64,000 nucleotides of DNA, from positions 1 to 64,000 of the forward strand of contig JAGPCK010000004.1 of NCBI GenBank assembly GCA_018058135.1, written 5' to 3'. Positions 1 to 64,000 of this stretch are shown here, piece by piece. Origin of the DNA: Bacteroidia bacterium. Its GTDB lineage: Bacteria; Bacteroidota; Bacteroidia; UKL13-3. The translations under genes were made by a program, and so were the position numbers. The notes beneath the pieces were generated by a model. It was not told the DNA's origin and made no database searches. It saw only the letters and a list, made by a program, of their open reading frames with translations. Within the stretch, counting starts at the first letter, position 1. Each line of letters starts with the position of its first letter.

Positions 1-84
1 TACTCTTCTGCGTCTTTTTATGAAAAAGGGGAAATTAGTTTTACTTTTCTAAAGGATATAAGAATTGAACTGGATGGGGAATAG
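1..84 (+). CDS. RAYT-type transposase, C-terminal end (partial)
   Basis: The open frame enters from the left edge and stops at TAG 82-84. The last 27 residues (YSSASFY...ELDGE) match, nearly residue for residue, the end of the fragment at 100-321, which carries the recognisable family motif. The family (Y1 HUH, REP-associated tyrosine transposase) nicks and moves REP hairpins, and a REP-like hairpin lies 16 bases after the stop. Whether the upstream gene is intact cannot be seen. Confidence 0.6.
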   Translation, partial: YSSASFYEKGEISFTFLKDIRIELDGE

Positions 85-99
85 CAATAGTTTGGGAAG

Positions 100-123
100 A
101 TGGTTCGTGACGACACGAACCAT
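100..123. repeat. REP-like hairpin, copy 1
   Basis: Perfect 10-bp stem, ATGGTTCGTG (100-109) with CACGAACCAT (114-123), around the loop ACGA. It follows a RAYT transposase tail, the usual setting of REP sequences. It may also act as a transcription barrier. Confidence 0.75.
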
Positions 124-321
124 GGCAATGGTACTGAACTTTATTCCCCTGAAATCATTTTTCAAAAGCTGGACTATATTCACCACAATCCGGTGAGCAA
201 AAAATGGAACCTTACCGATGACTTTGCTCTTTACCCCTACTCCTCTGCATCTTTTTATGAAAAGGGAGAAAAGAGTTTTGCTTTTCTAAAGGATATCAGA
301 ATTGAGCTGGATGGGGAATAG
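100..321 (+). pseudogene. RAYT transposase C-terminal fragment (second copy)
   Basis: This frame encodes only the C-terminal part of a REP-associated tyrosine transposase. QKLDYIHHNPV is the conserved helix near the end of Y1 transposases, followed by the YPYSSASFY tail. The catalytic HUH motif and tyrosine region are absent. The nominal ATG lies inside the preceding hairpin, so it is probably not a true start. The frame is continuous in register with the 1-84 copy across two stops, as expected for an in-frame tandem duplication of 237 bases. I regard it as a non-functional remnant. Confidence 0.7.
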
Positions 322-336
322 CAATAGTTTGGGAAG

Positions 337-360
337 ATGGTTCGTGACGACACGAACCAT
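337..360. repeat. REP-like hairpin, copy 2
   Basis: Identical to copy 1: a 10-bp stem (337-346 with 351-360) and loop ACGA, located 16 bases after the stop of the second transposase tail. Confidence 0.75.
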
Positions 361-467
361 GGCAAAGAACTCTTTTGTGAAAATCTGTGCAATCTGTGGC
401 AGAATAAAATCGGCTTTAATAACCAATGTATCTGACTTATGCCCGAATACACAAATGCCTTAATTTC

Positions 468-851
468 TCACTCCTCATAAAACTCCCTCAGGGCACCAAA
501 GTACATACCCGTCCAGCCATCCTGAATATTTTGAAAATCTTCATCAGGAATATTGGTTTGGTGCAGCTCAACTGATGTTTGACCGTTATCTGTTTTATGC
601 AATTTAAGGGTAACAATGGATTGCTCCGGTCGGTCGCCAAAGTACCACTCCTGCACTATCTTTTTGCTTTCTTCAAACTCGAGGTTTTTACCGCAGATAT
701 TGCCGCCCCAAAGAGAAAACTCCGAACCCGGCTCGGTGCTCATTTCCGCTTCTTCTCCTGTCCACAAGTAAATGGTGAGTGGGTTGGTTAGTGCCAGATA
801 CACCTCTTCTGGTGGTGCGGGTATGGCAAAATAGCGTTTAAAATCTTTCAT
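468..851 (-). CDS. SRPBCC / AHSA1-like domain protein
   Basis: A 127-residue cytoplasmic protein spanning one START-like helix-grip domain of the AHSA1 type. It starts with the typical KRYFAIPAPPEEVYLALTNP strand and helix and has the GSEFSLWGG turn. The C-terminal helix begins DGWTGMYFGALREFYEE, the family's 'GW..ml..Lk.yle' ending. Members bind hydrophobic ligands or act as Hsp90 co-chaperone-like modules; the ligand is unknown here. The start lies 2 bases after the stop of the upstream regulator gene, so the two are co-transcribed and the regulator may control it. Confidence 0.8.
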   Translation of the reverse strand: MKDFKRYFAIPAPPEEVYLALTNPLTIYLWTGEEAEMSTEPGSEFSLWGGNICGKNLEFEESKKIVQEWYFGDRPEQSIVTLKLHKTDNGQTSVELHQTNIPDEDFQNIQDGWTGMYFGALREFYEE

Positions 852-853
852 AA

Positions 854-1849
854 TTACTCGTTGATGTACTGTATTAATTCATCCACTTTTTTGAACATGG
901 ATTTAAAAAACTGGTTGCGCAATTTCTCCGCCACACCGCTCAACATCGTTGATTTGGAAATGAGGTTATTCATCCACCGTTCATTTTGTTCATTAAAAAA
1001 CCGGTTAGTGGTGCGCATGCTGTTAAAAGAATTGTAGCTGATAAAACTGCTGATTTTATCATCGGCTTTAATGAGCACACAGTTGTTCCCAAACATCAGG
1101 TCGCTGAGGTAGAACGTATAATCCACAGCCGTCATGGTGCCTTCCGCAGTAAACTTTTTACCTGTCTCCACCTGACGTTGTACTTGCTTTAACATTTCCC
1201 TGAAATCTTCTATCACCAATAATGCATCTTCACGGGTTGTGAAGAATCCTGCATCCCAATAAAAGCGAATATGTTTGAGGTTACTCATAATGGTTTCATC
1301 GGTCCATATTTCGGTAGACGGAACACGGCTATAAGCAAGACCGGCCTGCTTTGCGGTTTCTAACAACGCTGCATCAATGTGGTTGAGGTGGTAATGTTTA
1401 TTTTGCAAGGAGGCCACATTAAGTATGGATTTCATCCAATACGTGAGCTTAAATGCCGAGAGGTGCGGATACGAAAAATGGTGAAAAACGGGCACGTCTT
1501 CCGCAGCAAATAAAATGCGTTTGTTTTCAAATTTTTGCAGTCCGTTTAACTCCTCGTACAAGCCTTTAAGGTAAGCATGAAAACTTTCCTCATCATCCAG
1601 TACAGGTGTAAACTTAAAAGTAACCACACCGGGCAGTTGGTCGTTAAGGGCTTCGAGCGGAACATCAAAATGGTGGCAAAGTTTCACTACCTCGTTAATG
1701 GTTAATTCAGTTTCGCCCCTTAGTCTGCGGTAAGTACTGTCCATGCTGATATTGAGTACCGAGGCTATCTCATTGGCCAGAGAAACATTGCCCGGCACCA
1801 ACTCTTTGAGAATATGGATAAACTGCTCCTGATGGGTTAAAGAAGGCAT
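854..1849 (-). CDS. HTH transcriptional regulator
   Basis: A 331-residue protein. Residues 20-60 form an XRE-like helix-turn-helix (ANEIASVLNISMDSTYRRLR, then ELTINEVVKLCHHF). The rest is an all-helical region without a motif I recognise; similar long HTH proteins are common in Bacteroidota but rarely characterised. The gene is first in a two-gene unit with the SRPBCC protein at 468. A 14-bp inverted repeat with a promoter-like element between its arms starts 3 bases upstream of the ATG, which suggests autoregulation by inference. No signal peptide is present. Confidence 0.75.
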   Translation of the reverse strand: MPSLTHQEQFIHILKELVPGNVSLANEIASVLNISMDSTYRRLRGETELTINEVVKLCHHFDVPLEALNDQLPGVVTFKFTPVLDDEESFHAYLKGLYEELNGLQKFENKRILFAAEDVPVFHHFSYPHLSAFKLTYWMKSILNVASLQNKHYHLNHIDAALLETAKQAGLAYSRVPSTEIWTDETIMSNLKHIRFYWDAGFFTTREDALLVIEDFREMLKQVQRQVETGKKFTAEGTMTAVDYTFYLSDLMFGNNCVLIKADDKISSFISYNSFNSMRTTNRFFNEQNERWMNNLISKSTMLSGVAEKLRNQFFKSMFKKVDELIQYINE

Positions 1850-1852
1850 TTT

Positions 1853-1907
1853 TATTTACGGTTTTGCATTTCAAAGCTATAAAATTATTTGCACAAAACC
1901 GTAAATA
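1853..1907. promoter_or_regulatory. Inverted-repeat operator candidate
   Basis: Perfect 14-bp arms at 1853-1866 and 1894-1907 (core ATTTACGGTTTTG and its complement), about 40 bp centre to centre, close to four helical turns. The repeat begins 3 bases before the start of the HTH regulator and encloses its candidate promoter. The geometry fits a dimeric regulator or looped repressor, probably the HTH protein itself. Confidence 0.6.
1872..1879 (-). promoter_or_regulatory. Promoter -7 element for the HTH regulator
   Basis: Minus-strand TAGCTTTG matches the Bacteroidota -7 consensus TAnnTTTG exactly, 22 bases upstream of the ATG at 1849. It lies between the arms of the inverted repeat. A TTG occurs upstream, but at only about 14 bases spacing, shorter than usual. 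Confidence 0.5.
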
Positions 1908-2065
1908 GTACTCCTGATGAATCTTTATACGCAAAAATGCAGCACAGATTAGTGATTGAACATTGAAATAAACGTATTACACGGCAACATCAACTTCTAC
2001 TGGCAGCATCCCGTTTTATTGCCCGAATGGAACACGCTTGCTTTGTACCATAAAAAACACCAACC

Positions 2066-3199
2066 ATGAATACAAAAAATCTTTTCCTCACCAGCCTGCT
2101 GATTTTTACATCAGCCGTAAAATTGATGGCAGCCGGACCTGAAAATCCGAGTATCGCCTTTATTGACATAGACACCCGCAACAGCAGGGTAAGCACTCCC
2201 TCCAATCCGGTTACGGCCATGACCCGCGTGGAGCTTGAAAAACTGAAGCGGTTTCAGTTGCTCGATAAATATGATTTGGAGTACATCACCTCCAAAGACT
2301 CCATTAAAATCAACAATTGTTATAGCCGTTTATGCCTCACTGAACTGGGCAAAAAATTGAAAGTAGAAAAAATGTTTACCGGCTCAGTGGAAGAAATGTC
2401 GGACCAGATTATTGTGACCTTTAAAATACTGGATGTACAAAACGGGCAGTTTGAAAAGGTACAGGTAAATGAATTCTTAAACATTCCTGCTGAAATAAAA
2501 AGCATGATTAAAGTAACCATGAACGACATGTTCGGTATACAGAACGAAGCCGATCTGGTATCGAAACTTACACGCAAAGATGACTACGACAATGCGGTGA
2601 ATAACCCGTATGAACTACGTTTACGCAGTGATGGCCCGCGAATGGGTTTCACCTACTTTACCGGAAGCGATGCCGCTGTACTTAAAGCACCTAGCAATGC
2701 AGGCGGCTTTAATGCACACCCGGTCATGTTTCAGTTTGGCTACCAGTTTGAGCGGCAATACCTCAATGAAGGAAATTTTCAGGCTCTGTTTGAATTTGTG
2801 CCCATGCTCACAGGTTTAGACCAAGGTTTGCTTATTCCCAGTTTCACCTTTATGAACGGACTGCGCAGCAACAAGAGCGGATGGGAATTTGCCTTTGGAC
2901 CAACGGTAGCGTTTGCTAAAAAAGCAGAAGGTTTCTATGATAGTAATAACAACTGGCACCTTAAAAATGACACTACCGAACAATTTTTACCACGTAATAT
3001 GGAAACACGTATGGATAGCAGAGGAGATGTTACCCTACATACTAATTTCGTATTTGCTTTTGGTAAAACATTTAAATCAGGTAAGTTGAATATTCCGGTA
3101 AACGGCTACATCATCCCCAGTAAAAATGGAGCCCGTGTTGGAGTATCCTTTGGATTTAATGCCAAAGAAAGGTACACGTTCAACGGCAAAGTAAAATAA
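2066..3199 (+). CDS. Secreted protein of unknown function, N-terminal CsgG-like fold
   Basis: 377 residues with a signal peptide (about 1-23, ending KLMAA). Residues 28-160 (SIAFIDIDTRN, then MTRVELEKLKRFQLLDKYDLEYI and LGKKLKVEKMFTGSVEEM) resemble the CsgG/DUF2380-type periplasmic domain that computes over oligomeric rings. Residues 190-377 are rich in alternating strands and look like a small outer-membrane or surface beta domain, ending YTFNGKVK. The specific function is unknown. It stands alone after a 216-base intergenic stretch and is followed 18 bases later by a small membrane protein. Confidence 0.55.
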   Translation: MNTKNLFLTSLLIFTSAVKLMAAGPENPSIAFIDIDTRNSRVSTPSNPVTAMTRVELEKLKRFQLLDKYDLEYITSKDSIKINNCYSRLCLTELGKKLKVEKMFTGSVEEMSDQIIVTFKILDVQNGQFEKVQVNEFLNIPAEIKSMIKVTMNDMFGIQNEADLVSKLTRKDDYDNAVNNPYELRLRSDGPRMGFTYFTGSDAAVLKAPSNAGGFNAHPVMFQFGYQFERQYLNEGNFQALFEFVPMLTGLDQGLLIPSFTFMNGLRSNKSGWEFAFGPTVAFAKKAEGFYDSNNNWHLKNDTTEQFLPRNMETRMDSRGDVTLHTNFVFAFGKTFKSGKLNIPVNGYIIPSKNGARVGVSFGFNAKERYTFNGKVK

Positions 3200-3217
3200 C
3201 TTTAATACAAAACGATT

Positions 3218-3553
3218 ATGAATTTATTCATCAACGTCACCCGAAACGTAAACCGTGGCATCAGTGTTTTTATCTCCTTGTTTTTACTTGTCATGATTTT
3301 TGGCGACCCCATAAAACCTAATTTAGAAGAAGCCGGAGCCATGTTGCTTTTCCCCGGTGGAGTTATAGCGGGCTTTCTGTGGGCATGGAAAAATGAGCGC
3401 ATCGGTAGCTTAATCTCTTTGGTAAGTCTGGTGCTCTTTTACGTATACATGTATGTCAGTCGGGAAGGTTTTCCGGGAGGCCCGTATTTTCTGCTCCTCT
3501 CCTTTCCTGCTTTAATTTTTCTAGTTTTATCCTTTGTCTCACCTCAATCTTAA
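3218..3553 (+). CDS. Small integral membrane protein
   Basis: 111 residues with four hydrophobic segments (about 14-32, 40-55, 64-82 and 88-106); almost the whole chain is membrane-embedded. The segments are linked by a WAWKNERIG loop. I do not recognise the family. It sits 18 bases after the secreted protein gene and 7 bases before the CarF-like desaturase, so the three may be one transcript. The Shine-Dalgarno signal is weak, as is common in this phylum. Confidence 0.55.
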   Translation: MNLFINVTRNVNRGISVFISLFLLVMIFGDPIKPNLEEAGAMLLFPGGVIAGFLWAWKNERIGSLISLVSLVLFYVYMYVSREGFPGGPYFLLLSFPALIFLVLSFVSPQS

Positions 3554-3560
3554 TGTTGCA

Positions 3561-4166
3561 ATGACCCACTATATTCAACTTATTTTCGAATGTGTACTTA
3601 CACTATTCGCTATAGATTTTGTATCCGGCTTTGTTCACTGGGCTGAGGATACATTCGGTACAGAAAAAACTCCCTTGTATGGCAAATGGATTGTTGTGCC
3701 TAATACCATTCACCACGAACAACCTGCTGCATTCACTCAAAAAAACTGGTGGCAAAGTTCATGGGATCTGGCCTTATGTTCAGCGCTTATTGCTTTGGCT
3801 GCTTGGTGGGGCAGTTGGCTCAGTTGGCACGTTTGGGTATTTTGTGTGCTGGGTGCCAATGCCAATCAATTACATAAATATACTCATGTATCAAGGGTTA
3901 AAATTCCGTTACCTGTTCGTTGGTTGCAAGACTTGCGGGTGGTTCAATCAGCAAAAGACCATGCGTTACACCACAGCGGAAAGAAAAACACGGCCTACTG
4001 TGTGATTACCCCTTACCTGAATCCTGTATTGGATAGTATAGGTTTTTGGAGATGTTTGGAAAAAATAATAGTCCCTTTTACAGGTGCACCTCGTAGAGAA
4101 GACCTGAACATAAAACCAATCACTTCAATAACTGATTCACCATCGGAACATCATCCGTTAGAATGA
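3561..4166 (+). CDS. CarF/PEDS1-type plasmanylethanolamine desaturase
   Basis: A 201-residue membrane protein of the lipid desaturase family (CarF, Kua, TMEM189/PEDS1), which makes the vinyl-ether bond of plasmalogens from alkyl-ether lipids using a di-iron centre. The family's eight histidines are all visible: H26 (FVHWAED), H51-H52 (HHEQP), H105 and H109 (HKYTH), H134, H137 and H138 (DHALHH). The ATG at 3561 begins just before the first membrane segment and just after the preceding stop; a TTG at 3534 would give a longer but less likely start. It converges with, and overlaps by 47 bases, a glycerophosphodiesterase gene. Confidence 0.85.
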   Translation: MTHYIQLIFECVLTLFAIDFVSGFVHWAEDTFGTEKTPLYGKWIVVPNTIHHEQPAAFTQKNWWQSSWDLALCSALIALAAWWGSWLSWHVWVFCVLGANANQLHKYTHVSRVKIPLPVRWLQDLRVVQSAKDHALHHSGKKNTAYCVITPYLNPVLDSIGFWRCLEKIIVPFTGAPRREDLNIKPITSITDSPSEHHPLE

Positions 4167-4974
4167 AGTCGGGCGATTTTTCAATGGCAGATTCAGCATC
4201 ACTTGTATTTACTACACCAAAGATGGACACCTTTAAGCCGGAAGCATGAGCCGCAGAAACACTTTCTTTTGTGCAGGAGTTATTCCCGGTCATAATACCG
4301 GTGTAGTTTCTGTTATTGGCTATAGAAAACCAATCAAACACGGAGCCATTAATCATTAATTGTACTTGATCATCAAGTGCACTCATCAAATCTAAATAAA
4401 GCTCAAAATTTGACTCCAAATAAACAAATTCAAAAAGATGAAATCTTTCAATTAGACTGTGCATACTGTTAACATACAAATTAATATAAAGCAAGTATTC
4501 ATCACTTGAACTGATATTGCAGGGCAGGTCAAGTTTATTATCCAACATGATAAACGGGATAAAATCAAGTGAAGAGCAATACTGGAAAAGTTCTTCTAAG
4601 GAAAGCAAATAGCTGTCGGAGTTTTTGTATTTACATGCCCGCAGTTCCTCTGCAGTATACTGGTAAATGCAACCCGATAAGTTGGTTTGTGTTTCGAGGT
4701 AATCATCATGATATAAAAACAGTACTCCGTCACGGCTCATTTGCACATCTACCTCCACACCTGATGCAGCATATAGTTCCAACGCTTTCTGTACAGAGGC
4801 CATACTGTTTTCAGGTAAGGGATTAGCTGCAGTTCTCGGCCCGCACCCTCTGTGCCCTATTACAGCAATCCTATCTCCGTTCAGGTTATTGATTTCCGGA
4901 GTCTCATCACGGCAGGCACTCATCAACCAAAAGGTTGAACAAAACAAAAGGAACTTGAGTGTTCTAAAAATCAT
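4120..4974 (-). CDS. Glycerophosphodiester phosphodiesterase, lipoprotein
   Basis: A 284-residue GDPD-family TIM barrel that hydrolyses glycerophosphodiesters to an alcohol and glycerol 3-phosphate. A lipobox (LMSAC) puts the lipid anchor on Cys21. Catalytic and metal residues are visible: H41-R42 (GHRG), E55 (PENS), E74 and D76 (VEVDV) and H89 (YHDD). The end, DFILTDDVPMVNQLL, is typical. It overlaps the upstream beta-barrel gene by 11 bases, so the two are co-transcribed. Its 3' end overlaps the convergent desaturase gene by 47 bases, which could allow antisense interference. Confidence 0.85.
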   Translation of the reverse strand: MIFRTLKFLLFCSTFWLMSACRDETPEINNLNGDRIAVIGHRGCGPRTAANPLPENSMASVQKALELYAASGVEVDVQMSRDGVLFLYHDDYLETQTNLSGCIYQYTAEELRACKYKNSDSYLLSLEELFQYCSSLDFIPFIMLDNKLDLPCNISSSDEYLLYINLYVNSMHSLIERFHLFEFVYLESNFELYLDLMSALDDQVQLMINGSVFDWFSIANNRNYTGIMTGNNSCTKESVSAAHASGLKVSIFGVVNTSDAESAIEKSPDFILTDDVPMVNQLLK

Positions 4975-5536
4975 ATCCTATCCACAACTTTACCTGTGCT
5001 CCATGTCCGTGCAATTTTAAATCTCCTGACGAGTAAAAATTGGTTTGTGTTTCAATGTATGTGCCGTACCCGAATGTGTTAGCAATGGTGAGTCGTTTGG
5101 TGCGCCACATCCAGCCGTAATTCAGGTAAACTTCATGCAATTGATACAAACCTTTCCTGTCGTCAACAGGCGAGTGCGTACCGTAAAGCAGGTTGCCGTA
5201 TGAAACGTCCATCACCATGCGGGCGTTTTTAATATTCAGCGGAAATAATTTTCTGAAACTGATTTGCCCCCCTGTTCCACCATAAGTCAGTTTGGCTACA
5301 TTGATTAAAGGTGCACGTAGAGCAACAGCCACTTCATATGTAGGTCGGCAATAAACATACCCTACACCCGTTAATATTCCGTTAAATGTGTATTGAGAAG
5401 TAAGTTCCACCCGGTGTTTCCAATTCTTTGCAGGGGAAGCAACCACAGTATCTGCGGAAGTTTCGCCTTTTAACACTTCTCCATATACATGGTGTAGTAA
5501 AAAAAGTAAAATGAGGGTGGTGAACCAATGTTTCAT
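4964..5536 (-). CDS. Predicted outer-membrane beta-barrel protein
   Basis: 190 residues with a signal peptide (MKHWFTTLILLFLLHHVYG), then alternating amphipathic strands (YTFNGILTGVGYVY, RMVMDVSYGNLLYG, LTIANTFGYGTY). It ends in an aromatic residue after AQKLW-type strands (final WIGYDF), as outer-membrane barrels do. I chose the ATG at 5536 because it gives a clean signal peptide; a TTG four codons upstream also exists. The family is not recognised. It overlaps the downstream glycerophosphodiesterase by 11 bases. Confidence 0.6.
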   Translation of the reverse strand: MKHWFTTLILLFLLHHVYGEVLKGETSADTVVASPAKNWKHRVELTSQYTFNGILTGVGYVYCRPTYEVAVALRAPLINVAKLTYGGTGGQISFRKLFPLNIKNARMVMDVSYGNLLYGTHSPVDDRKGLYQLHEVYLNYGWMWRTKRLTIANTFGYGTYIETQTNFYSSGDLKLHGHGAQVKLWIGYDF

Positions 5537-5633
5537 TTTCGGGCACAATTTAAGTGTAAACCAACACAGTTACTACTTTTATGTGATTGTTAGTCACTTT
5601 AACATGCGCTAATATTGAAAAAAATAATTATCC

Positions 5634-6704
5634 ATGAAACAACAATTACTTTCTTTATTTGCTATTTCGATTGTTCCGGCAATCTCCTTTGCTCAGGTGA
5701 GCTTTACAGCAGCCAATGCGCCTGTAAACAATACCATGTTTACGTACCATGATGCCAATGAACCTAATCCTCCGTTTGTGTTCAGCAAAAGCGGTACTAC
5801 CAATACCTGGGACTTCACCAATGTACCGGCAGTAACTGGTGCGGATGATACAACTTATGTGCGAATTCCCTCACAGGTAAACGGCTACACTAACTTCCCG
5901 GGTGCAACTCATGCAATGTGGGAAGTGGGTGACAATGCTCAAAGATTTGTTAAGATTGATGCATCAGGAGCTTACATGCTAGGCTTGTATGGCGATGTTT
6001 TCGATATAGGAACTGATGTAGCACTCGTACTGCCTGCACCTGTTAAGGTATATTCTTTTCCTGTACAATACGGCAGCATGAACAATTCTAACCCGTTAAT
6101 TGAATACAAAGTTTCAGGTGCTTCAGTCGGGCAGCCTGCAATAGATTCGTTGTGGTACAAATCAATTCACAATGATTCTAAAGAAATTATTGCTGAAGGA
6201 AGTATGGTTGTGCCAATGGGTACCTTCCCTGCCCTTTTGGAAGTAAGCCGTGAAAATATAATTGACAGCCTCTTCATCAAAAGCAGTGCATCAGCCGGAG
6301 AATGGATACTTGCTCCCGGATTTCCGAAAGTAACTAACGATTCTACTTTTTACTGGTACGGCAACCAATACCTGCAGCAATATGCCCACGTTATTTACAA
6401 AAACGGATTGGTAACAGACGTAAATTACATCAAATCTGTTACGGTTAGTCCGGTAAGCAGCACACCAAAAATTGCAACCAATACAGTTTCACTTTATCCT
6501 AACCCTGCACAATCAACCTTGCATTTTAACAATAGCAGTGAAATTGAACAGCTGCTTATCCGCGATGTTACCGGAGCAACATTACTCACCCAAACAGGTA
6601 ACTGTGCCGAAATTAATATTCAGGAATTGGCTAAAGGAATTTACTTCATTGAGGTGAACCAATACAACAACCGTTCGCAAACATTGAAGTTCGTAAAACT
6701 GTAA
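5634..6704 (+). CDS. T9SS-exported protein with type A sorting domain
   Basis: 356 residues. A signal peptide (about 1-20, ending SFAQ) is followed by a strand-rich region of unknown fold (NTWDFTNVP motif). About residues 284-356 are a C-terminal sorting domain: VSLYPNPAQSTLHF, then IRDVTGATLL, LAKGIYFIEV and final LKFVKL, the classical order of the type IX signature. The product should cross the outer membrane by T9SS and have this domain removed. The central motif also occurs in the protein at 9281. A weak promoter-like TTG-N20-TAATATTG lies upstream. A clear terminator follows. Confidence 0.85.
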   Translation: MKQQLLSLFAISIVPAISFAQVSFTAANAPVNNTMFTYHDANEPNPPFVFSKSGTTNTWDFTNVPAVTGADDTTYVRIPSQVNGYTNFPGATHAMWEVGDNAQRFVKIDASGAYMLGLYGDVFDIGTDVALVLPAPVKVYSFPVQYGSMNNSNPLIEYKVSGASVGQPAIDSLWYKSIHNDSKEIIAEGSMVVPMGTFPALLEVSRENIIDSLFIKSSASAGEWILAPGFPKVTNDSTFYWYGNQYLQQYAHVIYKNGLVTDVNYIKSVTVSPVSSTPKIATNTVSLYPNPAQSTLHFNNSSEIEQLLIRDVTGATLLTQTGNCAEINIQELAKGIYFIEVNQYNNRSQTLKFVKL

Positions 6705-6721
6705 CCTTCTCATTTTATCTG

Positions 6722-6749
6722 AAAGGCCCGCTTAGTCGGGCCTTTTTTT
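6722..6749 (+). terminator. Intrinsic terminator after the T9SS cargo gene
   Basis: Perfect 9-bp stem, AAAGGCCCG (6722-6730) with CGGGCCTTT (6737-6745), six-base loop and a run of seven T (6743-6749), 18 bases after the stop at 6704. Confidence 0.9.
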
Positions 6750-6871
6750 ATGATTATCAACCATCTATATAACTTTTGCGCATATGTTGAAAAGAAGTGA
6801 GCTGTTTTATGCGCTTCTTTATTCAATTTCGGTAAAGTTCCACACATCAATTTCACCTTATATACTTACGA

Positions 6872-8215
6872 ATGGCGCTAAAGAAAAAAGAGAAAAAAGA
6901 AAAGAAGGCTTTTGTTCTCGACACCTCCGTAATACTCTACGATCATAACGCTGTAAAAAACTTTGACGAGCATGATGTAGCCATCCCCATTACTGTTTTA
7001 GAAGAGCTGGATAATTTCAAGAAGGGTAATGACATAATCAATTTTGAGGCACGTGAGTTCATCCGCTTTTTAGATAAACTTTCAGGCGAGTATACCCTCA
7101 ACAATTGGATACCATTGAATGGCCCTACCAAAGGAAAATTCAGGGTACTAATGAATGAAAAAAGTTTGCAAGATGCAGAGAAGATTTTCGGAGAACGAAA
7201 GGCCGACCACCGCATCTTAAATGCAGCCTTAGCCCTTCAGAAAGAAATGCCCGACCGCAAAGTGGTGCTGGTAACCAAAGACGTTAACCTTCGTTTAAAG
7301 GCCAAGTCGCTCAGCCTCCCTGCTGAGGATTATGAAACCGGAAAAATAAAGGACCTGGAAGGCCTTTACACTGGCCGCTCCATCATTGAAGGTGTAAAAC
7401 CCGAGGTGATTGATACCCTGTACCACGAAGGTTTTATTGAGTGGAAAAAGGTTTTCAAAAACAAGCCTTTCGCCAATCACTACTACATTCTTAAAAACAG
7501 CAAAACTTCTGTTCTTTCGTTTTACAACCCTATTGAAGACCGCTTGGACAAAGTAGAAAAGAAAGGTTGTTACGGAATAAAACCCCGCAATGCTGAACAG
7601 GCTTTTGCACTGCATGCCATACTTAACACCAACATTCCTTTAGTAACCATACAAGGTGTGGCAGGAACTGGCAAAACCCTGCTGGCATTGGCAGCTGCAA
7701 TGGAGCAAAAAGTAAATTTCAGACAAATATATCTCGCACGCCCTATTGTACCTTTAAGCAATAAAGACATCGGGTATTTACCGGGTGACGTGAAGTCAAA
7801 AATAAATCCTTACATGGAACCCCTGTGGGATAACCTGAAACTGATACAAAATCAGTTTGATGAGAAGGATAAAGAACACCATAAAATTACCGACATGGTG
7901 AATCAGGAAAAATTGGTGGTTACACCATTGGCCTATATTCGAGGACGCAGTTTATCCAACATCATTTTTATTGTTGATGAGGCGCAAAACCTTACTCCGC
8001 ATGAGGTAAAAACCATTATTACCCGTGCAGGAGAAAAATCTAAAATTGTATTTACCGGTGATATTTACCAAATCGATACTCCTTACCTGGATTCACAATC
8101 CAATGGTCTGTCGTACATGATTGATAAGGTAAAAAATCATCCGCTTTATGCCCACATTACCTTAGAAAAAGGAGAACGCTCGGAACTGGCTAACTTAGCC
8201 AACGAGTTGTTATAA
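6872..8215 (+). CDS. PIN-PhoH ATPase (PhoH2 family)
   Basis: 447 residues with two domains. Residues 13-150 are a PIN ribonuclease fold (FVLDTSVILYD with D17; ITVLEELDNFK; VLVTKDVNLRLKA). About 240-447 are a PhoH ATPase with Walker A GVAGTGKT at 262-269 and Walker B FIVDEAQN near 369. PhoH2 proteins couple ATP-driven RNA unwinding to RNA cleavage. The lysine-rich first twelve residues suit RNA binding. It is followed 4 bases later by the cation transporter, which suggests co-transcription. Confidence 0.9.
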   Translation: MALKKKEKKEKKAFVLDTSVILYDHNAVKNFDEHDVAIPITVLEELDNFKKGNDIINFEAREFIRFLDKLSGEYTLNNWIPLNGPTKGKFRVLMNEKSLQDAEKIFGERKADHRILNAALALQKEMPDRKVVLVTKDVNLRLKAKSLSLPAEDYETGKIKDLEGLYTGRSIIEGVKPEVIDTLYHEGFIEWKKVFKNKPFANHYYILKNSKTSVLSFYNPIEDRLDKVEKKGCYGIKPRNAEQAFALHAILNTNIPLVTIQGVAGTGKTLLALAAAMEQKVNFRQIYLARPIVPLSNKDIGYLPGDVKSKINPYMEPLWDNLKLIQNQFDEKDKEHHKITDMVNQEKLVVTPLAYIRGRSLSNIIFIVDEAQNLTPHEVKTIITRAGEKSKIVFTGDIYQIDTPYLDSQSNGLSYMIDKVKNHPLYAHITLEKGERSELANLANELL

Positions 8216-8219
8216 AATT

Positions 8220-9218
8220 TTGACCGATACTGACCAAAAGGAATTCAGGCTGCAATCACGCGCATTAAAATGGGTGGTTGCCATAGGTGTGTTGGTGATG
8301 GGCATGAAATTTTTCGCTTATTTCCTCACTAAATCAGACGCTATTTTCAGTGATGCCTTAGAATCCATTATCAATGTGGCAGCCGGGGCATTTGCTATTT
8401 TCAGTTTGTATTATGCAGCACAACCCAAGGATGAAAACCACCCATACGGACATGGTAAAATAGAATTTTTCTCAGCCGGATTTGAAGGGGCTATGATTTT
8501 GGTGGCAGGTATTTCCATTATTGTGAAAGCAACATTCTCTCTAATGGCCCAAAAACAATTGGAGCATTTGGGGCCGGGCTTGTTAATTACAGGCGCTTCA
8601 GGTATTATCAATTTTGTGATGGGTAATGTGCTGGTGAAATATGGAAAAAAATTCCGTAGCCTTACTTTGGTGGCTGACGGCAAACACCTGCTCAGCGATA
8701 CGTATTCCAGCATAGGACTTTTTGCAGGTTTAGTACTCATTTACTTCACCGGAATTAATTGGTTAGATGCGGCTTTGGCTATCATTTTCGGTGTAGTGAT
8801 TATTTTAACCGGTTACAAACTGGTACGTAAAAGTCTGGCCGGATTGATGGATGAAATAGATGAAGAAGTATTGCAGGAAATTGAAACCATCATTAACGAG
8901 TACAGACAAAAGGAATGGATAGACATTCACAATTTCAGGATTTTGAAATACGGTAACTCTTACCACATTGATTGCCACATTACCCTGCCGTGGTATTGGA
9001 ATCTCGATCGCGCACATCAGGGAGTGCAGTCTTTGGAAGATGTTTTCCGAAAACAATTTCCTGATAAAGTAGAACTCTTTATTCATGCCGACCCATGCCT
9101 TCCTGTCTCTTGTCACATATGTCAGTTAGAAGAGTGTAAAGAGCGAAAACATCCCTTCCGCCAAACCGTAGAATGGAAAATAAACCGACTGATTAAAAAC
9201 GAAAAGCACCAACTATAA
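8220..9218 (+). CDS. Cation diffusion facilitator (CDF) transporter
   Basis: A 332-residue inner-membrane antiporter with about six membrane helices up to residue 205 and a cytoplasmic domain after that. Family marks are SDAIFSDALESIIN in helix 2, HPYGHGKIEFFSAG, and HLLSD in helix 5. In helix 2 the usual DxxHSxxxD-type residues read D45, E48 and N52, so metal preference may differ from zinc exporters. Near the C terminus the cysteines are spaced C-x4-C-x2-C-x4-C, an extra metal-binding candidate. No ATG precedes the first helix; the TTG at 8220, 4 bases after phoH, is the only plausible start. Confidence 0.85.
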   Translation: MTDTDQKEFRLQSRALKWVVAIGVLVMGMKFFAYFLTKSDAIFSDALESIINVAAGAFAIFSLYYAAQPKDENHPYGHGKIEFFSAGFEGAMILVAGISIIVKATFSLMAQKQLEHLGPGLLITGASGIINFVMGNVLVKYGKKFRSLTLVADGKHLLSDTYSSIGLFAGLVLIYFTGINWLDAALAIIFGVVIILTGYKLVRKSLAGLMDEIDEEVLQEIETIINEYRQKEWIDIHNFRILKYGNSYHIDCHITLPWYWNLDRAHQGVQSLEDVFRKQFPDKVELFIHADPCLPVSCHICQLEECKERKHPFRQTVEWKINRLIKNEKHQL

Positions 9219-9246
9219 CCCGTAGTAGAGTTTTCATTTATTCCTA

Positions 9247-9254
9247 TAACTTTG
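9247..9254 (+). promoter_or_regulatory. Promoter -7 element, PKD protein gene
   Basis: TAACTTTG matches TAnnTTTG exactly, 26 bases before the ATG at 9281. No good -33 TTG is seen at the expected distance. Confidence 0.45.
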
Positions 9255-9280
9255 TTTTACTATATACTTTTACCTTACGT

Positions 9281-11158
9281 ATGAAAAAAACATGCTTCTT
9301 ATTGCTCGCTATTTTAGCCTGCAGCATATCAAACGCACAAATAACCATCAGTTCATCAGACATGCCGGTGGCAAGTGACACAGTGCGTTACAGCATTTCC
9401 TCGTCTGTGGTTTCATCAACATTGCTTAACCAAACCGGCACCAATCAAACTTGGGATTTCAGTTTTCTTACCCCAACCAATCAGGATATTGCAGCTTTCA
9501 AAACTGCTTCCTCTATAAACATTGCTTACCTGCTTACATTTGGTTCATCCAGTTATGGAAAATATGATGGTGACATGACTGTTGGTATTGTACAAGCTAA
9601 CGATGTTTACACCTTTTACAAAAACAGTTCGGGTTCTTTTGCAGCAGATGGCAGAGGTTTTTCAGTAAGTGCTTCTCCTCTTCCGCTAACACAAACCTAC
9701 ACCTACAAAGACGTTATATACAAGTTTCCACTTAATTTCGGCAACACAGATACCAGCACTTATTACTCAACAGAAGCCAATGCCATAGTTGCTCAGGTAG
9801 CCTCTTCAGGAAGAAGAATCAATACCGTTGATGGTTGGGGCAGCATCACCACACCTTACGGAACATTCAATTGTATTCGCATAAAAAGTGTTGTACGGCA
9901 CACAGACACGCTCAAAACTCAATTTGTTAACCTGCCTGTAACCAAAAATTTCACCGAGTACAAATGGCTAGCAGCCGGACAAAAAATACCGGTTCTGGAA
10001 ATTGTGGTGACTAGCGGTATTGGCGGTTCTACAGTTGTTCGTTACCGTGATGTTTACCGTAATTCGGTATTTGTAAACAAAGCTCGCTTTACAGCTTCAA
10101 GAACAAAAGCCACCGTTACAGATACAGTAACCTTTACTGATCAAAGCCCGGTTACCCCGGCCGCTCCTACCGCATGGCAATGGACCATCACACCCAACAC
10201 ATTCCAATACGTTGGAGGCACAAATGCATCTTCACAAAACCCCAGAATACTCTTTAGCGATACCGGATTTTACTCTGTGAAACTGAAAGCAACTTATGCA
10301 GCAGGCAGTGACGACACCTTACGCAGTAATTATATCCAAATCGGCTCAACACCTGCAGTTGCTTTCGGAGTTGATAAACAAGTTACCACGCCTTCCATAT
10401 CTGTTAACTTCACTGATAGCTCAACCAATACACCTACTGCCTGGCTGTGGAGCTTCTCTCCCAATACCATCAGTTACATTGGTGGAACAAGTCAGACTTC
10501 ACAAAACCCAAAAGTAATTTTTAACGATACCGGTTATTACCATGTAACCCTGCGAGCAACAAACGCTTTTGGAAATAAAACGTTGCAAAAAACCTCCTAC
10601 ATTCATGTAGTGAGTCAACTTTCTCCACCACCTGTTGCGGGCTTTAATGCTGATAACCTGTACCCGACACTTAGCAGCGTGGTAAGCTTTGCTGACTCCT
10701 CTTCGAACAACCCCACATCATGGTTATGGACCTTTGCTCCTAACACAGTAACTTATGTTGGAAGTTCATCTGCTTCACAAAATCCTAAGGTTGTATTTGC
10801 TGCTACAGGTTTCTATTCTGTTACCCTTAAAGCAAGTAATGCTTTCGGATTTGATGAAAAAATTCAAACCAACTACATACGTGTAATAGGTACCGGAATA
10901 AATACGATAGAGGAAGGATTCCATTTCACTGTATTCCCTAATCCCGCTAAATCACAAGTCATTATTAGTTGGGGTGGAAATGGAGAAATTGCAACAGGAC
11001 ACTTAACTGACTTAACAGGCAAAAGCATACAAACCTTTACCATACCCAAACAAAACAACACCTACATTTTGCCTTTATCATCGTTGGCTTCGGGCATTTA
11101 TTTTATTCAATTACAAACAGCAGAGGGAACATTCACTCAAAAATTAATCATTGAATAA
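9281..11158 (+). CDS. T9SS-exported protein with three PKD domains
   Basis: 625 residues. A signal peptide (1-20, ending SNAQ) is followed by an N-terminal strand region that shares an NQTWDFSF motif with the 5634 protein. Three PKD-type Ig repeats cover about 264-352, 357-442 and 450-535; each has the pattern PTAWxWxxxPNTxxYxGG, SQNPxxxFxDTGxYxVxLxA. A type A sorting domain follows (FTVFPNPAKSQVIIS ... LASGIYFIQL ... KLIIE). It is probably a surface adhesin or scaffold, inferred from the repeats. The Hpt gene starts 2 bases after its stop. Confidence 0.85.
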   Translation: MKKTCFLLLAILACSISNAQITISSSDMPVASDTVRYSISSSVVSSTLLNQTGTNQTWDFSFLTPTNQDIAAFKTASSINIAYLLTFGSSSYGKYDGDMTVGIVQANDVYTFYKNSSGSFAADGRGFSVSASPLPLTQTYTYKDVIYKFPLNFGNTDTSTYYSTEANAIVAQVASSGRRINTVDGWGSITTPYGTFNCIRIKSVVRHTDTLKTQFVNLPVTKNFTEYKWLAAGQKIPVLEIVVTSGIGGSTVVRYRDVYRNSVFVNKARFTASRTKATVTDTVTFTDQSPVTPAAPTAWQWTITPNTFQYVGGTNASSQNPRILFSDTGFYSVKLKATYAAGSDDTLRSNYIQIGSTPAVAFGVDKQVTTPSISVNFTDSSTNTPTAWLWSFSPNTISYIGGTSQTSQNPKVIFNDTGYYHVTLRATNAFGNKTLQKTSYIHVVSQLSPPPVAGFNADNLYPTLSSVVSFADSSSNNPTSWLWTFAPNTVTYVGSSSASQNPKVVFAATGFYSVTLKASNAFGFDEKIQTNYIRVIGTGINTIEEGFHFTVFPNPAKSQVIISWGGNGEIATGHLTDLTGKSIQTFTIPKQNNTYILPLSSLASGIYFIQLQTAEGTFTQKLIIE

Positions 11159-11160
11159 CT

Positions 11161-11511
11161 ATGTCAGAACGTTTATATGACCTTGCTACAATAAAAGACA
11201 TTGGCGGAAATGACCCCGCTTTTATGAAAGAGATGGTAGAAATGTTTGCTACTATTACTCCCGATACTCTAATTGATATTAAACAAGCTATTCAATCGGA
11301 GAACTGGCAACGAGTTGGGAGCATTTCACATTCATTAAAAGCCAACATTATAAGTTATGGAATTTCAGGAATGAAAGAGATTATTCTTCAACTGGAAAGT
11401 TGCGGTTCCAATGAACATCCCCGTGCATTTGCTTTAGATAACTTAACCCTACTTGAAGATGTATGTTCCCGTGCCATAGAACAGATGCTGGAAGATTATA
11501 TGTTGAAATAA
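11161..11511 (+). CDS. Histidine phosphotransfer (Hpt) domain protein
   Basis: 116 residues forming a stand-alone four-helix Hpt module. The phosphoacceptor is H57 in SHSLKANIISYG, matching the HSLKgn..slG signature. Such proteins pass phosphate between a hybrid histidine kinase and a response regulator. No kinase is encoded in the window; the nearest receiver is the sigma-54 regulator two genes on. It follows the PKD protein by 2 bases, so it may share that transcript although the functions look unrelated. Confidence 0.85.
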   Translation: MSERLYDLATIKDIGGNDPAFMKEMVEMFATITPDTLIDIKQAIQSENWQRVGSISHSLKANIISYGISGMKEIILQLESCGSNEHPRAFALDNLTLLEDVCSRAIEQMLEDYMLK

Positions 11512-11519
11512 TTAGCCCA

Positions 11520-11559
11520 TTTCGGGACAAAGTGCTATTATTGTAATCATGTCCCGAAA
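11520..11559. promoter_or_regulatory. Inverted repeat across a lipoprotein start
   Basis: Perfect 10-bp arms TTTCGGGACA (11520-11529) and TGTCCCGAAA (11550-11559), 30 bp centre to centre. A promoter-like TATTATTG (11536-11543, one mismatch to TAnnTTTG) lies between them, and the ATG at 11549 abuts the right arm. It could be an operator, or an RNA hairpin masking the start. No T-run follows, so it is not a terminator. Confidence 0.45.
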
Positions 11560-12178
11560 ACATTTACTCTTCTGCTTTAGTGCCATCGGTTTGCTGAGCG
11601 CGTTCGCTTCCTGCAAAAAATACCCGGTTGACGAAGAACCTCCGGTAGTTATTGTCACACCTGTTGATTCTACAACTTTGGTTCAGTTTACCGGTTTGAT
11701 AGGTGTGGATTCCATTAAATTATATGAGAATGTAAATAACTATTTCAACACACAAATCAACCAGCGCTTTACTGCCACCCCACCCGATTCTTCGAGCATT
11801 ACTTTTAACTCCACGCTTAAACAAACCAACTCCAATACCGGCATATTTTCAGTTAATAAATCTACGCTCCTCTTTACAGGATCCAACCCGAGTGAAAGTG
11901 ATTTTGAAAACTTTTTTCAACCGAGTAGTTTGCCTCTTGCCACATTACTCTCACCCAACGGCATTACTATAGAATGGGTTGATAAAACCGGAACAGTGTG
12001 GACCAGCAACGGAGATCAAACAGGTAGCAATTTCAATATTATTACTTCCGAAAAAAGATTAGTATCAGGTACTGCCTTAATGGATGTAAAGTGTTTGTTC
12101 AACTGCAAACTTTACCATACCTCAGGCCCAATGCTCAATATTTCCGGACGTTTCAACGGCTCATTTAAAAACAATTAA
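11549..12178 (+). CDS. Lipoprotein of unknown function
   Basis: 209 residues. A lipoprotein signal with lipobox FASC places the lipidated cysteine at residue 22. A proline-rich linker (DEEPPVVIVTPVD) is followed by a strand-rich domain, with TLVQFTGLIGVDSIKLYENVN at its start and LNISGRFNGSF at the end. A paired cysteine (KCLFNCKLYH) may form a disulfide. The family is not recognised; the overall look is of a small beta-sandwich envelope lipoprotein. A 10-bp inverted repeat spans its start. Confidence 0.6.
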   Translation: MSRKHLLFCFSAIGLLSAFASCKKYPVDEEPPVVIVTPVDSTTLVQFTGLIGVDSIKLYENVNNYFNTQINQRFTATPPDSSSITFNSTLKQTNSNTGIFSVNKSTLLFTGSNPSESDFENFFQPSSLPLATLLSPNGITIEWVDKTGTVWTSNGDQTGSNFNIITSEKRLVSGTALMDVKCLFNCKLYHTSGPMLNISGRFNGSFKNN

Positions 12179-12192
12179 CCACCACCTAACCA

Positions 12193-13551
12193 ATGGATAA
12201 AGACAACCAACTGTTACGCATTTTTATGGTAGAAGACGATCCGGTGTATAGCCGAATGCTTCGATATATTTTAGAACTGAACCCAGAACATGAAGTGCAT
12301 GCTTTCAGCAGCGGAAAAGAATGTTTAGATAACCTGTACAAGAAACCTGACGTGATTACACTTGACTACTCCCTTTCGGATATGACCGGTGCTGATGTAC
12401 TAAAGAAAATCAAAAATTTTGATCAGGATATAAACGTAATTATTCTTTCAGGACAAACAGACATTTCTACAGCAATTAATCTGCTGAAAGAAGGCGCTTA
12501 CGATTACATTACCAAAGACAACGATACCAAAACCAGACTACTCAACACACTCAACAACATCAGAACAAAGAGTGAGTTGAAAATGGAGTTGGACACCCTT
12601 AAAGAAGAACTCGAAAAAACCTATGATTTTCATAAGAGCATTGTAGGAAACAGTGACGTAATGAAAGGCATTTTCCGCCTATTGGAAAAAGCACTTAAAA
12701 CAGACATTACTGTTTCTATTTATGGAGAAACAGGAACAGGTAAAGAAGTGGTGGCCAAGGCCATCCACTACAACTCCATCAGAAAAAAAGAACCCTTTGT
12801 AGCGATTAACGTAACCGCTATCCCCAGAGAATTAATAGAAAGTGAATTATTCGGACATGAGAAAGGTGCTTTTACCGGAGCTGCGGGCCGCAAAATAGGT
12901 CGTTTTGAAGCTGCCGGAAAAGGAACTATTTTTCTGGATGAAATAGGTGAAATGTCGCTTGACATGCAAGCTAAATTATTGCGCGTATTGCAGGAAAAAG
13001 AAATGATTCGTGTAGGAGGAAATGAAAATGTTCCGCTCAAAGCACGCATTGTAGTGGCTACTCACCGTAACCTGCTGGAAGAAGTAGAAAAGGGTAATTT
13101 CCGTCAGGATTTGTATTACCGTTTATTGGGTTTGCCCATTCACTTACCACCTTTACGTGAGCGGGGCAATGACATTATTTTGCTTGCTAAACATTTCTTA
13201 GATGATTTTTCACGTCAGAATAAATTAGCCAAATACTCTTTTTCTAAGGAAGCAGTAGAAGTATTGCAACGTTACCACTATCCCGGTAATGTGCGTGAGT
13301 TAAAAGCTGTGGTAGAGTTGTCTGCTGTTATGGCTGCCGGCCAATCCATCAAAGCGGAAGATATTCAGTTTACACGTGGCACCAAAGTAAATGAGTTGAT
13401 GAATGAAGAACTTTCGCTTCGCGAATACGAAATCAGAATTCTGAAACATTTTCTGGACAAGTACAACCACAACGTTTTACTGGTGGCCCGCAAGCTGGAT
13501 ATCGGCAAGTCTACCATTTACCGCCTTATGAAGGAATACAACATAGAGTAG
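12193..13551 (+). CDS. Sigma-54-dependent response regulator (NtrC family)
   Basis: 452 residues with three domains. The receiver (8-125) has phosphoacceptor D58 in ITLDYSLSD. The AAA+ sigma-54 activator domain (about 152-390) has Walker A GETGTGKE at 178-185 and the sigma-54-contacting loop GAFTGA at 225-230. A Fis-type HTH ends the chain (LLVARKLDIGKSTIYRLMKEY). Phosphorylation should allow oligomerisation and ATP-driven opening of sigma-54 promoters. It starts 15 bases after the lipoprotein gene. The Hpt protein at 11161 is a plausible phosphodonor, by proximity only. Confidence 0.92.
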   Translation: MDKDNQLLRIFMVEDDPVYSRMLRYILELNPEHEVHAFSSGKECLDNLYKKPDVITLDYSLSDMTGADVLKKIKNFDQDINVIILSGQTDISTAINLLKEGAYDYITKDNDTKTRLLNTLNNIRTKSELKMELDTLKEELEKTYDFHKSIVGNSDVMKGIFRLLEKALKTDITVSIYGETGTGKEVVAKAIHYNSIRKKEPFVAINVTAIPRELIESELFGHEKGAFTGAAGRKIGRFEAAGKGTIFLDEIGEMSLDMQAKLLRVLQEKEMIRVGGNENVPLKARIVVATHRNLLEEVEKGNFRQDLYYRLLGLPIHLPPLRERGNDIILLAKHFLDDFSRQNKLAKYSFSKEAVEVLQRYHYPGNVRELKAVVELSAVMAAGQSIKAEDIQFTRGTKVNELMNEELSLREYEIRILKHFLDKYNHNVLLVARKLDIGKSTIYRLMKEYNIE

Positions 13552-13578
13552 GAAAATTATTTCCATCATCCGACAAGT

Positions 13579-14151
13579 TTACTCCAACAACACCCTGCGG
13601 GTTCTTACATAACGTAGTCGGTAATAATGCGCTTCTAAATAATCTATACGAATACCTCCCGAGGTAGAGGAGTGTATGAACCTAACGGGCTCTCCTCGCT
13701 CAGAAATCACAATACCTACATGACCTATACTTCTTTTACGTGTGTTGGCACCTTTAAAAAAAATGAGGTCCCCTTTGGTAATTTTATCTTTAGACACCTC
13801 AATACCGTAAAAGGATTGTCCGGCTGAGGTATGGGGTAACTTCACTCCGAAATTGCGAAAAACATAGGAAGTAAAGCCCGAACAGTCGAATCCTTTAGCT
13901 GTGCTTCCTCCCCTGCGGTAACGTAAACCCATGTAATTGGTAGCAAATTTTACCACCTCTTCGCGCTTGGGTTTTGGTCGGTTACCCGGGAAATAATAGG
14001 GTTCATCTTCGTCATAAGCCGCTGAAAGAGAATCAGCAATAATCATTGAATCAATTACGTGCCTGTACCTCTCCTCGCTCATTTTCTGAGCTTTAGCGCC
14101 CAAAGAGGCACTTAGTGCAAGTAGCAGTAAAACACGTAATCGAATTAACAT
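13579..14151 (-). CDS. Secreted NlpC/P60 (C40) peptidoglycan hydrolase
   Basis: 190 residues. A signal peptide (1-22, ending AKAQ) precedes an NlpC/P60 papain-like domain (63-190), which cleaves D-Glu-diaminopimelate bonds in stem peptides. Catalytic residues are C90 (GFDCSGF), H144 (GHVGIV) and H160 (FIHSS). No SH3 or LysM targeting domain is present, so it is a minimal enzyme. It is convergent with the sigma-54 regulator and divergent from bamD. Confidence 0.9.
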   Translation of the reverse strand: MLIRLRVLLLLALSASLGAKAQKMSEERYRHVIDSMIIADSLSAAYDEDEPYYFPGNRPKPKREEVVKFATNYMGLRYRRGGSTAKGFDCSGFTSYVFRNFGVKLPHTSAGQSFYGIEVSKDKITKGDLIFFKGANTRKRSIGHVGIVISERGEPVRFIHSSTSGGIRIDYLEAHYYRLRYVRTRRVLLE

Positions 14152-14202
14152 AGGCCCGTCAATTTACAAAAATTGTACCTTAAGCCAAGGGCAAAGCTGA
14201 CG

Positions 14203-15090
14203 ATGATTGTGTCTCAGCGTATTAAAAAACTCTTTCCATTGGGCAATAAATCCCTTATTTTTGCGGTTTATTGCATCGTGCGCCTCTACGTAATTTACAT
14301 ATTTTCAGTCCTCATGCTGTTGTTCAGTTCCTGCAGCAAGTACAACCGTGTGCTTAAAAACCCCGACTATGCGGAGAAACTGAAAGCAGCTGAAAAGTAT
14401 TATGCCAAGAAAGACTATTTCAGGGCTTTAACACTTTATGAGCAACTGCAGGATTACTACAGCGGTACAGCCAAAGCTGAGGAGATGATGTATTACAACG
14501 CCTACTGTAATTACAACCTTCGCCAATACACCATAGCCGGTTACCTCTTTAAAACTTACGTAGAAAGTTACCCCGCAGCCAAACATACTGAAGAGTGCTA
14601 TTACATGTATGCCAACTGCATTATGGAAGAAACCTACTCATCAGAACTGGACCAGAGCAACACACTCAAAGCCATTGAAGAGTATAAAATATTTGCCACA
14701 CTTTTCCCTGAGAGCAAACATATTGAACAGTGCAACGCCAATATTGACAAAATGCGGGCAAAGCTGGCTGAAAAAACCTACCGGGGTGCAAAGCTCTACT
14801 ACCGTGTAGAAGATTATAAAGCTGCTATTGTAGCACTCAAGAATGCCATCAAAGACTTCCCCGATTTACCTCAACGCGAAGAAGTGGAATTTCTGATTGT
14901 AAAATCACATTTCCTCCTAGCCAAAAACAGCGTAGAAGAAAAAAAGCAGGAACGTCTGGAGGCCACCGTAAAAGCCTACAACAGTTTTATTGAAAGTTAC
15001 CCAACGGGCAAGTACCGTAAAGAAGCAGATTACCTTATCTTGCAAACCAACAGTCTCCTTAAAAAATATTCATCCGAAAATAAATCTTAA
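14203..15090 (+). CDS. bamD: Outer-membrane assembly lipoprotein BamD
   Basis: A TPR lipoprotein of the BAM complex, which inserts beta-barrels into the outer membrane. The lipobox LFSSC precedes SKYNRVLKNPDYAEKLKAAEKYYAKKDYFRALTLYE, the start of the family's TPR repeats (about five repeats in all). From the ATG at 14203 the product is 295 residues with a long basic n-region. A GTG at 14278 would give a more compact lipoprotein signal, and a TAnnTTTG-like element (14256-14263) lies just before it, so that start is a real alternative. First gene of the bamD-rpoZ-coaBC-porD-recN run. Confidence 0.88.
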   Translation: MIVSQRIKKLFPLGNKSLIFAVYCIVRLYVIYIFSVLMLLFSSCSKYNRVLKNPDYAEKLKAAEKYYAKKDYFRALTLYEQLQDYYSGTAKAEEMMYYNAYCNYNLRQYTIAGYLFKTYVESYPAAKHTEECYYMYANCIMEETYSSELDQSNTLKAIEEYKIFATLFPESKHIEQCNANIDKMRAKLAEKTYRGAKLYYRVEDYKAAIVALKNAIKDFPDLPQREEVEFLIVKSHFLLAKNSVEEKKQERLEATVKAYNSFIESYPTGKYRKEADYLILQTNSLLKKYSSENKS

Positions 15091-15094
15091 GATT

Positions 15095-15430
15095 ATGGCT
15101 AATATTACACAGTACCAAAATGTTCCTACATCAACTATTCCACGCGACTTAACCAAGCTGGAAGACAAAACAGGTAACATTTATGAATCTATCTCTATCA
15201 TCTCCAAACGCGCTAACCAAATCTCAGCCCAGTTGAAAGAAGAGTTAACTTCTAAACTGAATGAGTTTGCTTCAGACAGTGATACGTTGGAAGAAGTATT
15301 TGAAAACCGTGAACAGATTGAAATCTCTGCATTCTACGAGCGTTTACCAAAACCCGTTATGATTGCTACCGAAGAGTTCATGGCCGATAAGGTTTACTTC
15401 CGCAATCCTGCCAGAGAGAACCAGAAATAA
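15095..15430 (+). CDS. rpoZ: RNA polymerase omega subunit (Rpb6-like)
   Basis: 111 residues in the Bacteroidota form of omega, which stabilises the beta-prime subunit. The conserved core is NIYESISIISKRANQISAQLKEEL, followed by an acidic linker and EEFMADKVYFRNP. The ATG at 15095 lies 4 bases after the bamD stop. An upstream in-frame ATG inside bamD would add unrelated residues and was not used. Its place between bamD and coaBC is characteristic for the phylum. Confidence 0.9.
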   Translation: MANITQYQNVPTSTIPRDLTKLEDKTGNIYESISIISKRANQISAQLKEELTSKLNEFASDSDTLEEVFENREQIEISAFYERLPKPVMIATEEFMADKVYFRNPARENQK

Positions 15431-15433
15431 TTC

Positions 15434-16639
15434 ATGCTGGCCGGCAAAAAAGTTCTGCTGGGTGTAACCGGTAGTATTGCTGCGTACAAAGCAGCTTTCC
15501 TTGTGCGACTGTTGGTTAAAAACGGTGCCGAGGTAAAGGTAATAATGACGCCTGATGCTATGGAGTTCATTACCCCGCTTACGCTGGCCACGCTGTCTAA
15601 AAACGCAGTACACACTAAATTTGCCAACAGCGAAAGCGGTGAGTGGACCAACCATGTGGAACTAGGCCTGTGGGCCGACATTATGGTAATTGCTCCGGCA
15701 ACAGCCAACACACTGGCTAAAATGGCCACGGGCATTTGCGATAATCTTTTATTGGCTACTTACCTCTCGGCCCGATGCAAGGTAATGTTTGCCCCCGCTA
15801 TGGATTTAGACATGTACAGCCACCCTGCTACCCGCGGTAACGTGGAGATGTTGCAGGCATATGGCAACATCCTTATTCCCGCAGCAAAAGGCGAACTGGC
15901 CAGCGGTTTAAACGGTGAGGGTCGCATGGCTGAACCGGAAGAAATTCTTTACTCCATCCACGCCCAGCTAGCCGATGATACCCGTTTTAAAGGCGAAAAA
16001 ATTCTTATCACTGCCGGACCTACTTACGAAAATATTGACCCGGTGCGCTTTATAGGCAACCACTCCAGCGGTAAAATGGGTTTTGCTTTAGCCGAAGACT
16101 TTGCCGCTCACGGTGCAGAAGTTATTCTGGTTACGGGGCCTACGGATGAGAAGCATCATCACCCCAATATTCAACGAATGGATGTGGTTTCGGCTGAAGA
16201 GATGTACAACACCGTAACCAAGGAATTTAAAAAATGTTCCATCGCAGTAATGTCAGCAGCAGTGGCTGATTTTACCCCGCAAAAAGTGGAGATTCAAAAA
16301 ATCAAAAAGAACGGTGACGGGCTTACCCTCAAGCTCAAAAAAACAAAAGATATATTGGCTGAGCTGGGCAAAACCAAAACCCGCAAACAGTTGTTGGTAG
16401 GCTTTGCGCTCGAAACCAACAACGAAGTAGAAAACGCCAAAAAGAAACTCAATACCAAAAACCTCGACTTTATCGTTTTGAACTCACTTCGCACCAAAGG
16501 TGCCGGATTTGGTGGCCATACCAATCAGGTGGTTTTTATTGACCGCAACATGGATGTCACCAGATTTCCGTTAAAATCAAAACAGGAAGTTGCCCGTGAT
16601 ATTGTTAACAAAATACTTTCCCTACGTAATGAAGCGTAA
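15434..16639 (+). CDS. coaBC: CoaBC, phosphopantothenoylcysteine synthetase/decarboxylase
   Basis: A 401-residue bifunctional enzyme of coenzyme A synthesis. The N-terminal flavoprotein CoaC half (1-180) decarboxylates phosphopantothenoylcysteine; motifs are GVTGSIAAYKA, APATANTLAKMATGICDNL and PAMDLDMY. The C-terminal CoaB half (about 190-401) ligates cysteine to phosphopantothenate; motifs are ITAGPTYENIDPVRFIGN, SSGKMG and KKTKDIL. Its start is 3 bases after rpoZ and its end overlaps porD by 11 bases, so translation is probably coupled. Confidence 0.95.
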   Translation: MLAGKKVLLGVTGSIAAYKAAFLVRLLVKNGAEVKVIMTPDAMEFITPLTLATLSKNAVHTKFANSESGEWTNHVELGLWADIMVIAPATANTLAKMATGICDNLLLATYLSARCKVMFAPAMDLDMYSHPATRGNVEMLQAYGNILIPAAKGELASGLNGEGRMAEPEEILYSIHAQLADDTRFKGEKILITAGPTYENIDPVRFIGNHSSGKMGFALAEDFAAHGAEVILVTGPTDEKHHHPNIQRMDVVSAEEMYNTVTKEFKKCSIAVMSAAVADFTPQKVEIQKIKKNGDGLTLKLKKTKDILAELGKTKTRKQLLVGFALETNNEVENAKKKLNTKNLDFIVLNSLRTKGAGFGGHTNQVVFIDRNMDVTRFPLKSKQEVARDIVNKILSLRNEA

Positions 16640-17537
16640 TCTCTGTTTAATTCTGCTGGCTGTTTGCACCATTTTTCAGGCACAGGCTCAGGACCTGCGC
16701 TGCAACATACAAATTAATGCCGATCAGATTCAGCTATCGGATAAAACCATTTTCCGCAAACTGGAAAATGCCCTGCGGGAGTTTATGAATAACCGTAAAT
16801 GGACCAACGACAAGGTGCAGGACAACGAGCGTATTGACTGCAACATTCTCATTACCGTAAATGAATTTGCGCTGCCTGGTACATTCAAAGCCAATGCTCA
16901 GATACAATCGCGCAGAACCACTTTTAACTCCAACTATTCTACCCAGGTGCTCAACTTCAATGATGAGAACTGGTATTTTGTGTACAGCGAGTTTCAACCA
17001 CTGGAGTATTCTGAAGGACAAAACATAAGCAACCTTACAAGCCTATTGGCCTATTACGCCTACATTATTATTGGCATGGATTACGACACTTATGCATTGG
17101 AAGGCGGCACACCACATTTTACCAAAGCACAAAACATTGTGAACATTTGCCAGGCAGCCAATGAGCCGGGGTGGAAATCAAATGAAAGCAAGGGATCGCG
17201 TAATCGCTTTGCCTTAATGGAAAATATTTTCAATCCGCGGTTTGCTCCTATGCGCAAAGCCCTGTACACCTACCACCGCAACGGGCTCGACCTGATGCAC
17301 AAAAATGTAGAAGAAGGCCGCGACAACATTTCCAAATCACTTATCGAGATACAAAAAGTATTTAAAATTGCGCCCAACTCCATTTTTCTCAAGGCCTTTT
17401 TTGATGCCAAAGCCGATGAGTTAATTAACATTTATAAGGGACTCCCCTCCCAGCCCGAGAAACAAAAGATGGTGGAATTTCTTTCTTCCATTGATATTGC
17501 GAACATTAACCGATATCAGAATATTCTCAAAAACTGA
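16629..17537 (+). CDS. porD: Type IX secretion system protein PorD (DUF4835)
   Basis: 302 residues with a signal peptide (MKRNLCLILLAVCTIFQAQAQ) and a periplasmic domain of the DUF4835/PorD family. Recognisable stretches are LRCNIQINADQIQ, FMNNRKWTNDKVQ, LLAYYAYIIIGMDYDTYALEGG, GWKSNESKGSRNR and the helical end with FLSSIDIANINRYQNIL. PorD is associated with type IX secretion, and its position between coaBC and recN is typical. The ATG at 16629 overlaps the coaBC stop by 11 bases; the upstream in-frame ATG at 16590 would disrupt the signal peptide. Confidence 0.88.
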   Translation: MKRNLCLILLAVCTIFQAQAQDLRCNIQINADQIQLSDKTIFRKLENALREFMNNRKWTNDKVQDNERIDCNILITVNEFALPGTFKANAQIQSRRTTFNSNYSTQVLNFNDENWYFVYSEFQPLEYSEGQNISNLTSLLAYYAYIIIGMDYDTYALEGGTPHFTKAQNIVNICQAANEPGWKSNESKGSRNRFALMENIFNPRFAPMRKALYTYHRNGLDLMHKNVEEGRDNISKSLIEIQKVFKIAPNSIFLKAFFDAKADELINIYKGLPSQPEKQKMVEFLSSIDIANINRYQNILKN

Positions 17538-17585
17538 TTGCTGAAATGTTTTAGATTTGCTCTGTACATTTGAAGAGCATATCCC

Positions 17586-19244
17586 GTGATTACCCACTTA
17601 CGCATACAAAACTACGCCATCATCCGCTCGCTTGATATTGAGCTGAAGAACAACTTGAGCGCTGTTACCGGAGAAACCGGTGCCGGTAAATCTATTGTAA
17701 TGGGTGCACTGGGCCTTATACTGGGTGAACGTGCCGATAGCAGCGTGTTATGGAACAAAAACGAAAAATGCATTGTGGAAGGAACTTTTAACATTGCTTC
17801 CTACTCCCTTAAAAAATTCTTTGAACTCAACGACCTCGACTACGATGAGGAAACCATCATCAGGCGCGAGATTAGCGAAGCCGGAAAATCAAGAGCCTTT
17901 ATTAACGATACGCCTGTCACCCTTACCTTAGTTAAAGAACTGGGCGAGCGTTTGGTGGATATTCACTCGCAGCATGAGACACTGGAACTCAACAACCGTG
18001 AATTTCAACTGGAAATAGTAGATGTGTTCAGCAAAGTGCAGGAAGAAGTTACCGCTTACCGTGCCTCGTTTAACAACTACCAGCAACTGCAAAAACAACT
18101 TGCCCAACTGGAAGAACAGGATGCTGCCGCCACCCGCGATAAAGACTTCAAACAGTTTTTGCTCAATGAACTGCTGGAAGCTAACCTGCAACCCGGTGAG
18201 CAGGAACAAACCGAAACCGAACTCAACACCCTCAACAATGCAGAAGATATTCAACTGGCTTTGAATACCGGAGTGCAGTTGTTGCGCGAACAGGAAAATG
18301 CCGCCATCAGTATGTTGCAGGAAGTGCGCACACAGTTTCAACGCGTGGCCAAATTTAATCCCCGCATTGATGATTTATTTAAGCGCTTAGACAGTTCGCT
18401 CATTGAGTTGAAGGATATAGCCAACGAGGTTGAAGACATTGCACAAGACATCAGCTCAGATAAACAGCGGCAGGAGGTTTTAACTGCCCGTTTGGACCTG
18501 ATGTACTCCCTGCAAAAGAAACACCGCTGCAACACGTTGGAAGAGCTGCACAGCATACAACAACAACTGAGCACAGAGTTGGAAAACATTGACTCCTTAG
18601 AAGCCAAGATTGATCAACTGAAAAAAGAACAAAGCGATTTGCACACTGCCCTGCTCAAAACCGCCAGACAAATTTCAGATAAACGCAAAAAACATATCCC
18701 TGCATTGGAGAAAAGTATCAATGTATTGTTGCAGCAGGTGGGCATGCCCAATGCCGGCATACAAATGAAACAGGATATTTTACCCGATGCCCAACTGAAC
18801 CTGAACGGTGTAGATCAACTCACCTTACTTTTTGCCTCCAACAAAGGCAGTGCTTTTCAACCACTCAACAAAATTGCCTCGGGCGGTGAACTTTCGCGGT
18901 TGATGTTGTGCATTAAAACCGTAGTGGCCCATTTAACCCAACTGCCCACGCTTATCTTTGATGAAATAGACACGGGCATCTCAGGCGAAACAGCCCGGCA
19001 GGTGGGTGATGTAATGAAAAAACTGGCCGAGAAACACCAGGTAATTTGTATTACCCACTTACCACAAATTGCCGGTAAAGCACACCAGCATTATTTTGTT
19101 TATAAAGAAAGCGACAGCAAAACCACCCACAGCAACATGCGCTTGTTAAACAGCAATGAGCGCATTGAAGAAATTGCCAAAATGCTCAGCGGCTCCAAAC
19201 CTACTGAAAGTGCCTTGGCTAATGCCAGAGAGTTGGTGGGGTGA
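17586..19244 (+). CDS. recN: DNA repair protein RecN
   Basis: A 552-residue SMC-like ATPase for double-strand break repair. Walker A is GETGAGKS (29-36). Long coiled coils run about 155-360, rich in Q and E. The ABC signature ASGGELSRLML and Walker B LIFDEIDTGISG lie near the end, followed by ITHLPQIA. The start is GTG at 17586. A promoter-like TAGATTTG (17552-17559) lies 26 bases before it, although the gene also follows porD by only 48 bases. Confidence 0.95.
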   Translation: MITHLRIQNYAIIRSLDIELKNNLSAVTGETGAGKSIVMGALGLILGERADSSVLWNKNEKCIVEGTFNIASYSLKKFFELNDLDYDEETIIRREISEAGKSRAFINDTPVTLTLVKELGERLVDIHSQHETLELNNREFQLEIVDVFSKVQEEVTAYRASFNNYQQLQKQLAQLEEQDAAATRDKDFKQFLLNELLEANLQPGEQEQTETELNTLNNAEDIQLALNTGVQLLREQENAAISMLQEVRTQFQRVAKFNPRIDDLFKRLDSSLIELKDIANEVEDIAQDISSDKQRQEVLTARLDLMYSLQKKHRCNTLEELHSIQQQLSTELENIDSLEAKIDQLKKEQSDLHTALLKTARQISDKRKKHIPALEKSINVLLQQVGMPNAGIQMKQDILPDAQLNLNGVDQLTLLFASNKGSAFQPLNKIASGGELSRLMLCIKTVVAHLTQLPTLIFDEIDTGISGETARQVGDVMKKLAEKHQVICITHLPQIAGKAHQHYFVYKESDSKTTHSNMRLLNSNERIEEIAKMLSGSKPTESALANARELVG

Positions 19245-19270
19245 AGCATAAATTTCTCTCTACTCCCGCC

Positions 19271-19294
19271 TCGGCTCGTGTCGCCACGAGCCGA
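19271..19294. repeat. REP-like hairpin, copy 3
   Basis: Perfect 10-bp stem, TCGGCTCGTG (19271-19280) with CACGAGCCGA (19285-19294), loop TCGC, 26 bases after recN. It has the same architecture as the hairpins at 100 and 337. Every stem base that differs from those copies is matched by a compensating change on the other arm. Confidence 0.7.
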
Positions 19295-19305
19295 ACTACA
19301 GATGT

Positions 19306-19321
19306 TTTGTGAGGACACGAA
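19306..19321. repeat. Imperfect REP-like half unit
   Basis: TTTGTG (19306-19311) and CACGAA (19316-19321) pair around AGGA with one G-T mismatch. It lies 11 bases after copy 3, so the two resemble a paired REP arrangement. Confidence 0.4.
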
Positions 19322-19525
19322 CAACAAGTAGAGTAAGTGAAAACCGCCTTGTTAGAGCATTGTCATTTTTACCAAAAGCATTTGATTAACTCTACTTTAA
19401 ATATTTGTTGAGTTGCACATACTATTTCCTCATCCGCTTTCGTAATTTATAAAAGCCAAACCATGTTTCGAAAGATGCGTGGCATACCGTGAATCAGAAT
19501 ATCAACCCTAATAAAATCAACTGGT

Positions 19526-20761
19526 ATGAAAACACTAACATCCCTCCTGCTGGCCATTACAGGGCTGTGTGCTCTTGGACAGCAAAACGAATTTAAGGTA
19601 CACTCCAACGGGTTAATCTACAACGAACAAACCATGACCAAGCTTAGTCACATTGTTGATTCCCTCAACCTCAGGTTTAAAGTGTGCGACATCAACAGAG
19701 CTTACACAGCTATGCACCAAACTATAGGTCATGTAGTGGAATTAAAAAGCGGAAACATACAAGAGGCCAAAAAAGATATGACAAGCGGTATGCCTTATAC
19801 AGAGTTTGTAAATAAATACCGGAATGTTGAAAAAGAAGAATTCGCTCTAATACTACGCAGCAGATATGAAGGCTATGGCAAGGCTGAAGTTGTGGAGATT
19901 GAACATTTCAATCTAAAAAATGATTATGGGTTTTCTTACATAAGTAATGATCTGTCGCTTTACAACAAGCAACTTAAAGGTCAATGGTTGTATACCTATA
20001 AAGCTAAAAGTGAATACAGCGATGAGCTTTTGCAGGCCTTTTATTTCATTGATAATTTCCACACTGCTACTATCCCGGCTAAGTATTCCCGCATGATTGG
20101 CTATTCTGATTGCTTAGTAGATACCACTACGGCCAAATTTAAGAAAGACGCTAAAACAGGAAATGCTGATTTACCCGAGAACTGGCAGTCATTGTCACAA
20201 AAAAAGAAAAGGGAATTGTTAGAAAAAATGCGCAGTACTCGTGTAGTGGGTTTTTGCAGTATGGATAATAGTCCAAGAAGGCATGCTGTGAATATTGCCT
20301 TGCTATCGGCTGAAACTGCTAATTGGGAAATTTTTCTCAAAGCGCATTTGGATATTATGAACGATAGATTCGAACGCATGTCTGATGGCAGTTATGCTTG
20401 GGCACAACGAAATACGTATATCAAAGAACTGGAAGATCTGAACATTGATGTAAAGAGCTTGATTTTCGGTATTACATTACGTATGTCAAATCCTGCTGAG
20501 CATCATTATTTCGGAAGTATCTCTCGTTTAGGCAGAGCATTGGCTGAGACAAAAAACAAAGATGAAATGGAACAAGCAATGTTAAGTGCGATTGAAGACA
20601 ACGAATTGGACGATTTTAACCGTCTGATGTTTTACTATCTTTTTAAAAACTACAACTATTACCAGCAAAGCGAAATCATCAAGAACAATAATGAGACAAA
20701 ACTATCGGTAGCAGCCAGTAAGATGCCTTACTATATCAGTTGTAAACTAACCAAAGATTGA
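19526..20761 (+). CDS. Secreted protein of unknown function
   Basis: 411 residues with a signal peptide (about 1-18, ending CALGQ). The mature chain is mixed alpha/beta with many charged helices and no motif I recognise. Conserved-looking patches are LSHIVDSLNLRFKVCD, GHVVELKSGNIQEAKKDM and the helical end DDFNRLMFYYLFKNYNYY. It stands alone, preceded by 281 bases holding REP-like hairpins and followed by 152 bases holding a decayed one, so it may be an accessory insertion. Product probably periplasmic; function unknown. Confidence 0.5.
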   Translation: MKTLTSLLLAITGLCALGQQNEFKVHSNGLIYNEQTMTKLSHIVDSLNLRFKVCDINRAYTAMHQTIGHVVELKSGNIQEAKKDMTSGMPYTEFVNKYRNVEKEEFALILRSRYEGYGKAEVVEIEHFNLKNDYGFSYISNDLSLYNKQLKGQWLYTYKAKSEYSDELLQAFYFIDNFHTATIPAKYSRMIGYSDCLVDTTTAKFKKDAKTGNADLPENWQSLSQKKKRELLEKMRSTRVVGFCSMDNSPRRHAVNIALLSAETANWEIFLKAHLDIMNDRFERMSDGSYAWAQRNTYIKELEDLNIDVKSLIFGITLRMSNPAEHHYFGSISRLGRALAETKNKDEMEQAMLSAIEDNELDDFNRLMFYYLFKNYNYYQQSEIIKNNNETKLSVAASKMPYYISCKLTKD

Positions 20762-20823
20762 ATGCTGATTGTATGCTGTTTGTTCAATTCCAAACGAAAC
20801 TGAACAAGTTTTATCCACTCTGT

Positions 20824-20845
20824 GGTTCATGTCGCCACAACAAAC
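20824..20845. repeat. Decayed REP-like copy
   Basis: GGTTCATG-TCGC-CAC-AACAAAC aligns with the GGTTCGTG-loop-CACGAACC pattern of the intact hairpins, but several stem pairs are lost. Confidence 0.35.
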
Positions 20846-20913
20846 GAAGCACTTACTTCCTTTTTAATGATTAGGATAATTGAAGTACATTTACTTGACG
20901 AAATAACTGTACC

Positions 20914-21513
20914 ATGGTAACAGCAAAAAAACTTCTGACAGTTGTGTTAATGATTGCAATAACCACAACACTTTTTTCCTTTGACTTGCCCACCGGTTGG
21001 CTCAGAGCGGGAAGCCACCCAAAAAGTTATGACATGGGCATTGACAAAGGTGCGGGACAAAACGGAAAAGCTGCAGCAACCATTAAATCAACCGCTAAAA
21101 AGATTAACGGTTTCGGCACGCTGATGCAAATCTGCTTGCCCGACAATTATCTTGGCAAAAGAGTTCGTATGTCCGGCTTACTCAAAACACAAGATGTTAC
21201 CGATTGGGCAGGACTTTGGTTTCGGGTTGACGAGAAGGGCACAAATACATCATCTGGTTTTGACAACATGAAAGATGGTAAAAGAGACCGGTCAGTTAAA
21301 GGAACTACTGACTGGATGAGGTATGAAATCGTTTTAGATGTTCCTTTAAATACCTCCAACCTGGCTTATGGCGCCTTGCTTAGTGGCACAGGACAAATTT
21401 GGTTTGATGATATCAAATTTGAAGTGGTTGACAATACTGATCCTACCACAGGAAAAGGCAAAGAAGAAATGATGCCAAATAAAGAACCCGTTAATCTTGA
21501 CTTTGAAAAATGA
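20914..21513 (+). CDS. Secreted jelly-roll (carbohydrate-binding-like) protein
   Basis: 199 residues with a signal peptide (1-22, ending TLFSF). One beta-sandwich domain follows; its strands include GTLMQICLPDNYLGKRVRMSGLLK, WAGLWFRVDEKG, WMRYEIVLDVP, AYGALLSGTGQIWFDDIKFEVVD. The WFDDIKFEVVD end is typical of galactose-binding-like and CBM folds, including the sensing domain seen in some regulators. Here it is a free secreted domain with an acidic tail ending NLDFEK. No catalytic residues are evident. The ligand is unknown; a sugar is a guess from the fold. Confidence 0.6.
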   Translation: MVTAKKLLTVVLMIAITTTLFSFDLPTGWLRAGSHPKSYDMGIDKGAGQNGKAAATIKSTAKKINGFGTLMQICLPDNYLGKRVRMSGLLKTQDVTDWAGLWFRVDEKGTNTSSGFDNMKDGKRDRSVKGTTDWMRYEIVLDVPLNTSNLAYGALLSGTGQIWFDDIKFEVVDNTDPTTGKGKEEMMPNKEPVNLDFEK

Positions 21514-21564
21514 CTGTATTACAAAACCAGAACGGAAGTATAAAAGCATTCCTGTTCTCATCAG

Positions 21565-21617
21565 GAGATTACTTCGTCACCCCCGCGCACAAGGCTTTGC
21601 GCTCCTCGTAATGTCGG
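21565..21617. repeat. Dispersed palindromic repeat element
   Basis: The segment has outer arms ATTAC and GTAAT and an inner stem GCGCA/TGCGC, with CTTCGTC and GCTCCTCG motifs. It resembles the widespread intergenic ATTGCTTCGTC...CTCGCAAT repeat, with the outer pair changed on both sides. It is non-coding. Confidence 0.5.
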
Positions 21618-21662
21618 TGTGTTGAAAGGATAGTTTACAATCAAAAAATAAAAAGGAACGTC

Positions 21663-21703
21663 ACTGCCAGCTATGCGTTGGGTTGTGCAGGGTGCGTGGC
21701 AGT
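21663..21703. repeat. Intergenic hairpin
   Basis: ACTGCCA (21663-21669) pairs perfectly with TGGCAGT (21697-21703) around a GC-rich 27-base loop. It lies between the CBM-like protein and the cupin promoter. No open frame and no T-run are present, so its role is unknown. Confidence 0.35.
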
Positions 21704-21742
21704 CCCCAAAAGTTGAGCAGCATCTCTTCTCCCCCACCTCGG

Positions 21743-21773
21743 TTTGTTTCTTCTCCCCGCTGCTTTAACTTTG
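21743..21773 (+). promoter_or_regulatory. Consensus Bacteroidota promoter of the cupin gene
   Basis: TTTG (21743-21746), a 19-base spacer, then TAACTTTG (21766-21773): an exact match to the primary sigma-factor consensus of this phylum. Only six bases separate it from the ATG at 21780, so the transcript should begin at or within a few bases of the start codon. Confidence 0.75.
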
Positions 21774-21779
21774 TTACTT

Positions 21780-22139
21780 ATGGAGAAAATAAATGTGCAT
21801 CAAAAATTGGCCTTGTTTTCAGAACACTGGAGCCCCAAGATAGTGGGTGAGTTAAACGGGCAACAGGTAAAGCTGGCAAAATTTAAAGGAGCGTTTACCT
21901 GGCACCAACACGAGGCAGAAGACGAGTTGTTTTTTGTACTCAAAGGCAGTTTCAGAATGGAGTACCGCGATAAAACCATTACGGTAAACGAGAATGAATT
22001 TCTGATAGTACCCAAAGGAACAGAACACCGCCCCGTTGCTGATGAAGAAGTTTGCGTGATGTTGTTTGAACCCGCCACCACACTCAATACCGGCAATACC
22101 GTAAACGATTTAACCAAGCCCGTCCTCGACCGCATATAA
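21780..22139 (+). CDS. Cupin-domain protein
   Basis: 119 residues forming a single small cupin barrel. The metal site is visible as WHQHEAEDELFFVLKG (H-x-H-x4-E pattern), with the second motif at VPKGTEHRPVA (histidine). Such proteins include mannose-6-phosphate isomerase-like and dioxygenase-like cupins; the substrate is unknown. No signal peptide is present. The ATG at 21780 directly follows a consensus promoter, so the gene is probably monocistronic and leaderless. An upstream in-frame TTG overlaps the promoter and was not used. Confidence 0.85.
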   Translation: MEKINVHQKLALFSEHWSPKIVGELNGQQVKLAKFKGAFTWHQHEAEDELFFVLKGSFRMEYRDKTITVNENEFLIVPKGTEHRPVADEEVCVMLFEPATTLNTGNTVNDLTKPVLDRI

Positions 22140-22275
22140 ATCAATACACGTACTGTTTGATATCCAACCAATGTTTTCTCGATGAACAGAAAATTGATAC
22201 TACCGTTTATCGAAAGATTATCAACACCTGTCGAGTAGCCGCATCTTACCATGCAGAAGCACTTACCTTGGCTGC

Positions 22276-23241
22276 ATGAAAGCCATCATTCATACCCGAT
22301 ACGGTCCGCCTGAAGTAGCGGAGTTAAAAGAAATACCTGTACCTCAGCCTCAGAAAAATGAACTGCTGATAAAAGTAATGGCCACTACCGTAAACCGCAC
22401 CGATTGTGGCTTTCGAAGTGCTGAATATTTTGTGAGTCGGTTTTTTAGCGGCTTGTTTCGGCCCAAACAACAAACATTAGGTTGTGAGTTTGCCGGAGTT
22501 GTAGAAGCAGTTGGAAGCAACGTTACCTTATTTTCAGTGGGTGATAAAATAGTAGGTTACAACGATGAGCATTTTGGTGCGCATGCCCAATACCTGCTGG
22601 TGGCCGAAGATGAAGCCATCACTCACCTGCCGCACAATTTAAGTTTTGAAGAGGCCGCAGCACTTACCGAAGGTGCGCACTATGCTTTGTGCGACATACG
22701 CGCAGCCAAGGTACAAGCCGGGCAAAACGTATTGGTGTATGGTGCCACCGGAGCCATTGGATCAGCAGCGGTGCAGTTGCTTAAACATTTCGGAGCAAAC
22801 GTAACGGCTGTTTGTAATACCCAAAATGTATCACTTGTTAAATCTTTGGGTGCTGATGTGGTGATAGATTACACCCAACAGGATTACACCACTAACCACC
22901 ACACCTACGATTTTGTATTTGATGCGGTGGGCAAAAGTTCTTTCGGCCAAGCCAAAAAAGTGCTGACAAAAAACGGCATATACATCTCCACAGAATTGGG
23001 CAAAAACGGGGAGAACATTTACCTCGCGTTGCTCACTCCTTGGTTGGGAGGTAAACGGTTGTTGTTCCCGCTTCCTACCATCAGCAAAAGCGATGTGGAA
23101 CTGTTGCGTGATTTAGCCGAAGCCGGAAAATTTAAGCCGGTAATTGACCGCACTTATTCACTGGAACAGATTGTAGAAGCTTACCGTTACGTAGAAAGCG
23201 GACAAAAAATCGGGAATGTTATAGTGACTCCCTGGAGTTAA
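22276..23241 (+). CDS. MDR-family NAD(P)-dependent oxidoreductase
   Basis: A 321-residue medium-chain dehydrogenase/reductase of the quinone-oxidoreductase type. The N-terminal GroES-like half has YGPPEVAELKEIPVPQP and LGCEFAGVVEAVG. The Rossmann half has VLVYGATGAIGSAAVQLLKHFGA, the NAD(P) site. There is no structural-zinc cysteine cluster, so it is likely zinc-independent. It probably reduces quinones or enals with NADPH; the substrate is not fixed by sequence. A TACCTTGG element (one mismatch to the -7 consensus) ends 4 bases before the ATG. Confidence 0.85.
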   Translation: MKAIIHTRYGPPEVAELKEIPVPQPQKNELLIKVMATTVNRTDCGFRSAEYFVSRFFSGLFRPKQQTLGCEFAGVVEAVGSNVTLFSVGDKIVGYNDEHFGAHAQYLLVAEDEAITHLPHNLSFEEAAALTEGAHYALCDIRAAKVQAGQNVLVYGATGAIGSAAVQLLKHFGANVTAVCNTQNVSLVKSLGADVVIDYTQQDYTTNHHTYDFVFDAVGKSSFGQAKKVLTKNGIYISTELGKNGENIYLALLTPWLGGKRLLFPLPTISKSDVELLRDLAEAGKFKPVIDRTYSLEQIVEAYRYVESGQKIGNVIVTPWS

Positions 23242-23348
23242 AGGATAGTAACCGACCCGCACAAACGGACTTTATATTAGATTAACTATTTGTTAATACG
23301 GAGCAACATTTCTTTCTTTGGTACTGTCTTTAGGACAAACACCAAAAA

Positions 23349-25601
23349 ATGAAACCACAGACCCTACTTTTAACCTCGTTGCTTATGGCTGCGGGCTTTT
23401 CAACCGTTAACGCGCAAACTTTTTATCAGGTTGACTCTATCCAAACCATTGAAATAACCTTTACCCAAAGCAATTGGGACTACCAGATGGATACTGCCAA
23501 AGCCGGATTGGAAGACTACATTGTGGCAGCAGAGTGTAAAGTAAACGGAGTGAGTTTTCAAAATGTAGGCGTTAAATACAAGGGCAACAGTTCTTACCGT
23601 TCCAACCAAACGAAAAACCCCTTGCACATTGAGTTGGATTACATCAACGACAAACAAAATTACCAGGGATACAAAGACATAAAACTAGGCAACGGTTTCA
23701 GCGACCCCAGTTTTGTGCGCGAGGTGTTGAGCTATGAAATTCTGCGCAACTACATGAGTGCACCTTTAAGCAATTATGCCAAGGTATACATCAACGGCAC
23801 TTACTACGGATTGTACACCTCCTCACAACACATCGGAAAAGATTTCTGCAAAAAACATTTTTTGTCGTCACACGGCACTTTGGTAAAATGTAACCCGGCA
23901 TCAGTAATGACCTATGCTTCCGACCTGAAATACCGCGGTACTGACAGTTCACTTTACTCCAACCACTACGAAATAAAATCCGATAACGGCTGGAAAGACC
24001 TGATTGACTTGTGTGACATACTAAATAACAACACCACTAACCTGGACCAGGTAATGGACATGGACAAAGCCATCTGGATGCTGGCCTTCAACAACCTGTT
24101 TGTGAACCTGGACAGTTACAACGGAGGATTCAAGCAAAACTACTATTTGTATAAGTCAGACAGCGCCAGGTTTGCCTCCATTATATGGGACCTGAACATG
24201 AGCTTTGGAGCATTTACCAACTTGGGGACCGGTGGTCAGCAAACAGCAACACAATTGCAGCAAATGAGCCCGTTTGCAAATAATACAACCAACTGGCCAC
24301 TTATACAAAAAGTGATGGCCAACTCGCAATACAAGCGCAAATATATTGCCCATATGAAAACTATGTTGGAAGAGCAGGTAATCACCGGCAACTATTATAC
24401 ACGTGCACAGCAATTACAAAGCATCATCAATACAGCCGTACAAGCAGATACCTATAAATTTTACACCACAGCACAATTCACTCAGAACCTCACTGCCAGT
24501 GCAGGCTCTGGACCCGGTGGAGGAATCACCGGCATTAAGCCTCTGATGGACGGCAGAGTGACTTACCTGCAAAGTGTAACTGAAGTTGCAGCTGTGGCTC
24601 CCTCCATCAACAACATAAAGACAAATACAGGTATACACCGCATGGGCGATACCGTGTGGATTCAAGCATCTGTTACCGGTGGCACAACAGTATTGCTTAA
24701 TTACCGAAATACACGAGTAGCTCCTTTTGTGGCAACCACCATGTACGATGATGGTAACCATCAAGATGGAGCAGCCGGAGACAACGTTTTTGGTGCATCA
24801 ATAGTGCTTACTACAGGCTATTGTGATTATTATTTGTATGCTGAAAATAATACTGCCGGTATGTTTTCACCTCAACGCGCTGAATATCAGTTTTACAGTG
24901 TATTCATTAGCAACAGTATATCCACTAACGGCACTGTGGTACTTAATGAACTGCTGGCTTCCAACACCAATGGCGTAACAGATGCCAACTATGATTACGA
25001 AGACTGGATTGAGTTATTCAATAACAGCAACACTCCGGTAAGTTTGAGCGGTATGTATCTGACTGACGACATCAGTGATTTACAAAAGTGGGCCTTCCCT
25101 GCTGATGCTGTTTTACCTGCAAATGGTTACACTATCATATGGTGTGATGAAGACAATGGTGAAAGTGGTTTTCATGCCAACTTCAAATTGCTGGCTACCG
25201 GAGAAACCCTGTGGCTGACAGACGGCACAAATGTGAAAGACAGTGTAACTTTTGGCTCAGTACAATCAAATGCAGCGGTAGCCAGGTGCGCAAATGGAAT
25301 TGGAACATTTAAAAGTGGTTTAACACCCAGCTTCAAATCAGAAAATGTTTGTTTTCCAGTGGGAATGACAAAATTCAGTGATGCCTTTACTCCTGTAGTC
25401 TATCCAAATCCTTCAGGTGGTTTGTTCAACATCCGTACAAAAGAGCCATTGCACATTCAGGTATATTCACTTTCAGGACAATTGGTGGCAGAAGTAAACA
25501 ACGGAACAACTTTTTCACTTCAACATGTGCCAGCAGGTTTATATGTGGTGCGTATGCAAGGGGCTACAGAAGTTTATACCTGCAAAGTGCAGAAGTGGTA
25601 A
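23349..25601 (+). CDS. T9SS-exported CotH-kinase protein with lamin-tail domain
   Basis: 750 residues. A signal peptide (1-22) is followed by a CotH kinase domain (about 30-380). GVKYKGNSSYR, IKLGNGFSDPSFVREVLSYEILRNY and ASIIWDLNMSFGAF hold the atypical-kinase lysine and D-x-N motifs. CotH enzymes phosphorylate surface or spore proteins. Then come an Ig-like segment, a lamin-tail domain (about 520-660; VLNELLASNTNG, YEDWIELFN) and a type A sorting domain (PVVYPNPSGGLFNI ... VPAGLYVVRM ... CKVQKW). This architecture implies a kinase acting outside the cell. Confidence 0.88.
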   Translation: MKPQTLLLTSLLMAAGFSTVNAQTFYQVDSIQTIEITFTQSNWDYQMDTAKAGLEDYIVAAECKVNGVSFQNVGVKYKGNSSYRSNQTKNPLHIELDYINDKQNYQGYKDIKLGNGFSDPSFVREVLSYEILRNYMSAPLSNYAKVYINGTYYGLYTSSQHIGKDFCKKHFLSSHGTLVKCNPASVMTYASDLKYRGTDSSLYSNHYEIKSDNGWKDLIDLCDILNNNTTNLDQVMDMDKAIWMLAFNNLFVNLDSYNGGFKQNYYLYKSDSARFASIIWDLNMSFGAFTNLGTGGQQTATQLQQMSPFANNTTNWPLIQKVMANSQYKRKYIAHMKTMLEEQVITGNYYTRAQQLQSIINTAVQADTYKFYTTAQFTQNLTASAGSGPGGGITGIKPLMDGRVTYLQSVTEVAAVAPSINNIKTNTGIHRMGDTVWIQASVTGGTTVLLNYRNTRVAPFVATTMYDDGNHQDGAAGDNVFGASIVLTTGYCDYYLYAENNTAGMFSPQRAEYQFYSVFISNSISTNGTVVLNELLASNTNGVTDANYDYEDWIELFNNSNTPVSLSGMYLTDDISDLQKWAFPADAVLPANGYTIIWCDEDNGESGFHANFKLLATGETLWLTDGTNVKDSVTFGSVQSNAAVARCANGIGTFKSGLTPSFKSENVCFPVGMTKFSDAFTPVVYPNPSGGLFNIRTKEPLHIQVYSLSGQLVAEVNNGTTFSLQHVPAGLYVVRMQGATEVYTCKVQKW

Positions 25602-25604
25602 ATG

Positions 25605-26072
25605 TTACTTTACAGGGCGGAAAAACTGCACCTTGCCGCTTTTAATATCGTCAAGGTTGTATTCATTTAGCATTACCCGTTTTACATTATTAATATTTTG
25701 CTCAGCTAAAATCAGTTGCCGTGAACTGTGTACCTCATACACCACAGCGGTATGTTTAATCATGCTCCAGCGTGTAGTTGAGCTTCCCTCTTTGTGCTCC
25801 ATAGTAACTCCGGTAAACTGAATGATGTCGCCAGGCAACAAAGAATCTTTTTCAAATTTCAACAGCTTTCCAAACAATAACGGACGTTCCCATTTGGCTT
25901 GTGCATAGGTAAGCGCCTGATTGGCCAGATCCCAACACTCGCCTCTATCTACCTTTTTACCCACCACAGTTTTTACATACTGAATAACCAGTGCATTCAT
26001 TTCAGGCAGTTCTTTTTGAGAAGGTTGGTTAAAGAAACAAAAGGAAAGTAAAAGTAATACTAATGATTTCAT
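25605..26072 (-). CDS. Secreted CHAP/papain-like hydrolase, putative
   Basis: 155 residues with a signal peptide (MKSLVLLLLSFCFF, cleavage near residue 17). The pattern GECWDLANQAL, LLPGDIIQF, KHTAVVYEV and AEQN fits a small papain-fold amidase; the candidate triad is C46, H107 and N126 (or E124). This resembles CHAP-type proteins, but the overall match is loose and the substrate is unknown. The ATG at 26072 was chosen for the signal peptide; the upstream in-frame extension would run into the divergent lhgO gene. It is convergent with the CotH gene, 3 bases apart. Confidence 0.55.
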   Translation of the reverse strand: MKSLVLLLLSFCFFNQPSQKELPEMNALVIQYVKTVVGKKVDRGECWDLANQALTYAQAKWERPLLFGKLLKFEKDSLLPGDIIQFTGVTMEHKEGSSTTRWSMIKHTAVVYEVHSSRQLILAEQNINNVKRVMLNEYNLDDIKSGKVQFFRPVK

Positions 26073-26109
26073 GGTATAAATATAAGCAATTACGAATGCA
26101 GTAATAACG

Positions 26110-26117
26110 TATTTTCG
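26110..26117 (+). promoter_or_regulatory. Promoter-like TATTTTCG before lhgO
   Basis: TATTTTCG differs from TAnnTTTG at one position and lies 18 bases before the ATG at 26136, inside the 63-base divergent region. The same octamer precedes the genes at 27630 and 49179. Confidence 0.35.
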
Positions 26118-26135
26118 TGCGAAATTGTACAGCAC

Positions 26136-27332
26136 ATGACTTACGATGTAGTAATAATTGGCGGAGGAATTGTAGGATTGGCCACTGCCCTCAAGATAAA
26201 AGAACAAAAACCTCAACTATCGGTTGTTTTACTTGAAAAAGAAGCGGGTGTGGCACGCCACCAAACTGGCCACAATAGCGGGGTAATTCACTCCGGCATT
26301 TATTACAAACCGGGTAGTCTTAAAGCACAGAATTGTTTGCGCGGTTATAATTACCTGCTTGATTTTTGTAAAAAGAACGACATCCGATACGACCTGTGCG
26401 GAAAAATAATTGTGTCAACCGCTGAGCATGAACTGCAACCTATGGAAAATGTTTACCAACGCGGTTTACAAAACGGATTGCAAGGAATGAAAAAACTGAG
26501 TGCCGGTGAGTTAAAAGAATATGAACCACATGTAAACGGTATAGCAGGAATATTTGTACCACAAACCGGCATTATTGATTACAAGGAAGTATCAGCAAAA
26601 ATCGCTGAAAATTTTCAGCAATACGGTGGACAAGTGCTCACCTCATCGAAAGTAACAGCGATTAACTACAACGGAACGCTGAGTGAGGTGGTAACTGAAG
26701 ATAGCACATATACCGGACGTTTAGTAATAAACTGTGCCGGTCTTCATTCTGATAAAGTAGCTGCACTAACCCGTGAAAAACTGGATGTGCGCATTATTCC
26801 TTTTCGTGGTGAATATTTTCTGCTTAAAAAAGAAAAACAGAGTTTGGTTAAAAACCTCATTTATCCGGTGCCTGATCCCAACTTCCCCTTTCTGGGAGTA
26901 CACTTTACCCGCATGATACACGGTGAAGTGGAAGCCGGACCCAATGCTGTATTTGCCTTTAAACGGGAAGGCTACAAAAAAACCGACATCAACATCAAAG
27001 ATACTTTGGAGTCGTTGATGTGGCCCGGATTTCAGAAAGTGATGGCCAAATACTGGAAAACAGGCATGGGCGAGTTTTACCGTTCCTTTTCCAAAGCAGC
27101 CTTTACCAAAGCTTTGCAGCGTTTAATTCCCGAAGTACAGGAAGATGATTTAATTCCGGCCGGGGCCGGTGTACGTGCACAAGCCTGCGACCGCACCGGT
27201 GGTTTGATTGATGATTTCCTGATTCTTGAAGATGAACACGTTATTAATGTGTGCAACGCTCCTTCACCCGCTGCCACTTCATCCCTTTCCATCGGTCATA
27301 CTTTAGCAGACATGGCCGTGAAAAGATTTTAA
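26136..27332 (+). CDS. lhgO: L-2-hydroxyglutarate oxidase
   Basis: A 398-residue FAD-dependent oxidoreductase that oxidises L-2-hydroxyglutarate to 2-oxoglutarate. The dinucleotide-binding motif is GGGIVG (9-14), followed by VVLLEKE. Family stretches are RHQTGHNSGVIHSGIYY, YEPHVNGIAGIFVPQTGIIDY, INCAGLHSDKVA and IPFRGEYFLL, ending CNAPSPAATSSLSIG. Length is as usual. It faces away from the CHAP-like gene across 63 bases. It works in metabolite repair or lysine-derived carbon recovery. Confidence 0.93.
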   Translation: MTYDVVIIGGGIVGLATALKIKEQKPQLSVVLLEKEAGVARHQTGHNSGVIHSGIYYKPGSLKAQNCLRGYNYLLDFCKKNDIRYDLCGKIIVSTAEHELQPMENVYQRGLQNGLQGMKKLSAGELKEYEPHVNGIAGIFVPQTGIIDYKEVSAKIAENFQQYGGQVLTSSKVTAINYNGTLSEVVTEDSTYTGRLVINCAGLHSDKVAALTREKLDVRIIPFRGEYFLLKKEKQSLVKNLIYPVPDPNFPFLGVHFTRMIHGEVEAGPNAVFAFKREGYKKTDINIKDTLESLMWPGFQKVMAKYWKTGMGEFYRSFSKAAFTKALQRLIPEVQEDDLIPAGAGVRAQACDRTGGLIDDFLILEDEHVINVCNAPSPAATSSLSIGHTLADMAVKRF

Positions 27333-27496
27333 GTGCCATTAATTACAGCCAAAAAGTGTCATTTCTGAAATGCAAATCATCTATCAAATATACTTTTAAA
27401 AAAAAATAGATTCAATTTCAGCACGTTAAATGATAATAAAAAAATATTTAGTCGAAAACTTGCACAGGATAAAAGTATGTACTTACTTTGTTCTCG

Positions 27497-27555
27497 CAGA
27501 CAGATAGGTTTTCATAGTTTCCAAACAGGCCACCCTTCGGGTGGCCTTTTGGTTT
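27497..27555 (+). ncRNA. Candidate small RNA
   Basis: A promoter-like TTG (27460-27462), 20-base spacer and TTACTTTG (27483-27490, one mismatch) is followed about 35 bases later by a strong terminator. Nothing coding fits between them. The predicted transcript would be about 55-60 bases. It could instead be only the terminator of lhgO. Confidence 0.25.
27527..27555 (+). terminator. Intrinsic terminator upstream of the BatA-like gene
   Basis: Perfect 9-bp GC-rich stem, AGGCCACCC (27527-27535) with GGGTGGCCT (27539-27547), then TTTTGGTTTTT. It lies 195 bases after lhgO and 75 bases before the next start, isolating the polysaccharide operon from the left flank. Confidence 0.85.
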
Positions 27556-27615
27556 TTATACACTTTCGGTTTTCACCAAACTCATTCTGCCTCTACAAAC
27601 ACTCATATTTTTCCT

Positions 27616-27623
27616 TATTTTCG
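27616..27623 (+). promoter_or_regulatory. Promoter-like TATTTTCG before the BatA-like gene
   Basis: TATTTTCG ends 6 bases before the ATG at 27630 and follows the terminator at 27527-27555. No TTG sits at the -33 distance. If used, the mRNA would be nearly leaderless. Confidence 0.35.
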
Positions 27624-27629
27624 TGCTGC

Positions 27630-29669
27630 ATGAATTTTCTTTATCCGCAGTTTTTGTGGGCGCTACTTGCGCTAGCCATCCCTGTTATCATTCACCTGTT
27701 TCATTTTCGCAGATACAAGACCGTATTCTTCAGCAACCTCCGTTTTCTAAAAAATTTACAGGAACAAACACAGCAACAACAAAAACTTAAACACTTGCTG
27801 GTGCTTATAAGCAGGTTGCTCGCACTTACTTTTTTGGTACTCGCTTTTGCCCAACCCTACTTTAAAGAAAATAACCCTGAAAAATTAAAGGCCACCAAAG
27901 CCATCAGTGTATTTATTGACAACTCCTTTTCCATGACCAATAATGGCGGAAACGGAGAACTGCTGGAAAACGCAAAAGCTAAAGCACGTGAACTGGCACT
28001 GGCACATAAAGAGAGCGATAAGTTTCAGCTTATCACCAATGATTTTGAAGCCAGGCATCAACGTTTAGTTACCCGCAATGATTTTATTCAACTGATTGAC
28101 GAGGTAAAACCAAGTTTCACTTCGCGTCAACTGAGTGATGTTTTGGTGAGGCAACAACAGGCCTTATCCAAAGCAGGTGATGCACAACGCAACCTGTATC
28201 TCATCAGTGATTTTCAATCGGAACAAACCAATGCAGGGGAATGGACCACAGATACAACGACCCGGTTAAACCTTATTCCTCTTGCACCTGCTTTACTCAG
28301 CAATATTTATGTTGACTCCTGTTGGTTTGCTTCTCCTTACATTCAATTGAATCAACCTGCAAAACTATTGGTAAGACTGCGCAATGCAGGGGAAAACACC
28401 ATCAAGAATAATTCCGTAATACTAAAAATTAACGGACAACAAAAAGCTTTGGGAGGCTTTGAAATTCAGGGCAATTCTTATACTGACGTTACACTTGGCT
28501 TTACCCTGAATAGCAGCGGAAGTTTTGCCGCAGAAGTCGCTGTTACCGATAATCCCATCACTTTTGATGATAAACTGTTTCTGAGCTTTTATGTAAAAAA
28601 AGAGGTGAACATATTGCAGGTATACGGTAATCAACCCAACCCATACATCCATGCAGTTTTTGCTTCCGACAATTTTTGTATAGTAACAGCGGTAAGTGAA
28701 AAACAAATTGATTACTCAGCCTTTAATACCAACCAACTGGTGGTGCTTGACGGAGTAAGCAACCTGAGTAGCGGTATGCAAATGGAACTTACACGTTTAG
28801 TAAATAACGGTGGCAGCGTCTTACTCATACCGCCTTCAGCAGATGTGGCAGCGGCCGTTTCTTCTCACAGTGAATGGCTCAAATCATGGGGAATTAACAG
28901 CGGCAACACCATAGTAAACAGCAATGAAGCCATAGAACGCATTAACCTCCAATCGCAGGTGCTGGCTGATGTTTTTGAGAAAACACCTAAGAATCCTGAC
29001 CTGCCTAAAATTCTGAAATATTTTAATCTGAACGACAACACCTCACGCGGAGTGGAAAAAGTCCTCTCCCTGCGCAATGATGACGCTATTTGGAGTGTGT
29101 ACAAAAGAGGTAAAGGAAAAATTTATGTATCAGCCGTGCCGTTTGACAACAAATGGAGCAACCTGCCGGAGCATGCTTTATTTGTTCCCCTCATGCTTAA
29201 AACTGCATACCTGAGTGAGGTTCCTGCACGTTTGTATTATACCCTGAACAAAGACGTAGTAGCCAACTTACCCGTTCAGCCAGCCGGAAAAGAAAAAACA
29301 CTTACACTGGAGCTGGGACAAAACAACAGTATTTTACCTGCTGAGAGTAACGGTGCACAAACCCAACTTTACTTTAATGAGCAGTTGAAAGAGGCAGGCA
29401 ATTACCTGCTGAAAGGCAGTTCAGTAAACCCGTATTATCTGGCCATGAACTATAACCGCGATGAGTCAGGGATGAAATTTCTGAGACCGGAAGACATACA
29501 GGAACTTAATCCATCCCTTCGCTTTAATCTGCTCAGTTCCGATGGTAAATCAATAAGTACTTTGCTGGGTGAACAGGAACGCGGAAGCCGGCTCTGGAAA
29601 CTTTGTATTGCACTGGCTTTGGTTTTTCTGCTAATAGAGATACTTTTGTTAAAATTCTACCGCCCATGA
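27630..29669 (+). CDS. BatA-like vWA membrane protein
   Basis: 679 residues. The N-terminal aerotolerance (BatA) motif is FLYPQFLWALLALAIPVIIHLFHFRR with two membrane helices (about 8-25 and 57-76). A von Willebrand A-like domain (about 88-230) has a metal-ion site D97-x-S99-x-S101 (IDNSFSM). Further Ig-like and Rossmann-like regions lead to a last membrane helix and FYRP end. The frame stays open upstream, but that extension contains the terminator hairpin, so the ATG at 27630 is preferred. The next gene overlaps by ATGA. Probably first gene of the 27630-38092 operon. Confidence 0.85.
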   Translation: MNFLYPQFLWALLALAIPVIIHLFHFRRYKTVFFSNLRFLKNLQEQTQQQQKLKHLLVLISRLLALTFLVLAFAQPYFKENNPEKLKATKAISVFIDNSFSMTNNGGNGELLENAKAKARELALAHKESDKFQLITNDFEARHQRLVTRNDFIQLIDEVKPSFTSRQLSDVLVRQQQALSKAGDAQRNLYLISDFQSEQTNAGEWTTDTTTRLNLIPLAPALLSNIYVDSCWFASPYIQLNQPAKLLVRLRNAGENTIKNNSVILKINGQQKALGGFEIQGNSYTDVTLGFTLNSSGSFAAEVAVTDNPITFDDKLFLSFYVKKEVNILQVYGNQPNPYIHAVFASDNFCIVTAVSEKQIDYSAFNTNQLVVLDGVSNLSSGMQMELTRLVNNGGSVLLIPPSADVAAAVSSHSEWLKSWGINSGNTIVNSNEAIERINLQSQVLADVFEKTPKNPDLPKILKYFNLNDNTSRGVEKVLSLRNDDAIWSVYKRGKGKIYVSAVPFDNKWSNLPEHALFVPLMLKTAYLSEVPARLYYTLNKDVVANLPVQPAGKEKTLTLELGQNNSILPAESNGAQTQLYFNEQLKEAGNYLLKGSSVNPYYLAMNYNRDESGMKFLRPEDIQELNPSLRFNLLSSDGKSISTLLGEQERGSRLWKLCIALALVFLLIEILLLKFYRP

Positions 29670-30943
29670 AGCTCCTGATATCAGAAGCTAAAATACTACA
29701 ACCCGGCTCGCCACTACATGGCAAAATTTGCGATTTAGTCATTGAAGACGGCTATTTTATCCAGATAAGTTCCAAACGAATTACGGCTCCCAAAGGGGCC
29801 GATGTCATACAAGCTAAGGGCTTATGCATCTCCCCGGGATGGATGGATTTACACGCCTGCTTTCACGACCCCGGCACTGAGCACAAAGAAGATATCAATA
29901 GCGGATGCGCTGCAGCAGCCTTTGGTGGATACACCACTGTAGCAACATCCCCGGCTACTCATCCGGTAACCCACAGCAAAAGTGAAGTGGAATACCAGAT
30001 AGCCAAAAGCAGAAATGAACTTGTACAGGTATTACCCATTGGGGCCATCAGCCTCCATCTGGAAGGTGAACAAATGGCCGAAGTTTACGACATGAACAAC
30101 TCAGGCGCAGTAGCTTTCAGCAACGGGGAACATTATATACAGAATGCCGGCTTTATGCTGCGTGTACTGCAATACACCAAAGGTTTTGGCGGAGTGGTTA
30201 TTTCCCGCCCGCAGGATAGCGGCATCGCCAACTCAGCCCAGGTAAATGAAAGTGCAAACACCACCCTGCTTGGTTTAAAAGGTATACCTTCCATTGCCGA
30301 AGATGTGGCCATTGCCCGCGATATAGAACTGCTGCGCTACACCGGAGGCAGATTACACATTGCTAAAGTGAGTACTGCCACAGGAGTTGACCTTATTCGA
30401 AAAGCCAAAAAGGAAAAACTGAACATTACTTGTGACGTTTCAGTAAACAATTTACTGTTTACTGATGCCGATATCAGTTCATACGATACCAACTTAAAAG
30501 TTACTCCACCTCTTCGTAATGCAAGTGACCGCAAGGCATTAATCAAAGGATTGACTGACGGCACCATTGATAGCATTTGCAGCGACCACCAACCGCAGGA
30601 TACCGAAAGTAAACAAGTAGAATTTGAATATGCCCGGTATGGGGCCATTGGTTTGCAAACTTGTTTTGCGGCCCTCAACACCTACCTGAGCAAAGAACTT
30701 TCTACCGAACTGGTAGTACAAAAACTAAGCGAAGGTGCACGCAAAGTATTAAACATAAGCGTTCCTGTAATAGCTGAAAAAGCAAAAGCTGAATTCACAC
30801 TGTTTGACACTGAAGCTGAATGGCACTTCACTCCTGCCATCAATCAATCTAAATCTAATAATTCATCCTTGTTGTTTAAGCCCCTTAAAGGAAAAGCAGT
30901 GGCTGTGTGCAACAAAGGAAAACTAATGATACTAACCGCATGA
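29666..30943 (+). CDS. Dihydroorotase homologue lacking zinc ligands
   Basis: A 425-residue amidohydrolase of the dihydroorotase family. The metal-binding DxHxH reads D61-L-H63-A-C65, so the second histidine is cysteine. A later ligand histidine (normally HVST) is K234 in HIAKVST. The SDHQP motif near the end is kept. Catalytic arginine of the usual HLREPG is also missing (FHDPG). Such Bacteroidota paralogues are probably not active dihydroorotases and may be structural or regulatory. It is coupled by ATGA overlaps on both sides (BatA-like upstream, acidic protein downstream). Confidence 0.85.
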   Translation: MKLLISEAKILQPGSPLHGKICDLVIEDGYFIQISSKRITAPKGADVIQAKGLCISPGWMDLHACFHDPGTEHKEDINSGCAAAAFGGYTTVATSPATHPVTHSKSEVEYQIAKSRNELVQVLPIGAISLHLEGEQMAEVYDMNNSGAVAFSNGEHYIQNAGFMLRVLQYTKGFGGVVISRPQDSGIANSAQVNESANTTLLGLKGIPSIAEDVAIARDIELLRYTGGRLHIAKVSTATGVDLIRKAKKEKLNITCDVSVNNLLFTDADISSYDTNLKVTPPLRNASDRKALIKGLTDGTIDSICSDHQPQDTESKQVEFEYARYGAIGLQTCFAALNTYLSKELSTELVVQKLSEGARKVLNISVPVIAEKAKAEFTLFDTEAEWHFTPAINQSKSNNSSLLFKPLKGKAVAVCNKGKLMILTA

Positions 30944-31686
30944 CACAACACCCTCCAGTACACCTACACCTACCCGTTTTAAATGCCATGCGTACACTTA
31001 TTGATACGTATGCAGGAGCGCTTGTAAAACGAGGTCAACCACCTATTGACGCAGCTGGTGTTATCATTTCCATTGACAAAGTTTTACAAAGCGAACACTC
31101 TTTTCTGGAGAAAGTAAAAGCTGTTGATGAGATTATCTCAGCTAATGAACAACTTATCGTGCTTAAAGAGTTCTGTTTTGATTTACTGATGGTCAACTTT
31201 CTGGCTGCTGAGGTAGAAGCTATGGACGAAGATTACCTTGAATCTGCTGAATGGACTGATATTGAAGAAAAAACCATTACTCGCGGAACGGAATTACTGA
31301 GCCTTCTTCTTTACCTCAATGAATCTATGGAAGATGAAGTAGAGATAAGTCTGCATGATTTTCTCACTGAGTTTTTGCTGGCAGATGATGATGAGTTTCA
31401 GGATGAACACCACATTTACGAATCCATTATCACCAACCAACATTTGCTGGAAGCTGATTTAGACGAGATGATTGCTACCTGGAACGATGTAAAAGTAGAT
31501 TCAGAAATTGCAGATTTGTTTATACCTATGCTCATATTTTTTGCCGACAGTGAAACAAGTGGTGAAGAAGAAATTGCTGAGCTGATGAAAGTAGATAGTA
31601 TTCCGGCTGAGCAGGTAGCTGTGCTGGATGCGGTTTATTCCTTTAAAAACAGTTTTCAATCCTCAATTCAAATAAATTCTAATTAA
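30940..31686 (+). CDS. Acidic cytoplasmic protein of unknown function
   Basis: 248 residues, helical and strongly acidic (for example AMDEDYLESAEWTDIEE and ADDDEFQDEHH), with no signal peptide or membrane segment. No family is recognised. Its start overlaps the dihydroorotase-like stop (ATGA), so the two are translated together. The ATG at 30940 is chosen over an upstream in-frame start because of this coupling. Given its neighbours it may be an adaptor in the BatA/DUF4199 membrane module; this is inference. Confidence 0.6.
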   Translation: MTQHPPVHLHLPVLNAMRTLIDTYAGALVKRGQPPIDAAGVIISIDKVLQSEHSFLEKVKAVDEIISANEQLIVLKEFCFDLLMVNFLAAEVEAMDEDYLESAEWTDIEEKTITRGTELLSLLLYLNESMEDEVEISLHDFLTEFLLADDDEFQDEHHIYESIITNQHLLEADLDEMIATWNDVKVDSEIADLFIPMLIFFADSETSGEEEIAELMKVDSIPAEQVAVLDAVYSFKNSFQSSIQINSN

Positions 31687-31692
31687 TACACT

Positions 31693-32238
31693 ATGACAAT
31701 TGATCAACAACCTTTCGTACAAGTTCCTATGAACCGTACTGCCATGAAATGGGGAGCCATTATGGGATTTGCGGGTATTATTGTAACACTCGTATTCTAC
31801 TTTACCACAGGTAAAATGGATTCGAAAAATCCTTTTCAAATGATTTTGGGTTTTGCCATCATTATCGGTGGTTTGATTATGTGCGTGAAAGAACAACGTG
31901 ATGAATTGCAAAATGGTTATATCTCATTTGGAAGAGCACTTGGTGTAGCAATGCTAACCGTGCTTTTTTCTTCAATAATCTCCGGCTTCTTTACATATGT
32001 TTTTCTAAAATTCGGTGCACCCGAAATTCTGCAAAATATGGTAACTGAAATAGAAGACAAAATGCGTGAACAAGGACAAAGTGATGAACAAATTGAAATG
32101 AGTATAAGTATGATGAGCAAGATGATGCAACCAGGCATTATTACCATTATGGGTGTGTTTATGTCGGCATTAATGAGTTTGGTTCCTGCATTGATTATTG
32201 CAGCAGTGATGAAAAAAGAACAAGAAGCGGGGTTTTAA
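31693..32238 (+). CDS. DUF4199 membrane protein
   Basis: 181 residues with four membrane helices (about 18-38, 48-66, 82-106 and 150-174) and a methionine-rich cytoplasmic or periplasmic loop (QIEMSISMMSKMMQPG) before the last. YISFGRALGVAMLTVLFSSIISG is the typical DUF4199 core. The function is unknown, but members often lie next to a DPM-like glycosyltransferase and a dihydroorotase homologue, exactly as here. It starts 7 bases after the acidic protein gene. Confidence 0.85.
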   Translation: MTIDQQPFVQVPMNRTAMKWGAIMGFAGIIVTLVFYFTTGKMDSKNPFQMILGFAIIIGGLIMCVKEQRDELQNGYISFGRALGVAMLTVLFSSIISGFFTYVFLKFGAPEILQNMVTEIEDKMREQGQSDEQIEMSISMMSKMMQPGIITIMGVFMSALMSLVPALIIAAVMKKEQEAGF

Positions 32239-32241
32239 AAA

Positions 32242-33204
32242 ATGGATATTTCGGTAGTTATACCTTTATACAACGAAGAAGAATCGCTGCCTGAATTGTG
32301 CGGGTGGATTGACGAGGTAATGAAAAAACACTCATTTATCTACGAGGTGATACTAATTGACGATGGCAGCAATGATAATTCATGGAACATTGTTGAGTCT
32401 ATTACCGATGCTAATCCGAATATTAAAGGAATAAAATTCAGACGTAACTATGGTAAATCACCGGCCCTGAATGTGGGCTTTGATGCTGCACAAGGTAACG
32501 TGGTTATAACTATGGATGCTGACTTGCAGGATAGTCCGGATGAAATCCCTGACCTGTACCGCATGATAACGGAAGAAGGCTGGGATTTGGTTTCAGGTTG
32601 GAAAAGGAAACGATATGACCCCATCACCAAAACTTTACCCACCAAACTATTCAACTGGGCCACACGTAAAATGTCGGGGATTTATCTACACGATTTTAAC
32701 TGCGGTTTAAAAGCATACAAAAAAGACGTTATCAAAGGAATTGAGGTATACGGTGAAATGCACCGATACATTCCCGTAATAGCCAAATGGGCCGGTTTCA
32801 AAAAAATAACCGAAAAGGCAGTTGAACATAGGGCACGTAAATACGGAACTTCCAAGTTTGGTATTGAGCGGTTTGTAAACGGTTTTTTAGATTTACTCAC
32901 CATATTTTTTGTATCCAAATTCGGCAAAAGACCCATGCACTTTTTTGGTGTGTTGGGCACACTTTCCTTCCTGAGCGGTTTCTTTTTCACCATCTACCTC
33001 GTAGTTGAAAAAATACGTGTATTAACATACAACCTGCCGGGCAGGGATATAGTAGATAAACCTTCGTTTTACATTGCGCTGGCTTTACTTATTATTGGTG
33101 TGCAGTTATTTCTGGCAGGTTTCTTAGGCGAAATGATTGCCCGCAATGCACACGACAGAAACAACTACGCCATTACCAAAAGAAAGGGATTCGGCATTGA
33201 GTAA
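32242..33204 (+). CDS. Family 2 glycosyltransferase, DPM1/GtrB-like
   Basis: 320 residues. The GT-A domain (1-230) has VVIPLYNEEESLPEL and metal-binding DADLQD, followed by two C-terminal membrane helices (about 235-260 and 275-300). Enzymes of this type move a sugar from a nucleotide donor to polyprenyl phosphate on the inner membrane face. The end, LGEMIARN, then RNNYAI, is typical of the Bacteroidota members. It starts 4 bases after DUF4199, and the next glycosyltransferase overlaps its end. Confidence 0.92.
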   Translation: MDISVVIPLYNEEESLPELCGWIDEVMKKHSFIYEVILIDDGSNDNSWNIVESITDANPNIKGIKFRRNYGKSPALNVGFDAAQGNVVITMDADLQDSPDEIPDLYRMITEEGWDLVSGWKRKRYDPITKTLPTKLFNWATRKMSGIYLHDFNCGLKAYKKDVIKGIEVYGEMHRYIPVIAKWAGFKKITEKAVEHRARKYGTSKFGIERFVNGFLDLLTIFFVSKFGKRPMHFFGVLGTLSFLSGFFFTIYLVVEKIRVLTYNLPGRDIVDKPSFYIALALLIIGVQLFLAGFLGEMIARNAHDRNNYAITKRKGFGIE

Positions 33205-34312
33205 AATCCTCATTGTTGGTCCGGCACATCCGTTCAGAGGTGGTATTGCCGACCTGAATGAGCGCTTAGCAATTGAGTTAACAAATCAGGGACATCAGGT
33301 AGAAATACTCAGCTTTTCCTTGCAATATCCCTCCTTTTTATTTCCTGGCAAATCACAGACTTCTGCCGGTGAAGCACCTAAAGGAATTACCATACATTCC
33401 ATCATTAACTCAGTTAATCCTTTGAGTTGGATTACTGCCGGCTATAAATTCAGAAAACAACGTTTCGATATTGTTATCTTCCGTTACTGGTTGCCTTTTT
33501 TTGCACCTGCTTTCGGGACCATTGCCCGAATTCTTAAAAGAAAAAACACACGCATCATCGCTATTACTGATAATGCCATACCTCATGAAAAAAGGCCGGG
33601 AGACCGCTTATTGAGCAGATACTTTCTTACAAAATGTGATGGCTTTTTATGTATGTCTTCAGCCGTAGCAGAGGATCTAAGAACTTTAAGCCTGCAACAA
33701 AAAGTAGTAGTGACTCCTCATCCCATGTATGATATTTACGGGAAAGCCATCAGCAGAGAAGATGCACTGAAACAGTTGAACCTCTCGCCTGATTTTGACT
33801 ACTTGTTGTTTTTCGGGTTTGTGAGAAAATATAAAGGACTAGACTTACTCCTTGAGGCTTTTGGTCAAATCAATAATGACAGATTGAAATTGATTATTGC
33901 CGGTGAATATTACGAGAACCCTTCTTTCTATGAAGAAATTATCAGCAAACACGGAATGGAAAACCGTATTATCCATTTCTCCCGCTTTATAGATGACCGT
34001 GAGGTGCCAGCGTTTTTCTGTGCGGCCAATTTGCTGGTACAACCTTACCGAAGTGCCACCCAAAGCGGGGTTGCACAAATTGCCTATTATTACAACCTGC
34101 CTATGGTGGTTACCAACGTGGGTGGACTGGCAGAAATAGTACCCGATAACAAAGCCGGCTATTGCACCGCACCTGATAGCGGTGAAATAACACAGGCCAT
34201 TAACAGCTACTTCACCAACAACAAGGAAAGTGAAATGAGAAGTTTTATATTGCAACACAGAAAAAAATTTGAGTGGCAGCATTTCACTCAGCAACTGATG
34301 AGCTTGTATTGA
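33197..34312 (+). CDS. Family 4 glycosyltransferase
   Basis: A 371-residue GT-B fold enzyme. The N terminus KILIVGPAHPFRGGIADLNERLA is the usual glycine-rich start, and the C-terminal donor half has LLFFGFVRKYKGLDLLLEAF and VVTNVGGLAEIV. The TTG at 33197 is the best start: it overlaps the previous stop by 8 bases and gives MSKILIVGP. Longer in-frame starts lie inside the previous gene. Donor and acceptor are unknown. Confidence 0.88.
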   Translation: MSKILIVGPAHPFRGGIADLNERLAIELTNQGHQVEILSFSLQYPSFLFPGKSQTSAGEAPKGITIHSIINSVNPLSWITAGYKFRKQRFDIVIFRYWLPFFAPAFGTIARILKRKNTRIIAITDNAIPHEKRPGDRLLSRYFLTKCDGFLCMSSAVAEDLRTLSLQQKVVVTPHPMYDIYGKAISREDALKQLNLSPDFDYLLFFGFVRKYKGLDLLLEAFGQINNDRLKLIIAGEYYENPSFYEEIISKHGMENRIIHFSRFIDDREVPAFFCAANLLVQPYRSATQSGVAQIAYYYNLPMVVTNVGGLAEIVPDNKAGYCTAPDSGEITQAINSYFTNNKESEMRSFILQHRKKFEWQHFTQQLMSLY

Positions 34313-35433
34313 AAGAGAGAACTAAAATATGTCATTTATCAACCGTTCATTTACCTTTTGATACAAGGGTTTTCCACCGTGAATGCATATCACTGAGTAA
34401 AGAATATGAAGTATATCTGGTAGGAAATTACTGCAAAGACAAAATTGAATCAGGGATTAACCTGAGGGGAATTAAGCCCTACTCCAGCCGTTTAAAACGT
34501 ATTTTAATCAATATTCCTAAAGTAATGTGGAAAGGCGTAACCATCAATGCCAGATTATACCACATTCATGACCCTGAACTTATCCCCGTAGGAATCCTCC
34601 TGCGAATGATGGGTAAAAAAGTCATTTATGATATTCATGAAAACTACAGTCAGGTTATAAAACTAAAAAATTGGGTGCCATTCCCTGCGCTCGCAATTTC
34701 AGCATACAAAATTGTAGAGTGGATGGGATTAAAGGTTTTTTCGGGCATTATATTGTCTGAAGACTCTTACAAGAAATTTTACCCCAAGACTGACACCGTT
34801 ACTATACACAACTTTGCTTTTATTGATCAACTGAGGAAATTCAGGGTAGAAAACAGGCACCAAATGCCTGCACATTTGTTTTACATGGGCAGTTTGGATG
34901 AGTTGTACTGCATTATGGAAATGTTAGAGGCCATATCCATACTAACCAGAAAAGGCATAGCGATAAAGTGTACCATGTTAGGCTCCATGTCAAAAGACAT
35001 TCGAGGAAAACTAGAAAACAGTGCTGTATACAAAGAGGTGAAACACCTGATTGAATTTTTGCCGTACATGAAATCGGAAGAAGGATATGCAAAATCTCTC
35101 ACTGCCACCATTGGGTTATGTCTGGTAAATAAAAATGCCAACTCCTACGAATCATACCCCCGAAAAATGTTTGAATACATGAGCATTGGTTTGCCCTTTA
35201 TTACTTCCGACTTTCCGCTTTACAAAAATGTGGCTGAGAAGCATCAATGCGGTGTGTGTGTAAATCCCAGTTCGCCCAGTGAGATAGCAGCAGATTTAGA
35301 GAAGATGATTAATGACCCTGCTAAACGCGAACTGATGAGCAAAAATGCCATTAAAGCTGCTGAAGAGCATTTCGACTGGAAGCATGAGGAATTAAAATTA
35401 CACGAATTGTACAATACGCTGCTTACTCGTTAA
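34309..35433 (+). CDS. Family 4 glycosyltransferase
   Basis: A 374-residue GT-B enzyme. The N-terminal half has ICHLSTVHLPFDTRVFHREC and HIHDPELIPVG; the C-terminal half has YPRKMFEYMSIGLPFITSDFPLY, the donor-binding E-x7-E-like region. The start is TTG at 34309 in a TTGA overlap with the previous stop; upstream in-frame codons belong to the earlier gene. This entry is typical of glycosyltransferases in Bacteroidota surface polysaccharide loci. It ends 9 bases before the ABC permease gene. Confidence 0.85.
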   Translation: MKERTKICHLSTVHLPFDTRVFHRECISLSKEYEVYLVGNYCKDKIESGINLRGIKPYSSRLKRILINIPKVMWKGVTINARLYHIHDPELIPVGILLRMMGKKVIYDIHENYSQVIKLKNWVPFPALAISAYKIVEWMGLKVFSGIILSEDSYKKFYPKTDTVTIHNFAFIDQLRKFRVENRHQMPAHLFYMGSLDELYCIMEMLEAISILTRKGIAIKCTMLGSMSKDIRGKLENSAVYKEVKHLIEFLPYMKSEEGYAKSLTATIGLCLVNKNANSYESYPRKMFEYMSIGLPFITSDFPLYKNVAEKHQCGVCVNPSSPSEIAADLEKMINDPAKRELMSKNAIKAAEEHFDWKHEELKLHELYNTLLTR

Positions 35434-35442
35434 ATTCGCTTC

Positions 35443-36234
35443 ATGCAACGGGTCATCACGCCATATTATTCTTTATCGCAATCTGTAAGGGATATATTCC
35501 GCTTCAGAAGCCTTATCGGATTCTTCATTTGGCGCGAACTGAAGGTACGCTACAAACACACATTATTGGGAGTACTGTGGTCTGTTATGCAACCTGCCTT
35601 ACTAACGGCAGTATTGTATACAGTGTGGTACAACCAATCTGATACAAAAGAGCATTATCTTCAGCAACTGGTATGGAGCATTTGTTTATGGACCTATATC
35701 AGTAGCAGTTTAAATTATGCCATTAACAGCATTACCTCAAATGAGAAAATAATTAAAAAAAATGCTTTCCCAAGGCTTGTGCTTCCTGTGTCAGCCATTT
35801 TTGTAGCTTTGTTTGAACTGTTCATCAATTGTATGGCTGCGTTTATTTTTCTCAGCATTTACAAGCATCCATTTAACCCATCATTTGCCTTGTTAGACCT
35901 CCAATTACCTGTACTCATTTGTACAATATTATTTTCTCTGGGTGCTGGATTTTGGGTATCCTCCTTAAGTGCAATTTACAAGGATGTGAGGTATGCGCTT
36001 CCTTTTCTTATTCAGCTTGTATTTTTTGTAACACCCGTTTTTTATGAAGTAAGTTCCGATAAAGTAGTGTGGGGACAATGGGTAAATATAAATCCCTTAT
36101 CTGGCATATTTGAAGCCATCAAACACAACTACTCCATGCCTCCGCTATACAGTTGGATGTTTAGTTTAATGTTATGCATAACAGGCATTGTTTTTTTTCA
36201 GCGCAATGAATTTAAAACTAACGATTTGTTGTAA
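35443..36234 (+). CDS. wzm: Polysaccharide ABC exporter permease (Wzm-like)
   Basis: A 263-residue ABC-2 type membrane protein with six helices. The conserved N-terminal amphipathic segment is FFIWRELKVRYKHTLLGVLWSVMQPAL, and later marks are NAFPRLVLPVSAI, DVRYALPFLIQLVFFVTPVFY and NPLSGIFEAI. It forms the channel for lipid-linked O-antigen or similar glycan with the Wzt partner, whose ATG overlaps its stop by one base. Confidence 0.93.
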   Translation: MQRVITPYYSLSQSVRDIFRFRSLIGFFIWRELKVRYKHTLLGVLWSVMQPALLTAVLYTVWYNQSDTKEHYLQQLVWSICLWTYISSSLNYAINSITSNEKIIKKNAFPRLVLPVSAIFVALFELFINCMAAFIFLSIYKHPFNPSFALLDLQLPVLICTILFSLGAGFWVSSLSAIYKDVRYALPFLIQLVFFVTPVFYEVSSDKVVWGQWVNINPLSGIFEAIKHNYSMPPLYSWMFSLMLCITGIVFFQRNEFKTNDLL

Positions 36235-37427
36235 TGTCAGTCGCTTTAAAAATAGAAAACGTATCAAAAAGTTTTAAACGAAGCGGTTATAAACAACCTT
36301 ACAAAAGTTTGCGCGAGGATTTGATGCAACTGTTTGCCCGAAAAACGGAGAAAAAATTTACAGCGCTTGATACCGTTTCTTTTGATGTAAATACTGGCGA
36401 AACACTTGGCATTATAGGCCGAAACGGGGCCGGGAAATCCACCTTACTAAAACTCATATCGGGCATCAGCCTGCCTGACAGTGGTAAAATACACATTAAC
36501 GGCAGTGTAAGTAGCCTGCTGGAATTGGGAACCGGCTTTCACCCTGAGTTAAGCGGATACGAAAACATTCTTTTCAGCGGGGCTCTTTTAGGAATGAACA
36601 AAAAAGAGGTATTGGAAAAAGCGGATGAAATTATTGCTTTTGCAGGGTTGGAAGATTTTATACAAACACCCGTAAAACATTACTCCAGCGGAATGCAATT
36701 ACGGCTGGGGTTTTCAGTGAATGCTCACCTTAATGCAGAGATAATCTTAATTGATGAAGTGCTGGCTGTGGGTGATGCTGCTTTTCAGAAAAAATGTTTC
36801 TCCAAAGTTGATGAAATCAAGCGTTCAGGTAAAACTATTTTACTGGTTAGTCACCAATTGGAGCAAATTAAGAAATACTGCAACCGGGTGATTTGGATGG
36901 ATGAAGGAAAAATAATGGCCGCGGGAAATGCCGAAGAAACCTGTACGCTTTACCTGAATTCACTTACAACTGCAAAACCATTAACAGAAGCTGTTTTCAA
37001 AGGCAGTCTCACAGAAAATATACGCTTTACTACAGTAAGCATAAACGAACGGGAACAGGAACTCCGTTTCTCACCAGCACAAGAGCTTCGTTTCGCTTAC
37101 ACGTTCAAGGTAAACAATGCTTTGTTCTTCAGAAGTGCCGTAAGTGTTTTTAAAGATGATGTCAGGTTGTTTACTCTGCATGATTTTAAAGAAGCGGTGA
37201 ATACTATTGAAGGCACACATCACGTCAGTTTTACTTTACCTGCTCATTTGTTAAGACCGGGACGGTACACCATTGCATTGGGCGGACATGATGCCGAAAA
37301 TACCTATTGGATATGGGGTGAAAATGTTGCCGCCTTTACAATGGATGAAGTATGGGATGAATTAACTGACCCTACCGCTCATGGTATTTTTACTATATCA
37401 ACCGATATTAAACGAACAACGCAGTGA
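36234..37427 (+). CDS. wzt: Polysaccharide ABC exporter ATPase (Wzt-like)
   Basis: 397 residues. The ABC domain (1-240) has Walker A GRNGAGKST at 62-70, signature YSSGMQLRLGFSV and Walker B ILIDEVLAVGD. The C-terminal domain (about 255-397) is an Ig-like glycan-binding module of the Wzt type (LRFAYTFKVNN, PGRYTIALGGHDAEN) that selects a finished glycan end for export. In E. coli O9a such domains read a terminal modification. It is coupled to the permease upstream and to a GTG-start gene downstream. Confidence 0.93.
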   Translation: MSVALKIENVSKSFKRSGYKQPYKSLREDLMQLFARKTEKKFTALDTVSFDVNTGETLGIIGRNGAGKSTLLKLISGISLPDSGKIHINGSVSSLLELGTGFHPELSGYENILFSGALLGMNKKEVLEKADEIIAFAGLEDFIQTPVKHYSSGMQLRLGFSVNAHLNAEIILIDEVLAVGDAAFQKKCFSKVDEIKRSGKTILLVSHQLEQIKKYCNRVIWMDEGKIMAAGNAEETCTLYLNSLTTAKPLTEAVFKGSLTENIRFTTVSINEREQELRFSPAQELRFAYTFKVNNALFFRSAVSVFKDDVRLFTLHDFKEAVNTIEGTHHVSFTLPAHLLRPGRYTIALGGHDAENTYWIWGENVAAFTMDEVWDELTDPTAHGIFTISTDIKRTTQ

Positions 37428-38092
37428 GCAGTATTCCTAAATTAATTCACTATTGCCGGTTTGGTTATTTATCAGCAAACGAACTGCAAAATAGGTGTTT
37501 GAAAAGCTGGGAAAAGTTACTCCCTGAGTATACATTTCAACTTTGGAACGAACACAACGTACCTACTGATTCTGACTACCTGCTGAGTGCCATTAAAAAT
37601 AAAAAATGGGCCAATGCTTCCAATTACATGCGGGCAAGGGCCTTGTATGAACAAGGCGGGATATATCTGGATACTGATATCGAAATGCTGAAATCATTTG
37701 ATCACCTGCTCAATAATGAAATGTTTTTGGGTTACGAAGACGATGCCTTCATCAACAATGCAGTATGGGGAAGTATAGCACAACACGCTTTCAGTAAACT
37801 GGTAATGGATAACATTGAGCAGGATTTTGATGGCACAGAGGAGGCCAATCTGAGTTCACCGCAACTCATTACACGCCTTATTCAATCGGATGAAACAAAC
37901 AAAGCATCTATCCATCTGTATCCGAGAGAGTACTTCTATCCTATACATTGGAATAAAAAAATCCCGGAGTTGTTTACTGAAAACACCTGTTGCATCCACC
38001 ATTGGGAAGGTAGCTGGAAAGAAGTGCATAAGAATAGCTTTATCAAAAGACTTTTGAAATTTGCCGGAATCAAGCCCTCTGCCGCACATTAG
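37424..38092 (+). CDS. DXD-type glycosyltransferase (OCH1-like)
   Basis: A 222-residue enzyme of the sugar-binding DXD family. IPKLIHYCRFG and the helical motif YMRARALYEQGGIYLDTDIEML contain the D-T-D metal site. Such enzymes use nucleotide sugars in capsule synthesis. The start is GTG in a GTGA overlap with wzt (37424-37427), so it is the last coupled gene of the operon starting at 27630. The WEGSW motif near the end is typical. Confidence 0.85.
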   Translation: MSSIPKLIHYCRFGYLSANELQNRCLKSWEKLLPEYTFQLWNEHNVPTDSDYLLSAIKNKKWANASNYMRARALYEQGGIYLDTDIEMLKSFDHLLNNEMFLGYEDDAFINNAVWGSIAQHAFSKLVMDNIEQDFDGTEEANLSSPQLITRLIQSDETNKASIHLYPREYFYPIHWNKKIPELFTENTCCIHHWEGSWKEVHKNSFIKRLLKFAGIKPSAAH

Positions 38093-38175
38093 TTAGCCTT
38101 ATATTGTCTGTAGCCCTTTCAACTCTTCCTACGATGGAATTTGCACAAAAAAAAGACCTCAAAAACATATTGCTC

Positions 38176-39069
38176 CTAGGCCAAAACTGTATTGGGTAAG
38201 CCGGAAAGGTGTTTTGTTGTCAGACAAAAAATATTATCCTCTTCAGGTAAATCCGATGAGGATTGCACCTCCAGCAAAGGTGATATTTTCCGCTTGGTAC
38301 CTTTGAGTTTAAAAATACGGTACTCATTAACTCCCTTAATAAAATCAAATAAGTCATGTTGATCTGAGGTTGACAAATGTCCACACTCCAGTATAAGAGC
38401 CGGTGGATTTAGTGTACTAAGTTTGCTTCGCGCCCCTTTCAATACCTGAAGTTCGTGACCTTCCACATCAGCCTTGAGCAACTGTATTTCGCCAATCTCG
38501 GTATACGTAACTAACGGTTTCACCAATACCTCCAACCCTGATTTTTGCTTACTCTCGGGGATGAGTCCGTAAGTTCCCCGGTTGTTGATTTGATTATTTG
38601 CCATCCGCCCGTGATGCTGCGTTTCTCCCAAAGCCTCTTTATAAGGATAAATCTGAGAAAAACCGTTTAAGGCGATATTTTGCAGAAGTAACTGGTGTGT
38701 AGACGGAACAGGTTCAAAGGCGAAAACCGCACCTTGTTTACCCACAATGCGGGCAGCAAACAAACTCATTAACCCGATATGTGCACCGGCATCCACTACC
38801 TTATCATCGGGCTTTAACAAGTGTTGCATCACAAACAGGGTTCCTTTTTCATAAGTACCGGTATAGTAAATGGAGCGCTCAACAAAATTATCCTCCAGCG
38901 GATTAACCACCATACTGAAATTATAGCATGTGGTGACAACTGTAGAGCCAACGGGCGAAGGCAGCAGCAATCTGGCTAAAGCAAGTGCTGAACTACCACT
39001 GCCTTTGAAATTAAGATCATAAATATAATTCACCAATTGATGAACTGATGCGAAACGCTCACTTGTCAT
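38176..39069 (-). CDS. FkbM-family methyltransferase
   Basis: 297 residues. The FkbM-type SAM domain (about 75-260) has VVDAGAHIGLMSLFAARIVG, FAFEPVPSTHQLLLQNIALNG and LLKADVEGHELQVLKGA. Members O-methylate sugars or lipids. The ATG at 39069 is chosen because an exact -7 element lies just upstream on this strand; longer in-frame starts run into the divergent gene. Convergent with the GT at 37424 across 83 bases with no clear terminator. Confidence 0.87.
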   Translation of the reverse strand: MTSERFASVHQLVNYIYDLNFKGSGSSALALARLLLPSPVGSTVVTTCYNFSMVVNPLEDNFVERSIYYTGTYEKGTLFVMQHLLKPDDKVVDAGAHIGLMSLFAARIVGKQGAVFAFEPVPSTHQLLLQNIALNGFSQIYPYKEALGETQHHGRMANNQINNRGTYGLIPESKQKSGLEVLVKPLVTYTEIGEIQLLKADVEGHELQVLKGARSKLSTLNPPALILECGHLSTSDQHDLFDFIKGVNEYRIFKLKGTKRKISPLLEVQSSSDLPEEDNIFCLTTKHLSGLPNTVLA

Positions 39070-39078
39070 GTACAGAAA

Positions 39079-39086
39079 CAAATTTA
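39079..39086 (-). promoter_or_regulatory. Promoter -7 element for the FkbM gene
   Basis: Minus-strand TAAATTTG matches TAnnTTTG exactly and ends 9 bases before the ATG at 39069, giving a very short leader. A TTTG lies upstream, but at about 25 bases spacing. Confidence 0.45.
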
Positions 39087-39175
39087 ATGTAATATTGCAG
39101 TGTAAGCACACCAAAATTCCATTACATACAGTGCCATCAGTAAAAGTAATTATACCTTCCAAAATAAAATTTGTA

Positions 39176-39916
39176 TTGTGGTACTTATTTAAGTCGCCAC
39201 AAAGAGAGCTGGGCTGGTCAACACTTATTAGCGACCTTAGAGGAATTCTGATTTTTCTTTTTCGCAGAAAAATAAAGAATGCTCAACTACAGCCGATAAC
39301 TATATGTACTGGAATATTGAATCGTTCGCATAATTACCTGAACTATGTGATAGGTAGTTTGCAGAATGCCCCACATAAAGAACTTATAGAGCTTAGTATA
39401 TTCGACTGCGGTTCCAGCGATTTACCTGATTTTGAACAACAGGTAAAAGAACAATGGCCAGGAAAAGTATCTTTTACTACTGTGCAAACAAATTTCTCCA
39501 GGTCGTTCACTTTTAACCGTGCTGTGGAGCAGGCCTCAGGCAAAATAATTTTTTTGTGCGATGCTGATATGTCATTACCGGAAGATATTGTGGAAATATG
39601 CAACCGTCTTACAGGGGCTAAAATGGCCTGGTTCCCTATTTACTTTTATTTATACAAAAACAAACCGGCAACTACTGAAAAGGGAAACGGATTGTGGGAT
39701 CAATACGGTGGCAAGGGCTTGCTCGCCTGCCTGAAAGAAGATTTTATGAAAATGGGTGGTTTAAGTGAACAGTTTATTGCATGGGGTGGTGAGGACACTG
39801 ATTTATGGGAGCGAATGCACCGCAACAGGTTTACCATTATCCGAAATAAACAAGACGGTTTAATTCATCACTGGCACACAACGCATAACCCGAAATACCA
39901 GTACATGAATGAATGA
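39176..39916 (+). CDS. Glycosyltransferase, chondroitin-synthase-like (GT2/GT7)
   Basis: About 246 residues from TTG at 39176. ITICTGILNRSHNYLNYVIGSL begins the GT-A fold, FLCDADMSLPEDI holds the D-A-D metal site, and FIAWGGEDTDLWERMHR is the GT7-type galactosyltransferase/chondroitin polymerase motif. The start is uncertain: ATG at 39068 would abut the divergent FkbM start (39069), leaving no room for a promoter, and GTG at 39131 is also possible. The next gene overlaps its end by 8 bases. Confidence 0.8.
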   Translation: MWYLFKSPQRELGWSTLISDLRGILIFLFRRKIKNAQLQPITICTGILNRSHNYLNYVIGSLQNAPHKELIELSIFDCGSSDLPDFEQQVKEQWPGKVSFTTVQTNFSRSFTFNRAVEQASGKIIFLCDADMSLPEDIVEICNRLTGAKMAWFPIYFYLYKNKPATTEKGNGLWDQYGGKGLLACLKEDFMKMGGLSEQFIAWGGEDTDLWERMHRNRFTIIRNKQDGLIHHWHTTHNPKYQYMNE

Positions 39917-40682
39917 TATGAGGCAACCACTTGTTTCTATAGTAACTCCCAGCTACAATCAGGCAAAGTATTTAGAGCAGACTATTATTTCTGTATTGGG
40001 TCAGACTTACCCCAACATTGAGTACATTATCATTGACGGAAAATCAACAGATGGCTCTATTGAACTAATTGAACGATACAAAGACCAATTGACGTTTTGG
40101 GTTAGCGAACCTGATGACGGGCAAACAGATGCTGTAAACAAAGGACTAAAACACTGCAAAGGTGAGTTATTTGCTTTTCTGAACAGTGATGACATTTTAG
40201 AACCTGATGCTGTTGAAAATGCCGTGAATGCTTACCTGCAAAATACAACTCATGCAGTTTACTATGGACAGTGTAGCATCATTGACGAAAAAGGTACGAT
40301 TATTAAAACAGCGCATGGCGGTGAAATAAGCCATGCTCATTTGGTAAACAAAAGTATGCTCCCGCTAATTTACCAACCGGCCTGTTTTTTCAATACCACT
40401 ATTGACTTGCGCCAACCTCTGTTCAGAGAAAAAAACATGATAGATTATGAATTACTACTTTGGCTAAGCAAGCGGTATTCTTTCGCTTATCTTCCTCTAC
40501 CCTTCGCCCGCTACAGAATACATGCACAATCACGAACTCAATTGGAATCTCTTACTATTTATAGGGATAAGCTTCGTATTCAGTTGCACTACGGAGCCGG
40601 TTTAAGAGTTTACTGGAGTATGCTTAAACTAAAATTAAAAGCAGTGCTTGGAATAGTTAAATTCCCAGACGTTTCGAAATAA
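39909..40682 (+). CDS. Family 2 glycosyltransferase
   Basis: A 257-residue GT-A enzyme: SIVTPSYNQAKYLEQTIISVLGQTYPNIEYIIIDGKSTDGS at the start, then FLNSDDILEPDAV with the D-D metal site. No membrane helix is present. It overlaps the preceding glycosyltransferase by 8 bases and the convergent gene at 40657 by 26 bases. Donor unknown. Confidence 0.88.
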   Translation: MNDMRQPLVSIVTPSYNQAKYLEQTIISVLGQTYPNIEYIIIDGKSTDGSIELIERYKDQLTFWVSEPDDGQTDAVNKGLKHCKGELFAFLNSDDILEPDAVENAVNAYLQNTTHAVYYGQCSIIDEKGTIIKTAHGGEISHAHLVNKSMLPLIYQPACFFNTTIDLRQPLFREKNMIDYELLLWLSKRYSFAYLPLPFARYRIHAQSRTQLESLTIYRDKLRIQLHYGAGLRVYWSMLKLKLKAVLGIVKFPDVSK

Positions 40683-41652
40683 AATCTACTATAGGTGCAA
40701 GGTATAGCGGAACATTCCCTGTGTCATATTTTTGTTCAAAATCAGTATCCATAATCCGAGCATCATGTTTAAGAACAGCATCCAAGAAATCATTTTTATC
40801 TGCAATCAATCTACTGCCCGACTCGCGTAACAAGTCACCTAATCCCCCGGCATCATTTCCAACCACAGGTGTGCCCACCAGTATACTCTCATGTGCTACC
40901 CTGTTCCAGCCTTCATTTATCCTGATAAAAGCAACAGTATATAAAGAAGAAGCCATACGTGTAAGATAAGCCTCCGTGGGTTCATACAAAACACTGTAAT
41001 GCTCAAGCTTGCAGGCCACCTGTTCTTGCATAGTAGTGAAGTAACAGAAATAGCCTGCTTCATAAAGTTTTTTGGCTAAATCGAATATTGCTGCATCGTT
41101 TTTAGATGAATATTGACCTAAGTGCACCTGCTTTAACTTGGTGTTTGATTTATATTTCCGGTACTCTTCAACATTAAAAAAATTAGGGTAGTGAAAAACA
41201 GGCACTTTGCCTTTGAACTTAAATGAAAAGAATTGCTGCCAGTAAGGTGCAACAGTTACCACGGCCACTCCTTTTAGAGTATAACTCCTCAATATCCCAA
41301 AAAGTAATTTATAATACCATCTGAGCAGTATACCTTTTCCGTCACGCTCATCAAAATAGTGCATAACTATCAGTATAGCCTTCTTACTGAAAATGCCCCG
41401 TAGTATTGCTGAAAGTGCTAAGCGTGAAGGTACAACCAACACATCTGCTTCAGACTTTTTCCATGCCCAATAAAGTAATCCAAAGTTCTCCAACCCGTGA
41501 AAATACTTTTCCTTTCTGCTAACCTCTGATTTTACATTGGCACCTTTTTCTGAAAAATAACCGGTGAGTGAATGAAACAGGAAATGTTCATGCCTGTTAC
41601 CGCCTGTAGGAATAATCCCACTGGAGAGGTAGGCAAAGAAAACCTTATCCAT
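40657..41652 (-). CDS. GT-B glycosyltransferase, putative
   Basis: 331 residues with a GT-B look. FAYLSSGIIPTGGNRHEHFLFHSL opens the chain, and NEGWNRVAHESILVGTPVVGNDAGGLGDLL is a GT4-type donor site with the conserved glutamate. The middle is divergent. Its ATG overlaps the stop of the C25 peptidase gene by one base, so it is the last gene of the minus-strand operon. It probably acts on the same glycan as that operon's other enzymes. Confidence 0.75.
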   Translation of the reverse strand: MDKVFFAYLSSGIIPTGGNRHEHFLFHSLTGYFSEKGANVKSEVSRKEKYFHGLENFGLLYWAWKKSEADVLVVPSRLALSAILRGIFSKKAILIVMHYFDERDGKGILLRWYYKLLFGILRSYTLKGVAVVTVAPYWQQFFSFKFKGKVPVFHYPNFFNVEEYRKYKSNTKLKQVHLGQYSSKNDAAIFDLAKKLYEAGYFCYFTTMQEQVACKLEHYSVLYEPTEAYLTRMASSLYTVAFIRINEGWNRVAHESILVGTPVVGNDAGGLGDLLRESGSRLIADKNDFLDAVLKHDARIMDTDFEQKYDTGNVPLYLAPIVDFISKRLGI

Positions 41653-44600
41653 TATCTCATTAAATAAATTTTACCTGTATCCTTAACAAAGTAGCTGTCT
41701 AAAGTAGAAGCCCGATGTTTCACTTCCTGCCCTTTATAGCGAACCTGCACCTGATATAGGTATACCCCGTTAGCTAAACGGTCGCCAAATTGATCTGTGC
41801 CATCCCAGGCAAACTGCGAGATGTTATTACCTATCCTTAATGGTCCCAGCTCAGCTGATGATATTTCCCGCACAATCTTGCCTGTTAAGGTCATGATTTT
41901 AATGCGAATATTATCCGGCACATCACTACCAGTTAACGTGAATACAAACTTCATACTGGTAGTAAAAGGATTAGGATAAGGTACAAAATGAGTAATACTC
42001 GACTCATTAATTACATTAAATTTAATGGAATAAGGTTTACTACCTGATGGATTGCCTGAAGCGTCTCTTACATATACCTGCAACTCGTGTAAACCATCGG
42101 CTAATCTATCGGGGCGGAATATTACTTTTGCCTCAGTAGAATTCACTGATGCGGGTATAAAAATTACATTGGGTGAACTAAAACTAAGTACTTCCGGCAT
42201 CAACGACTTTGGCGGCTGGTAAAGTATAATAATAGAGGTAGTATCTTTTATTTTGAGGTACTGGTTATCATCTTTAGCTACAATTGTAATTTGCGGAGTA
42301 GGCGACACTATATCTCCGTTCATAATTCTTATTCCATCAAACAATACATCTACTAATGGATTAGTCTTGTCATTTTTAACCTGTATAGGAAATGATATGG
42401 AGTTATTATTAAGCGTATATTCGGGTTGAGCTAAATCATAGTTTACAGATACAACCATTGAATTTAGACCTGAAAGCCCTAAGCTATTTAGTGAGTAATT
42501 GACTACTGCTGTATCGCCTTTAGGAAGACCGGCAATACGTTTAATTTCTGACTTTATCGTTTGCCTGTTTTGGTTCACAACGGAGTATTTGACATCAATA
42601 CTATCAAATGGTTGTGTACTTATATTTTCAAACGAATACTTTAGTAGTATATCTTCTCCCTCTTGAATATTTATTTTCGGAGCCTGCAATTGCCAGCTTG
42701 TATTAACGTAACCTTCAGGTAGCGGTTCGTATGTTACCATCCAGTATTTTAACTCCGGAGGTGTTCTTACCAACTTATCATACACATTGGCTTTAAGCTT
42801 AACATAAGGATATTCAACAGCATCAATAAAACTGATATCAGCCGAATCGAGCGCATTGACGGTAAATACCAGCGAATCAGTTCCTGCTTTTGTTCTGACG
42901 AAAAAATCTATCAAAATACTGTCCTTTTCCTGATGACCTACAGGTGCAAAACTACAGTAAACATTTCCCCATGATTTGGCCGGGCCAATATATTTTGATG
43001 TAAGACTACCCTGATACCAACTGCCTTTTGCCACATATTTAGCTGTGGCAATAAAGGTATCAACAGGTGAAGGCGTAGGATTATATGTGATTTGCTCTTG
43101 TGCATCACCTGTGCTTCCACCTTTTTTGCCCACTAAGGAGAATGCCATGCTATCGTTTGTAAAACTTCGTATCTGAGCTGACCCAAGTTTTTCAATAGCT
43201 TTGTAAACTTTCTCATCCCAAACAGAAGGTTTAGCATCATATCTGGAGATAAGTGCCACATAGTCTCCCTCCTGAATAGTATCAATAAATCGGGCAAATT
43301 CATCCTGCCCTTCTACTGTAGCTGTATTGAAAGTATAATAGTAAATACCTGCAGGAGCTACTGAGATATTAAAATTAATAAGCCATGAACAATTGAGTGG
43401 ATACTTATGCGCCAATTCATTTGATAAAGAACGTTTGTCAAAAACAATAGCCAATAATCCTCCAAACATACAGTTACCTACCAATGGATTGAGAAACTGA
43501 GAGGTAGATGTTTTAATTCCCAAGTTTCCATGCCTCCATCTGGCAGTATATGCTTCAATAGTTTCATCTATCGGAACAAATTCCCACTTTCTATTTACTG
43601 TATCCATGAAAACTTCATTACCTTCAATGGATAATTGTTGATAATAGTCTGATTGCACCCATCCCTCCTTTCCGTTTTTCATGTAAGTAAAAGACGCCAT
43701 TTGCCAGCTTCCACCTTCATTAACAGGCAGGTTGAGTCTTACTCTCCAGTGAAAAACAAGGCTATCCTTATCAGGCAACTGTAACGCCCATCTGGCAAGG
43801 GATCCAACAGATGTAATTACCCCTGAAGATCTGAAAAAGGCTGATGATGGATTAAAGGAAGGAGAAGTATCTACTTCGAAAATAAATGATTCAGAACTAG
43901 CAAAAATATTTTGAGATTGCACCTTAAAATGAACATTCCTATCTGTAACTACGGCATAGTTATATGGCGAAATTATATATAATGAATTACCTGGCATAAA
44001 AAAGTTTATGCTGGCGGTATTGTTGCTCTCAATACCCTCATTGGTTTGTTGTTCGGGATCAATGGTTACTGTAAACTGATTTTGTCCGGCTGTAGTTGCA
44101 TCTTTTGATTTGATATAGAATAAAAGTGTATCAGTATTAAAAACTGGAGCAAACATTTTATTCATTAATATACTTCCACCATTAGGAAGTTTACGTTGAA
44201 CCAGCACTTTTATTGAATCTTCAACAGCTTTACCCTGATTTTTTAATATAATGGCAACAGCAAATGAATCACTTGTAGAAGATGTAGTAGATGGTGTAAT
44301 AAAAATATCAGCATTAGAAATGGTATAATCCGGTAAAGCCGGAGTGTAATGTCTATATGCGGGATCTCCCAAAAAAATTAGCTGTTGATTGTGACAATTG
44401 CTAACCTCATCGCCCGGTACTATTGTTCTAGCCATTGTAGTTCTAACTGCTTCAGCTATGGAACTGCCGTAATTGTCTTTAAAAAAGTTACTATAAAAAG
44501 CATTTGTCTGTGCACTCAGATTAGTTATAATTGATGTGTTGGAATGCGCCATCCAGCCTATAGCTCCTTTATCTTTAGCCAATATATAGGCCGCTCCGTT

Positions 44601-46643
44601 TATTCCTATTGTAGTTACTCCCCCTGTTAAATCAGCACTTATGTTACCAACGTTACACCCATTAAAATACATAACGGGGTATTTATCTTTGTTTGATAAA
44701 TCATTATGGTTACCAATATCTATGTCTAAAATATTTAATGAACCATGCCCGTAAAAAGTGAGAAAACCCAACCCACTGTTTATACTTTGAAGAATCTTTT
44801 GCTTGAGATTGGTCTCCACCGGTGATGTTGTTGATTTGAAAAAGCTGTTTACTTTAGCACCCATATAACGCCCCTCTGCAATTTTTCTAATTAACTCCAG
44901 ATTAGAAGAAATGAGATTTTGCTGAGACAATCCTTCCCCACCACCAAGATGCAAAATGTTTTTTCTCCATAACTGAATGGAGTCGGAACGATTTTCCATA
45001 AAAATTAACTTTTGCAGGTAATTATCTACTTCCTGATTAGTCAATGCCGGAATACGTCCTGTGGGAATAGCCGGTTCATAAGGTGAAGCCCCACCCAACC
45101 CGTTAGTAAACATTACATCTGAGGAAGGCACTCCTATTTGAGGAACAAGATTGAGCCAGTTATGCTGAGGCAATCGAACGTAATCATGTTGCAAACCACG
45201 ACCCAAAAGCAACAAATAACCTGGGGCTGAATCTTGTTTGGTAATTAAATAATCTGCCAGATGTCTTATCGCTAAAGGATGGTGAACTCCGAAAGTAAAT
45301 GTATTCTCAATTTGCTCAGTGGTGAGCAACAAAACATTATAGCGTTGAGCTCTATACTGTGCGTATTCTGTTGCCTTTGGAAGAAGTGTTTTATGGGTAA
45401 CTATAATAAAATCGAAATGCTGTGTAGTATCAATATTGGCGAATTGAACAGGCTCTAACAGAGTTAGAGTTCTAACGTCTATACTATCAAAGAGTACCAG
45501 GCTATTCCCTGAAACATTTCTTTTCAGTAGGAACCTGAGTTGATTTCCATTAAAATTTCCTGGAATACGATTGAGTGATGTTAAATCATACAATACTGGC
45601 GAAGAACCTGAATAATTCGAAAACTGGAGGAATACATCGCTTGCTGTAGATGTAGTACGAATATTCAACTCTGTGTATGTAGTAGAAAAAAGATCAAAAT
45701 TCTTTGGGTATGTTAATTCCGCATAGGAAACAGTACCACCGTCTACAGTGGATGTAAGGTCATCTATGTATGTAAATCGAAAATAGGTATTACTCCCCCC
45801 TATCATAGAAGAAGGAATAGGTATTGACTTCTGAAAAGATGTATACCCCTCATAAATGGTATCAAATACAGTAGAATAGGAAGAATTATCTGTGCTCAAT
45901 CTAAGCAGATGATGGTGATCAGGGTTGGCATTGCTGTAATCAGATACTCCTGATAAGCGAAATTTCAAAACCGGTTCAGGCCCTGCTGAAAAATAGCCTT
46001 TTGTAGCCAATGGAAAATTCAAATCATTGAAGTTTTTACCAAATCGAATACTACTCCAGCCTTCCCCTTCTAAATATTCAGAAGAGTGGTAATTGTATTC
46101 ACTGATGATTGGTTGTCCAAAATAATATGTATGATCAAATCGCTGTATCTCTTTTTGGAGATAATATGGCTCAGGAGTAAAAGCCCCGAAATTAGTATTA
46201 CTATACGAAGAAAAGTGAAAAGTCGATGGACTAGTGCCCCATGTTATATAAACCAAAGAGGTGTCAGATATTGAGCTCACGTATGGATTAAGAAAAGATG
46301 AAGTATCTTTGTAAAGGTACTTATCAAAAGAGCCATCAGTTCTCTTGGCGTAAAACTCAATATAGTCTCCTGTATCAAAAGTGCCATCAGCCTCTCCACT
46401 CACAAATACAGGCAATTCTTTTCCAAACTGAATAACCTGAATATTTCTCGGATCAATAGAACCCACCGCAATTCCGGAGTTGGTAAATGAACTCAGATTT
46501 ATACGGTAAATTCCGTTTTGCCAAATAACCACCTTGTAATGGGGTTGGCCTTGTTTTATCCACTCATTTCCGAATACTTTTTGAGCATTGGCTTTGCTAT
46601 ACAACAAGGCAAATAAAATATATACGAAAGGTTTAAGGTTCAT
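41652..46643 (-). CDS. C25 (gingipain-like) peptidase resembling T9SS sortase PorU
   Basis: 1663 residues. A signal peptide (1-20) precedes an N-terminal domain (IWQNGIYRINLSSF, SIDPRNIQVIQFGKELP, DGTFDTGDYIEFYAK) like that of PorU. The C25 domain (about 405-790) has a candidate catalytic dyad: H633 (YGHGS) and C663 (FNGCNVGN). CARDB- and Ig-like segments follow, and a FlgD/sorting-like end (YPNPFTTSMKF ... GKIYLMR). PorU is usually 1100-1300 residues, so this is an enlarged paralogue (compare 'PorU2'). It lies among glycosyltransferases and is coupled to the one at 40657. Catalysis is unproven. Confidence 0.85.
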   Translation of the reverse strand: MNLKPFVYILFALLYSKANAQKVFGNEWIKQGQPHYKVVIWQNGIYRINLSSFTNSGIAVGSIDPRNIQVIQFGKELPVFVSGEADGTFDTGDYIEFYAKRTDGSFDKYLYKDTSSFLNPYVSSISDTSLVYITWGTSPSTFHFSSYSNTNFGAFTPEPYYLQKEIQRFDHTYYFGQPIISEYNYHSSEYLEGEGWSSIRFGKNFNDLNFPLATKGYFSAGPEPVLKFRLSGVSDYSNANPDHHHLLRLSTDNSSYSTVFDTIYEGYTSFQKSIPIPSSMIGGSNTYFRFTYIDDLTSTVDGGTVSYAELTYPKNFDLFSTTYTELNIRTTSTASDVFLQFSNYSGSSPVLYDLTSLNRIPGNFNGNQLRFLLKRNVSGNSLVLFDSIDVRTLTLLEPVQFANIDTTQHFDFIIVTHKTLLPKATEYAQYRAQRYNVLLLTTEQIENTFTFGVHHPLAIRHLADYLITKQDSAPGYLLLLGRGLQHDYVRLPQHNWLNLVPQIGVPSSDVMFTNGLGGASPYEPAIPTGRIPALTNQEVDNYLQKLIFMENRSDSIQLWRKNILHLGGGEGLSQQNLISSNLELIRKIAEGRYMGAKVNSFFKSTTSPVETNLKQKILQSINSGLGFLTFYGHGSLNILDIDIGNHNDLSNKDKYPVMYFNGCNVGNISADLTGGVTTIGINGAAYILAKDKGAIGWMAHSNTSIITNLSAQTNAFYSNFFKDNYGSSIAEAVRTTMARTIVPGDEVSNCHNQQLIFLGDPAYRHYTPALPDYTISNADIFITPSTTSSTSDSFAVAIILKNQGKAVEDSIKVLVQRKLPNGGSILMNKMFAPVFNTDTLLFYIKSKDATTAGQNQFTVTIDPEQQTNEGIESNNTASINFFMPGNSLYIISPYNYAVVTDRNVHFKVQSQNIFASSESFIFEVDTSPSFNPSSAFFRSSGVITSVGSLARWALQLPDKDSLVFHWRVRLNLPVNEGGSWQMASFTYMKNGKEGWVQSDYYQQLSIEGNEVFMDTVNRKWEFVPIDETIEAYTARWRHGNLGIKTSTSQFLNPLVGNCMFGGLLAIVFDKRSLSNELAHKYPLNCSWLINFNISVAPAGIYYYTFNTATVEGQDEFARFIDTIQEGDYVALISRYDAKPSVWDEKVYKAIEKLGSAQIRSFTNDSMAFSLVGKKGGSTGDAQEQITYNPTPSPVDTFIATAKYVAKGSWYQGSLTSKYIGPAKSWGNVYCSFAPVGHQEKDSILIDFFVRTKAGTDSLVFTVNALDSADISFIDAVEYPYVKLKANVYDKLVRTPPELKYWMVTYEPLPEGYVNTSWQLQAPKINIQEGEDILLKYSFENISTQPFDSIDVKYSVVNQNRQTIKSEIKRIAGLPKGDTAVVNYSLNSLGLSGLNSMVVSVNYDLAQPEYTLNNNSISFPIQVKNDKTNPLVDVLFDGIRIMNGDIVSPTPQITIVAKDDNQYLKIKDTTSIIILYQPPKSLMPEVLSFSSPNVIFIPASVNSTEAKVIFRPDRLADGLHELQVYVRDASGNPSGSKPYSIKFNVINESSITHFVPYPNPFTTSMKFVFTLTGSDVPDNIRIKIMTLTGKIVREISSAELGPLRIGNNISQFAWDGTDQFGDRLANGVYLYQVQVRYKGQEVKHRASTLDSYFVKDTGKIYLMR

Positions 46644-46687
46644 CGGGTTAAATTCGATTCGAATATAACGAAAATGCCAAAATTACA

Positions 46688-47449
46688 CTACTTGGTTTTT
46701 AGTAAGAAATGTGTAAAATATTGAGGAATTTTGCGAAGTGGTTTAATCCATAATGTAAAAAAAAACGGAGTAATACCATTTAATTGCCAAGCTTTCCTAT
46801 CTTCTTTGTTAGCTTGAAGTCGGTTGGCCATAGTAACGTTACTTTTACCACCTGAACGCATTTTTACTAATATTTCAGGCCAGTAAACAGGCTCTACTCC
46901 GTACTTATGAATGAATCTCAACATCAGTTCATAGTCTGCAGCCGAGCGTAATTGTGTGTTAAATGTTCCGAATTTGTTATACACCTCTTTTCGAACAAAA
47001 AAGGATGGATGAGGAGGCATCCAGCCCCATTTAAAGCTACCCGCGAAATAATGCCCCGATTTCCAATATCGGCTGATTTTATTAATAGCACTTTGCTGAA
47101 CATAAACCAGATCACCGTACAAAGCATCAGAATCTTTCATTTTTTCTGCTACACCACTAATTACACCCGGAAAAGCATATACATCATCTGCATGAAGAAA
47201 TGCGATAACATCACCTGTTGCTATTTCGATACCTTTATTTAACGCATGATACATTCCTTCATCGGGCTCTGAAATTAATTTTGAAATACCCGATTTATAT
47301 TTCTGCAGTATACCCAACGTACCATCCTTTGAAGCACCATCGATAACAATGTATTCTAATTGCGGGTAATCCTGATTAAGTACAGATCTTACAGTATCTT
47401 CAATGGTAGAAGCAGAGTTATAACAAACGGTAATAACAGAGACTTTCAC
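46688..47449 (-). CDS. Family 2 glycosyltransferase
   Basis: A 253-residue GT-A enzyme of the WcaA type: VSVITVCYNSASTIEDTVRSVLNQDY at the start, IDGASKDGT, and FLHADDVYAFPG with the metal-binding aspartates. GTG start at 47449, 2 bases after the carbamoyltransferase stop, so the two are coupled. The C terminus (PFFFTLWIKPLRKIPQYF) is a basic amphipathic tail that may touch the membrane. Confidence 0.88.
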   Translation of the reverse strand: MKVSVITVCYNSASTIEDTVRSVLNQDYPQLEYIVIDGASKDGTLGILQKYKSGISKLISEPDEGMYHALNKGIEIATGDVIAFLHADDVYAFPGVISGVAEKMKDSDALYGDLVYVQQSAINKISRYWKSGHYFAGSFKWGWMPPHPSFFVRKEVYNKFGTFNTQLRSAADYELMLRFIHKYGVEPVYWPEILVKMRSGGKSNVTMANRLQANKEDRKAWQLNGITPFFFTLWIKPLRKIPQYFTHFLLKTK

Positions 47450-47451
47450 GA

Positions 47452-49179
47452 TTATCTGCTAACAACACAATTCTCAAGTACCAGCATATCCATTTGTGTT
47501 CGCAAATAACAATTCAATGCCTCCTGCGGAGTATTCACAATAGGTTCGTTCTCATTAAATGATGTATTGAGAAGAATTGGAACTCCTGTTTTCTGCCGGA
47601 ATGTTTCTATCAATGCATAGTATCTTGGCGATACATTACGATCAACTGTTTGCAAGCGGCCTGTACCATCTACATGCGTTACTGCAGGAACTTGCTGATG
47701 TTTCTCCGGTTTAATGGGAAAAACTTTTTCCATAAATGGCACTTCATCTGTTACCTCAAAATATTCACTCACATATTCTTTTAAAATAGATGGAGCAAAC
47801 GGCCTGAAACTCTCTCTTCGTTTAATTTTGGCGTTGAGCAAATCTTTTGCATCAGTTCGTCTGGGGTCAGCAATAATGGATCTTCCACCCAATGCTCTGG
47901 GGCCAAACTCAGCCCTGCCCTGAAACCAGCCTACTACTCCTGCATTAACCAGCCTTTCAGTTACCAGTTGATAAAGTTCTTCATCAGAATAACGTGTGTA
48001 CTGCACATTATTTTCTTTAAGTACAGTTTCAATCTGTTCATTGCTAAAATGACTTCCCGTATATGCTGAATAAACCGCCTCAACGCGAGGTTTGTTTAGA
48101 ACATTATGATAATAATACATTGCTGAACCTGCAGCAATGCCCGCATCATGGCCTGCACTGGGTATATAAACCTTTTTGAATGGAGTGTTGCGTGTTATCT
48201 TACCGTTAGCTACTGAATTTTGAGCTACCCCTCCGGCAATACATACTTGATCCAGTCCTGTTTTCAGGTGCAGATGAGTAAGCAAGTGGAATATGGTATC
48301 TTCCGTTACCCGTTGAACTGATGCTGCTAAATCACGGTGAAGCTGACTCAGCTCTTCTCCTTTGACTCTCAACGGACCGAAAGTCTCTATCATCCTATCT
48401 GAAAAAATACGGTTATGAGAAGGGTCGTTATTTTCTAATATATGTGTTTTTACGCCAAGAGTATGGTGAGTAAAGTAATCAAGGTTTAACTGAAACAAAC
48501 CATCGGGTGTAGTTTGGAGAATCTTCCTTAATTGGTCTACCATAGTTGGTTTACCATAAGGTGCCAAACCCATTACCTTGTACTCATCTCCATAATGAGC
48601 AAATCCTAAGTATTGTGTAAATGCGGTATAAAATATCCCGATAGAATGAGGAAAAAGTACCTGCTCCAATACATTAATGGAAGCATCATTGCCTGTACCA
48701 GTCATGCAGGAAGAATAATCTCCGAATCCGTCTATAGAAAGGAGTGCAGATTGTTCAAAAGGTGATGCGAAAAAAGCACTGGCCAAATGTGCCCGATGAT
48801 GCTCTATATTAAATATAATATCTCCGAAAGAACTTTTGGCTTCAGGAAAAAACTTACGAAAATCATCTTCTATTGATCCTACCTTCATGCTATTCTTGAA
48901 ACGCTCTAACAACCAAGGAATGTTGGCTTTACCACTCAGAACCCTTTTCAGTTTCTTCATTTGGTGGGCCTTTGGATCTCTACCTATGGCAATTCCATCA
49001 AGGTCATTTATGGTGATACCCGCATCTGACAGACAAGCTTTAATAGACAATTGGGGGAAACCGGCCCAATGTTTAAACCGGGTAAAACGTTCTTCTTCAA
49101 AGGCACAAATAAGGCGCCCATCTTTAAGCAAGGCAGCAGAAGAATCTCCGTGATAGGCGTTAAGTCCCAGTATGTACAT
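47452..49179 (-). CDS. Carbamoyltransferase (NodU/CmcH/TobZ family)
   Basis: A 575-residue enzyme that transfers a carbamoyl group from carbamoyl phosphate, through carbamoyladenylate, to a hydroxyl. The N-terminal Kae1-like domain has ILGLNAYHGDSSAALLKDG, EHHRAHLASAFFASPF and GFGDYSS. The C-terminal domain has QGRAEFGPRALGGRSIIADPR. The acceptor is probably a sugar of the local polysaccharide, inferred from context. It opens a subgroup of the minus-strand operon after a 132-base gap and has its own promoter-like element. Confidence 0.92.
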   Translation of the reverse strand: MYILGLNAYHGDSSAALLKDGRLICAFEEERFTRFKHWAGFPQLSIKACLSDAGITINDLDGIAIGRDPKAHQMKKLKRVLSGKANIPWLLERFKNSMKVGSIEDDFRKFFPEAKSSFGDIIFNIEHHRAHLASAFFASPFEQSALLSIDGFGDYSSCMTGTGNDASINVLEQVLFPHSIGIFYTAFTQYLGFAHYGDEYKVMGLAPYGKPTMVDQLRKILQTTPDGLFQLNLDYFTHHTLGVKTHILENNDPSHNRIFSDRMIETFGPLRVKGEELSQLHRDLAASVQRVTEDTIFHLLTHLHLKTGLDQVCIAGGVAQNSVANGKITRNTPFKKVYIPSAGHDAGIAAGSAMYYYHNVLNKPRVEAVYSAYTGSHFSNEQIETVLKENNVQYTRYSDEELYQLVTERLVNAGVVGWFQGRAEFGPRALGGRSIIADPRRTDAKDLLNAKIKRRESFRPFAPSILKEYVSEYFEVTDEVPFMEKVFPIKPEKHQQVPAVTHVDGTGRLQTVDRNVSPRYYALIETFRQKTGVPILLNTSFNENEPIVNTPQEALNCYLRTQMDMLVLENCVVSR

Positions 49180-49200
49180 TTTTTATTAAACTAATTGATG

Positions 49201-49208
49201 CGAAAATA
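49201..49208 (-). promoter_or_regulatory. Promoter-like TATTTTCG before the carbamoyltransferase
   Basis: Minus-strand TATTTTCG lies 21 bases before the ATG at 49179 and differs from TAnnTTTG at one position. Confidence 0.35.
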
Positions 49209-49224
49209 GTGTGATAAACATAAG

Positions 49225-49254
49225 TAACAGAATCGAAACCGAACAATTCTGTTA
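49225..49254. promoter_or_regulatory. Inverted repeat upstream of the carbamoyltransferase
   Basis: Perfect 9-bp arms TAACAGAAT (49225-49233) and ATTCTGTTA (49246-49254) with a 12-base spacer. It covers the region where a -33 element would lie. No T-run follows, so an operator is more likely than a terminator; a 9-bp repeat could also be chance. Confidence 0.3.
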
Positions 49255-49311
49255 ACCTCATACCCACCTAACACTTAAAGTTTGATAATCAATACACTAA
49301 TAAAACTCCTG

Positions 49312-50475
49312 TTAAACATTTTTACCCTCAAACATAGCCAGATAGTTCTTTTTTAATGATTCGATATCTGTTTTAAAGTCGAAATATTTTCTGGCTCCGT
49401 CTTTGAATGAAGCATACTCATGTGCATTCATTTGAGCGCACTTCTCAATTTTTTGTGTCCACAACCTACTATCTGCAATATCAATACTGAAGCCTGCAGT
49501 ATTTGATTCAAGGTTTGTCCATGGTGTATTTTCGGATATAATAACGGGGCACCCGCAACTCAATGATTCGGCAATAACATGTCCGTAATTTTCATGTAAT
49601 GTTGGCAAGACCATGAAATGATAAGATGCAAAATCAACCTGTTCAACATGGGCATTCACTGCACCTTTGTAATTTACCTGAATATGTGGTGGTGAATCCA
49701 TAATGAGACTAATACACTTTTGCCAATAGTTTTGATCTTCTATGGGGCCATATATATCCAATGCAACTCTATATGCTGAATTCACATCAGCCAATGCTTT
49801 TAAAACCAGTTCTAAGTTTTTAATCGGTAATATTCTGGAGTAAAATAGTAAGCTCAGATTGCCTATTTCTTTGTCAATTACTATTGAGGATGTTTGACCT
49901 ACAATAGGTATGTTGGGAATGGTATAAACATCATCTGTAAGTAAAAACCGTAAACCTATTGCGTCCTTTTCATCGCTATTGGTAGCGTGCCAAGTGATGT
50001 TTTTATATAATTTTAACACTCTGATAAACGAGAAAAACAACTCTTTCTTAAACTTCTTAACATTAACAGTAGTATCACCAAGCATTCCTCGGGGACACAC
50101 AATAACTTTAGCCGATATCAAGTTAAGCCTTTTAATAAGAACAGGGAAAAAGCTGAACCAGAAAGAGAACACCCCATTGACATATATTACTTCGGGCTCT
50201 TCTTGTTTAATAATCTGACTTATAGTAAAAAACCTACGCCATGTTTTACTTAAATAGTAAATTTTCACATTCAGGTTGCTATTTATTACACCTTTATCCA
50301 ACAAAACACCCTTGAATGAACTTGTATCGGCTATATCCCTGTCGCCTGTTACAATTACTATGTCCAATTCATTTCCTAAATTTTGAATAAGTGCTAACAT
50401 TGATGTAATAGGCCCTCCTGCTTTGTATGCAGGGAGAAACCAGTCTACAAAAACAAGTACTTTTATTTTATTCAC
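49312..50475 (-). CDS. Family 4 glycosyltransferase
   Basis: A 387-residue GT-B enzyme: VFVDWFLPAYKAGGPITSMLALIQNLG at the start, LLFYSRILPIKNLELVLKAL in the donor half, and FMVLPTLHENYGHVIAESLSCGCPVIISENTPW, the GT4 E-x7-E region. GTG start at 50475, overlapping the asnB stop by 8 bases. The N-terminal AGGP motif is typical of sugar-polymer GT4 enzymes of Bacteroidota. Donor unknown. Confidence 0.88.
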   Translation of the reverse strand: MNKIKVLVFVDWFLPAYKAGGPITSMLALIQNLGNELDIVIVTGDRDIADTSSFKGVLLDKGVINSNLNVKIYYLSKTWRRFFTISQIIKQEEPEVIYVNGVFSFWFSFFPVLIKRLNLISAKVIVCPRGMLGDTTVNVKKFKKELFFSFIRVLKLYKNITWHATNSDEKDAIGLRFLLTDDVYTIPNIPIVGQTSSIVIDKEIGNLSLLFYSRILPIKNLELVLKALADVNSAYRVALDIYGPIEDQNYWQKCISLIMDSPPHIQVNYKGAVNAHVEQVDFASYHFMVLPTLHENYGHVIAESLSCGCPVIISENTPWTNLESNTAGFSIDIADSRLWTQKIEKCAQMNAHEYASFKDGARKYFDFKTDIESLKKNYLAMFEGKNV

Positions 50476-52339
50476 TTACGTTATTCTTTCTCAACCACTC
50501 CTCCAGCACTACTATCTGCCAAATACGAGACCAATTAATACTCTTATCTTCTGCAATGAATCTATTCCATAATTCTTTAATTGCATTTTCTTTGACGAAA
50601 GCTCTTAAAGCAAAGCTATTGATACGTTCTTCGCAGAAACTATGAAGTTCATTCTTCATCCAGTATTTCCAGGGGAATACAAATCCTTTTTTGCTTCTGT
50701 TGTATACTTCCTCAGGCAAAATATCCTTTGTGCTTTCTATTAAAAGATTTTTCGCATACTTACCTTTCTTCACATGATCCGGTAATCCCATTACATAACT
50801 TACCAAATTTAAGTCTAGAAAAGGCACTCTGACTTCCAGCCCGTGAACCATACTCATCTGATCAGCATCACGTAGCAACGTATCTGTCATGTATGTATTC
50901 ATCTCAAAATAACTGGTCAAAGAAAGAATGTTATCCTGATTTCCGTTACGAAAACTACTTGAAACGCCTTGTAATGAATTAAATTTCAGATTAACATCTT
51001 TGAGCAAGTCTTCGATTTGATGATCTAAATAAGTTTGTCTGCTTAACAACAGAAAATTGTCAATATAATTTTCTCCACCTTTAAAAGACTCAGCTAATTT
51101 CAAAAAATAATTCTTTGATGTGAGTTGGTAGGCTCCCTGAAATAAACCTGTATAAAACGATGAAGGGAATAGTGAAAAAAATGATTCCATTTGCTTCAGC
51201 TTGTCCACTGCACTATAAACAGGGTATCCGCAAAATATTTCATCACCACCCAAACCGGAAAGTGCAACTTTAATACCTTGTTCCCGTGTTTTTTTAGAGA
51301 TAAGATAAGTGTTTATCCCGTCAGCAGATGGATGATCTAAGGCTTTAAGTGCATCAGGCAGGGATTCCAATAAATCATGAGGGTGAAGTTGAATAGCACT
51401 GTGGTTTGTATTAAACTTTCGGGCAACTAAAGATGAGTATGTACTTTCATCGAAATCTTTCTGACTAAACGTAATTGAAAATGTATTAATACGTTGTGAT
51501 GAAATTTTACTCATAAGTCCTACAACAACACTGGAATCAATTCCACCTGAAAGAAATGCTCCCACCTCAACATCTGCAACCATTTGTTGCTCCATACTTT
51601 TTTCAAGCAAACTCCTAACCTCTTTTGCAGCAGAATGCCTTGTAATATCCGAATTCGCCTTTGTGTGTTGCAAAGTAAAATATCTGTTTTCTTTTATCTG
51701 TTTCCCATCAATTTCAACGTAGGTTCCTGGTTCTAAGACATGAACATTTTGTAGAATTGTACGAGGCGCATGTACACGTTGATACCTGAAAAAATCAACC
51801 AAGCTAACTTGATCAACTTTAGGCTTAAATAATTGTGTAGCTAAAATACCCTTAATTTCAGAGGAAAAAATAAAAGCTTCATTTGTAGTAGAATAATAAA
51901 CGGGTTTTACACCCAAGTGGTCACGTGTTAAAAACAGTTTCTGCTCCACGGTATCCCAAATGGCAAATGCAAAAATGCCCTGTAAGTGCTTTACTACATT
52001 TGGTCCGTATTTAATAAAACCGGCTAAAATTACTTCTGTATCACTTAGAGTTCTAAAGTCGTAATAAGAGCTGAGATCTTTTTTTAGTTGAATGTAATTA
52101 TATATCTCACCATTAAAAACAATTGTGTATCTACCATCTGAAGAAGACATTGGTTGATGACCGGCATTCGAAGTATCAATAATGGAAAGCCTTCTGTGTC
52201 CAAGCGAAATAGCCGCTTCTGTATAGATCCCCTCATCATCAGGCCCTCGATGTGCTATGGCAGTATTCATGAGCTTAACAAGTGAAGTCTTGTCTAATTG
52301 ACTGCCTTTAAAGCTCAAAATACCGTTTATACCACACAT
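50468..52339 (-). CDS. asnB: AsnB-type glutamine amidotransferase
   Basis: 623 residues. The N-terminal class II glutaminase domain starts at the nucleophile C2 (MCGINGILSF) and has AHRGPDDEG and GEIYN. The C-terminal synthetase domain has the pyrophosphate loop SGGIDSS. It may be asparagine synthetase, but in polysaccharide loci members of this family (such as WbpS) amidate uronic acids, and the length and context fit that role. The two cannot be separated by motif alone. It overlaps the following glycosyltransferase by 8 bases and follows another by 4 bases. Confidence 0.88.
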   Translation of the reverse strand: MCGINGILSFKGSQLDKTSLVKLMNTAIAHRGPDDEGIYTEAAISLGHRRLSIIDTSNAGHQPMSSSDGRYTIVFNGEIYNYIQLKKDLSSYYDFRTLSDTEVILAGFIKYGPNVVKHLQGIFAFAIWDTVEQKLFLTRDHLGVKPVYYSTTNEAFIFSSEIKGILATQLFKPKVDQVSLVDFFRYQRVHAPRTILQNVHVLEPGTYVEIDGKQIKENRYFTLQHTKANSDITRHSAAKEVRSLLEKSMEQQMVADVEVGAFLSGGIDSSVVVGLMSKISSQRINTFSITFSQKDFDESTYSSLVARKFNTNHSAIQLHPHDLLESLPDALKALDHPSADGINTYLISKKTREQGIKVALSGLGGDEIFCGYPVYSAVDKLKQMESFFSLFPSSFYTGLFQGAYQLTSKNYFLKLAESFKGGENYIDNFLLLSRQTYLDHQIEDLLKDVNLKFNSLQGVSSSFRNGNQDNILSLTSYFEMNTYMTDTLLRDADQMSMVHGLEVRVPFLDLNLVSYVMGLPDHVKKGKYAKNLLIESTKDILPEEVYNRSKKGFVFPWKYWMKNELHSFCEERINSFALRAFVKENAIKELWNRFIAEDKSINWSRIWQIVVLEEWLRKNNVSE

Positions 52340-52343
52340 AATT

Positions 52344-53348
52344 CTATCTTTTACTTTTCTTAAAAACCTCTTTATATGTTTCCAAATACTGTTGGGCTAT
52401 CACTTTCTTGTCAAACCTTTTCACATTTTCAAACCCATTTGCTATCAGTTCTTCTCTATAATCCTGATTATTTATAATTTTTAAAAAACCGTTTTTAATT
52501 TCATTTACATCATAGGGATTCACTAAACAAGCAGCATTTGCAGCTACTTCAGGCATAGATGTAGTGTTTCCAGTAATTACACAACGACCAGTGGCGTTCG
52601 CTTCTATAATTGGCATTCCAAAACCTTCATATGTGGAAACAAATGAAACAATATCACATTCACGGTAATGCTGGATAATTTCTTCTTCTTTTAAATGCTC
52701 TTCAACCAAAATATGTTGAATCTTGTAATTTTTTAGTTTAACTCTTATCTCATCCCCTACTTTGCCAATTATAGTTAGTTCACAAGGGATGTCTCGAATA
52801 GCTTCCAGCAATCGATCAATATTTTTATTCGGTGCAGTACCTATATGTAAAATTTTAGGTAAACTGGAATTAAAAACATGATCATTTTTTTTGAAATTAT
52901 CTGATATAGAGACGTAAATTACTTTTATCTTTTCCTCCGGGCAATTCGTGTATTTCATCAACTCTTGTTTTGTAGCTTCTGAAATAGTTGTAATCAAAAC
53001 AGATTTATATACAGGCATGTCAAACCAAAAGAACTTTAAAAGGTAATACTTCCAGCCTGTTACAGCTGTTAAAACATTACAATCCAAAAAAGTAATAATC
53101 GTTTTTTTTCTGCTTAAAAATGCTGCCAGAAAAGTTACATCTCCAAGAATGTGATTTACATCTTTCTGATTTAACGCTGCTTCAACAGCATTATAAAACC
53201 TATATAGAAATCCAGCACTTAAATATTTGCACTGCAAAACCTTTATTTCCGCAAGATTCTTTAATTCTAATCGTATTATAGAGAAGTAAATCTCAACACT
53301 AAAGTTTCCCAAGGATCTGGGTTTTCTGGTAAAATGTATAATTTCCAT
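52344..53348 (-). CDS. Family 4 glycosyltransferase
   Basis: A 334-residue GT-B enzyme. The donor half has LPKILHIGTAPNKNIDRLLEAI, IVSFVSTYEGFGMPIIEANATGRCVITGNTTSMPEV with the E-x7-E signature, and CLVNPYDVNEIKNG. The short N-terminal half has ITFLDCNVL and TISEATKQELMKY. No membrane segment. It lies 4 bases upstream of asnB and 17 bases downstream of the Wzy-like gene. Confidence 0.88.
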   Translation of the reverse strand: MEIIHFTRKPRSLGNFSVEIYFSIIRLELKNLAEIKVLQCKYLSAGFLYRFYNAVEAALNQKDVNHILGDVTFLAAFLSRKKTIITFLDCNVLTAVTGWKYYLLKFFWFDMPVYKSVLITTISEATKQELMKYTNCPEEKIKVIYVSISDNFKKNDHVFNSSLPKILHIGTAPNKNIDRLLEAIRDIPCELTIIGKVGDEIRVKLKNYKIQHILVEEHLKEEEIIQHYRECDIVSFVSTYEGFGMPIIEANATGRCVITGNTTSMPEVAANAACLVNPYDVNEIKNGFLKIINNQDYREELIANGFENVKRFDKKVIAQQYLETYKEVFKKSKR

Positions 53349-53365
53349 TTCTACTTCAACTTACA

Positions 53366-54682
53366 TTACCTGACTTTGAATGTTCTTTGCCATTTTACTC
53401 TGAGTGAATGCTCCATAAGCTTCGCCATAATAAAACACCATAAAATAAATGTAGATGTATATAGCAAACTCACCATTTCAAAACTTATAAAAAAAAGTGT
53501 ACTTGTAATAATAAATCTTATAACAACATTTTCCGAAAAATTGTATGCCAACTTATCCAGTTCCCTGAAAAGCAGCATTATAAGCGGTACAAACAAAATC
53601 AACCATTTGTATGAAAAATTAAGAATAAAATCGGCATATATGTTAACTCCCCATGCCGTACTTTCATCTTCCTCACCTATTAAACCCAATCTTCTGGCCC
53701 TTTCTCTATTGTTGTATGTATTAAATGATGGCTTTTCGGCCCACACAACTCTAGGTATTAGCTGAAGAAATATTTCCACGTAAGACATACCATAACGATA
53801 TTCCAAATACCTTTTGTTTATGCCGTTTTGGGCGTATGCCAATTCTCTTCCATAGTTAATGCGTTCTGCGAAGAACATACTTGCAAAAGCTAGGCGTTCT
53901 TCATATGTCAGATTTAAGGTTTTAACAAAAACGCCACCAAGGTTTTCTTTTGTTTTTTCATAATCTATCTTCTTAACCTGTTGAAATGGAAGAACATACA
54001 TAATTCCTACAACGCCCAGAATCACTACTGGAATAATTGCCTTCTTTGATTGTAGCAACAATCCTGAAACTATGGCTCCAAATGCCATAATCAATTCACT
54101 TCTCCACCAGGAAGTAACTGCAAAATACAAACCAACCAAACAAATGAGAAGAGCCAGAAAAACAGACTCTTTCTTTCTGAAGTTGAGCGTATATATGCTT
54201 AATACCATGTTGGGATAAAGAAATGACTTTAAAACAGGAAATACTGTTCCTAACCCTGAACTGCTGATTTCTAACTGAGCCAGTTGGTAACCTGTAATAG
54301 AGAGTATAAAAAAAAGTAGCTTTACTTTATTCAGAAGTCTTTCGTCAGCATGTATCAGATCAATTTCTTCTGTGTTTCGCTCATGTACACGCTTTAATAA
54401 CACTTGTAGGACCAAACTGAACACATAACCAATAATAAAATAAGGCGCTATTTCGGCAAATAGCTTAATAATCATAATACCTGAAACAATTTTATCTGGA
54501 CGTTCGTCAATCTGGTAAAACAAATAGCAAAACGGTCCTATTCCAAGAAACAAAAGGGACATCATATTCAAACCGTTCACTCCTGAAAGAAACGAACTTC
54601 TTTTAGTTGATATGAATACACCAAATATACTTATACAAAGTATTGATAAAGAATATAATACGTATTTAACAAAAATATCCAA
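53366..54682 (-). CDS. Wzy-like polysaccharide polymerase
   Basis: A 438-residue integral membrane protein with about 10-12 helices and a large periplasmic loop (about 255-330; LAFASMFFAERINYGRELAYAQNGINKRYLEYRYG and IPRVVWAEKPSFNTYNNRERARR). LIPRVVWAEKPS is a recurrent motif of oligosaccharide repeat-unit polymerases. It should polymerise lipid-linked repeats in the periplasm, with Wzx supplying them. The start is TTG at 54682; the nearby ATG at 54687 is out of frame. First gene of the minus-strand operon. Confidence 0.78.
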   Translation of the reverse strand: MDIFVKYVLYSLSILCISIFGVFISTKRSSFLSGVNGLNMMSLLFLGIGPFCYLFYQIDERPDKIVSGIMIIKLFAEIAPYFIIGYVFSLVLQVLLKRVHERNTEEIDLIHADERLLNKVKLLFFILSITGYQLAQLEISSSGLGTVFPVLKSFLYPNMVLSIYTLNFRKKESVFLALLICLVGLYFAVTSWWRSELIMAFGAIVSGLLLQSKKAIIPVVILGVVGIMYVLPFQQVKKIDYEKTKENLGGVFVKTLNLTYEERLAFASMFFAERINYGRELAYAQNGINKRYLEYRYGMSYVEIFLQLIPRVVWAEKPSFNTYNNRERARRLGLIGEEDESTAWGVNIYADFILNFSYKWLILFVPLIMLLFRELDKLAYNFSENVVIRFIITSTLFFISFEMVSLLYTSTFILWCFIMAKLMEHSLRVKWQRTFKVR

Positions 54683-54801
54683 AACATGAATTTAAGCTTG
54701 TGCAATATAAAAACTATATAGGTGAAACTATAATAATACATACCGACAGACAATTATTGGTTCAAAATGATACAAAAAATGAAACTCTTTACTTTATTAA
54801 G

Positions 54802-54809
54802 TACTTTCG
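54802..54809 (+). promoter_or_regulatory. Promoter-like TACTTTCG before wzx
   Basis: TACTTTCG fits TAnnTTYG and lies in the 184-base divergent region, 57 bases before the GTG at 54867. No matching TTG is evident at -33. Confidence 0.3.
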
Positions 54810-54866
54810 TATTCGAATTTTGGGAAACTAAAAAGGGAAAAAACAATTCAGCTGAAATAAAAAAAA

Positions 54867-56333
54867 GTGTTTAAATATTTTATAAAAAATACAGGTTGGG
54901 TGTTGATTGCCAATGTTTTTACAAAATCAATCGGGTTATTATCAATCTCATTTTTATCAAAAATAATTTCATCTGTTGAACTTGGTCTATACAACTCTTA
55001 TTTAAACACCTCTGCTTATATCAATCAAATTGCTGATTTAGGTGCAAGCACTATACTTCAAAAAAGTAGTGCCAATTTTAAACAAGATGCAACATCTAAA
55101 ATAAACCTTGAACAGAAATTATCTGCTGCATTTTTTTTAGGCTTGATTGCCAATATTGTTTTGCTAACAGCAATATTATTCAACATTGACAAATTCTCTC
55201 ATCTTCTGTTTAATCAAAATGTTACAGATTTAACTTATTTGTTAGTATTAATAACAATCATTCAATTCTTTTTTCAAATGCCATCCTATGTATTGATGGG
55301 TATTGGTTACTTTAAATATTATTCGATACGCAATCTATTAACTTCTTCTATATCATTTATAGGGACTACAGTGCTGGCTATGAGTTATGGATTAAATGGA
55401 GCTATATTGGGTTACATGACTGCAACAATTATTAACACGATATACACCTGGAGAATTACATTTATAATATTGAAAAAAGAAGGAATTAACTTCTCTATCT
55501 ATACGTCTTTCAGGCATATTAAATCTTTATTACAAGATGGATTCTGGTTCTATTTCGGGAATACACTGCTTGGGGCTATTTCGGGTTTGTTTACCATCAC
55601 ACTTTTTTCACAATACATTAGTGTTGAAGATTTTGGGTTCTTAAGAATTGCTGCAAGTATTAATGCAATCACAGCTATTATTCCAACAGCTTTATTACCG
55701 GTTACATTGACCATAATTTCCAGAAAATCAAATAAAGATGTTTTTCTCATAAAATCTGTTCAAATTAGGTATGTATTTAGTTCTATTTTTATCTTTACAA
55801 TAGTGCTTTTGATGTTTATTACTCCACTTATTGAATTGCTCTTTAGCAGTGAATACAACAAAGGACTTGAGTTAATATGTCCGTTAATACTCATCAATGT
55901 AATTATTCTTATGCAGGGTATATTCAGTAATTTTCTAATAGCTGAAGGTAAAATGACGTTTTTAGGCACAATATCTACTATTAGCATTATACTTCATATT
56001 GTATTATCATTCACTTTGGTTCCGTTATACGGAAACTTGGGTTATGTTGCGGCATGGCTTATTCCTCAATCAGTTTCACATATAATAACCTCCTTAAAAT
56101 CACTTAGTATCAATGATTTTTACAAAAAACATAAAGAAATAAAAGTGTTCTATCTAGCATTTATTCCTGCTTTTGTGTTCACTATTCTGTTAACATTTTT
56201 GCCGACTGACAGTACGATAAAAACACCGGGCTATCTTGTTGTTATCTCTTTATATTCAATCTTCTTCCTTAGATTTGTAGTATCTAAATATGAAGTTGAA
56301 CTTATAAAATCAAAGTTATACTTATCAAAATGA
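54867..56333 (+). CDS. Wzx-type flippase
   Basis: A 488-residue polysaccharide transporter of the MOP superfamily with about 14 membrane helices. The N-terminal motif WVLIANVFTKSIGLLSISFLSKII is typical, and LGTISTISIILHIVLSFTLVPLYGNLGYVAAWL is the later conserved pair of helices. It moves undecaprenyl-linked repeat units to the periplasm. GTG start at 54867. Divergent from the polymerase gene; its stop overlaps the acetyltransferase start (ATGA). Confidence 0.88.
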   Translation: MFKYFIKNTGWVLIANVFTKSIGLLSISFLSKIISSVELGLYNSYLNTSAYINQIADLGASTILQKSSANFKQDATSKINLEQKLSAAFFLGLIANIVLLTAILFNIDKFSHLLFNQNVTDLTYLLVLITIIQFFFQMPSYVLMGIGYFKYYSIRNLLTSSISFIGTTVLAMSYGLNGAILGYMTATIINTIYTWRITFIILKKEGINFSIYTSFRHIKSLLQDGFWFYFGNTLLGAISGLFTITLFSQYISVEDFGFLRIAASINAITAIIPTALLPVTLTIISRKSNKDVFLIKSVQIRYVFSSIFIFTIVLLMFITPLIELLFSSEYNKGLELICPLILINVIILMQGIFSNFLIAEGKMTFLGTISTISIILHIVLSFTLVPLYGNLGYVAAWLIPQSVSHIITSLKSLSINDFYKKHKEIKVFYLAFIPAFVFTILLTFLPTDSTIKTPGYLVVISLYSIFFLRFVVSKYEVELIKSKLYLSK

Positions 56334-56938
56334 TAATTAACAAGGCCATACACTACTACAGCTCATACAATATCAATGACTTTATACGAAAATGTATATT
56401 TAAACTACTGCAATTAAAATCTACGTATACAACCCGCTTTTTCAAAAAAATATATTATTTTAAAAACAGTCACATTATTTTAGGTAGAAATGTAAGAACT
56501 GAAGGGTTTACCCCCCACATTCAAGTAGGAAATAAAACGAATATTTACGACAACTGTATTTTTGTCATCTCGAGTCATAATGCTAAATTATCAATAGGAG
56601 TTCATTGCGTTTTGTCATACGGTGTATTGGTGGCATGTCACGAAGAAATAAGCATTGGAGATAACGTATTAATTGGAGAATACTCGTCAATTCGGGATAC
56701 AACACACAACTATAGTGACCTATCTGTACCCATGATGTTTTCAGGCGATTCATCTAAAAAAATATCTATTCATTCAGATGTATGGATTGGCAGAGGTTGC
56801 ATTATACTTCCGGGTACTACAATACAAAAAGGTGCAGTAATAGGGGCAAATAGTGTAGTTTCAGGAAACATAGAAAGCTATGGTATTTATGCCGGCAGCC
56901 CAGCAAGACTCATTAAAAAAAGATCTGAACAAAAATGA
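56330..56938 (+). CDS. Hexapeptide-repeat acyltransferase
   Basis: A 202-residue left-handed beta-helix O-acetyltransferase of the WbbJ type. Repeats such as IQVGNKTNIYDNCIF, LSIGVHCVLSYGVLV, ISIGDNVLIGEYSSIRDTTH, ISIHSDVWIGRGCIILPG, and AVIGANSVVSGNI carry the hexad pattern; the catalytic histidine is in DTTHNY. It probably acetylates a sugar of the repeat. ATGA overlaps link it to wzx and to the FkbM gene. Confidence 0.9.
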   Translation: MIINKAIHYYSSYNINDFIRKCIFKLLQLKSTYTTRFFKKIYYFKNSHIILGRNVRTEGFTPHIQVGNKTNIYDNCIFVISSHNAKLSIGVHCVLSYGVLVACHEEISIGDNVLIGEYSSIRDTTHNYSDLSVPMMFSGDSSKKISIHSDVWIGRGCIILPGTTIQKGAVIGANSVVSGNIESYGIYAGSPARLIKKRSEQK

Positions 56939-57762
56939 AATTCTTCATCCCACGTATTCTTAACAGACTATCTGTTCTTGAATTTTTCAATCTATATTCC
57001 AAGGTTACAATTAATAATGTGTCTTTTAAAATTCCTGTACTTCATTCAATTGGCTTTGGTAACAGGGGTGATACAGAGCCTTGGTTAAATAAAGTATTTG
57101 CAAATCTGCTGGCTACTGCTGACCCTTTATTCATTGACGTTGGAGTTAACTTGGGACAAACACTGCTTAAAGTAAAATCAATAAAACCAAATATTGAGTA
57201 TATTGGTATTGAGCCTAGCCCAACCTGTGTGAATTATGTAAATGCGTTAGTGAAAGCTAACAATATTCACAAAACAAATTTTATATGTGCAGGCTTATCT
57301 GACAAAATTGATATTGATGTACTTGAAGGTTTCTCTCAAGAAGATACAAGAAGTACTATGAAAAGCGGGACAATTTCAGGTACAGGCAAAGTTATTAAAA
57401 CATTTATTCCAACAATCACACTGAATCAATTAAGTAATGTTTGCAATTTTAAAGATAAACAAATTATTATAAAAATTGATGTTGAACGATTTGAATACAA
57501 TGTAATTAAAGGAGGTAAGCAAGTAATTTCAACATTTCAACCCGTAATGGTTTGTGAAGTACTCCCTGATTTAGATAATATTGATTACATTAATGAAAAT
57601 GCAAAACTTTACTCACTATTGGTTGACTTGGGTTACTCTATACTAAGAATAAATTTAGATGAAACGTATACAAAAGTATCGTCATTCATAAACAGAGATA
57701 ATTGGGAAATGTGTGAGTACATTTTTTTACCAGCATCTCACCACTTTCTTAAACAAGCATAA
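56935..57762 (+). CDS. FkbM-family methyltransferase
   Basis: 275 residues with SAM-binding core FIDVGVNLGQTLLKVKSI, IEPSPTCVNYVNALVK, and IIIKIDVERFEYNVIKGG, the FkbM pattern. It may O-methylate a sugar. It starts in an ATGA overlap with the acyltransferase gene. The sequence is AT-rich like its neighbours. Confidence 0.87.
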   Translation: MKFFIPRILNRLSVLEFFNLYSKVTINNVSFKIPVLHSIGFGNRGDTEPWLNKVFANLLATADPLFIDVGVNLGQTLLKVKSIKPNIEYIGIEPSPTCVNYVNALVKANNIHKTNFICAGLSDKIDIDVLEGFSQEDTRSTMKSGTISGTGKVIKTFIPTITLNQLSNVCNFKDKQIIIKIDVERFEYNVIKGGKQVISTFQPVMVCEVLPDLDNIDYINENAKLYSLLVDLGYSILRINLDETYTKVSSFINRDNWEMCEYIFLPASHHFLKQA

Positions 57763-57776
57763 TCCCGTTATTACTC

Positions 57777-58949
57777 ATGCTATTCTTCTTATCTCATCCT
57801 ATACAGTACTTCTCTCCAATGTTGAAAGTACTATCGGAAAAAGTTAAGTTGAATGTTTATTACTATTCAGATATCAGTATCAAAGGTGGGAAAGATGCAG
57901 GTTTTGGTCAAAATGTAAAATGGGATGTGCCACTTCTGGAAGGTTATAACTCATTTTTTCTTAATAACTGGCGAAAAAAACAAGCCATGAACAATCGGAT
58001 GTTTAATGCATTTAACCCCGATGTAATTAAAGTGTTGCTTAAAAGTAATGACAAAATTGTTGTTATAAATGGATGGTCATATTTCACGGATTGGATAATT
58101 TTGTTGCTTTCACCATTTTTGGGAAAAAAGATATGGCTTAGGTGTGAAAATCCGTTGAATCAGGAATTGCTTAAATCTGGTAAAGTGAAATTGATTAAGC
58201 AACTTATTCTTAAGCACTTTCTATTTAAATTATTTATAGATAAATTTCTTTACATTGGATCAGAAAATAAAAAATTCTTTGAGTATTATGGTGTAAAAGA
58301 GAAGAGCCGCTTAATTTTCACACCTTATTCTGTTGACAACGATAGCCTACAGAAAAAATATATCGAACTTCAGCCTAAAAGAGAAATTATTGAAAATAAA
58401 CTTGGCATTCAATCGAATAAAAAAAACATATTATTCACAGGAAAATATATTTCCAAAAAACGCCCGCTGGATTTACTTAAAGCATTTAAAAATCTGCCTC
58501 AAAACAACTATAATCTTATTATGGTGGGTGAAGGAGAACTAAGAAAAGATATGGAAATATTTATTCTTAACAACAATTTATCCAATGTTTACCTCACTGG
58601 CTTTATTAACCAAAGCGAAATCTGGGAGTACTATGCTGTATCAGATGTTTTTGTAATGTGCTCTGGCATAGGAGAAACCTGGGGATTATCAGTAAATGAG
58701 GCCATGAACTTCAACCTGCCTGTTATAGTTTCATCAACTTGTGGAAGTAGTTTTGATTTAATTGTTCCGGGTAAAAATGGATTTATATTTGACGAAGGAG
58801 ACACTTCGGAACTATCTATATGCATTCTAAAAGCTACTGAAAACAAAGAAATTACAAAATCTATGGGACAACAATCTGCTGCAATAATTAAAAACTACTC
58901 TATAAGTGTTGTAACGGATAATATTCTGCAAGCTGCAACCTGTGCGTAA
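57777..58949 (+). CDS. Family 4 glycosyltransferase
   Basis: A 390-residue GT-B enzyme: FLSHPIQYFSPMLKVLSEKVKLNVYY is the acceptor-domain start, ILFTGKYISKKRPLDLLKAF opens the donor domain, and EAMNFNLPVIVSSTCGSSFDLI is the donor site. Homologues make O-antigen and exopolysaccharide. Starts 15 bases after the FkbM stop. A 12-bp hairpin follows its end. Confidence 0.87.
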   Translation: MLFFLSHPIQYFSPMLKVLSEKVKLNVYYYSDISIKGGKDAGFGQNVKWDVPLLEGYNSFFLNNWRKKQAMNNRMFNAFNPDVIKVLLKSNDKIVVINGWSYFTDWIILLLSPFLGKKIWLRCENPLNQELLKSGKVKLIKQLILKHFLFKLFIDKFLYIGSENKKFFEYYGVKEKSRLIFTPYSVDNDSLQKKYIELQPKREIIENKLGIQSNKKNILFTGKYISKKRPLDLLKAFKNLPQNNYNLIMVGEGELRKDMEIFILNNNLSNVYLTGFINQSEIWEYYAVSDVFVMCSGIGETWGLSVNEAMNFNLPVIVSSTCGSSFDLIVPGKNGFIFDEGDTSELSICILKATENKEITKSMGQQSAAIIKNYSISVVTDNILQAATCA

Positions 58950-58970
58950 AAAGGTTAGCCATATCGCTTT

Positions 58971-59002
58971 AAACTATGTAATTTGCACCCATTACATAGT
59001 TT
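58971..59002. promoter_or_regulatory. 12-bp hairpin abutting a start codon
   Basis: Perfect arms AAACTATGTAAT (58971-58982) and ATTACATAGTTT (58991-59002) with an 8-base loop, one base before the ATG at 59004. An AT-rich stem of this size could block ribosome loading, or partly terminate transcription. Confidence 0.45.
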
Positions 59003-59003
59003 T

Positions 59004-60008
59004 ATGAAAGTACTGCTAGCAGGTAGTTTTAATACCTATACACTTGAAACGTCTTACAAAAATGCCTTTACAAATGAAGGGCATGAAGTAAAAGTATTTG
59101 ATTTGCCATCTGCAACTTCAAAATACATCAAATTTGGTAAGATTGGTCAACTAATAAACAGTTTCCTTCCTGTTGAAGCATGGATAAGAAAAGTAAATAG
59201 AGATTTTGTAATTACAGCAAAAGAATATCAACCAGATATTGTAGTAACTTTTGCTAATGCAGAGTTACTTCCTTCCAGCATTATGTTCTTGAAATCCATT
59301 CTTCCAGCTAAATTTGTTCTTATTTGGCCGGATACAGTGTTCAACTTAAAGTCACATATACTTCAATCTGCACCATTGTACGATTATGTTGCGTCTTATA
59401 GTTCTACTTGTGTAAAAGTATTCAATGATTATGGTTTCAAAAAAGTGAAATGGATACCATTAGCAGCTGACCCTAACTTACATTACAGTAAACATGATGA
59501 TTCAACAAAGAAATACGACCTAACATTTGTGGGCGGTTGGCGGCCTGAGCGAGAAAAAATTATGTCTTATATTGTTGAGAATTTCGAAGGAATTAAGATA
59601 GGAATTTGGGGACCGTACTGGGATAGAAGTAGCGATAAAAATTTACTAAAGTACAGTAATAGCAATGCGCTTTATGGCAAGGACTTTACTTCAGTTATTC
59701 AACAAAGTACCATCAGTATGAATATTATCGATGACACTAATTATCCTGCAGCAAATATGCGCTTTTTTGAAGTGCCTGTAGCTGCTGGACTTGAAATATG
59801 CTCATCGTGTCCTGAAATGGAATCAACATATAAAAACAGAGAACATATGCTTTATTACTCTAATGAAGATGAGTTAAAACAGGCTATTGACTTTGCTCTT
59901 TCAAATAAAAAAATCTGTATTGATATTATAAAAAATGCACACGAGTTAACACTATCAAAGCACACTTATCAGCACAGAGTAAAAGAAATTGTATCAGACT
60001 TATGGTAA
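59004..60008 (+). CDS. CgeB-like glycosyltransferase
   Basis: 334 residues of the CgeB/DUF3880 kind: KVLLAGSFNTYTLETSYKNAF, LIWPDTVFNLKSHIL, WIPLAADPNLHY, LTFVGGWRPEREKIMSYIVE and NMRFFEVPVAAGLEICSSCPEM, all features of this GT-B family. The ATG at 59004 follows a hairpin by one base; an earlier in-frame TTG lies in the hairpin loop and was not used. It overlaps the epimerase gene by 7 bases. Confidence 0.87.
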   Translation: MKVLLAGSFNTYTLETSYKNAFTNEGHEVKVFDLPSATSKYIKFGKIGQLINSFLPVEAWIRKVNRDFVITAKEYQPDIVVTFANAELLPSSIMFLKSILPAKFVLIWPDTVFNLKSHILQSAPLYDYVASYSSTCVKVFNDYGFKKVKWIPLAADPNLHYSKHDDSTKKYDLTFVGGWRPEREKIMSYIVENFEGIKIGIWGPYWDRSSDKNLLKYSNSNALYGKDFTSVIQQSTISMNIIDDTNYPAANMRFFEVPVAAGLEICSSCPEMESTYKNREHMLYYSNEDELKQAIDFALSNKKICIDIIKNAHELTLSKHTYQHRVKEIVSDLW

Positions 60009-60934
60009 AAAGAAATATATTAATAACCGGTGGTGCAGGCAATGTAGGTGGAAGTTTAGCAACAAGATTATGCCTAAACCCTGCTAATAATGTAGTTGTA
60101 GTTGACAACCTTTTCACCGGCTCTTTAGAAAAGCTTCCTAATAATGCTTTAAATAATTTCTCTTTCTTTAAAACAGATGTGAACAACTGGAAAGATATTT
60201 CCTCCATTATGCTCTCCCATCGTTTTGACTATGTCTTTCATTATGCCGCTACTGTAGGCGTGAAAAGAACACTTGACAATCCTATACTGGTTCTTAATGA
60301 TATTGATGGTATAAAAAATATACTTGAACTTTCCAAAAACACGGGAGTAAAAAGGGTATTTTTTTCTTCTTCTTCTGAAGTATACGGAGAACCGGTTTCA
60401 CTACCGCAACATGAGGAAACCACCCCTTTAAACTCAAGACTTCCATATGCCATTGTTAAGAACGTTGCAGAAGCATTTTTAAAGTCTTATCAGAAAGAAT
60501 ATGGACTTAATTATACAATTCTGAGATTCTTTAATACATACGGTCCGAAACAAAGCGAAGATTTTGTTCTGCCACGCTTTTTAACAGCAGCGCTAAATAA
60601 CCAACCTATTACCCTTTACGGAGATGGCTCTCAAACAAGAACATTTTGCTTTATAACCGATAATCTTGATATAACAGAAGAAATGCTAAATGCAGATATC
60701 GGAATCAATGATACTTTTAACATTGGTAGTGACGAAGAAATAAGTATACTTGAATTGGCTAAGAAAGTTATTGATGTTTGTAATTCAAAATCAGAAATTA
60801 TACACTTGCCTTCCCTGAAAGAAGGGGATATGACCCGAAGACTTCCTGATATTTCAAAAATGAAATCAATATTAAATCGTGAGTTAATTACTATTGAGCA
60901 GGGTATCAAAAAAATGCTGGATAACCAAAAATGA
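60002..60934 (+). CDS. NAD-dependent sugar epimerase/dehydratase
   Basis: 310 residues of the extended short-chain dehydrogenase type. The nucleotide motif is TGGAGNVGG, then VVVDNLFTG. The catalytic tyrosine and lysine are in PYAIVKNVAEA, with a serine-rich SSSSEVYG before. It acts on a nucleotide sugar (UDP-glucose, UDP-GlcNAc or a derivative); the exact reaction cannot be told. Overlaps the CgeB-like gene by 7 bases and the methyltransferase by ATGA. Confidence 0.9.
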   Translation: MVKRNILITGGAGNVGGSLATRLCLNPANNVVVVDNLFTGSLEKLPNNALNNFSFFKTDVNNWKDISSIMLSHRFDYVFHYAATVGVKRTLDNPILVLNDIDGIKNILELSKNTGVKRVFFSSSSEVYGEPVSLPQHEETTPLNSRLPYAIVKNVAEAFLKSYQKEYGLNYTILRFFNTYGPKQSEDFVLPRFLTAALNNQPITLYGDGSQTRTFCFITDNLDITEEMLNADIGINDTFNIGSDEEISILELAKKVIDVCNSKSEIIHLPSLKEGDMTRRLPDISKMKSILNRELITIEQGIKKMLDNQK

Positions 60935-61641
60935 ACTACAAAGAAAAACTCTATTCAGCATATGTTAAAAGTGGACAATCCAGATTATCCGACATACAGT
61001 GGCAAAAAAAAGACCCTTATGTTGAATATGTAATTTCTAGCCACATAACTGACAGAATAGATGCATTAATAGTTGATTTGGGATGCGGTTATGGTAAATA
61101 CATATACCGATTAAAAGAAAAGGGGTATACCAATTGTAAAGGAGTTGATATCTCTGCTGAACAGGTAGAAGCTGCTCATAAAGCCGGTGTTTATGAAATT
61201 GAGCAGGGCGAATTATTAACGTTTATCAAAAAGCAGCCGGATGATATTGATGTTGTATTACTCATGGATATTATCGAACATCTAACGTATCAGGAAATAT
61301 TTGACCTTATTGACGAAGTTAAAAAGAAGCTATCTGGTACTGGTAAAATAATATTGCATGTACCGAATGCTGAAGGCATATTCGGTATGAGAATAAGATA
61401 TGGCGACTTAACACATGAAGTTTCCTTTACTCCTTCGTCTATAAATCAATTATTTAATACATTGGGCTTTAAAAAAATCTTCATTTTTGAAGACAAACCA
61501 TTAATCTATAGTATATCATCTTTATTCAGAAGAATTGTATGGGAATTTACCACGCTTAGATACCGACTTATGCTGATGGCAGAAACGGGTGAAAAGAGAT
61601 TTATTTTGTCACAAAATATGCTGGTTATTGCTGAAAAATAG
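60931..61641 (+). CDS. SAM-dependent methyltransferase
   Basis: A 236-residue class I methyltransferase: IVDLGCGYGKYIYRLKEKG is SAM motif I, and VVLLMDIIEHLTYQE is motif II. The C terminus (LFRRIVWEFTTLRYRLMLMAETG) is helical. Probably methylates a glycan or sugar intermediate. Starts in an ATGA overlap with the epimerase gene, and ends 5 bases before the convergent wecB gene. Confidence 0.87.
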   Translation: MNYKEKLYSAYVKSGQSRLSDIQWQKKDPYVEYVISSHITDRIDALIVDLGCGYGKYIYRLKEKGYTNCKGVDISAEQVEAAHKAGVYEIEQGELLTFIKKQPDDIDVVLLMDIIEHLTYQEIFDLIDEVKKKLSGTGKIILHVPNAEGIFGMRIRYGDLTHEVSFTPSSINQLFNTLGFKKIFIFEDKPLIYSISSLFRRIVWEFTTLRYRLMLMAETGEKRFILSQNMLVIAEK

Positions 61642-61646
61642 CTTGT

Positions 61647-62771
61647 TTACAACTGCGTCTTTATATGTTCAATTATTCGGTCAGAAGCATTTCCATCACC
61701 AAAAGGATTCTCAGCGTTTGTTGGATACTCGGGATTAAAATTCACAAAGGCATCAACAATTTTATCACGAATATTACCCACTAAAACTGAGTAACCGCTT
61801 TGCATTGACTCAGGCCTTTCTGTAGTTTCCCGCATAACCAACACCGGCACTTTAAAAGATGGCGCTTCTTCTTGTATACCTCCTGAATCAGTTATTATTT
61901 TATAACTACAGCTTAACAGTTTCAACAGCTCCATATAATTAAAGGGCTTGCACAACAAAATATTAGAAAGTTGACTTAGTTTAGAAGAAACAACTGCATT
62001 CTTAACAACCGGATTTGAATGTATGGGCCATATAAAACAAATATCAGGATATTTTATAGCCAACTCTCCAACTGCTTCAATAATATTATTTAAATGTTCA
62101 TGGTTTTCTCTACGGTGACAAGTAATCAGAACAACCTTTTGTTTATTTGTGATAACTGCATTTATCCTTTCGTCTTCGAAAAGTACATTCAAAAAAGCAG
62201 TGGACGCTCTTATTAGGTTAATAGCATCAACAACTGTATTGCCTGTTTTTAAAATCTTCACCATTGGAATCTGTTCATTCAACAAATTATCAACCGCAAA
62301 TTGGGTTGGGGCATAATGAAAATCAGCAACCATTCCTGCAATTTTACGATTAAGTTCTTCAGGGAAAGGGTGGTGCATGTTAAATGAACGTAAGCCAGCT
62401 TCTAAATGAAAAAAACGTATCTTATTGTAAAATGCCACTAATGAAGCCGCCATAACTGTGGTAGTATCACCTTGTGCAATAAAAATGGACGGTGCTACCA
62501 TGTCATTTTTCATCTTGACAATTAGTTGCTCGATCTGTACAATTGAACGCGCCAATAATTCTGACAGGCTTTGACCGGCAGACATAACATCTAATGAATA
62601 GTTAGGCTGTATTGAAAATGCCTCCCAAAAAGGTTCCAACATATCCTTATGTTGCCCTGTATTTACTACCAGATAGTCATTAAAACCTACCTGTTTCATC
62701 CTATGAATAATAGGATAAATTTTAATTAATTCAGGCCGTGTACCAATAATAAAAACTACTTTATTTTTCAT
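61647..62771 (-). CDS. wecB: UDP-N-acetylglucosamine 2-epimerase (WecB family)
   Basis: A 374-residue non-hydrolysing epimerase. The start IIGTRPELIKIYPII is the family signature, and later motifs are QGDTTTVMAASLVAF, HLEAGLRS, FPEELNRKI and DSGGIQEEA. It makes UDP-ManNAc from UDP-GlcNAc; close relatives (WbpI) epimerise diacetamido-uronic acids, and motifs alone do not separate these. The ATG overlaps the upstream glycosyltransferase by 11 bases. Confidence 0.9.
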   Translation of the reverse strand: MKNKVVFIIGTRPELIKIYPIIHRMKQVGFNDYLVVNTGQHKDMLEPFWEAFSIQPNYSLDVMSAGQSLSELLARSIVQIEQLIVKMKNDMVAPSIFIAQGDTTTVMAASLVAFYNKIRFFHLEAGLRSFNMHHPFPEELNRKIAGMVADFHYAPTQFAVDNLLNEQIPMVKILKTGNTVVDAINLIRASTAFLNVLFEDERINAVITNKQKVVLITCHRRENHEHLNNIIEAVGELAIKYPDICFIWPIHSNPVVKNAVVSSKLSQLSNILLCKPFNYMELLKLLSCSYKIITDSGGIQEEAPSFKVPVLVMRETTERPESMQSGYSVLVGNIRDKIVDAFVNFNPEYPTNAENPFGDGNASDRIIEHIKTQL

Positions 62772-63897
62772 TCAAAATATTCTCTACGCCATCAATTAAA
62801 ACAGGAAGATAATTATCAATTGACAAATTCTCTGAGAAATACATTTGTATTTCTTTTTTTTTGTCATTTGGCTGGTTAACTACTTTTTCAAATTGAGATA
62901 AGAAGTCATACGAATTAAAATCAAGCAATTCCAATACTTCCCCTTGACCATTAACACCCATCATGCCTTTTAGCGGATGAGCAATTACTTTAATTCCATA
63001 ACTTATATATTCATATAGTTTATTTGGTGCGCAAAATTCAAAATTCATACTCACACCTTTGTACAAAATAAGACCATAATCAATCATTTCGTAATATTTC
63101 CATAATTCTTTATGAGGAACAAGACCGAATATCCTTAGGTTTGGATTACCTGCTTGTATAAGCTTAGTCTTAATCTCATCAGAATAGTTGCCTACAACCA
63201 CAAAATAATGCGATTTTTTTGATTTGAAATGCTTGAGTATTTCAACAAATGAATCCAAATAGTGATCCATACCTATGCTTCCGATATGCCCAATAATTAC
63301 TGAACCGGTTGGAAATTGTAGCTGCAATTTATCATCAGATTCAGTTGGAATTTTGGTTGAATTAATCACTAAGCAAGTATTTTGATTAGGATATTGAGCC
63401 AGTCTGGTAAAGTACTCCAGTCTGTTTTGCTCCGGGAAAACAGCAAACTCCAAATTTTGCTTAGCCTGCTTAACTACATATTGCCACATACGTCTGCTGA
63501 AACCGGATAATTCCAACTCATCTACAATTTCAAACTGATGGTAAACAATTTTAGACCCTCCACTGAAACCCAATTTCCTCAGCACCATCAAAATAAAAAC
63601 GACCTGGTAATCGGGAGTATAAATGACTGATTTTCCGTTTTTTTGTTTTAAGAAAAAACGTAGAAGACGAACGTACTTAAAAAATTTTGAATGAAAAGAT
63701 TGTTGACTTATTGAAACAGATCCTTTGTTATTTGATAAATTAGTATGCTGAACAACATGGTGAAAAGTATATTGACCTTGAGTAAAAACTTCTGTTACAG
63801 TAATACTATTCTTTAAGGAAAAAGTGTCAATAATAAATCGGGTAACCGGAATAAGAGTGAAATTATTTATTGTTACAAAATGAACAATTGCCATCAT
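62761..63897 (-). CDS. Family 4-like glycosyltransferase
   Basis: 378 residues in a GT-B arrangement: GHIGSIGMDHYLDSFVEILKHF starts the donor half, FGLVPHKELWKYYEMIDYGLILY and FCAPNKLYEYISYGIKVIAHPLKG hold the donor site. The N-terminal half is divergent. The ATG at 63897 overlaps the preceding gene's stop (ATGA); a second in-frame ATG follows directly. It is coupled to wecB. Confidence 0.8.
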   Translation of the reverse strand: MMAIVHFVTINNFTLIPVTRFIIDTFSLKNSITVTEVFTQGQYTFHHVVQHTNLSNNKGSVSISQQSFHSKFFKYVRLLRFFLKQKNGKSVIYTPDYQVVFILMVLRKLGFSGGSKIVYHQFEIVDELELSGFSRRMWQYVVKQAKQNLEFAVFPEQNRLEYFTRLAQYPNQNTCLVINSTKIPTESDDKLQLQFPTGSVIIGHIGSIGMDHYLDSFVEILKHFKSKKSHYFVVVGNYSDEIKTKLIQAGNPNLRIFGLVPHKELWKYYEMIDYGLILYKGVSMNFEFCAPNKLYEYISYGIKVIAHPLKGMMGVNGQGEVLELLDFNSYDFLSQFEKVVNQPNDKKKEIQMYFSENLSIDNYLPVLIDGVENILNEK

Positions 63898-64000
63898 TTA
63901 AACAGTTTCTTCTTTAACTTGTCAAACAGGCTGCTTTCTCCAACGTATTCATCATAATAGCCCTGGCTCTTGCCACCATAAGAGTAATAGCCATATCCTC
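63894..64000 (-). CDS. Wzc-like tyrosine autokinase, C-terminal tail (partial)
   Basis: Thirty-five codons are visible before the stop at 63894-63896. They encode GYGYYSYGGKSQGYYDEYVGE and a basic end KLKKKLFK. A cluster of seven tyrosines just before the C terminus is the autophosphorylation tail of BY-kinases (Wzc/CpsD) that control capsule chain length. The kinase domain lies outside the window. It fits with the Wzx/Wzy-type genes and overlaps the downstream gene by ATGA. Confidence 0.7.
   Translation of the reverse strand, partial: GYGYYSYGGKSQGYYDEYVGESSLFDKLKKKLFK

What the first reader, a model, noticed from the sequence alone, without database searches (positions are those of the whole stretch)
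3561..5536. Plasmalogen desaturase homologue convergent with a lipoprotein glycerophosphodiesterase
All eight family histidines are present in the CarF/PEDS1-like protein. The only neighbours are a membrane protein and a convergent GDPD lipoprotein with an outer-membrane-barrel partner. Plasmalogen synthesis is not a familiar trait of this phylum. The 47-base 3' overlap could link expression of lipid-making and lipid-cleaving genes.
Basis: partly seen in the sequence, partly recalled or inferred. Interest (0 to 1): 0.5.

Follow-up and report, generated by a model that had tools for sequence, protein, structure and literature searches.

The report
Lipid desaturase related to plasmalogen enzyme
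This gene makes a membrane lipid desaturase related to the enzyme that makes plasmalogens, but it lacks two residues important for that activity, the precursor genes looked for were not found, and the wider branch it belongs to is scattered over many bacterial groups and also occurs in phages.

Summary
The protein at 3561-4166 is a real PF10520 (Lipid_desat) membrane desaturase: all eight family histidines, the essential Asp, a confident model. The plasmalogen reading is not supported. The ninth CarF/PEDS1 histidine is Lys61, PEDS1 F118 is Asn48, and NCBI's CarF model scores 83 of the 500 bits required. In 83 distinct sequences of this branch (window included, nine phylum labels) the eight His and Asp are invariant, Asn48 holds in 79, the ninth His occurs in 6. 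No AGPS and no DUF2229 (PlsA-type) protein was found in 14 of 14 carrier genomes. The GDPD link looks incidental: a same-genus genome without the desaturase has PhoH, T9SS, barrel, GDPD and AHSA1 genes in unbroken order, and the 47-base overlap codes only a poorly modelled tail that the two closest relatives lack. What recurs beside the desaturase (6 of 14 carriers) is an envelope protein (2066-3199). Unexpectedly, relatives sit on 158 viral contigs and in an isolated Erythrobacter phage ("hypothetical protein"). Best reading: a third, mobile branch of the CarF/FAD4 family modifying a phospholipid chain near the head group; product unknown. No CarF or FAD4 sequence was at hand for a tree.

The parts
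3561..4166 (+). PF10520 lipid desaturase, 201 aa (ATG start; an in-frame TTG at 3534 is possible). His26, Asp30, His51/52, His105, His109, His134, His137/138; Lys61 in place of the ninth PEDS1 histidine; Asn48 in place of Phe118
4120..4166 (.). 47-base tail-to-tail overlap of the desaturase with GDPD; codes only residues 187-201 of the desaturase
2066..3199 (+). recurring upstream neighbour ('cl2'), 377 aa: signal-peptide-like helix, alpha/beta domain (weak TolB_N resemblance), then beta strands of barrel type; found in 44 of 58 family genomes
854..1849 (-). divergent helix-turn-helix regulator ('cl1'), 331 aa; BetR 21.1 bits, just under its cut-off of 21.6
3218..3553 (+). DUF7670 membrane protein, 111 aa, 7 bases before the desaturase ATG; no relative in the neighbourhoods of the 13 other family copies
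4120..4974 (-). GDPD protein, 284 aa, with a lipobox-like LMSAC by eye; convergent neighbour by rearrangement, not part of the unit
4964..5536 (-). 190-aa secreted protein upstream of GDPD, syntenic with GDPD in the same-genus genome (32% identity); not part of the unit
468..851 (-). AHSA1-family protein; in genome G002 it follows GDPD directly (ATGA overlap), in the window it is split off by the block 852-4119

Best explanation
The gene encodes a small di-iron membrane desaturase of a bacterial and phage branch of the PF10520 family that differs from the plasmalogen desaturases (CarF/PEDS1) in their signature residues. Eight histidines and one aspartate hold two irons (inferred from the family); with O2 and an electron donor the enzyme removes two hydrogens from a chain of a membrane lipid close to the head-group end, as FAD4 does at C3 of the sn-2 acyl chain of phosphatidylglycerol and PEDS1 does at C1' of the sn-1 ether chain. 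The substrate here is most likely an ordinary diacyl phospholipid (or another Bacteroidota acyl lipid) rather than an alkyl ether lipid. The gene has spread singly between distant bacteria and sits in phage genomes; in this genome it lies with cl1-cl2, and its contact with GDPD follows from where that block lies. Shown: family, residues, model, distribution, synteny. Inferred: irons, reaction near the head group, acyl substrate, spread by transfer.
For: PF10520 at 135.6 bits. Eight His and Asp30 in 83 of 83 distinct rows (window included) and in 80 of 80 viral rows, Cys147 likewise. Model pLDDT 91.1, pTM 0.82; two entries of the ceramide fatty-acid hydroxylase Scs7p have Z 6.9 and 6.6 over 153 and 146 residues, the next entry 2.7 (a middling Z). 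Ninth PEDS1 histidine absent: Lys61, with no His between 53 and 89; His at that column in 6 of 83 and 2 of 80. F118 is Asn in 79 of 83 and 80 of 80. The window's genome and each of 13 other carriers have a single FAD-oxidase_C protein; the window's is closest to lactate dehydrogenase LctD and glycolate oxidase, and the 13 are 66-81% identical to it over the part present (three are cut by contig ends). DUF2229 in 0 of 14 (it rings in 4 of 14 controls). Patchy spread: 14 of 97 genomes near the window, all in its own family; 3 of 395 in the phylum; 5 of 398 in Pseudomonadota, the centre genome, already a known carrier, included; 80 kept loci of 81 relatives with nine phylum labels; 158 relatives on viral contigs. 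GDPD-AHSA1 contiguous in same-genus G002, which lacks the desaturase.
Against: No CarF, PEDS1 or FAD4 sequence could be fetched, so no tree with them was made; the case against PEDS1 rests on signature residues, a curated score cut-off and gene content. Mouse H131A keeps about 7% and F118A about 6% activity (PMC8960569), so such changes lower but do not abolish plasmalogen formation, and compensation is possible. The residue counts come from searches whose patterns favoured this branch. The window's genome is only 84% complete, though 11 of the 14 carriers are at least 90% complete. It does have a PcrB/GGGP-synthase homologue, so an isoprenoid ether lipid is conceivable. I had no sequence or model of myxobacterial ElbD, the main ether-lipid gene there; the PF07993 search was uninformative, as it hits all 14 carriers and all 14 controls. 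The head-group-end position of the reaction is an analogy.
Confidence: 0.62

Rival explanations
1. It is a true plasmanyl-lipid (vinyl-ether) desaturase and the organism makes plasmalogens aerobically, as first proposed.
For: Eight histidines and Asp30 kept; for each of 71 members scanned the CarF model is the only NCBIfam match at E <= 0.001, best E 1.9e-27.
Against: 83.4 bits against a cut-off of 500; Lys61 and Asn48 in place of H131 and F118; no AGPS and no DUF2229 protein found in 14 of 14 carriers. The review PMC9131029 (passages) says that homologues without the ninth His, from plants and Alphaproteobacteria, did not replace CarF.
Confidence: 0.1
2. It is a lipid chain hydroxylase rather than a desaturase, working like Scs7p/FA2H at C2 of an amide-linked (sphingolipid or sulfonolipid) fatty acid.
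For: Weak FA_hydroxylase match (24.3 bits, E 4.4e-05); best solved-structure match is Scs7p; sphingolipids and sulfonolipids are made by members of the Bacteroidota (PMC10191378, passages).
Against: The FA_hydroxylase score is under its cut-off of 31 while the PF10520 score is five times its own cut-off; carriers include Planctomycetota, Burkholderiales and a phage of Erythrobacter, not all known for sphingolipids (recalled).
Confidence: 0.13
3. The desaturase and the convergent GDPD form a lipid-making/lipid-cleaving pair whose expression is coupled by the 47-base overlap.
For: The overlap is real.
Against: In G002 GDPD runs into AHSA1 with an ATGA overlap and no desaturase; relatives of this GDPD at E <= 1e-10 are in 3 of 58 family genomes, and among the 14 carriers only in the window's; the overlap covers a tail missing in the two closest relatives.
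Confidence: 0.03
4. The desaturase works together with cl2 (2066-3199) and the divergent regulator cl1 as an envelope-stress unit.
For: Desaturase 3' of cl2 and co-directional in 6 of 14 carriers, counting the window (DUF7670 between them) and G032 (cl2 fragment at a contig end); two desaturase lineages only about a third identical stand in that place.
Against: cl2 occurs in 11 of 14 carriers and 33 of 44 non-carriers, Fisher p = 1; three of the window desaturase's closest relatives (G020, G009, G011) live in genomes in which no cl2 was found; in non-carriers clpB or various other genes follow cl2, which fits an insertion-prone site as well.
Confidence: 0.2

Closest known systems
CarF (Myxococcus xanthus) / PEDS1-TMEM189 (animals), plasmanylethanolamine desaturase
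   Same: Pfam PF10520; eight histidines with the same spacing inside the motifs; essential aspartate
   Different: Ninth histidine is Lys61; F118 is Asn48; 83 of 500 bits on the NCBIfam equivalog; 201 aa against a 269-position model, matched over positions 58-244; no AGPS found in the genome
FAD4, plant phosphatidylglycerol delta-3-trans desaturase
   Same: Pfam PF10520 with the eight histidines; also lacks the ninth histidine (PMC9131029: usually Arg in plants)
   Different: F118 is conserved in FAD4 (PMC8960569) but is Asn here; bacterial and phage, not chloroplast; substrate untested
Alphaproteobacterial CarF homologues (e.g. Bradyrhizobium) that do not complement carF
   Same: Bacterial homologues without the ninth histidine (PMC9131029, passages)
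   Different: The Bradyrhizobium copy was not compared by sequence here; relation to this branch unknown
Scs7p / FA2H fatty-acid 2-hydroxylase (PF04116)
   Same: Similar overall fold in the model (Z 6.9 over 153 residues)
   Different: Under the PF04116 cut-off; 10% identity
Cyanophage-encoded lipid desaturases (Roitman et al. 2018; title seen only in reference lists)
   Same: Phage-borne lipid desaturases
   Different: Recalled to be of the ordinary acyl-lipid desaturase family (PF00487), not PF10520

Membership tests
PF10520 Lipid_desat | Pfam gathering score | tested here: met
   135.6 bits against 26.4
PF10520 Lipid_desat | eight essential histidines with family spacing | tested here: met
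   His 26/51/52/105/109/134/137/138 against mouse positions in PMC8960569; 83 of 83 rows and 80 of 80 viral rows
PF10520 Lipid_desat | essential aspartate (mouse D100) | tested here: met
   Asp30, four residues after His26 as in mouse; invariant
CarF/PEDS1 plasmanylethanolamine desaturase | ninth histidine (mouse H131, CarF H113) | tested here: not met
   Lys61; no His between residues 53 and 89; His in 6 of 83 rows
CarF/PEDS1 plasmanylethanolamine desaturase | Phe118, 6% activity left when mutated | tested here: not met
   Asn48, mapped by position because the H96-H121 spacing is 25 in both
CarF/PEDS1 plasmanylethanolamine desaturase | NCBIfam NF045946 equivalog cut-off | tested here: not met
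   83.4 against 500 bits
CarF/PEDS1 plasmanylethanolamine desaturase | alkyl-ether lipid supply (AGPS) in the genome | tested here: not met
   one FAD-oxidase_C protein per genome, of LctD/GlcD type, in 14 of 14 carriers; own genome 84% complete, 11 of 14 at least 90%
CarF/PEDS1 plasmanylethanolamine desaturase | alkyl-ether lipid supply by ElbD | tested here: inconclusive
   PF07993 hits all 14 carriers and all 14 controls; no ElbD sequence or model was used
CarF/PEDS1 plasmanylethanolamine desaturase | groups with CarF/PEDS1 in a tree | not tested
   no CarF, PEDS1 or FAD4 sequence was reachable with the tools
CarF/PEDS1 plasmanylethanolamine desaturase | makes vinyl-ether lipids | not testable with these tools
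   needs lipid analysis
FAD4 | residues totally conserved in FAD4 and PEDS1, F118 among them | tested here: not met
   Asn48; apart from D100 and F118 the 20 residues were not tested one by one
FAD4 | trans-3 double bond in phosphatidylglycerol | not testable with these tools
   needs lipid analysis
FA_hydroxylase PF04116 | Pfam gathering score | tested here: not met
   24.3 bits against 31
GDPD PF03009 (the neighbour) | Pfam gathering score | tested here: met
   74.2 against 23.6

The most novel reading that the evidence does not exclude
PF10520 has a third enzymatic branch, marked by Asn at the F118 position and a free ninth-histidine position, that makes a lipid not yet described and is shared between many bacterial phyla and large tailed phages, which use it to remodel host membrane lipids during infection.
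Probability: 0.45. Interest if true: 0.72.

Novelty: new variant of a known kind. Interest (0 to 1): 0.46.

Why it matters
Annotation by similarity could name such proteins plasmanylethanolamine desaturase and so predict plasmalogens in bacteria in which no known way to the precursor was found. If the branch makes another product, it offers small natural comparison enzymes for what sets PEDS1 apart from FAD4. The phage copies would be a lipid-modifying auxiliary gene without a PHROG match (3 viral copies tried), in a phage whose published description contains neither 'desaturase' nor 'lipid'.

Tried and rejected
GDPD coupling: rejected by synteny. Foreign base composition: GC of the desaturase is 0.421, within the 0.394-0.453 of its neighbours, so no signal. 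Plasmid carriage: no match at E <= 1e-5 in 72,556 plasmid records. A first viral scan with the window protein alone found nothing; the scan with the 71-member alignment found 158. Foldseek against the PDB gave nothing at E <= 0.001; absence there means little. PF07993 as a test for a fatty-acyl reductase: uninformative. PHROGs scans of viral neighbours: of 16 neighbour proteins tried, 4 had a named function (terminase large subunit, head maturation protease, protease, DNA ligase), 1 a weak unknown-function hit, 11 none. Operon partner across phyla: no biosynthetic partner seen; most blastp clusters of neighbours unite few or close loci, except a regulator that looks LysR-like by eye, near the gene in 9 loci (7 titled Verrucomicrobiota or Akkermansia, 2 Proteobacteria).

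Rows dropped: L067 and L071 (too short) before the residue counts; L129 (same gene as L040) and L079 (contig-cut) before the count of 83; L129, L079 and L048 from the first tree; 13 rows, these three among them, from the second tree as near copies or long branches, and the 80 viral rows were reduced to 18 representatives plus two phage records. Selection bias: the search patterns asked for HW[WAF]ED or C[IV][ILM]T[NP]YLNP, and HW[AWF]ED, so the residue counts describe this branch, not all of PF10520. That PlsA carries DUF2229 and AGPS carries FAD-oxidase_C is recalled, though AGPS structures did match the own PF02913 protein in part.
Full report
What is there. The ORF 3561-4166 (+) codes a 201-aa protein. 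Pfam finds Lipid_desat PF10520 with 135.6 bits (cut-off 26.4) and FA_hydroxylase under its cut-off. The convergent ORF 4120-4974 (-) is a GDPD protein (74.2 bits), with LMSAC as a likely lipobox by eye, and 4964-5536 (-) is a secreted-looking 190-aa protein without a Pfam match. The 47-base overlap is exact.

Residues. PMC8960569 (parts 1-3 of 4 of the text read) lists the eight essential histidines of mouse PEDS1 (96, 121, 122, 187, 191, 215, 218, 219), the aspartate D100, F118 (F118A leaves 5.9%) and H131 (H131A leaves 7.4%). The window protein has histidines at 26, 51, 52, 105, 109, 134, 137, 138 and Asp30. The distance between the first two motifs is 25 in both, so F118 maps by position to 48, which is Asn. 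H131 maps to 61, which is Lys, and no histidine lies between 53 and 89. The review PMC9131029 (passages) says that the ninth histidine is essential in CarF, is found in metazoa, myxobacteria and Leptospira, and is absent in plants and Alphaproteobacteria, whose tested homologues did not replace CarF. On the NCBIfam equivalog for CarF the protein scores 83.4 against 500.

Relatives. The own genome (3.02 Mb, 127 contigs, 84% complete) has one copy. Of 97 genomes near the window, itself included, 14 carry one, all in its own family; none of the 39 genomes from 39 other families does. In the phylum it is 3 of 395, own included, one of them below cut-off and with a stop; in Pseudomonadota 5 of 398, the centre genome, chosen because it carries one, included. 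A scan of named genomes gave 81 relatives, 80 kept, titled Bacteroidota, Planctomycetota, Verrucomicrobiota, Burkholderiales, Alphaproteobacteria, Thiotrichaceae, Acidobacteria, Omnitrophota, Chlamydiota, Cyanobacteria and Nomurabacteria. The maximum-likelihood tree of 82 rows puts the window with three other Bacteroidota copies (96/88), inside a set of 12 that also holds Planctomycetota copies (90/100); the Bacteroidota label needs 5 changes, at least 3 forced by starred branches. This suggests transfer, but bin errors and paralogues were not excluded. Over 83 distinct rows, window included, the eight His, Asp30 and Cys147 are invariant; the F118 column is Asn in 79; the H131 column is His in 6. 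The search patterns favoured this branch, so these numbers describe it and not the whole family.

Ether-lipid supply. PF02913, the C-terminal domain of AGPS and of GlcD-type oxidases, has one match in the own genome and one in each of 13 other carriers. The own protein is nearest to lactate dehydrogenase LctD and glycolate oxidase in the PDB and matches AGPS over about half its length; the 13 others are 66-81% identical to it over the part present, three being cut by contig ends. DUF2229 (recalled as a part of the anaerobic plasmalogen synthase) is in 0 of 14, and in 4 of 14 control genomes. PF07993 was uninformative. A PcrB/GGGP-synthase homologue is present in the own genome, so isoprenoid ether lipids cannot be excluded.

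Neighbours. Six of 14 carriers have the desaturase downstream of the protein I call cl2 (window 2066-3199), in the window with DUF7670 between them; in five of the six, the window included, the divergent regulator cl1 is in view, while G032 shows only a cl2 fragment at a contig end. cl2 is modelled as a signal helix, an alpha/beta domain and barrel-like strands (pLDDT 80.5 but pTM only 0.47). It is present in 44 of 58 family genomes, in 11 of 14 carriers and 33 of 44 non-carriers, so presence does not go together; only place does. In other genomes of the family cl2 is followed by clpB, directly or after other genes; two desaturase lineages, about a third identical, stand directly 3' of cl2, though in the window no clpB follows. 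That could be a functional unit or an insertion-prone site.

The GDPD adjacency. In G002, same genus and without the desaturase, PhoH, T9SS protein, barrel protein (32% identity), GDPD (43%) and AHSA1 lie in the window's order, with GDPD and AHSA1 sharing ATGA, and cl1-cl2 lie on another contig. In the window the block 852-4119 (cl1, cl2, DUF7670, desaturase) stands between AHSA1 and GDPD. Which arrangement is older was not settled. Relatives of this GDPD at E <= 1e-10 occur in 3 of 58 family genomes, and in no carrier but the window's. The overlap codes the last 15 residues of the desaturase, where the model is poor (61-65) and the two closest relatives have stopped.

Fold. The model with 71 sequences has pLDDT 91.1 and pTM 0.82. 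VIA-align gives two entries of Scs7p at Z 6.9 and 6.6, then 2.7; such Z alone is middling. Foldseek against the PDB has nothing at E <= 0.001. Among viral models two reach E <= 0.001, one a Harvfovirus lipid-desaturase-domain protein (E 4.2e-06).

Phages. The scan of IMG/VR with the 71-member alignment found 158 relatives; 80 were kept, five of them on contigs of 145-187 kb. All 80 have the eight His, Asp, Cys and Asn48; 2 have His at 61. Seven desaturases from viral sources were put to Pfam and all 7 hit PF10520 over its cut-off; three of them, and the window's, were put to PHROGs and none matched. On L237 the desaturase overlaps a terminase large-subunit gene and L267 holds a head maturation protease. 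Among 50,697 phage records two match, the same two with three different queries: Erythrobacter phage vB_EliS-L02, where it is UIS25202.1 'hypothetical protein' between phoH and the portal gene, and a 595-kb uncultured phage without annotation. The paper on vB_EliS-L02 (PMC9127768, term search and passages) holds neither 'desaturase' nor 'lipid' in its main text. In the quick tree of 92 rows the viral copies form one group of 14, a pair, and four scattered rows on mostly long branches; none falls in the window's own starred set of 12 rows. So the branch is shared with phages, but nothing shows that this copy came by phage. Most IMG/VR pieces were not checked for phage hallmarks, and 11 of 16 neighbour proteins tried had no PHROG.

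In print. The ten searches (CarF/PEDS1/plasmalogen; plasmanylethanolamine desaturase; plasmalogen/Bacteroidetes/desaturase; TMEM189/Planctomycetes; FAD4/bacterial homologs; phage/plasmanylethanolamine desaturase; vB_EliS-L02; TMEM189/virus/auxiliary; PF10520; a mixed set) listed no paper whose title or abstract start describes PF10520 enzymes in phages or in aerobic Bacteroidota. Several listings were capped (for example 15 of 4,681, 12 of 1,001), and subscription journals are mostly not held, so this is no proof of absence. PMC9131029 states that true CarF homologues beyond myxobacteria were reported only in Leptospira.

Verdict. Real gene, correct superfamily, probably wrong product name as far as residues and gene content can tell, and an incidental neighbour. 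Most likely mechanism: a di-iron desaturase acting near the head-group end of a membrane-lipid acyl chain. That position is an analogy to FAD4, PEDS1 and Scs7p and needs lipid analysis. The wider point of interest is the branch that spans phyla and phages.

Noticed in passing
L275:2337-2873 (OL955261.1): Isolated Erythrobacter phage vB_EliS-L02 carries a PF10520 lipid desaturase (UIS25202.1, annotated hypothetical) between phoH and the portal gene.
   Followed up: partly
L195-L274 (IMG/VR): 158 relatives of the desaturase on viral contigs (80 kept), five of the kept ones on contigs of 145-187 kb; three viral copies tried had no PHROG match.
   Followed up: partly
L245:4992-6376: Desaturase on a viral contig directly followed by a patatin-like phospholipase (PF01734, 29.8 bits against 27.7) on the same strand.
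   Followed up: no
L237:5004-7555: Desaturase on a viral contig overlaps the start of the terminase large-subunit gene.
   Followed up: no
window 2066-3199 and relatives L175-L193: Envelope protein common in the family (weak TolB_N resemblance plus barrel-like strands), often with a divergent regulator; the place 3' of it is variable and holds the desaturase in two separate lineages.
   Followed up: partly
G000:C88:68607-69269 (L112): PcrB/GGGP-synthase homologue (141.5 bits): a possible source of isoprenoid ether lipids in this Bacteroidota genome.
   Followed up: no
window 852-4119 against L194: A 3.3-kb block parts GDPD from AHSA1, which overlap by ATGA in the same-genus genome G002.
   Followed up: yes
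L043:752-1633 and eight more loci of cluster 2: A regulator that looks LysR-like by eye lies near the desaturase in 9 loci, mostly Verrucomicrobiota.
   Followed up: no
L105:2510-5200: Flavobacteriales contig with two ordinary-looking fatty acid desaturases (by eye) directly before a PF10520 gene.
   Followed up: no
window 3218-3553: DUF7670 membrane protein placed just before the desaturase; no relative beside the 13 other family copies.
   Followed up: no

Follow-up and report, generated by a model that had tools for sequence, protein, structure and literature searches.

Judged by its sequence, the 1663-residue C25-family protein described here is PorU2, a named NCBIfam family distinct from PorU, and we put at about one in two the probability that PorU2 serves the T9SS as a further attachment enzyme, one that uses a glycan as acceptor, both substrate and acceptor being putative. 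The gene lies in a window of 64,000 nucleotides (the whole stretch of DNA that was analysed) from a Bacteroidia bacterium; it covers part of the 94-kb contig C66 in a draft genome of 3.02 Mb, 127 contigs and 84% completeness, whose T9SS genes place it in Bacteroidota. Against the NCBIfam profile for the putative T9SS sortase PorU2 (NF052324) the protein scores 724.6 bits over 868 residues, where the cut-off is 450, and against that for PorU (NF033707) it reaches 220.5 bits, below the cut-off of 420. The same genome encodes a separate PorU (G000:C45; 1376 bits to NF033707) with PorV after it (503 bits), whereas no porV adjoins the C25 gene in the window. The first-pass annotation of this DNA had called the enzyme PorU-like, and the term stands insofar as this is a PorU-type C25 enzyme with a structural match to PorU (6ZA2), but the family to which it belongs is PorU2.

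Of 58 relatives, 55 have a PorU2 that exceeds the cut-off, usually with a length of ~1650-1740 residues; in a sample of 118 genomes from across the phylum, 13 have one. The earlier description of the enzyme as enlarged is not borne out, since this is the normal length of PorU2 among the relatives, and the idea of an unusually large protein was rejected. Both in score and in its length of ~1670 residues the window protein is like other members of NF052324, with no family-level difference; what sets the gene apart is its polysaccharide-operon setting, which is absent for most members. The sequence clearly begins with a signal peptide, and the proposed catalytic residues H633 and C663 are both present, as they are in every one of the 52 PorU2 sequences aligned. 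Two genomes of one genus, G024 and G031, each have two full-length PorU2 genes (L038, L089; L039, L088) placed in different regions of the PorU2 phylogeny. The genome G035 encodes a short PorU2-like C25 protein (L090, at G035:C78:50596-52875; 865-894 residues) below the cut-off, besides a full-length copy.

The predicted structure of PorU2 residues 22-885 (pLDDT 91) matches the catalytic domain of the gingipain RgpB with an rmsd of 2.6 over 327 residues (Z 35.5) and PorU of Porphyromonas gingivalis (6ZA2) with a Z of 21.2 over 660 residues; the rmsd to PorU is 8.4, so the domains are probably placed differently. The N-terminal half, the C25 domain and the His-Cys dyad are common to PorU2 and PorU. 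PorU2 differs from P. gingivalis PorU in having extra FAM3/POMGnT1-stem-like and Ig-like domains and in its partner, which is probably PorV2, not PorV. Its C-terminal region falls just below the cut-offs of two profiles, TIGR04183 (22.9 bits, cut-off 23) and PF13860 (24.0 bits, cut-off 27). Comparison of the full-length sequence with the PDB gave nothing useful, and a contig scan with the PorU2 protein found one relative only.

Pfam ILEI (PF15711) matches PorU2 residues 1103-1176, and the same profile is detected in 31 of 48 PorU2 homologues and undetected in the other 17. The predicted model of residues 880-1450 (pLDDT 90.5) extends this match: residues 1025-1208 align with the POMGnT1 stem over 151 residues with a Z of 17.7 and an rmsd of 2.7, and with FAM3C with a Z of 16.1. 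This relationship emerged from VIA realignment; Foldseek on the 571-residue model returned large multi-Ig proteins, whose TM scores were very low. A profile of the PorU2 domain retrieves FAM3C (E 7e-7), and no FAM3/POMGnT1-type match was detected in the PorU of the same genome. The model and the profiles together support a FAM3/POMGnT1-stem fold in PorU2. FAM3C and the POMGnT1 stem are animal domains that bind GlcNAc (PMC9802357). The PorU2 domain has their fold in common (Z 16-18) but is bacterial, lies inside a sortase and has the Arg207-equivalent contact replaced: by our own reading of the alignment, in which an equivalent of Arg129 was not located, the POMGnT1 Arg207 column holds N, D or G, not Arg, and the Asp179 column is mostly N or D. 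With these differences at the POMGnT1 sugar contacts, it is the fold that suggests that the PorU2 domain may bind a glycan.

A likely partner for PorU2 is indicated by gene order in other families. PorV2 (NF052325) directly abuts PorU2 in 17 of the 20 PorU2-bearing genomes outside the window's family (459 and 501 bits to the profile for two representatives), and PorV2-type proteins occur in 53 of 58 genomes. Within the window's family, in contrast, PorV2 lies away from PorU2 except in G014, and in the present genome it is found on a separate contig (C70). Three genomes (G038, G052 and G054) have PorV2-type genes, at 270-379 bits to the query, without PorU2 above its cut-off, and the frame in G052 contains a stop. 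A search of open-access literature gave no papers or biochemistry on PorU2, and its sole match to "PorV2" was PorV plus a printed reference number.

The gene for PorU2 is embedded in a single tight minus-strand run at 40657-54682, in which every listed gene was found at its coordinates (Table 1) and PorU2 overlaps the GT4-like gene that follows it (TAATG). The glycosyltransferases, AsnB-type enzyme, carbamoyltransferase and C25 protein that had been read from this run are all there, but the polymerase is without profile support, the 438-residue membrane protein having no Pfam or NCBIfam match. A divergent set encodes the Wzx-like flippase, a hexapeptide transferase, an FkbM methyltransferase, glycosyltransferases, an epimerase and a methyltransferase, and after it comes the WecB-type epimerase gene, which is present in the window as had been reported. 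ABC-2 export genes lie at 35443-37427 with other glycosyltransferases around them, and the whole region forms a large surface-polysaccharide locus. Elsewhere in the window, at 9281-11158 and 23349-25601, are two genes whose products carry T9SS sorting domains of type A and are possible cargo.

Table 1. Genes and protein domains of the PorU2 locus, in window positions.
Feature	Position	Strand	Basis
Wzx-type flippase, divergent from operon	54867..56333	+	PF01943, 38.4 bits
Multi-pass membrane protein, 438 aa	53366..54682	-	hydrophobic sequence; Wzy-type polymerase by position only
GT4 glycosyltransferase	52344..53348	-	PF00534
AsnB-type amidotransferase, 623 aa, N-terminus MCGI	50468..52339	-	PF00733, PF13537
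GT4 glycosyltransferase	49312..50475	-	PF00534
NodU-type O-carbamoyltransferase	47452..49179	-	PF02543, PF16861
GT2 glycosyltransferase, directly upstream of PorU2	46688..47449	-	PF00535
PorU2, C25-family putative T9SS sortase, 1663 aa	41652..46643	-	NF052324; PF01364, 198.8 bits
C25 catalytic domain, PorU2 residues 412-764	44352..45410	-	PF01364, E 2.1e-58; RgpB, Z 35.5
Segment of PorU2 with the catalytic dyad, H633-C663	44655..44747	-	dyad in 52/52 aligned sequences
FAM3/POMGnT1-stem-like domain, PorU2 residues ~1025-1208	43020..43571	-	PF15711; predicted model; profile match
C-terminal FlgD-Ig / T9SS-tail-like region, PorU2 residues 1556-1637	41733..41978	-	TIGR04183, PF13860, both sub-cut-off
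GT4-like glycosyltransferase with EX7E motif (P0002)	40657..41652	-	weak GT1/GT4 Pfam matches

We compared PorU2 neighbourhoods across genomes; those without fetched neighbourhoods were counted by coordinates, and all are drafts in which a missing gene may reflect an assembly gap. The GT4-like gene that overlaps PorU2 (P0002) was not found outside the window's family; within it, 28 of 35 genomes have the gene, and its EX7E motif is present in 17 of 18 orthologues, the remaining one being a fragment. Of these 28 genomes, 19 have the gene no more than 5 kb from PorU2, where the chance expectation for 5 kb on either side in a 3-Mb genome is ~0.1 of 28, a contrast that shared ancestry inflates. 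In G026 the distance is ~10 kb, in G025 the two genes may be linked but a contig break lies between them, and in seven genomes the GT4-like gene is on another contig. An orthologue of the GT2 gene (49-54% identity) sits directly upstream of PorU2 in 12 neighbourhoods from five genera, with G032 a 13th genome by coordinates. Thus, the linkage between PorU2 and glycosyltransferase genes persists across genera. On a FastTree phylogeny of PorU2, to which we assigned the synteny labels ourselves, two changes in polysaccharide context are required, such as a single gain and a single loss inside the family.

PorU conjugates cargo to A-LPS that a separate protein, PorZ, presents (PMC8545088). Reasoning from this analogy, we suggest that T9SS cargo at the cell surface is most likely also the target of PorU2, working with PorV2. 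In this mechanism PorU2 would work beside its outer-membrane partner PorV2, its His-Cys dyad would cleave the C-terminal sorting domain from a subset of T9SS cargo, and the new cargo C terminus would be transferred to a glycan acceptor, so that the reaction would be a transpeptidation and not a hydrolysis. The FAM3/POMGnT1-stem-like domain may help to hold the glycan acceptor. In the window's lineage, where porU2 stands at the 3' end of an O-antigen/EPS cluster, the adjoining glycosyltransferase may build or finish that acceptor. A more specific form of this proposal, which we offer as tentative and as less probable than the general one, is that PorU2 pairs with PorV2 in a second T9SS attachment complex, which joins dedicated cargo to a glycan other than A-LPS, with the built-in FAM3/POMGnT1-stem-like domain presenting the acceptor, as is PorZ's job in the known system, and the linked GT4 enzyme completing it.

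Should PorU2 prove to be a second sortase that recognises glycans through a domain of its own, many Bacteroidota would use two parallel routes for attaching surface proteins. The linked glycosyltransferase would then offer a handle on the acceptor, and a named family that is undescribed in the open-access literature searched would gain a function. Even a modest reading of these data corrects a tempting but unsupported analogy with WbpS, which we take up below.

The main rival to a role in glycan attachment is that PorU2 is unrelated to the polysaccharide, a cluster having landed beside its gene and stayed there by inheritance. We regard this as a real possibility, although one that we doubt. 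In most genera, and in all the other families sampled, PorU2 has no polysaccharide genes as neighbours; the first-pass annotation had named such a separation in related genomes as evidence against its proposal, and for most of them it is what we find. Pairs of carbamoyltransferase and GT2 genes, or of GT2 and AsnB genes, also occur in other families with no PorU2 on the contig (G045:C41, G057:C102, G048:C1, G040:C47 and G053:C18), and the AsnB and carbamoyltransferase genes beside PorU2 turn over between genera. Simple inheritance fits less well with the GT4-like gene, which remains next to PorU2 even in genera that have lost or changed the rest of the cluster and in which the orientations differ, or with the GT2-PorU2 order, which has been held in five genera even though PorU2 itself is down to ~35-40% identity.

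An alternative in which PorU2 trims or releases particular T9SS cargo, without joining it to a glycan, appears to us unlikely. There are plain proteases among the C25 enzymes, and the top single-domain match of PorU2 is a gingipain. However, it is the entire N-terminal half of PorU2, not the catalytic domain alone, that matches PorU, the pairing with PorV2 parallels that of PorU with PorV, and the PorU2 gene is linked to glycosyltransferase genes.

The first-pass annotation had proposed that the enzyme may couple cargo to the glycan made by its operon; spelt out, this would be through an amidated diacetamido-uronic-acid sugar, with the AsnB-type enzyme in the role of WbpS within a Wbp/Vim pathway. 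Its premise of a PorU-type enzyme linked to glycosyltransferases survives; the linking-sugar route is not supported. The AsnB-type protein scores 477 on TIGR01536 and 449 on TIGR03108, the score of 449 placing it on the eps_aminotran_1 family, which includes WbpS, and it reaches 312.9 on PRK09431, under the cut-off of 499. We built a tree in which E. coli AsnB and WbqG of E. coli O121 (L135:6314-8206), the latter function-tested, served as references. The window protein and its orthologues from the same genus form a clade of their own, separate from the housekeeping AsnB clade (100/100), so the suggested comparison with asparagine synthetase sets the enzyme apart from the housekeeping group. 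The uronamide-forming WbqG groups with other genes (99/96) and not with the window protein, and on this basis the WbpS link was rejected.

The pairing of the C25 and AsnB genes, whose recurrence had been put forward as a check, is seen in few genomes: an AsnB gene lies within 10 kb of PorU2 in 5, probably 6, of 55 genomes, and those of different genera belong to different, unrelated lineages. A carbamoyltransferase gene is found beside PorU2 only in the window's genus. We therefore rejected both AsnB-PorU2 and carbamoyltransferase-PorU2 as conserved modules. For the WbpA-type UDP-GlcNAc 6-dehydrogenase of the Wbp/Vim pathway, a search of this 84%-complete genome found one UDP-sugar dehydrogenase, of the higher-scoring group present in every genome searched, and no match to a VimA-like FemAB acyltransferase (TIGR03019) was found. 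In P. gingivalis, moreover, a WbpS mutant still attaches cargo (PMC7468200); since WbpS is dispensable for attachment there, an AsnB-type gene is not diagnostic. The AsnB-type, carbamoyltransferase and WecB-type genes are real, but with an AsnB that is outside the WbqG clade and not kept with PorU2, we consider attachment through a WbpS-type amidated uronic acid very improbable. The AsnB-type enzyme and the carbamoyltransferase most likely decorate the polysaccharide, outside any dedicated linking-sugar pathway.

The co-location of a sortase-like enzyme with its anchor-sugar genes had been put forward as not known to be described, but co-location of a sortase-type enzyme with AsnB and glycosyltransferase genes has already been noted for exosortases. 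PEP-CTERM/exosortase EPS loci combine a sortase-type enzyme with AsnB-type and glycosyltransferase genes (PMC7468200), as in the window, so this general kind of co-location is not new. The two arrangements differ in that the exosortase sits in the inner membrane and has no relation to C25, and in that the exosortase loci have VimA-like genes, of the kind for which the window's genome gave no match. Away from PorU2, two other genomes (G057:C102 and G045:C41) have a carbamoyltransferase gene directly beside the GT2 orthologue, just as in the window, and in G057 an AsnB-type gene lies close to that pair.
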